Source: Alphaproteobacteria bacterium
Lineage (GTDB): Bacteria; Pseudomonadota; Alphaproteobacteria; UBA9219
Length of the DNA stretch: 14,925 bases
Direction of reading: 5' to 3'
Assembly: GCA_028716765.1 (NCBI GenBank)
Contig: JAQUPC010000051.1
Span: 1 to 14,925 of the forward strand
Shown: positions 1 through 14,925 of the stretch, piece after piece
How positions within the stretch are numbered: position 1 is the stretch's first letter
Layout: each line of letters starts with the position of its first letter
The notes under the pieces: model-generated
What the model saw: the letters and a program-made list of their open reading frames with translations, nothing else
Told to the model about the DNA's origin: nothing
The model's database searches: none
Made by a program: the position numbers and the translations under genes

Positions 1-231
1 CATTTCGGCGTAAGCGCCGGCGCTGTCTTTGGCGAAGGCTTGCAGACGCTCCTGGACTTCCTCGAGCGGACCGCGTCCGCCATGCGCGATGTCGATAGCG
101 GTTAAGGGTATATTGATGGCCAGATAAAGCGCGCCAACGCGATGAATCCGGCGAATGCGCAGGATGAAATCCTGCTCAAGCACTAAATTCGAAGGGATCG
201 ACCGGTTGTCTTCAACTTCCCATATGCGCAT
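1..231 (-). CDS. Unrecognised protein, N-terminal 77 residues (gene runs off the left edge)
   Basis: An open frame reads from an ATG at 229-231 to the window edge without a stop, giving 77 residues that begin MRIWEVEDNR. An AAGGA Shine-Dalgarno lies about five bases upstream of the ATG, which supports this start. The visible part has a hydrophobic stretch near residues 34-48 (VGALYLAINIPLTAI) followed by a charged, probably helical region. It lies downstream of fdxA on the same strand with a gap of about 70 bp, so co-transcription is possible. I do not recognise the family and assign no function. That it is coding is inferred from the ribosome binding site and the uninterrupted frame. Confidence 0.55.
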   Translation of the reverse strand, partial: MRIWEVEDNRSIPSNLVLEQDFILRIRRIHRVGALYLAINIPLTAIDIAHGGRGPLEEVQERLQAFAKDSAGAYAEM

Positions 232-299
232 GTATTCCTTCTAGAGCGTTCGGGGGCTTGAGGGAATAGGTATTGATGCCCTCCAAAACGACGACTGCC

Positions 300-638
300 T
301 TAGGAACCCGAGCCCGGTTTCTCACTGAATTGCGCGGGGTACTTGTCCGCCTTGTCCTTCCATTCATCGGCATCGGGGGCAGGGTCTTTTTTATGGGTGA
401 CGTTGGGCCACTTGGTCGAATACTCGCGGTTCAGCCCGGCCCATTTCTCAGCGGCCTTGTTCGTGTCCGGCATGATGGCCTCGGCTGGGCATTCGGGTTC
501 GCACACCCCACAGTCGATGCATTCTTCCGGATTGATGACCAGCATCGTCTCGCCCTCATAGAAACAGTCAACGGGGCAGACTTCGACGCAGTCCATATAT
601 TTACAGCGGATGCAGGCATCGGTGATGACGTAGGGCAT
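300..638 (-). CDS. fdxA: Ferredoxin FdxA, 7Fe type ([3Fe-4S][4Fe-4S])
   Basis: A 112-residue soluble low-potential electron carrier of the cytoplasm. The cysteines are placed as in Azotobacter ferredoxin I: C9, C17 and C50 fit the 3Fe-4S cluster, and C21, C40, C43 and C46 fit the 4Fe-4S cluster, with C25 as the extra conserved cysteine. The C40-x2-C43-x2-C46-x3-C50-P motif is intact. The C-terminal half (residues 55-112) is the polar extension usual in alphaproteobacterial FdxA. The ATG is preceded by GGAGA on the minus strand. Upstream, a possible -35 TTGATA (699-704) lies 17 bp from a poor -10 (676-681). The redox partner is not shown by the context. The gene is divergent from the small exported protein at 815. 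Confidence 0.95.
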
Positions 639-755
639 AAGAGGTCTCCGGAACGCAAAATGAAAACGCCCATAGTTCTAACAGAGTGTTTATATATGTA
701 TCAAGTGCAGGCAATAGAGGGCAGTAAGCCTGTGCTTGCCGCCTGTACGGTTAAT

Positions 756-770
756 CCGGCACAATGCCGG
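756..770. repeat. Short perfect inverted repeat in the fdxA/exported-protein gap
   Basis: CCGGCA and TGCCGG are separated by CAA. The repeat lies about 45 bp upstream of the ATG at 815, in the gap between divergent genes. It could form a 5'-leader hairpin or be an operator half-site pair, but nothing else in the sequence decides between these, and it may be chance in GC-rich DNA. Confidence 0.3.
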
Positions 771-814
771 GCCGAGACGATTCCTGCCCATTCATCAACT
801 CTGGAGGATTTGCC

Positions 815-1063
815 ATGTCGCATGCCCAAGCCATTTTGACCGGCGCCCTGTTTATCGCCACCGGCCTTTTCATTGCTAACCTCATCAGTCCCGCCGCTGC
901 CTACGGCGGGGCTGCCGGTCCCTATCAGCTTATGCATCATAGCAACACGGCTGCCAACGCGGGCGTGTTTCGTCTTGACACCAATACGGGCGAAGTGAGT
1001 TATTGCTATTTACCGACTGGTAGTTCGGGCAATGACCTTGCCTGCAGCAAAGCCGTGCGCTGA
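815..1063 (+). CDS. Small exported protein of unknown function
   Basis: Eighty-two residues. The ATG at 815 is chosen over an in-frame upstream ATG at 764 because GGAGG lies just upstream of it, and because the product then starts directly with a signal sequence: MSHAQ followed by a hydrophobic core (residues 6-25) and a likely cleavage after SPAAA, near residue 29. The mature part is about 50 residues and contains a V-F-R-L-D-T-N-T-G-E-V-S-Y-C pattern. I recall this W/F-R-L-D-T-x-T-G type motif from small alphaproteobacterial periplasmic proteins of unknown role. Two cysteines (in SYC and LAC) could form a disulfide. The aminopeptidase gene follows 30 bp downstream and may be co-transcribed. 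Confidence 0.75.
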   Translation: MSHAQAILTGALFIATGLFIANLISPAAAYGGAAGPYQLMHHSNTAANAGVFRLDTNTGEVSYCYLPTGSSGNDLACSKAVR

Positions 1064-1093
1064 GCTTTCACCGTCATTTTGAAGGATACGCAC

Positions 1094-2476
1094 ATGAAAC
1101 ACCTGCTATTGCCGCGCGCGCCGCGCCAGGCCGTGCCTATAACGCTTCTGACTGCGAAAACGTATAAGGCTTGGGTAAAGCGTCAACCGCAGCGTGTCGT
1201 AAATTGGCTGAAGACTTTGGGGTATAGCGCGAAGCCCGCGAGTTTTTGCGTTATTCCCGATGTTAAGGGAAAAGCGGCGCGGGTTCTCGCCGTGCTCTCC
1301 GATCCGGCGAGCCTCTGGGATATGGCCGGGCTGCCGTGCGCGTTGCCAAAAGGAGTTTATCGCCTCGAAGGCGATGTGGCGATAGCCGATCAAGAGAAGC
1401 TGGCGTTGGGATGGCTGCTCGGTTCCTATCACTATACGAGGTATAAAGAGAGAGAAGCCGATCCCTCCAAACTTGCCGTCACAGCCAGGATAGACTTCGA
1501 CATGGTTTATCGTATGGCCGAGGCCATCGCTTTTACGCGCGATCTCATCAACACACCTTCGGAAGATATGGGGCCGGCGGAGTTGGCGGCGGCAGCAGCC
1601 GCAGTTGGCAAGATGTACGGTGCAAAAGTAACTCAAATTGCCGGCGACGATCTGCTTAAAAAGAATTATCCCGGCATTCATGCCGTCGGACGTGCCAGTC
1701 CGCGCGCGCCGCGCCTCATCAATCTCACGTGGGGCGATCCTAAACATCCGCATGTCACGTTGGTTGGAAAGGGCGTGTGCTTCGACACAGGCGGACTCGA
1801 TCTCAAACCGAAAAACGCAATGAACCTTATGAAAAAGGACATGGCGGGCGCGGCAATCGCGCTGGGCACAGCGATGATGGTGATGGGAAGAAAGTTGCCC
1901 GTGCGGCTCAGGCTTTTGATCCCGGCCGTGGAAAACATGGTGGCGGCCAATGCGTTTCGTCCCCTGGACGTCATTAAGATGAGGAACGGGCTTACGGTCG
2001 AAATTACCAACACGGACGCCGAAGGCCGCCTGATATTGGCTGAGGCTCTTGCCGAGGCAACGAACGAAAAGCCCGATTTGACCGTGGACTTTTCAACATT
2101 GACCGGGGCGGCGCGCACGGCAGTAGGTACGGAGATTTCGGCCTTTTTCGCCAACGATGACAAATTGGCCGAAGAGCTTTTTGCCGCAGGACAGGAAACG
2201 GAAGATCCACTTTGGCGGCTGCCTCTGGAAGGAACTTACGATTCGATGCTCGACAGCAAAGTGGCCGATTTGAATAATTGTCCGGATTCGCCTTATGCCG
2301 GAGCCATAACGGCTGCGCTCTTTTTGCAACGCTTTTATGGTAAAAATTTGCCCTGGGCGCACCTGGATTTCATGGCGTGGAATCTTGGCAAGAAACCAGG
2401 CCGCCCGGAAGGCGGCGAGGCCATGGGGTTGAGGGCCGTCTATCGGCTGATCGAGAAGCGCGCGCAAACCCGATAA
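1094..2476 (+). CDS. Leucyl aminopeptidase family protein (peptidase family M17)
   Basis: A 460-residue cytosolic two-metal aminopeptidase that removes N-terminal residues from peptides. The C-terminal catalytic domain has every expected ligand at E. coli PepA spacing: K226, D231, K238, D249, D308 and E310, with R312 (PepA K270, D275, K282, D293, D352, E354, R356). The signature N306-T-D-A-E-G-R-L is intact. The N-terminal domain (about 1-145) is shorter and more divergent than in PepA, as in the roughly 460-aa alphaproteobacterial M17 branch. ATG 1094 is preferred because GAAGGA lies 7 bp upstream; a TTG at 1079 would add five residues. An NlpC/P60 peptidase follows after a regulator gene, a pairing common in alphaproteobacteria from memory. 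A role in muropeptide or protein turnover is inferred. Confidence 0.93.
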   Translation: MKHLLLPRAPRQAVPITLLTAKTYKAWVKRQPQRVVNWLKTLGYSAKPASFCVIPDVKGKAARVLAVLSDPASLWDMAGLPCALPKGVYRLEGDVAIADQEKLALGWLLGSYHYTRYKEREADPSKLAVTARIDFDMVYRMAEAIAFTRDLINTPSEDMGPAELAAAAAAVGKMYGAKVTQIAGDDLLKKNYPGIHAVGRASPRAPRLINLTWGDPKHPHVTLVGKGVCFDTGGLDLKPKNAMNLMKKDMAGAAIALGTAMMVMGRKLPVRLRLLIPAVENMVAANAFRPLDVIKMRNGLTVEITNTDAEGRLILAEALAEATNEKPDLTVDFSTLTGAARTAVGTEISAFFANDDKLAEELFAAGQETEDPLWRLPLEGTYDSMLDSKVADLNNCPDSPYAGAITAALFLQRFYGKNLPWAHLDFMAWNLGKKPGRPEGGEAMGLRAVYRLIEKRAQTR

Positions 2477-2502
2477 ATCACGAAAAGAAGTGCGGCGACT
2501 TC

Positions 2503-2525
2503 AACTTCAACAAGAACTTGAAGTT
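2503..2525. repeat. AT-rich hairpin downstream of the M17 peptidase gene
   Basis: The arms AACTTCAA (2503-2510) and TTGAAGTT (2518-2525) are perfect complements around a 7-nt loop, 26 bp after the aminopeptidase stop. The right arm is also part of a second near-palindrome, GAACTTGAAGTTC. There is no T-run after it, so it is a weak candidate for an intrinsic terminator and may instead protect the 3' end. The rest of the 211-bp gap up to 2688 shows only the palindrome at 2649. Confidence 0.35.
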
Positions 2526-2648
2526 CGCGGCGCCGGAAGATTCGGATGAATCGCCTAAGACCGGAATGGCAAGATGGTAAAGAGGGTGAATCACTTTTCG
2601 AAAAATATTCTACGTCTTGCGAATCGTAAACCTCTGACACAGTATCGC

Positions 2649-2662
2649 CATATCTTGATATG
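2649..2662. promoter_or_regulatory. Candidate operator palindrome upstream of the MarR-like gene
   Basis: CATATCTTGATATG is a perfect inverted repeat with 6-bp arms and a 2-bp centre. It lies 25 bp upstream of the GTG start of a winged-helix regulator. MarR-family proteins commonly bind AT-rich palindromes of this kind next to their own genes, so autoregulation is inferred. A TTGACA hexamer begins at 2668 but lies too close to the start codon to be an ordinary -35 for this gene. Confidence 0.45.
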
Positions 2663-2687
2663 AACTTTTGACATAAAGGGCGAACCC

Positions 2688-3125
2688 GTGAGCACTCAGC
2701 TAAAGGCTCTAGAATTGTGGCGGCATAGTTTGGTGGCGAGCGTACGCGGCGATGCACCGGACTTGTCGGCGCGGCAAATGGCGCTTCTTCTTTCTGTATA
2801 TATGGAGGGAGGCCCCCACACCGTAAGGGGTCTTGCCAAGGCCTTGAAGATTTCCAAGCCGGCTATCAGCCGCGCTTTGGATCGTCTCGGCGAACTTAAT
2901 TACGTGCGCCGCGAGCGCGACGAGCTCGACCGCCGTAACGTGCTGGTGCAGCGTACGGGAACGGGAGCGGTCTTTTTGAAGGGCTTTGCCGCGTTGATTG
3001 TCGAGGCGAATGCGATCGTGGAATCGATGCCGATGCGGGAAATCGATTTCGGGGTCGAGGCCGAAACGGCTTCAACGCCCTCCGCCGGTGCCTCCGAAGC
3101 CGTTTGGGCCGAAGCGGCGGCTTGA
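2688..3125 (+). CDS. MarR-like winged-helix transcriptional regulator
   Basis: A 145-residue protein starting at GTG, with AAAGGG about 9 bp upstream. Residues 45-68 form a helix-turn-helix (T-V-R-G-L-A-K-A-L-K-I-S, then S-R-A-L-D-R-L). The wing follows at 72-90 and keeps the D81-R-R basic turn characteristic of MarR proteins. The N-terminal helix and the region after residue 95 would form the dimer interface. The last 25 residues are Ala/Glu-rich and probably disordered. It lies between the M17 and NlpC/P60 peptidase genes and behind a palindrome at 2649. It could therefore regulate itself and the downstream peptidase, but the ligand and targets are unknown. MarR family is the best guess; another small winged-helix family is possible. 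Confidence 0.75.
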   Translation: MSTQLKALELWRHSLVASVRGDAPDLSARQMALLLSVYMEGGPHTVRGLAKALKISKPAISRALDRLGELNYVRRERDELDRRNVLVQRTGTGAVFLKGFAALIVEANAIVESMPMREIDFGVEAETASTPSAGASEAVWAEAAA

Positions 3126-3193
3126 TACGGCCCCTTCGAGTTTCCTGAAAATCGCCGTTTGCAGCACCTAAAAGCACGGGTATAACGTGGCTT

Positions 3194-4069
3194 ATGACCG
3201 ATCCGTCAAAGCTTGATCCCCGCGTGAACGCCTTCCGGCCCGATTTGGCCGACGTTTCCCTGCAAGGCCGGGTGACTGCCAAGCGGTATGTCGAGCCGAA
3301 ACCGCGCCAATGCATTCAAGGCGTGGTGCCCCTGCTGGCCGAGCCGAAAGAAGACGCCCGGCGCGTCAGCGAAATACGCTACGGCGAGTTTCTGGACGTA
3401 TTCGAGGACCGCAAAGACGGTTTTGTCTGGGTTCAGAACCGCAGCGACCGTTATGTGGGTTACCTGCCATCTCCTGAAGTTTTAAATGAATCCATTGCCT
3501 CTCTGTCCAACAGGATCAAGGCCTTGCATACGTTTGTTTATGCCGAGCCTGATCTTAAATCGCCTTTGCTGGATCGGCTGACGCTCGGTTCTTACGTCAG
3601 CGTGATGAGAAAGGCCGGCGGGTTTCTTGAACTCGCGAGCGGCGGATTCGTGTTTGCCGGGCATGTTTTGGCCACCGGGGACATGATAACGCCGGACTAC
3701 GTTTTTACGGCCGGCCGCATGCTGGGCGCGCCGTATCTTTGGGGCGGGCGGACGCCGCTCGGCATCGATTGCTCGGCTCTGGTTCAGCTTGCGCTGGAAA
3801 TGGCGGGAATCGAGGCTCCGCGCGATTGCGACCAGCAGCGCGAAGCTTTCGGCCAGCCGCTGGAGAAAAACTGGCGCGACGTCACGTGGCGGCGCGGCGA
3901 TATCGTATTCTTCGCACCGCCCCACGCGGGTTCGGCGCCTCACGTTGGGATCATGACGAGCCATGATCATCTGATAAACGCCAACGCCACGGTTATGCAG
4001 GTGACCGTCGAGCCGTTGGCGAACGTCGTGACAAGGGGCAACGAGATCGTGGCCAAGGGCAGGCCGTAA
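3194..4069 (+). CDS. NlpC/P60 family peptidase with N-terminal SH3-like domains
   Basis: A 291-residue protein. Residues 30-160 look like two bacterial SH3-like domains (near 38-93 and 107-160), and 165-291 form an NlpC/P60 cysteine peptidase domain. The nucleophile is C193 in G-I-D-C-S-A-L-V-Q, the base is H250 in P-H-V-G-I-M, and the third residue is N262, exactly 12 after the histidine as in E. coli Spr, where it is H131. Family members usually cleave the D-Glu to diamino-acid bond of peptidoglycan stem peptides. No signal peptide is visible, suggesting cytoplasmic muropeptide recycling or non-classical export. The ribosome binding site is weak, but no later start preserves the domains. 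It follows the regulator by 68 bp and may be co-transcribed with it. Confidence 0.9.
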   Translation: MTDPSKLDPRVNAFRPDLADVSLQGRVTAKRYVEPKPRQCIQGVVPLLAEPKEDARRVSEIRYGEFLDVFEDRKDGFVWVQNRSDRYVGYLPSPEVLNESIASLSNRIKALHTFVYAEPDLKSPLLDRLTLGSYVSVMRKAGGFLELASGGFVFAGHVLATGDMITPDYVFTAGRMLGAPYLWGGRTPLGIDCSALVQLALEMAGIEAPRDCDQQREAFGQPLEKNWRDVTWRRGDIVFFAPPHAGSAPHVGIMTSHDHLINANATVMQVTVEPLANVVTRGNEIVAKGRP

Positions 4070-4086
4070 GAGTCATGAATCTTTGC

Positions 4087-4119
4087 GGCCTGAAAATTTG
4101 GCGCAGGCCCGGCATTTTT
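4087..4119 (+). terminator. Candidate intrinsic terminator after the NlpC/P60 gene
   Basis: GGCCTG (4087-4092) pairs with CAGGCC (4104-4109) around an 11-nt loop. A run of five T follows at 4115-4119, five bases after the stem. The position just after the stop at 4069 suits a terminator. The stem is short and the T-run is offset, so it is only a candidate. Confidence 0.4.
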
Positions 4120-4224
4120 GGTTAATAATCGTCGGCAAACGCGCCGAAATGACCGTTTCGCGGGCATGACGAATTGTGTTATTGCTGATCCGAAGGGTTC
4201 GAACTCAAACCGAGGTTCGCAACT

Positions 4225-4782
4225 ATGATTTCAGGGCAAAAGCGCAGGCCGATTATTCACGGATCGCCGCCGTTGCCTTACGAGTTGTCGCTGTCGCCGA
4301 AAAGTTTTTGGGCGGCTTTCGCGTCCACGAAAATCGAAAGCATTGAATGCGCTTATACGCGGAAGAACGGCGTGTCGATAACGCTCGGCTTTCAGGCCGA
4401 CATGGATTCATGGGACAAAAGGAATATCGCCGCGAAGGTTCATAACGATGTTTTCGCCGGCGTCGCCCCTTTTTTCATTTCCCGTGACGGTGCGGCGCAT
4501 AAAAAATGCCAGCATAATACCCTGATCGAAGCAAATCCGGATTCGCTTGTGATTCATCTGGCTGATAGGGTCGATGATAAAACTTTATATGGCATGATGC
4601 GGGAACTGGTTTTTTATGTGGCACAGGCCGGGTTTATTCCTGTGCAGGTCTATAATTGCCTTAGGCTTGATCTTACCGGTTTTTTCGTCGGCATGCGCGG
4701 GCTTGAGGCCGTCCCGATGGCGAATTTGGAAAACAGGCGCAAGGGCCGCAAGGGCGCTATCAAGCCGGGGCTATCCCCGTAA
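4225..4782 (+). CDS. Conserved-looking protein of unknown function
   Basis: A 185-residue protein that I do not recognise. The ATG has GAGG about 9 bp upstream. No signal peptide is visible. Residues 20-160 read like a compact alpha/beta domain, with alternating hydrophobic strands such as G-V-S-I-T-L-G-F and D-S-L-V-I-H-L and a helix near 125-140. The C-terminus (168-180) is strongly basic (ENRRKGRKG) and could touch nucleic acid or a membrane surface, which is inference only. It precedes the exported protein at 4893 by about 110 bp in the same direction, so the two may be expressed together. Codon use resembles that of its neighbours. Confidence 0.7.
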   Translation: MISGQKRRPIIHGSPPLPYELSLSPKSFWAAFASTKIESIECAYTRKNGVSITLGFQADMDSWDKRNIAAKVHNDVFAGVAPFFISRDGAAHKKCQHNTLIEANPDSLVIHLADRVDDKTLYGMMRELVFYVAQAGFIPVQVYNCLRLDLTGFFVGMRGLEAVPMANLENRRKGRKGAIKPGLSP

Positions 4783-4892
4783 AGCGGGCGTTCCGTATGA
4801 TCGATAAAAGGTTTGACGCCCTTGCTTCAGACGTCAAGGCCCGGCATAGTCCAAAGTCCGCGGGAAAGCACGATTCGCAAGAGGTACGGCAG

Positions 4893-6269
4893 ATGAGCGA
4901 GCACATGAATGGGCAGGTCCTAATGCCCGGAACGCGTTGCTTTGGAAAAATTTTCGGGGCTGCATTGTTGAGCTTCAGTCTGGCCATAGCGCCTCTGGCA
5001 GCGCTCGCAGGCGATATGCCGCATGCGGCGGGATCGCCGACGGCGGGCATTACGTTCGACGACCGGCCGCTGCTTCTTCCCGTGCAGCGCAATTTCCAGA
5101 TGGCGATGCTGACCGCCAGCAGCGAGCTGGGCCGCAGCTGCGGCCACATGGAAGCCTATGGCTGGCGCATGGCTCCCAACGAGCAGGACCGCGTCAACCA
5201 GATCTTCAACAACACGATCGACCGGATGCGTGCGCAAGGATTTATGGTCGAGTCGAAATCGCCTACGTCCGTTTCGCGCGACGTAACGATATTTACCGCC
5301 GACCGCCCCGACAAGCATTTGCTCTTTATGTTTTCGGCGGGTGAAATCGGGCTTGCTATGGTGCTGTGCCAAACGTCGGCTCCGATGGCGCCGACTTCGC
5401 GTTCGATCGTAACCTCGACAATGACGCCGCCGCCTTCGCGCGGCATGTCCGGAAGCGGCGGGCCCGGCCTTTACAGCACGGAGGAGCCGTTGCCCCTCAC
5501 GCGCACCGGCAAAAGGGCTATGGACGGTTTTTCCCCTCTCGGCGAGTGGGTCGGCACCTACACCTGCCATCAGGGAACGACCGGCGGCACGCTCTCCATA
5601 AGCAGCTTGCGCGGCGATCAGTTCGAAGGAACGTTCCGCTTCTATCCGACGCCCAAGAACCCCTACGTGGCGACAGGACGCTATAAAGTCTACGGCGAGT
5701 ATGACAGCGAATCCCAGCGCATCCTGATCAATCCGGGAAAATGGCTGGAACGGCCGAAGAGCTATTACAATACGATTATGATGGGAAGCTTCGATCCCGC
5801 GGCCAGGACATTCAGCGGCTTTTTCCAGGGCATCAACGGTTGCACCAGTTTCGAGGCTCACCGCGCCACGGCGGGCGACTTGATTGAAGGCAAGAAACTT
5901 AAAGCCGCGAAGCACGCAAAAAAACCCGTTAAGAAAAAAGCCAGAAAGGCAGCGCCCAGGAAAGTCAAACAAGAAGCCAAGCCGGAAGTTTCGGCGCAAC
6001 CTGTGTTGACTGCTCCGGAAACGCCGACAACGACGGACAAGGCTGTGACCGGAATAAAGCTGGGAACGCAGACGGCTACGCCAACCGCGCCGTCCCCCTT
6101 GCCAACGGCCTCGAAAGACGCGGGCGCCGCTTTTAAGGTGCCTGCGGACGCGGGAAAGTCGATCCTTTTGCCTGCCAAGCCCGTTACCGGAGTGACAGAC
6201 GAAACGAAGAAGCCTGCGCTTGCGCCGACGGCCACGCCTTTGCCAAAGGAATTGGCGCCCGCTAAATGA
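4893..6269 (+). CDS. Exported two-domain protein with Lys/Ala/Pro-rich tail, function unknown
   Basis: With ATG 4893 (GAGGT 7 bp upstream) the product has 458 residues. The frame is open back to an ATG at 4797 that lacks a ribosome binding site, and ATG 4923 is another possible start. A signal peptide core (G-A-A-L-L-S-F-S-L-A-I-A-P-L) is followed by A-A-L-A and likely cleavage before GD. Domain 1 (about 50-165) contains C83 and C159. Domain 2 (about 214-324) begins G-E-W-V-G-T-Y-T-C225 and ends G-C317-T-S-F-E, probably a beta-rich fold closed by C225-C317. From memory this second pattern occurs in uncharacterised alphaproteobacterial proteins. Residues 330-365 are extremely Lys/Ala-rich and the rest is Pro/Ala/Thr linker-like. 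The basic tail could bind an anionic envelope polymer; this is inference. A periplasmic location is likely. Confidence 0.75.
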   Translation: MSEHMNGQVLMPGTRCFGKIFGAALLSFSLAIAPLAALAGDMPHAAGSPTAGITFDDRPLLLPVQRNFQMAMLTASSELGRSCGHMEAYGWRMAPNEQDRVNQIFNNTIDRMRAQGFMVESKSPTSVSRDVTIFTADRPDKHLLFMFSAGEIGLAMVLCQTSAPMAPTSRSIVTSTMTPPPSRGMSGSGGPGLYSTEEPLPLTRTGKRAMDGFSPLGEWVGTYTCHQGTTGGTLSISSLRGDQFEGTFRFYPTPKNPYVATGRYKVYGEYDSESQRILINPGKWLERPKSYYNTIMMGSFDPAARTFSGFFQGINGCTSFEAHRATAGDLIEGKKLKAAKHAKKPVKKKARKAAPRKVKQEAKPEVSAQPVLTAPETPTTTDKAVTGIKLGTQTATPTAPSPLPTASKDAGAAFKVPADAGKSILLPAKPVTGVTDETKKPALAPTATPLPKELAPAK

Positions 6270-6301
6270 CGCTTCGTTTGCGGCTTGCCGTGAGGCCGTG
6301 C

Positions 6302-7465
6302 TTATTTGCGTACGGACTCTTGCAGCACGCCGTCAATCCACACGGCATTTATGCTGAAATCGCGATTCAAAACGGCTAAATCAGCCGCATAGCCGGGCAG
6401 CAGCTTTCCGAAACGGTTGCCGATTCCCAGAAAGGCGGCGGGGGCAGAAGAGGCCATGCGCAGCGCCTCTGCGGGCTCAAGGCCAACGTGTTTTATGGCG
6501 TAACGGACGCATTCCGCCAACGTCAAGGCGCTTCCGGCAAGACGCCCCTCGCTCGTCTGGCAGCGGCCGTCCTTTGCGCTGACCGTTTCGCCATAAAGCC
6601 GGAAAGGCTCCGGGGCGTCCGCGCCTGCGGGCGGCATGGCGTCGCTTACAAGAAACAGCTTTCCTTCCGGTTTGGCGCGATGCGCCAGCCGGATCATTTC
6701 ATCGCTGACATGATGCCCGTCGGCTATGATGCCGCACCAGCTGTCGCGGTCGTCGAGAGCTATCCCCGCGGGGCCGGGGCTGCGTGCGCTCAGCGATCCC
6801 ATGCCGTTGAACAAATGCGTAAAGCCGGTTGCCCCGGCCCTGAGCGCGGCGCGGGCCGCATCCGGCGCCGCGGCGGTGTGCCCAAGCGAGACGATAACGC
6901 CTTGCGCCCGCAGTTGCCGGATTTGCTCCGGCGTCACGCGTTCGGACGCGACGGTAACGAGCATGATTTCGTCAGGTTCGGGCTTGTAAAATTGTAAATC
7001 GTCCGGCTCCATGTCGCGCAGCCGGTCTTCCTTATGCACGCGGCGATGCTCGGCGCTCAAATGCGGCCCTTCAAAATGAATGCCGAGGACGTTGGGGCAG
7101 AGGCGGCGGCCTTCGCGGGCAAGCTTAAGCGCTCGTTCCGTTACGGCCCGGCTGTCGCTGGTGCAGGTGAGGAGCATACGGCTCGTGCCGCGCCGCCCAT
7201 GAGCCCCGGCGATAGCGGCAACGGTCCGGACGTCCGTTGCGGCGTTAAAGAGGAGATTTCCGCCGCCGTTGACCTGACAGTCGATAAACCCCGGTGCGAC
7301 AATGCAATTATCGTAAGCGATCGTTTCGGCTTCCGGGGGTAAACGGCCTTCGGCAACGATATCAAGGACGCGGCCGTCCTGAAGCAGAAGAGCATGCCCC
7401 TCGACAAAGGCCTCGCCCGTAAAAACGAGGGCTCCGGTAAGGGCGGTTAGGGAGGGTTTTGCCAT
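6302..7465 (-). CDS. nagA: N-acetylglucosamine-6-phosphate deacetylase
   Basis: A 387-residue amidohydrolase-superfamily enzyme (E. coli NagA has 382) that converts GlcNAc-6-phosphate to glucosamine-6-phosphate and acetate in the cytoplasm, during amino-sugar use and wall recycling. Metal and substrate residues are visible: E132 in G-I-H-F-E-G-P, H196 in S-L-G-H-T, H217 in T-H-L-F-N-G-M, H251/H252 in D-G-H-H-V, and the catalytic D275 in V-S-D-A-M-P-P. The early I-D-C-Q-V-N-G-G-G segment matches the single-metal type. The strand after E132 reads H-L-S-A-E-H-R-R-V-H, where many relatives have G before the last H. No nagB or sugar transporter lies beside it. It is convergent with the gene at 4893 and divergent from the yfgM-like gene. 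The ribosome binding site is weak. Confidence 0.95.
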   Translation of the reverse strand: MAKPSLTALTGALVFTGEAFVEGHALLLQDGRVLDIVAEGRLPPEAETIAYDNCIVAPGFIDCQVNGGGNLLFNAATDVRTVAAIAGAHGRRGTSRMLLTCTSDSRAVTERALKLAREGRRLCPNVLGIHFEGPHLSAEHRRVHKEDRLRDMEPDDLQFYKPEPDEIMLVTVASERVTPEQIRQLRAQGVIVSLGHTAAAPDAARAALRAGATGFTHLFNGMGSLSARSPGPAGIALDDRDSWCGIIADGHHVSDEMIRLAHRAKPEGKLFLVSDAMPPAGADAPEPFRLYGETVSAKDGRCQTSEGRLAGSALTLAECVRYAIKHVGLEPAEALRMASSAPAAFLGIGNRFGKLLPGYAADLAVLNRDFSINAVWIDGVLQESVRK

Positions 7466-7547
7466 GATATGCCTGATTTCTGCCCTGATTGTTGTGCACC
7501 CTCATCTTGCGCAGCCGCCCACACTTCTTTAAGACCTTAGGAAGCTT

Positions 7548-7583
7548 ATGAACCGTCCGCACAAAGGTGGAATGACACTATGA
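7548..7583 (+). CDS. Possible 11-residue leader ORF overlapping the yfgM-like start
   Basis: ATG 7548 has AGGA about 5 bp upstream and reads MNRPHKGGMTL. It then stops at TGA 7581-7583, which overlaps the ATG (7580-7582) of the next gene as ATGA. This arrangement could couple translation of the downstream gene, whose own ribosome binding site is AGGTGG at about 7565-7570. It could equally be chance. No regulatory residue run, such as a repeated codon, is visible. Confidence 0.25.
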   Translation: MNRPHKGGMTL

Positions 7584-8233
7584 CCGAATCCAGTCTCTTT
7601 CAAGAAATCGACGAAGACCTGCAGCGCCAAAAGCTTGAAGCGATGTGGAAGCGCTACGGCCATTATATCATCGGGGCTGCGCTGGCGATTGTGCTCGCAA
7701 CGGCGCTTTTTAGCGGCTGGCGCTCCTGGCGCACCTATTCGGAACAGAAGGCCACGGCCGGGTTGCTTGGTCTCGTCGAGGGCAAGATCGCCGATAAGGC
7801 CCAGCAAGTCGATAGCCTCGAATCCTTTGCCCGCGTTCACGCGGGAGCCAGCCAAGCCTTTCTGGCGCACCTTCAGGCAGCCTCGATAGCCCTCAAGGAC
7901 GGAAAGACGGACAGGGCCGTAGCCATTTACGACGCTATGGCAAACGACATGACGGTCGAACTTCCCTTCCGTCAATTGGCCGATCTGTTGTCCGTGCAGG
8001 CGCAGCTGGACACCGGGGAACCGGCGGCCTTGCAGGCCCGGCTGCAACCGTTGGAGACGGACAGCCCCTGGCGCGTCACCGCCAAGGAATTTACCGCTTT
8101 GCTCGCCCTTCGCGCCGGAGACAAGGAAAAAGCCAAAACGCTTTACACGGAGCTTTCGAAGGACGCGAGCGCACCACATTCCATGATCCAGCGCGCGACC
8201 GATATGGCGCGCTGGCTGAACGAGGGGTCGTAA
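7580..8233 (+). CDS. YfgM-like tetratricopeptide membrane protein
   Basis: A 217-residue protein with a short cytoplasmic N-terminus (1-27), one membrane helix (about 28-47, H-Y-I-I-G-A-A-L-A-I-V-L) and a periplasmic helical domain with TPR-like pairs, for example near 92-120 and 165-215. This is the architecture of E. coli YfgM, an ancillary SecYEG subunit linked to periplasmic chaperones. Position supports the call: bamB follows after 4 bp and der lies further on, matching the E. coli order yfgM-bamB-der, although hisS is not upstream here. AGGTGG precedes the ATG by 9 bp. The family is assigned from topology and synteny, and sequence identity to YfgM is likely low. Confidence 0.85.
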   Translation: MTESSLFQEIDEDLQRQKLEAMWKRYGHYIIGAALAIVLATALFSGWRSWRTYSEQKATAGLLGLVEGKIADKAQQVDSLESFARVHAGASQAFLAHLQAASIALKDGKTDRAVAIYDAMANDMTVELPFRQLADLLSVQAQLDTGEPAALQARLQPLETDSPWRVTAKEFTALLALRAGDKEKAKTLYTELSKDASAPHSMIQRATDMARWLNEGS

Positions 8234-8237
8234 CCCG

Positions 8238-9584
8238 ATGAAGGCAGGGCGTTTTCACGGAACCAAGTTAGCGGCGGCGCTACTTCTCGTGGCGCTTTCG
8301 GGTTGCCACACCTTATTCGGCAGCGACGATGACGAGGCCGAAAAAACGAAAAACGAAGGCAAACGCGTTGCTATTCTTGAGCTTTCGAAGAAACCGGAAG
8401 CCGACTCGGGAGTGAGCGACGTCAAGTTCACATTGCCGTCCGCCGTAGCCAACAAGGACTGGCCGCAAGCCGGAGGCAACCCCGACCACGCGCCACAAAA
8501 CCTTGCTTTGGCGGAAGATCCCGAAGTGCAGTGGACGGCGAGCATAGGGGACGGCTCCAGCAAGTATTACAAGCTTCTCGCCCGTCCGGTCGTAAGCGGC
8601 GGCAAGGCGTTTACGCTTGATTCCCGCGGTGTTGTGGCGGCTTTCGATGCCGGGGACGGCGACCGTCTGTGGCGTTTTGACACGACCCCGGAAGACCGCA
8701 GCGGCGAGACGATGGGTGGCGGCGTTGGCGTCGAGGGCGACGTGGTCTACGTCACGACGGGTTTTGGCGAGGTTCTGGCGTTGAAGGCCGGGGACGGCGT
8801 GGTGCTGTGGCGCAAGAACGTCGGCAAGCCGTTGCGCGCGGCGCCGACAATCGCCAGCGGCCGGGTATTCGTGGTGACCATCGACAACGAGTTGAAAGCG
8901 CTTTCTCTTAGGAACGGCGAGATTTTATGGCAACATGGCGGTATTACCGAAAGCGCTACGCTTATGGGGGCATCCAACCCGGCGGCGGAGGGCGATAGCG
9001 TCGTCGTCGCCTACAGTTCGGGCGAGATTTTCAGCCTGAGAGCCCAGAACGGGCGCGTTGCCTGGGCGGACGTTTTGGCCGTTCCGGAAAAGGTCGGCGC
9101 GCTGCCGGCGATCGCCGACATCCGCGGGCTTCCGGTTATCGAACACGGCCGCGTTTTTGCCGTAAGCCACAGCGGGCGGATGGCTTCCGTCGATCAGCGC
9201 ACGGGCGACCGGGCTTGGGACGCGGACATAGGCGGCGTCAATACGCCGCTTGTCGCGGGCGATGCCGTTTTTGTTCTCAGCAATAATAGCGAGTTGATCG
9301 CTTTGACGCGCAGCAGCGGACGCATCGTTTGGGTGAAAGAGTTGCAACGCCTGAAAGACCCGGATGATCGCGACTCCACGCCGGTTCTCTGGTGGGGCCC
9401 TGTGCTGGCGGGCGGGCGGCTGTGGCTCACCAATTCGCTCGGCCATCTGGCCGCCTTTTCGCCGGGAGACGGCGCCGAACTCGTGGACCGCGACGTCGGC
9501 AAGGCCTTTTACATGCCGCCCATCGTCGCCGATCACGTCATGTATCTGCTGAGCGACAACGGGCGGCTGATGGCGCTGAAATAA
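8238..9584 (+). CDS. bamB: Outer membrane protein assembly factor BamB (lipoprotein, beta-propeller)
   Basis: A 448-residue lipoprotein. The signal peptide ends in the lipobox L20-S-G-C23, so Cys23 would be lipidated and the protein anchored in the outer membrane facing the periplasm. A short acidic linker (S-D-D-D-E) follows. The rest is a PQQ-type eight-bladed beta-propeller with repeats such as A-F-D-A-G-D-G-D-R-L-W-R, A-L-K-A-G-D-G-V-V-L-W-R and S-L-R-N-G-E-I-L-W-Q. BamB helps the BAM complex insert outer-membrane beta-barrels. Its length exceeds E. coli BamB (392) mainly through the linker and N-terminal extension. It starts 4 bp after the YfgM-like stop, which suggests one operon. Confidence 0.94.
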   Translation: MKAGRFHGTKLAAALLLVALSGCHTLFGSDDDEAEKTKNEGKRVAILELSKKPEADSGVSDVKFTLPSAVANKDWPQAGGNPDHAPQNLALAEDPEVQWTASIGDGSSKYYKLLARPVVSGGKAFTLDSRGVVAAFDAGDGDRLWRFDTTPEDRSGETMGGGVGVEGDVVYVTTGFGEVLALKAGDGVVLWRKNVGKPLRAAPTIASGRVFVVTIDNELKALSLRNGEILWQHGGITESATLMGASNPAAEGDSVVVAYSSGEIFSLRAQNGRVAWADVLAVPEKVGALPAIADIRGLPVIEHGRVFAVSHSGRMASVDQRTGDRAWDADIGGVNTPLVAGDAVFVLSNNSELIALTRSSGRIVWVKELQRLKDPDDRDSTPVLWWGPVLAGGRLWLTNSLGHLAAFSPGDGAELVDRDVGKAFYMPPIVADHVMYLLSDNGRLMALK

Positions 9585-9603
9585 ATAGAGGCTAAATTTA
9601 TTT
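9579..9603. repeat. AT-rich inverted repeat at the bamB stop
   Basis: AAATAAAT (9579-9586) and ATTTATTT (9596-9603) are perfect complements around a 9-nt loop and overlap the bamB stop codon. As RNA this is a weak A/U hairpin without a GC stem, so it is not a convincing terminator. It may act as a 3'-end or spacing element before the next gene. Confidence 0.3.
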
Positions 9604-9673
9604 ACCCATAAAGCGCAGGGATTCGCCGGCTGCAACGTGCAATGACTGTAGTTGTACGTTTAGGGAGGCGAAC

Positions 9674-10072
9674 ATGTCGGCGGTTTCAAGCATTACATCA
9701 TCCACGGTCGCGCAGCAAAGCGCGGCGAGCGCGACAAACACAACGTCGAGCGATCAAACGACAAGCGATACGCCGAGTGCCAAAAAAAGCGGAAGCGCTC
9801 CTTCATCATCGACTTCCTCTTCCTCAAGCAGTTCTTCCAGCAGCAGCTCTGCCCAAGTGAAGAGTGAGACAACGGTCAAGAATGCCGATGGATCGACGAC
9901 AAAGACAACCGTTTACGAAGACGGCACTACGAAAGTTACAACGACCGCGCCAGACCGGACTAAAGCCACCACGTCCTATCAGGATCAGCACCCCCGGAGC
10001 GGTGTGACGGCTGCAAATGACAAGGAAAAACCAGACGAAATGGCGCATACGACCGTTTCCATGACGGTTTAG
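9674..10072 (+). CDS. Serine/threonine-rich low-complexity protein of unknown function
   Basis: A 132-residue protein. GGGAGG lies 5 bp before the ATG, a strong ribosome binding site that supports real translation. Residues 1-60 are almost entirely Ser, Thr, Ala and Gln and include a serine run broken once by Thr (about 45-60). Residues 65-100 contain two copies of a D-G-S/T-T-K-T/V-T unit, with valines alternating with threonines as in a beta-strand-forming repeat. No signal peptide or membrane segment is seen and there is no cysteine. It lies between bamB and der, which are usually adjacent, so it is a lineage-specific insertion in this cluster. I do not recognise a family. The serine tract uses mixed TCN and AGC codons, so it is not a simple trinucleotide repeat. 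Confidence 0.65.
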   Translation: MSAVSSITSSTVAQQSAASATNTTSSDQTTSDTPSAKKSGSAPSSSTSSSSSSSSSSSSAQVKSETTVKNADGSTTKTTVYEDGTTKVTTTAPDRTKATTSYQDQHPRSGVTAANDKEKPDEMAHTTVSMTV

Positions 10073-10098
10073 GCTTTATCGACATTTATGCAAATTGG

Positions 10099-10127
10099 GC
10101 ACAACATGTTGATGGGGTGTGCTTTTT
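10099..10127 (+). terminator. Weak terminator-like hairpin upstream of der
   Basis: GCACA (10099-10103) can pair with TGTGC (10118-10122), followed directly by five T (10123-10127). The 14-nt loop contains most of a competing perfect palindrome, CAACATGTTG (10102-10111). Together they could end the transcript of the serine-rich gene. The same stretch overlaps a promoter-like pair, TTGATG (10109) and TATAGA (10130), with a short 15-bp spacer, so a fresh start for der is also possible. Confidence 0.3.
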
Positions 10128-10180
10128 AGTATAGAACGTGGCTCAAGATTGCGCGGTAAGCCTTTATTTCGGCCACACTA

Positions 10181-11689
10181 ATGACCTTCACCCTCGCCAT
10201 AGCCGGACGTCCGAACGTCGGCAAATCGACCCTGTTCAATCGTCTGATCGGAAAGGCGATGGCGCTCGTCCACGACACGCCGGGCGTCACGCGTGACTGG
10301 CGCGAAGGCGAGGGCGAGCTGTTCGATTTGCGTTTTCGCCTTTACGATACGGCGGGGCTCGAAAACCGCCGTCCGAAAGGCAGCATGGCCGAACGCACGG
10401 CCGCGCGCACGAACGAGGCTCTGGCGAAATGCGACGTCATTTTGCTGATGGTCGATGGCCGCGAAGGCCTGACGAACGACGACAAGACCGTTGCCCGCGA
10501 AATCCGCAAAACCGGGAAGCCGGTCATTCTTCTGGTCAACAAGTGCGAGGCGGATCGTTTGCCGCACGGTTTCGACGAGGCTTCGGCCCTCGGGTTCGAG
10601 AACATCCTTCCCGTTTCCGCCACGCACGGCGAAGGTTTGGCGGAACTCTATGAAGCGTTGTTGCCTTATATGCGCGGCGATATTCCTCCCCCCTCGAGGG
10701 GGAGGTCAGGAGGGGGGGGGGACAGCCTTGCTGAGACTTCCGGTTTTGATCTCCAACTTTCACCCAGGTCGCTCTCCCCCCTCCCTAACCCTCCCCTCAA
10801 GGGGGAGGGAATTCCGTCGCGCCTGCCGTGTGAGAGTGATTCAACCGAAGAGGATTCTGAAGAACCCAAACGTCTTCACCTCGCTATCGTCGGGCGGCCG
10901 AACGCAGGGAAGTCGACGCTTGTAAACCGTTTGATCGGCGAGGAGAGGCTGCTGACGGGTCCGGAGCCTGGACTGACGCGCGACGCCATTCACGTCGAGT
11001 GGGAATACAAGGGCCAGTCTATACGTCTCGTGGACACGGCGGGCCTGCGCCGCCGCGCGCGCATCGAGGAAAAGCTGGAGAAGATGAGCGCGCAGGAAAC
11101 GCTGCGCGCGATCCGGCTTGCGCACGTCGTTGTGCTTGTGCTCGATGCCGAGCAGCCGTTCGACAAACAGGATTACACGATCGCTCAGCATGTCGTGGAA
11201 GAGGGCCGCGCCCTTGTCATTGCCGTCAACAAGTGGGACGCGGTGAAGGAAAAAACCGCCGTCTCGCGTATGATACGGGCGAAGATCGAGGCCTCGCTGG
11301 CGCAAGTGGCGGGCGTTCCTCTGGTGCCGATTTCGGCGCTGAAAGGCGAGGGACTCGACAAGTTGATGCGGGAAATTACGCGCCTTTACGAGGTGTGGAA
11401 CAAGCGCGTGTCGACGGGGCAGCTTAACCGCTGGCTGGAAGGCATGGAGGCCGATCATCCGCCGCCTATCGTTTCAGGACGCCGGGTCAAGCTGCGCTAT
11501 ATGACGCAGGTCAAAAGCCGTCCGCCGACATTCGCGCTTTGGGTGAACAAGCCCGTCGGTCTTCCGGAAAGCTACGTGCGCTTTCTTACCGGCGGCCTTC
11601 GCAAGACGTTCGGACTGGAAGGCGTGCCGATTCGCTGGCTGCTCAAGAAGGGCGAAAATCCTTACGAGGGCAAAAAAACCAAGCGTTAA
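10181..11689 (+). CDS. der: Ribosome-associated GTPase Der (EngA) with in-frame repeat insertion
   Basis: A 502-residue essential GTPase with tandem G domains that acts in 50S ribosome assembly. In G domain 1, the P-loop is G9-R-P-N-V-G-K-S-T17, D56-T-A-G is G3, and N120-K-C-E is G4 with Glu in place of Asp, as I recall from alphaproteobacterial Der. G domain 2 has its P-loop at G238-R-P-N-A-G-K-S-T246, followed by D-T-A-G and N-K-W-D. The C-terminal KH-like domain (about 410-495) contains the usual R-R-V-K-L-R-Y region. The linker is unusual: residues about 169-210 are encoded by a GC-rich palindromic repeat with no Der homology, before the acidic E-E-D-S-E-E linker. Length exceeds the 436-490 of common Der proteins by about that amount. 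No clear Shine-Dalgarno precedes ATG 10181. Confidence 0.95.
   Translation: MTFTLAIAGRPNVGKSTLFNRLIGKAMALVHDTPGVTRDWREGEGELFDLRFRLYDTAGLENRRPKGSMAERTAARTNEALAKCDVILLMVDGREGLTNDDKTVAREIRKTGKPVILLVNKCEADRLPHGFDEASALGFENILPVSATHGEGLAELYEALLPYMRGDIPPPSRGRSGGGGDSLAETSGFDLQLSPRSLSPLPNPPLKGEGIPSRLPCESDSTEEDSEEPKRLHLAIVGRPNAGKSTLVNRLIGEERLLTGPEPGLTRDAIHVEWEYKGQSIRLVDTAGLRRRARIEEKLEKMSAQETLRAIRLAHVVVLVLDAEQPFDKQDYTIAQHVVEEGRALVIAVNKWDAVKEKTAVSRMIRAKIEASLAQVAGVPLVPISALKGEGLDKLMREITRLYEVWNKRVSTGQLNRWLEGMEADHPPPIVSGRRVKLRYMTQVKSRPPTFALWVNKPVGLPESYVRFLTGGLRKTFGLEGVPIRWLLKKGENPYEGKKTKR
10682..10811. repeat. GC-rich palindromic repeat element, copy A, inside der
   Basis: The element starts ATTCC (10682) and ends GGAAT (10811), an inverted pair. 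Hairpin 1 spans 10685-10705 (CCTCCC...GGGAGG centred on CTCGAG). Hairpin 2 spans 10788-10808 (CCCTCCCC, loop TCAAG, GGGGAGGG). Between them, a G-rich stretch (10704-10720) is complementary to a C-rich stretch (10772-10788), so the left half is an imperfect inverted copy of the right half. The core 10685-10810 is 126 nt, exactly 42 codons, and keeps the der frame open. The right half (CCCTAACCCTCCCC-type) resembles GC-rich interspersed repeats I recall from many proteobacterial genomes. Copy B lies at 12179-12297. Exact ends are uncertain. Confidence 0.8.
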
Positions 11690-11730
11690 CCAAAACATTT
11701 TTACGAAACAATTTGAAACATTTGTTGCCG

Positions 11731-11759
11731 TTGATTTTGTGAAATCGCGGCGCTAGATG
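11731..11759 (+). promoter_or_regulatory. Candidate promoter for the orphan gene at 11791
   Basis: TTGATT (11731-11736) and TAGATG (11754-11759) are separated by 17 bp and lie about 32 bp upstream of the ATG. The -35 matches four of six consensus bases and the -10 three of six. Spacing and position are good but the sequence match is modest. There is no GC-rich terminator between der and this point. Confidence 0.3.
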
Positions 11760-11790
11760 AGGGCAACATTTTTTCAAAAAGGAGATTGAT

Positions 11791-12126
11791 ATGTCCTCTG
11801 AAGAACCCAAAACAAAGTACATAACTTTTTGGTATGTTCCCGGCGATAACTCCGAAGCAATCATGCGGCAGTACGCCAAGGTAGACGGTGTGCCGGAGCC
11901 TGTTCTCTACATTGTCGAGACCGAAGGCGAGGATGAGAACCCGGTGAAAAAACCGGAGTCTCTCGGCGGACACCGCTATTTTTCCAGACTGACCCCGCGT
12001 CTTACAGTCGCGGCCGATAGAGTTAAAGAAAGAGGCCCGCGCGAAAATCTGAAAAAAAAGTCTGCACCGTTCCACCCGATGGGGTCAGGTTATACGGCCC
12101 AGACTTTAAGAAAGAACTTTGTTTAA
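11791..12126 (+). CDS. Small protein of unknown function
   Basis: A 111-residue protein. AAGGAG lies 6 bp before the ATG, an almost ideal ribosome binding site, so translation is likely. The first 50 residues look folded (K-Y-I-T-F-W-Y-V-P-G-D and E-P-V-L-Y-I-V-E-T-E, two strand-like segments). The rest is basic and polar, ending Q-T-L-R-K-N-F-V. There is no signal peptide, membrane helix or cysteine. I do not recognise the family. It lies about 100 bp after der and is convergent with purF. Its stop is 12 bp from a 31-bp repeat that copies the purF 3' end, so its downstream flank has been rearranged. Confidence 0.65.
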   Translation: MSSEEPKTKYITFWYVPGDNSEAIMRQYAKVDGVPEPVLYIVETEGEDENPVKKPESLGGHRYFSRLTPRLTVAADRVKERGPRENLKKKSAPFHPMGSGYTAQTLRKNFV

Positions 12127-12138
12127 TATCGCTGCGGC

Positions 12139-12169
12139 TTGGTTTTACTCGCTCGCCCGGGCGAGGAAG
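12139..12169. repeat. 31-bp direct repeat, left copy (duplicate of the purF 3' end)
   Basis: Positions 12139-12169 are identical over all 31 bases to 12338-12368. On the minus strand the copy spells the last seven purF codons (F-L-A-R-A-S-E) plus stop, detached from the gene. It contains the perfect 14-bp palindrome CTCGCCCGGGCGAG. Flanking bases differ on both sides, so the repeat length is exact. Confidence 0.9.
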
Positions 12170-12178
12170 AAAAGTATC

Positions 12179-12297
12179 CCTCTCCCCTTGGGGAGAGGAA
12201 GCAAAAGCTTGGACTTACAACGTAAGTCCTTAGCTTTTGCAGGTGAGGGGTCAACTTTTTACATACCCCGCCCCTTACCCCTCCCCAAGGGGAGGGG
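12179..12297. repeat. GC-rich palindromic repeat element, copy B, between convergent genes
   Basis: Hairpin 1 is CCTCTCCCC/GGGGAGAGG (12179-12187/12190-12198). Hairpin 2 is CCCCTCCCC/GGGGAGGGG (12278-12286/12289-12297). Between them, GGGGT (12247-12251) can pair with ACCCC across a T-rich loop, so the order hairpin, G-rich, loop, C-rich TTACC, hairpin is the same as in copy A inside der. A separate 40-bp hairpin is embedded after hairpin 1. The element lies between the orphan gene and purF, which converge. No arm is followed by a good U-tract on either strand, so a REP-like role in stopping exonucleases or polymerase would be inference. Confidence 0.8.
12201..12240. repeat. Nested 40-bp hairpin within repeat copy B
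   Basis: GCAAAAGCT (12201-12209) pairs with AGCTTTTGC (12232-12240), and GGACTTAC (12211-12218) with GTAAGTCC (12222-12229). They are separated by a small 1x2 interior loop and close on a 3-nt loop AAC. That is 17 base pairs in 40 nt, of lower GC than the surrounding element, and copy A has no counterpart at this point. It therefore looks like a separate palindromic insertion inside the larger repeat. Confidence 0.8.
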
Positions 12298-12337
12298 GAC
12301 TCGACAGTTCTTGATGAAAAATCAGTTCTACGGATTG

Positions 12338-12368
12338 TTGGTTTTACTCGCTCGCCCGGGCGAGGAAG
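12338..12368. repeat. 31-bp direct repeat, right copy (within the purF 3' end)
   Basis: This is the in-gene copy of the repeat at 12139-12169. It includes the final codons and stop of purF and the palindrome CTCGCCCGGGCGAG. The two copies start 199 bp apart, with 168 bp including palindromic copy B between them. Confidence 0.9.
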
Positions 12369-13804
12369 GACAATTCGCCCTGCATGGCGTTGTCGTCGAA
12401 GTCGGTCAGCTTGATGGGGTATTCGCCGCTGAAGCAGGCGTCGCAGTATTGCGGCAGGCCGCCGTTGCGCTTCGCTTCGCCCAGCGCGCGGTAGAGCCCG
12501 TCGAGCGAGATAAAGGCGAGGCTGTCCACGCCGATGAAGCGCGCCATTTTCTCCACCGTGTATTGGTGCGCCAAAAGCTTTTCCTTCTCCGGCGTGTCGA
12601 TGCCGTAAAAGCAGCTGAACTTCGTCGGCGGGCTTGAGATGCGCAAGTGCACTTCGCGCGCGCCCGCGTTGCGTATCATCTCCACGATCTTGACGCTGGT
12701 CGTGCCGCGGACGATGGAATCGTCGATCAACACGACGCGTTTGCCGTCGATAAAGCTGCGGTTGGCGTTGTGCTTCAGCTTCACGCCCAAATGACGGATG
12801 CGGTCGGTCGGCTGGATGAACGTCCGGCCGACGTAATGGTTGCGTATGATGCCGAGATCGAACGGAATGCCGCTTTGCTGGGCGAAGCCGATAGCGGCCG
12901 GAACGCCAGAATCCGGAACGGGCACGACGATGTCGGCCATTACCGGCGATTCCTTCGCCAGTTCGACGCCGATGTGCTTGCGCGCCTCGTAAACCGAATG
13001 GCCTTCCACGAGGGAGTCGGGCCGCGCGAAATAAATGTATTCGAAAATGCAGAACTTGCGCGGCGTGGATTCAAACGGCTTGAAGCTTTGAATCGTAGTG
13101 CCGTCCAGAACGACCAGTTCGCCCGGCTCAACGTCGCGCTCGAACGTCGCGCCGATGATGTCGAGCGCGCAGGTTTCGCTCGCCAGCACCCAGGACTCGC
13201 CGAAACGGCCGAGAACCAATGGCCGCACCCCGTAAGGATCGCGGACGCCCATGATGAGGCCCTGCGCCATCGCGATCAGCGAATAAGCGCCTTCCACTTG
13301 CTTCAACGCTTCGATAAAGCGGTCGACGACGGTGCCTTTGTGCTCCATCGCCATGAGGTGGATGATGACTTCGGTATCCGTCGTGGAGCGGAACAGGCAC
13401 CCGCGGCTCACCAAAGCTTTGCGCAGGGTATAGGCGTTGGTGAGGTTGCCGTTGTGGGCGAGGGCGAAGCCGCCCAAGTCGAAATCGGCGAACAGCGGCT
13501 GGACATTGCGCAGCGCCGTTTCGCCCGTCGTGGCATAGCGCACGTGCCCCACGGCCGCCGTGCCGGGCAAGCGTTTGATGATGGTTTCGTTGCCGAAGTT
13601 TTCGGCGATCAGGCCCATTGTGTGATGCGCGCGGAAATGATCGCCGTCAAAGCTGACGATGCCGCCCGCTTCCTGTCCGCGATGCTGGAGCGCGTGAAGG
13701 CCGAGGGCGGTCAAGGCCGCGGCCGAGTCGTTGTTGATGATGCCGAATACGCCACATTCCTCGCGCAGTTTGTCGTCGTCGAAAGGATTTGTGGTGAGGG
13801 TCAT
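12344..13804 (-). CDS. purF: Amidophosphoribosyltransferase
   Basis: A 486-residue enzyme of the first committed step of purine synthesis: PRPP plus glutamine gives phosphoribosylamine, glutamate and PPi. It is the B. subtilis type. A 16-residue propeptide would be removed to expose the N-terminal nucleophile C17 (E-E-C-G-V-F-G-I), and the four 4Fe-4S cysteines are present: C252, C398, C454 and C457. Subtracting the propeptide gives 236, 382, 438 and 441, almost the B. subtilis positions. The glutaminase domain spans about 17-250 and the phosphoribosyltransferase domain about 270-460, with the PRPP loop V-V-L-I-D-D-S-I-V-R-G-T-T-S. It overlaps cvpA by 4 bp (ATGA), implying translational coupling. 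Its last codons are duplicated downstream at 12139. Confidence 0.97.
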   Translation of the reverse strand: MTLTTNPFDDDKLREECGVFGIINNDSAAALTALGLHALQHRGQEAGGIVSFDGDHFRAHHTMGLIAENFGNETIIKRLPGTAAVGHVRYATTGETALRNVQPLFADFDLGGFALAHNGNLTNAYTLRKALVSRGCLFRSTTDTEVIIHLMAMEHKGTVVDRFIEALKQVEGAYSLIAMAQGLIMGVRDPYGVRPLVLGRFGESWVLASETCALDIIGATFERDVEPGELVVLDGTTIQSFKPFESTPRKFCIFEYIYFARPDSLVEGHSVYEARKHIGVELAKESPVMADIVVPVPDSGVPAAIGFAQQSGIPFDLGIIRNHYVGRTFIQPTDRIRHLGVKLKHNANRSFIDGKRVVLIDDSIVRGTTSVKIVEMIRNAGAREVHLRISSPPTKFSCFYGIDTPEKEKLLAHQYTVEKMARFIGVDSLAFISLDGLYRALGEAKRNGGLPQYCDACFSGEYPIKLTDFDDNAMQGELSFLARASE

Positions 13805-14484
13805 TGTTTTTCGCTTTTCGAGTTGGTCAAGTCGTCCATGACATTGCGCAGTTTGTCGTCGTAGGAGGAATCTTTCCGGCCCTTTTTCCCGGCGGAAGGG
13901 ACGGGAGTCGACATTTCATCCAGACGTTCGGCGTCTTCCAGAGCCTTTGTGGCTGTTTCGCGGTTCTTTTCAAGTTCTTCGGCGGCTTCTTCGCGTTCGT
14001 CCTTGGGCACAAAACTCTTCAACATGTCGGCGCCGTCCGCCAAAAGGGGCTTTGTCTTCGCCTCGGCAAGCCAGACCGGCTGTTCATCCGCCTTCGGCCA
14101 GACAAACGTCAGGCAGAGGTAGATCAGGCTCAGAACCAGAAGCCCGCGCAACAGACCGAAAACGAACCCCAGCGAACGATCGATGGAAGTCATCGTCGGC
14201 CCCTTGATCATGCCCGTCAGCAGGCTGCCGGTGGAAATCAAAACCAGAAGCGACAGGCCAAACAGGGCAAGCGCCGCGATGGCGCTTCCTGCCAGCTCGT
14301 TCTTTATATGGTGACTCATGACCCAGGGTTTCAAGGCTTGATAGTACGTCGCCGCGATAATCGACGCGCCGATCCATGTGCCGAGCGAAAAAATTTCTTT
14401 TATAAACCCGCGCCGGAACGCGAAAACCCCTGACGCCAGGAGAAGGCCTGCCACGCCAAGGTCAAAAGTGTTAATGGATCCCAT
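13801..14484 (-). CDS. cvpA: CvpA family inner-membrane protein
   Basis: A 227-residue membrane protein. Four hydrophobic segments lie near residues 6-22, 30-48, 65-90 and 103-128, with the family's early R-R-G-F-I-K-E motif at 24-30. The C-terminal 95 residues are highly charged and probably cytoplasmic and helical (E-E-A-A-E-E-L-E-K-N-R-E), longer than E. coli CvpA (162 aa). E. coli CvpA is needed for colicin V production and lies directly before purF, the same arrangement as here. Its stop overlaps the purF start by 4 bp. GAGG lies 4-5 bp before the ATG. Its molecular role is not settled even in model species. Confidence 0.93.
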   Translation of the reverse strand: MGSINTFDLGVAGLLLASGVFAFRRGFIKEIFSLGTWIGASIIAATYYQALKPWVMSHHIKNELAGSAIAALALFGLSLLVLISTGSLLTGMIKGPTMTSIDRSLGFVFGLLRGLLVLSLIYLCLTFVWPKADEQPVWLAEAKTKPLLADGADMLKSFVPKDEREEAAEELEKNRETATKALEDAERLDEMSTPVPSAGKKGRKDSSYDDKLRNVMDDLTNSKSEKQ

Positions 14485-14543
14485 CGTTCCTCACGCGAAA
14501 AACAGGGTCTGTTTAGCACAGATCACAGCAATGTGTAGGTTTT

Positions 14544-14570
14544 CTTGAAGATTTCAAGCGTAAATCTTCA
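14544..14570 (-). repeat. Overlapping alternative hairpins between radA and cvpA
   Basis: TGAAGATTT (14546-14554) and AAATCTTCA (14562-14570) are perfect 9-bp arms around a 7-nt loop, including the radA stop codon. CTTGAA (14544-14549) and TTCAAG (14553-14558) form a second, mutually exclusive stem. In the transcript running radA to cvpA the hairpin is followed by AAGAAAACC rather than a U-run, so it is not a standard terminator. Confidence 0.4.
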
Positions 14571-14925
14571 GGCCCGTTTTACCTTCGGGGACGTTTGAAA
14601 TAGCGGCAAAAGTTCGCTTAGACGGCTGATTTCAATGCGCCGGATGGCCGTTTCCGTTGCCTGTTTTGGGGAGCGGTCGGCTTTCGGCAAGATAGCCTTT
14701 GCAAAGCCAAGTTTCGCGGCTTCCTTGAGCCTCATTTCGGGCTGGGCGACTCGCCGCACTTCGCCCGAAAGGCCGATTTCGCCGAAAACGACGGCTTCGG
14801 AAGGCACCGGGATTCCTGTCAGCGAGGAGAGCAGGGCGGCGGCGACGGCCAGATCGGCCGCAGGTTCAGTTATCCGCAAACCGCCCGCGACGTTCAGGTA
14901 GACGTCGTTGTTGCCGATGGTGACG
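14568..14925 (-). CDS. radA: DNA repair protein RadA, C-terminal part (gene runs off the right edge)
   Basis: The frame is open from the window edge (first full codon 14922-14924) to TGA 14568-14570, giving 118 residues. An ATG at 14879 lies inside the gene and is not its start. The segment D-V-Y-L-N-V-A-G-G-L-R-I, then E-P-A-A-D-L-A-V-A-A-A-L-L-S-S, is the hallmark of the Lon-like C-terminal domain of RadA (Sms), a RecA-like ATPase that promotes branch migration in recombination. The zinc finger and Walker motifs lie outside the window. Its stop is 83 bp before cvpA on the same strand. The radA-cvpA-purF order is familiar in alphaproteobacteria, so read-through into cvpA is plausible. Confidence 0.93.
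   Translation of the reverse strand, partial: VTIGNNDVYLNVAGGLRITEPAADLAVAAALLSSLTGIPVPSEAVVFGEIGLSGEVRRVAQPEMRLKEAAKLGFAKAILPKADRSPKQATETAIRRIEISRLSELLPLFQTSPKVKRA

Follow-up and report, generated by a model that had tools for sequence, protein, structure and literature searches.

A two-hairpin palindromic repeat lies in frame in the interdomain linker of an alphaproteobacterial Der and very probably belongs to a repeat family that is multi-copy in its order

The DNA analysed here (the window) is a stretch of 14,925 nucleotides from an alphaproteobacterium (GenBank assembly GCA_028716765.1, contig JAQUPC010000051.1, positions 1 to 14,925). It includes der, a gene whose essentiality is established for model bacteria. 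A palindromic element is present within der, and a second two-hairpin element is found further downstream. The features are as follows.

10181..11689, plus strand: der (engA) open reading frame (ORF), 502 amino acids, with two G domains and a KH-like domain
10682..10812, no strand assigned: two-hairpin REP-like dimer (the Der element), in frame, residues 168-211; its ends, accurate to within a few nucleotides, were set from copies in the related genomes G397 and G403
10685..10705, no strand assigned: hairpin 1 of the Der element
10712..10721, plus strand: ten-G run inside the Der element
10790..10808, no strand assigned: hairpin 2 of the Der element, preceded by a CCCTAACC box
12177..12299, no strand assigned: diverged two-hairpin element (copy B), in the gap between a 111-residue ORF and purF

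We found both P-loops and the NKCE and NKWD motifs in the window Der, and Pfam matches to the G domain, the second G domain and the KH domain flank the insert. The reading frame is open across the whole insert. Since the alignment with Der from E. coli breaks off at query residue 170 and picks up again at 220, the insert corresponds to the interdomain linker. A preliminary description made from the letters alone had already placed an in-frame palindromic element free of stop codons between the two G domains, and this was confirmed. The extent that it gave, a core of 126 nt adding residues 169-210, had to be enlarged slightly, to about 131 nt, once other copies were compared. It had also called the element mirror-structured. 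The symmetry is in fact inverted, the two halves being inverted repeats with 33-nt arms that are 73% complementary. Two ORFs neighbour the gene, one Ser/Thr-rich and of 132 residues just 5' of der (9674-10072), the other of 111 residues between der and purF (11791-12126); neither had a match in the der stretch of G397 at an E value of 1e-5 (tblastn for the former).

When nucleotides 10676-10820 were folded as RNA, the predicted energy was -82.7 kcal/mol; 200 shuffles averaged -65.2 (z -4.3) and none of them equalled it, in agreement with the earlier expectation that the element would fold in the mRNA between the two domains. A chance palindrome was rejected: the fold beats the shuffles, and dispersed copies share the hairpins, boxes and ends. 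A fold score alone is no proof of a repeat, since one repeat-free Der linker of the order (L082, one of 26) also reaches z -3.1. Rfam gave 19 matches on the window at E ≤1, 17 of them microRNA families, all under the gathering scores, and we regard them as hairpin or low-complexity matches. An AlphaFold2 model of the window Der, built on an alignment of 46 sequences, had a mean pLDDT of 79, with values below 50 at residues 26-37, 261-266 and 169-227. The last segment is the linker with the insert; it is predicted to be disordered, which suggests a linker that tolerates the addition.

We then compared der in relatives. A search of residues 166-214 against 5.8 billion proteins matched, among 65 candidates, only the window Der itself, and a conserved linker peptide was thus rejected. 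The nearest homologues are 75% identical (BLASTP) and have quite different linkers. In the closest relative genome compared, G397, Der is 71-74% identical (71% by tblastn, 74% in the search) and the gene order nagA, TPR gene, bamB, der, purF, cvpA, radA is the same as in the window; no hairpin was detected in the 16-kb stretch around its der. At the DNA level, neither hairpin pattern occurred in any of 26 der linkers from the order or 25 from a class-wide list (3 loci are in both), the motif rule that delimits the linker having failed for 4 of 30 and 9 of 34 loci, respectively. The proposed comparison with close relatives therefore bore out the preliminary description, as this linker is missing from the sampled Der proteins. 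No second instance of the exact element turned up, and within the window it is the only representative of its type.

A single contig shows the der insert, and high-copy repeats provoke misjoins. Its ten-G run (10712-10721) is an error-prone homopolymer in a conserved gene, and as the run lies within the insert, the frame of Der depends on its length having been read correctly; a change in length would abolish the frame. A repeat copy misjoined into der, or a true run length that breaks the frame, is nevertheless very improbable, because der continues on both sides, in frame and in a conserved gene order, and because in-frame insertions of the family also occur in genes of other genomes.

Repeats of this kind proved abundant in the order. 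The pattern CCCTCCCC-N(2-6)-GGGGAGGG was present in 18 of 33 genomes, with 43 places in G397 and 57 in G403, whereas the reversed control pattern gave none in all 33; these counts refer to genomes of relatives, not to the source genome. With a looser pattern, the stretches fetched from G397 contained 65 hairpins in 35 clusters, 18 of which had two or more. The dimers of G397 fall into two main types with common ends and TTAG/CTAA boxes, and the Der element shares these ends and boxes, its left end resembling one type and its right end the other. The right end is identical to a G403 dimer at 44 of 47 positions, counted on the alignment. Membership in a repeat family, as claimed at the outset, is thereby supported: similar palindromes are dispersed in great number in related genomes, and just three positions separate the right 47 nt from the G403 copy. 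A linker common to relatives that had no similar DNA repeats would have spoken against this; we found the linker to be absent and the repeats abundant. The low-complexity peptide and the G and C runs might suggest a palindrome grown in place by slippage, belonging to no repeat family. We give this next to no weight, as it is already contradicted by the agreement of both hairpins, the boxes and the ends with dispersed copies.

In the broad sense these are REP-like repeats, stem-loops in many copies per genome in the relatives, and inverted pairing is seen both in the Der element and in the multi-hairpin clusters frequent in G397. Next to the stem, family copies have GGTTAGG, GGTTGGG or CTAGG, and the left half of the Der element has GGTCAGG; an unpaired GTAG tag at one end, typical of the GTAG superfamily, was not seen in them. 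Kinship with that superfamily may exist, as the published definition admits degenerate tags (PMC3733652, in the portion available). No hairpin of the CGTC pattern (CGTC tag, CATTCC-type stem) is present in the window, and CGTC-type repeats form a separate family in the order (17 of 33 genomes). We did not find a RAYT gene flanked by REPs: Y1_Tnp matched in 8 of 33 genomes, and of 12 loci inspected 11 lacked hairpins altogether, and at the remaining one (L170) there was one loose hairpin. The two Y1_Tnp genes of G397 had no repeat in the fetched stretches, and G403 had no Y1_Tnp match, drafts being liable to miss a gene.

Copy B has the same two-hairpin layout as the Der element, with a diverged sequence, and it folds strongly in its own right (z -8.4). 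Its local alignment score against the Der element was 36, compared with 32 for the best of 500 mononucleotide shuffles and up to 34 for unrelated stretches of the window, which by itself is weak evidence. The relative announced earlier at 12179-12297 thus stands as regards layout; judged by sequence, copy B is only a distant relative, a diverged subtype. On each side of copy B lies one unit of a perfect direct repeat of 31 nt with a CTCGCCCGGGCGAG palindrome in it (12139-12169 and 12338-12368), the second unit spanning the 3' end and stop codon of purF. Either a long target duplication or a duplicated terminator could explain this repeat.

In order to see where family copies lie in genes, we retrieved the DNA of each of the 43 strict places of G397, 26 loci in total. 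Ten of the 35 clusters were in frame within recognised genes: pheT, birA, an oligopeptide-type ABC transporter gene, prmC (two dimers), truB, waaA (three dimers), ileS, an addA-like helicase gene, valS and recG. For waaA, Pfam backs the left flank only, and the right flank is our own reading; this waaA-like ORF (L149:5463-7262, minus strand) carries its three dimers in a row, about 150 extra residues. Two distinct repeat families have contributed in-frame inserts to the addA-like gene (L152:14-3715). From G403, 50 of the 57 places were fetched, yielding 35 clusters of the Der-family type. The copies in mnmE, recG and queA keep the frame, and domain matches either lie on each side of them or run across; for a glycosyltransferase gene and a PMT-like gene, Pfam supports one flank only. 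These counts exclude unrecognised long ORFs spanning a repeat and ORFs merely upstream of a gene (for example before an rsuA-like gene and flgI). Alignments with solved structures placed extra sequence at the insert in PrmC, IleS and RecG of G397 and MnmE of G403. The truB insert is confined to G397: truB was matched in 31 of 33 genomes, and in 29 others both flanks lie within about 31 nt of each other. On average, 28 dimers were open in 1.79 of six frames against 1.33 for shuffles, a mild excess among related copies.

Some linkers appear to have been hit more than once. The RecG inserts of G397 and G403 are at the same place and may be of shared descent. In MnmE, G403 has a dimer, and G406 has one hairpin in a comparable position following NKAD; the motif rule for this protein was readable in only 7 of 30 loci. 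For PrmC there were 30 loci, one per genome, with flanking motifs in 27. Its interdomain segment has 30-38 residues in 19 of these and 48-115 in the other eight. Seven of the eight long segments look repeat-derived, from several palindrome types: CCC-type in G397 (two dimers) and G400 (half a dimer), CGTC-type in G402 (a complete dimer), with CGTC-like hairpins in G416 and G395, an inverted repeat starting CGTCATTGCGAG in G412 and another repeat type in G391. The script patterns matched only G397 and G400, and the other assignments were made by reading the DNA. Five of the eight long segments and none of the 19 short ones reached a fold z of -2.8 or below; those of G400, G416 and G405 fold no better than shuffles. 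The long segment of G405 (L227) contains no recognised repeat and has an ordinary fold.

For Der, the linker peptides of 120 listed homologues, from 7998 scored, were compared with libraries of translated repeats, at the protein level only. With the CGTC library four linkers scored at least 40, against none with the reversed-DNA control (top 39). With the CCC library seven scored at least 40 and four at least 45; as the control gave five and four (top 49), only the top three scores are meaningful. Shuffles were run for linkers scoring at least 36 among 15 chosen proteins. Seven of the 120 exceeded both the top control and all 200 shuffles: P0001, P0004 and P0013 with the CCC library, and P0003, P0012, P0055 and P0065 with the CGTC library. 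P0065 passes but is weak by eye and was left off the tree labels; P0002 is CGTC-like by eye and failed the test. The linker of P0012 holds ten residues, MDPRLRGDDA, that are identical in the CGTC-type insert of the addA-like gene of G397. P0006 (506 amino acids) has a long, unusual linker that neither library matched at 40 or above. A tree made by a quick method from 80 of the 120, with many weak forks, gave six changes for six labelled rows, but its strongly supported branches alone are compatible with one origin per repeat type. These peptide matches suggest that der itself has probably been invaded repeatedly.

Taken together, the insert in Der is very probably an inserted REP-like dimer of a multi-copy family spread through the order, surviving in a tolerant linker and likely near-neutral. 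A copy from elsewhere would have entered der through some agent, rather than growing in place, and selection would then have left those copies that keep the frame in tolerant sites. Insertion would be ongoing in the order, with in-frame copies retained in such linkers. The survival of the Der insert would be due to the GC-rich, stop-poor composition of the element, to its preservation of the frame and to its arrival in a flexible linker between domains, where some 44 added residues should still allow each G domain to fold. For the protein, near-neutrality is most likely, and the description of the element as exapted as protein finds no backing, as nothing points to the added peptide being constrained or used. 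The same filter would account for the in-frame copies in other genes and for the unrelated palindromes in the PrmC linker.

One could also suppose that the peptide or the mRNA hairpin was recruited because it helps, for instance by slowing translation between domains. A strong RNA fold precisely at the junction of two domains, the repeated hits on interdomain linkers such as that of PrmC, and different families at one site, which could mean a favoured position, are consistent with this. We consider it improbable, since the peptide is not conserved, most relatives do without inserts (none of 26 in der; short segments in 19 of 27 in PrmC), and tolerance explains the placement equally well. A bolder proposal, that the linkers of Der, PrmC, MnmE and RecG are hot spots which unrelated palindrome families keep invading, as modules of a disordered spacer and a translation-slowing hairpin, is doubtful, if a little less so. 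Survival of tolerated insertions remains our preferred explanation. The wider interest lies in the way the same linkers are used again and again within one order. PrmC offers a natural series, one segment that is short in 19 of 27 genomes and long in the other eight, with at least seven long ones apparently filled by palindromes of differing types, and makes it testable how selfish repeats turn into protein, whether tolerated or shaping translation or domain spacing.

Among the literature matches listed, which left most subscription journals outside their scope, there was no report of a repeat in der. The paired inverted hairpins of the Der element recall REPINs, whose dispersed unit consists of two inverted hairpins and a spacer and is associated with RAYT transposases, whereas no REP-flanked RAYT was found here. 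In-gene REPs as such are already in print, and the Der dimer adds to a known phenomenon. As far as the available text of Di Nocera 2013 (PMC3733652) goes, they were reported in many species, with tolerance in linkers proposed; the GTAG/CGTC REPs are short, often dimeric, high in copy number and mainly intergenic, with some in frame, in genes that include tRNA pseudouridine synthase B and repair genes, and recB has insertions at one site in two Xanthomonas species. Another source, in the part available, says that REPs seldom overlap coding regions (PMC12306157). The Der family resembles the GTAG/CGTC REPs in its short palindromes, dimers, high copy number and in-frame cases. It differs in its tag, which is GGTTAGG (GGTCAGG in the left half of the Der element) and not a strict GTAG or CGTC; the available portion of PMC3733652 makes no mention of der, and here several palindrome types occupy the PrmC linker within one order. 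Finally, the Rickettsia palindromic elements, whose in-frame fusions are reviewed in PMC10969869, are likewise palindromes in frame in unrelated protein genes (also PMC3733652, both as available in part). The comparison with them drawn in the preliminary description was apt, as Der and the genes of G397 and G403 show just such in-frame insertion. Those elements belong to another lineage, and the likeness drawn here concerns in-frame insertion. Protein-coding palindromes are thus extended from Rickettsia and other reported REP-rich genomes to a little-described alphaproteobacterial order.
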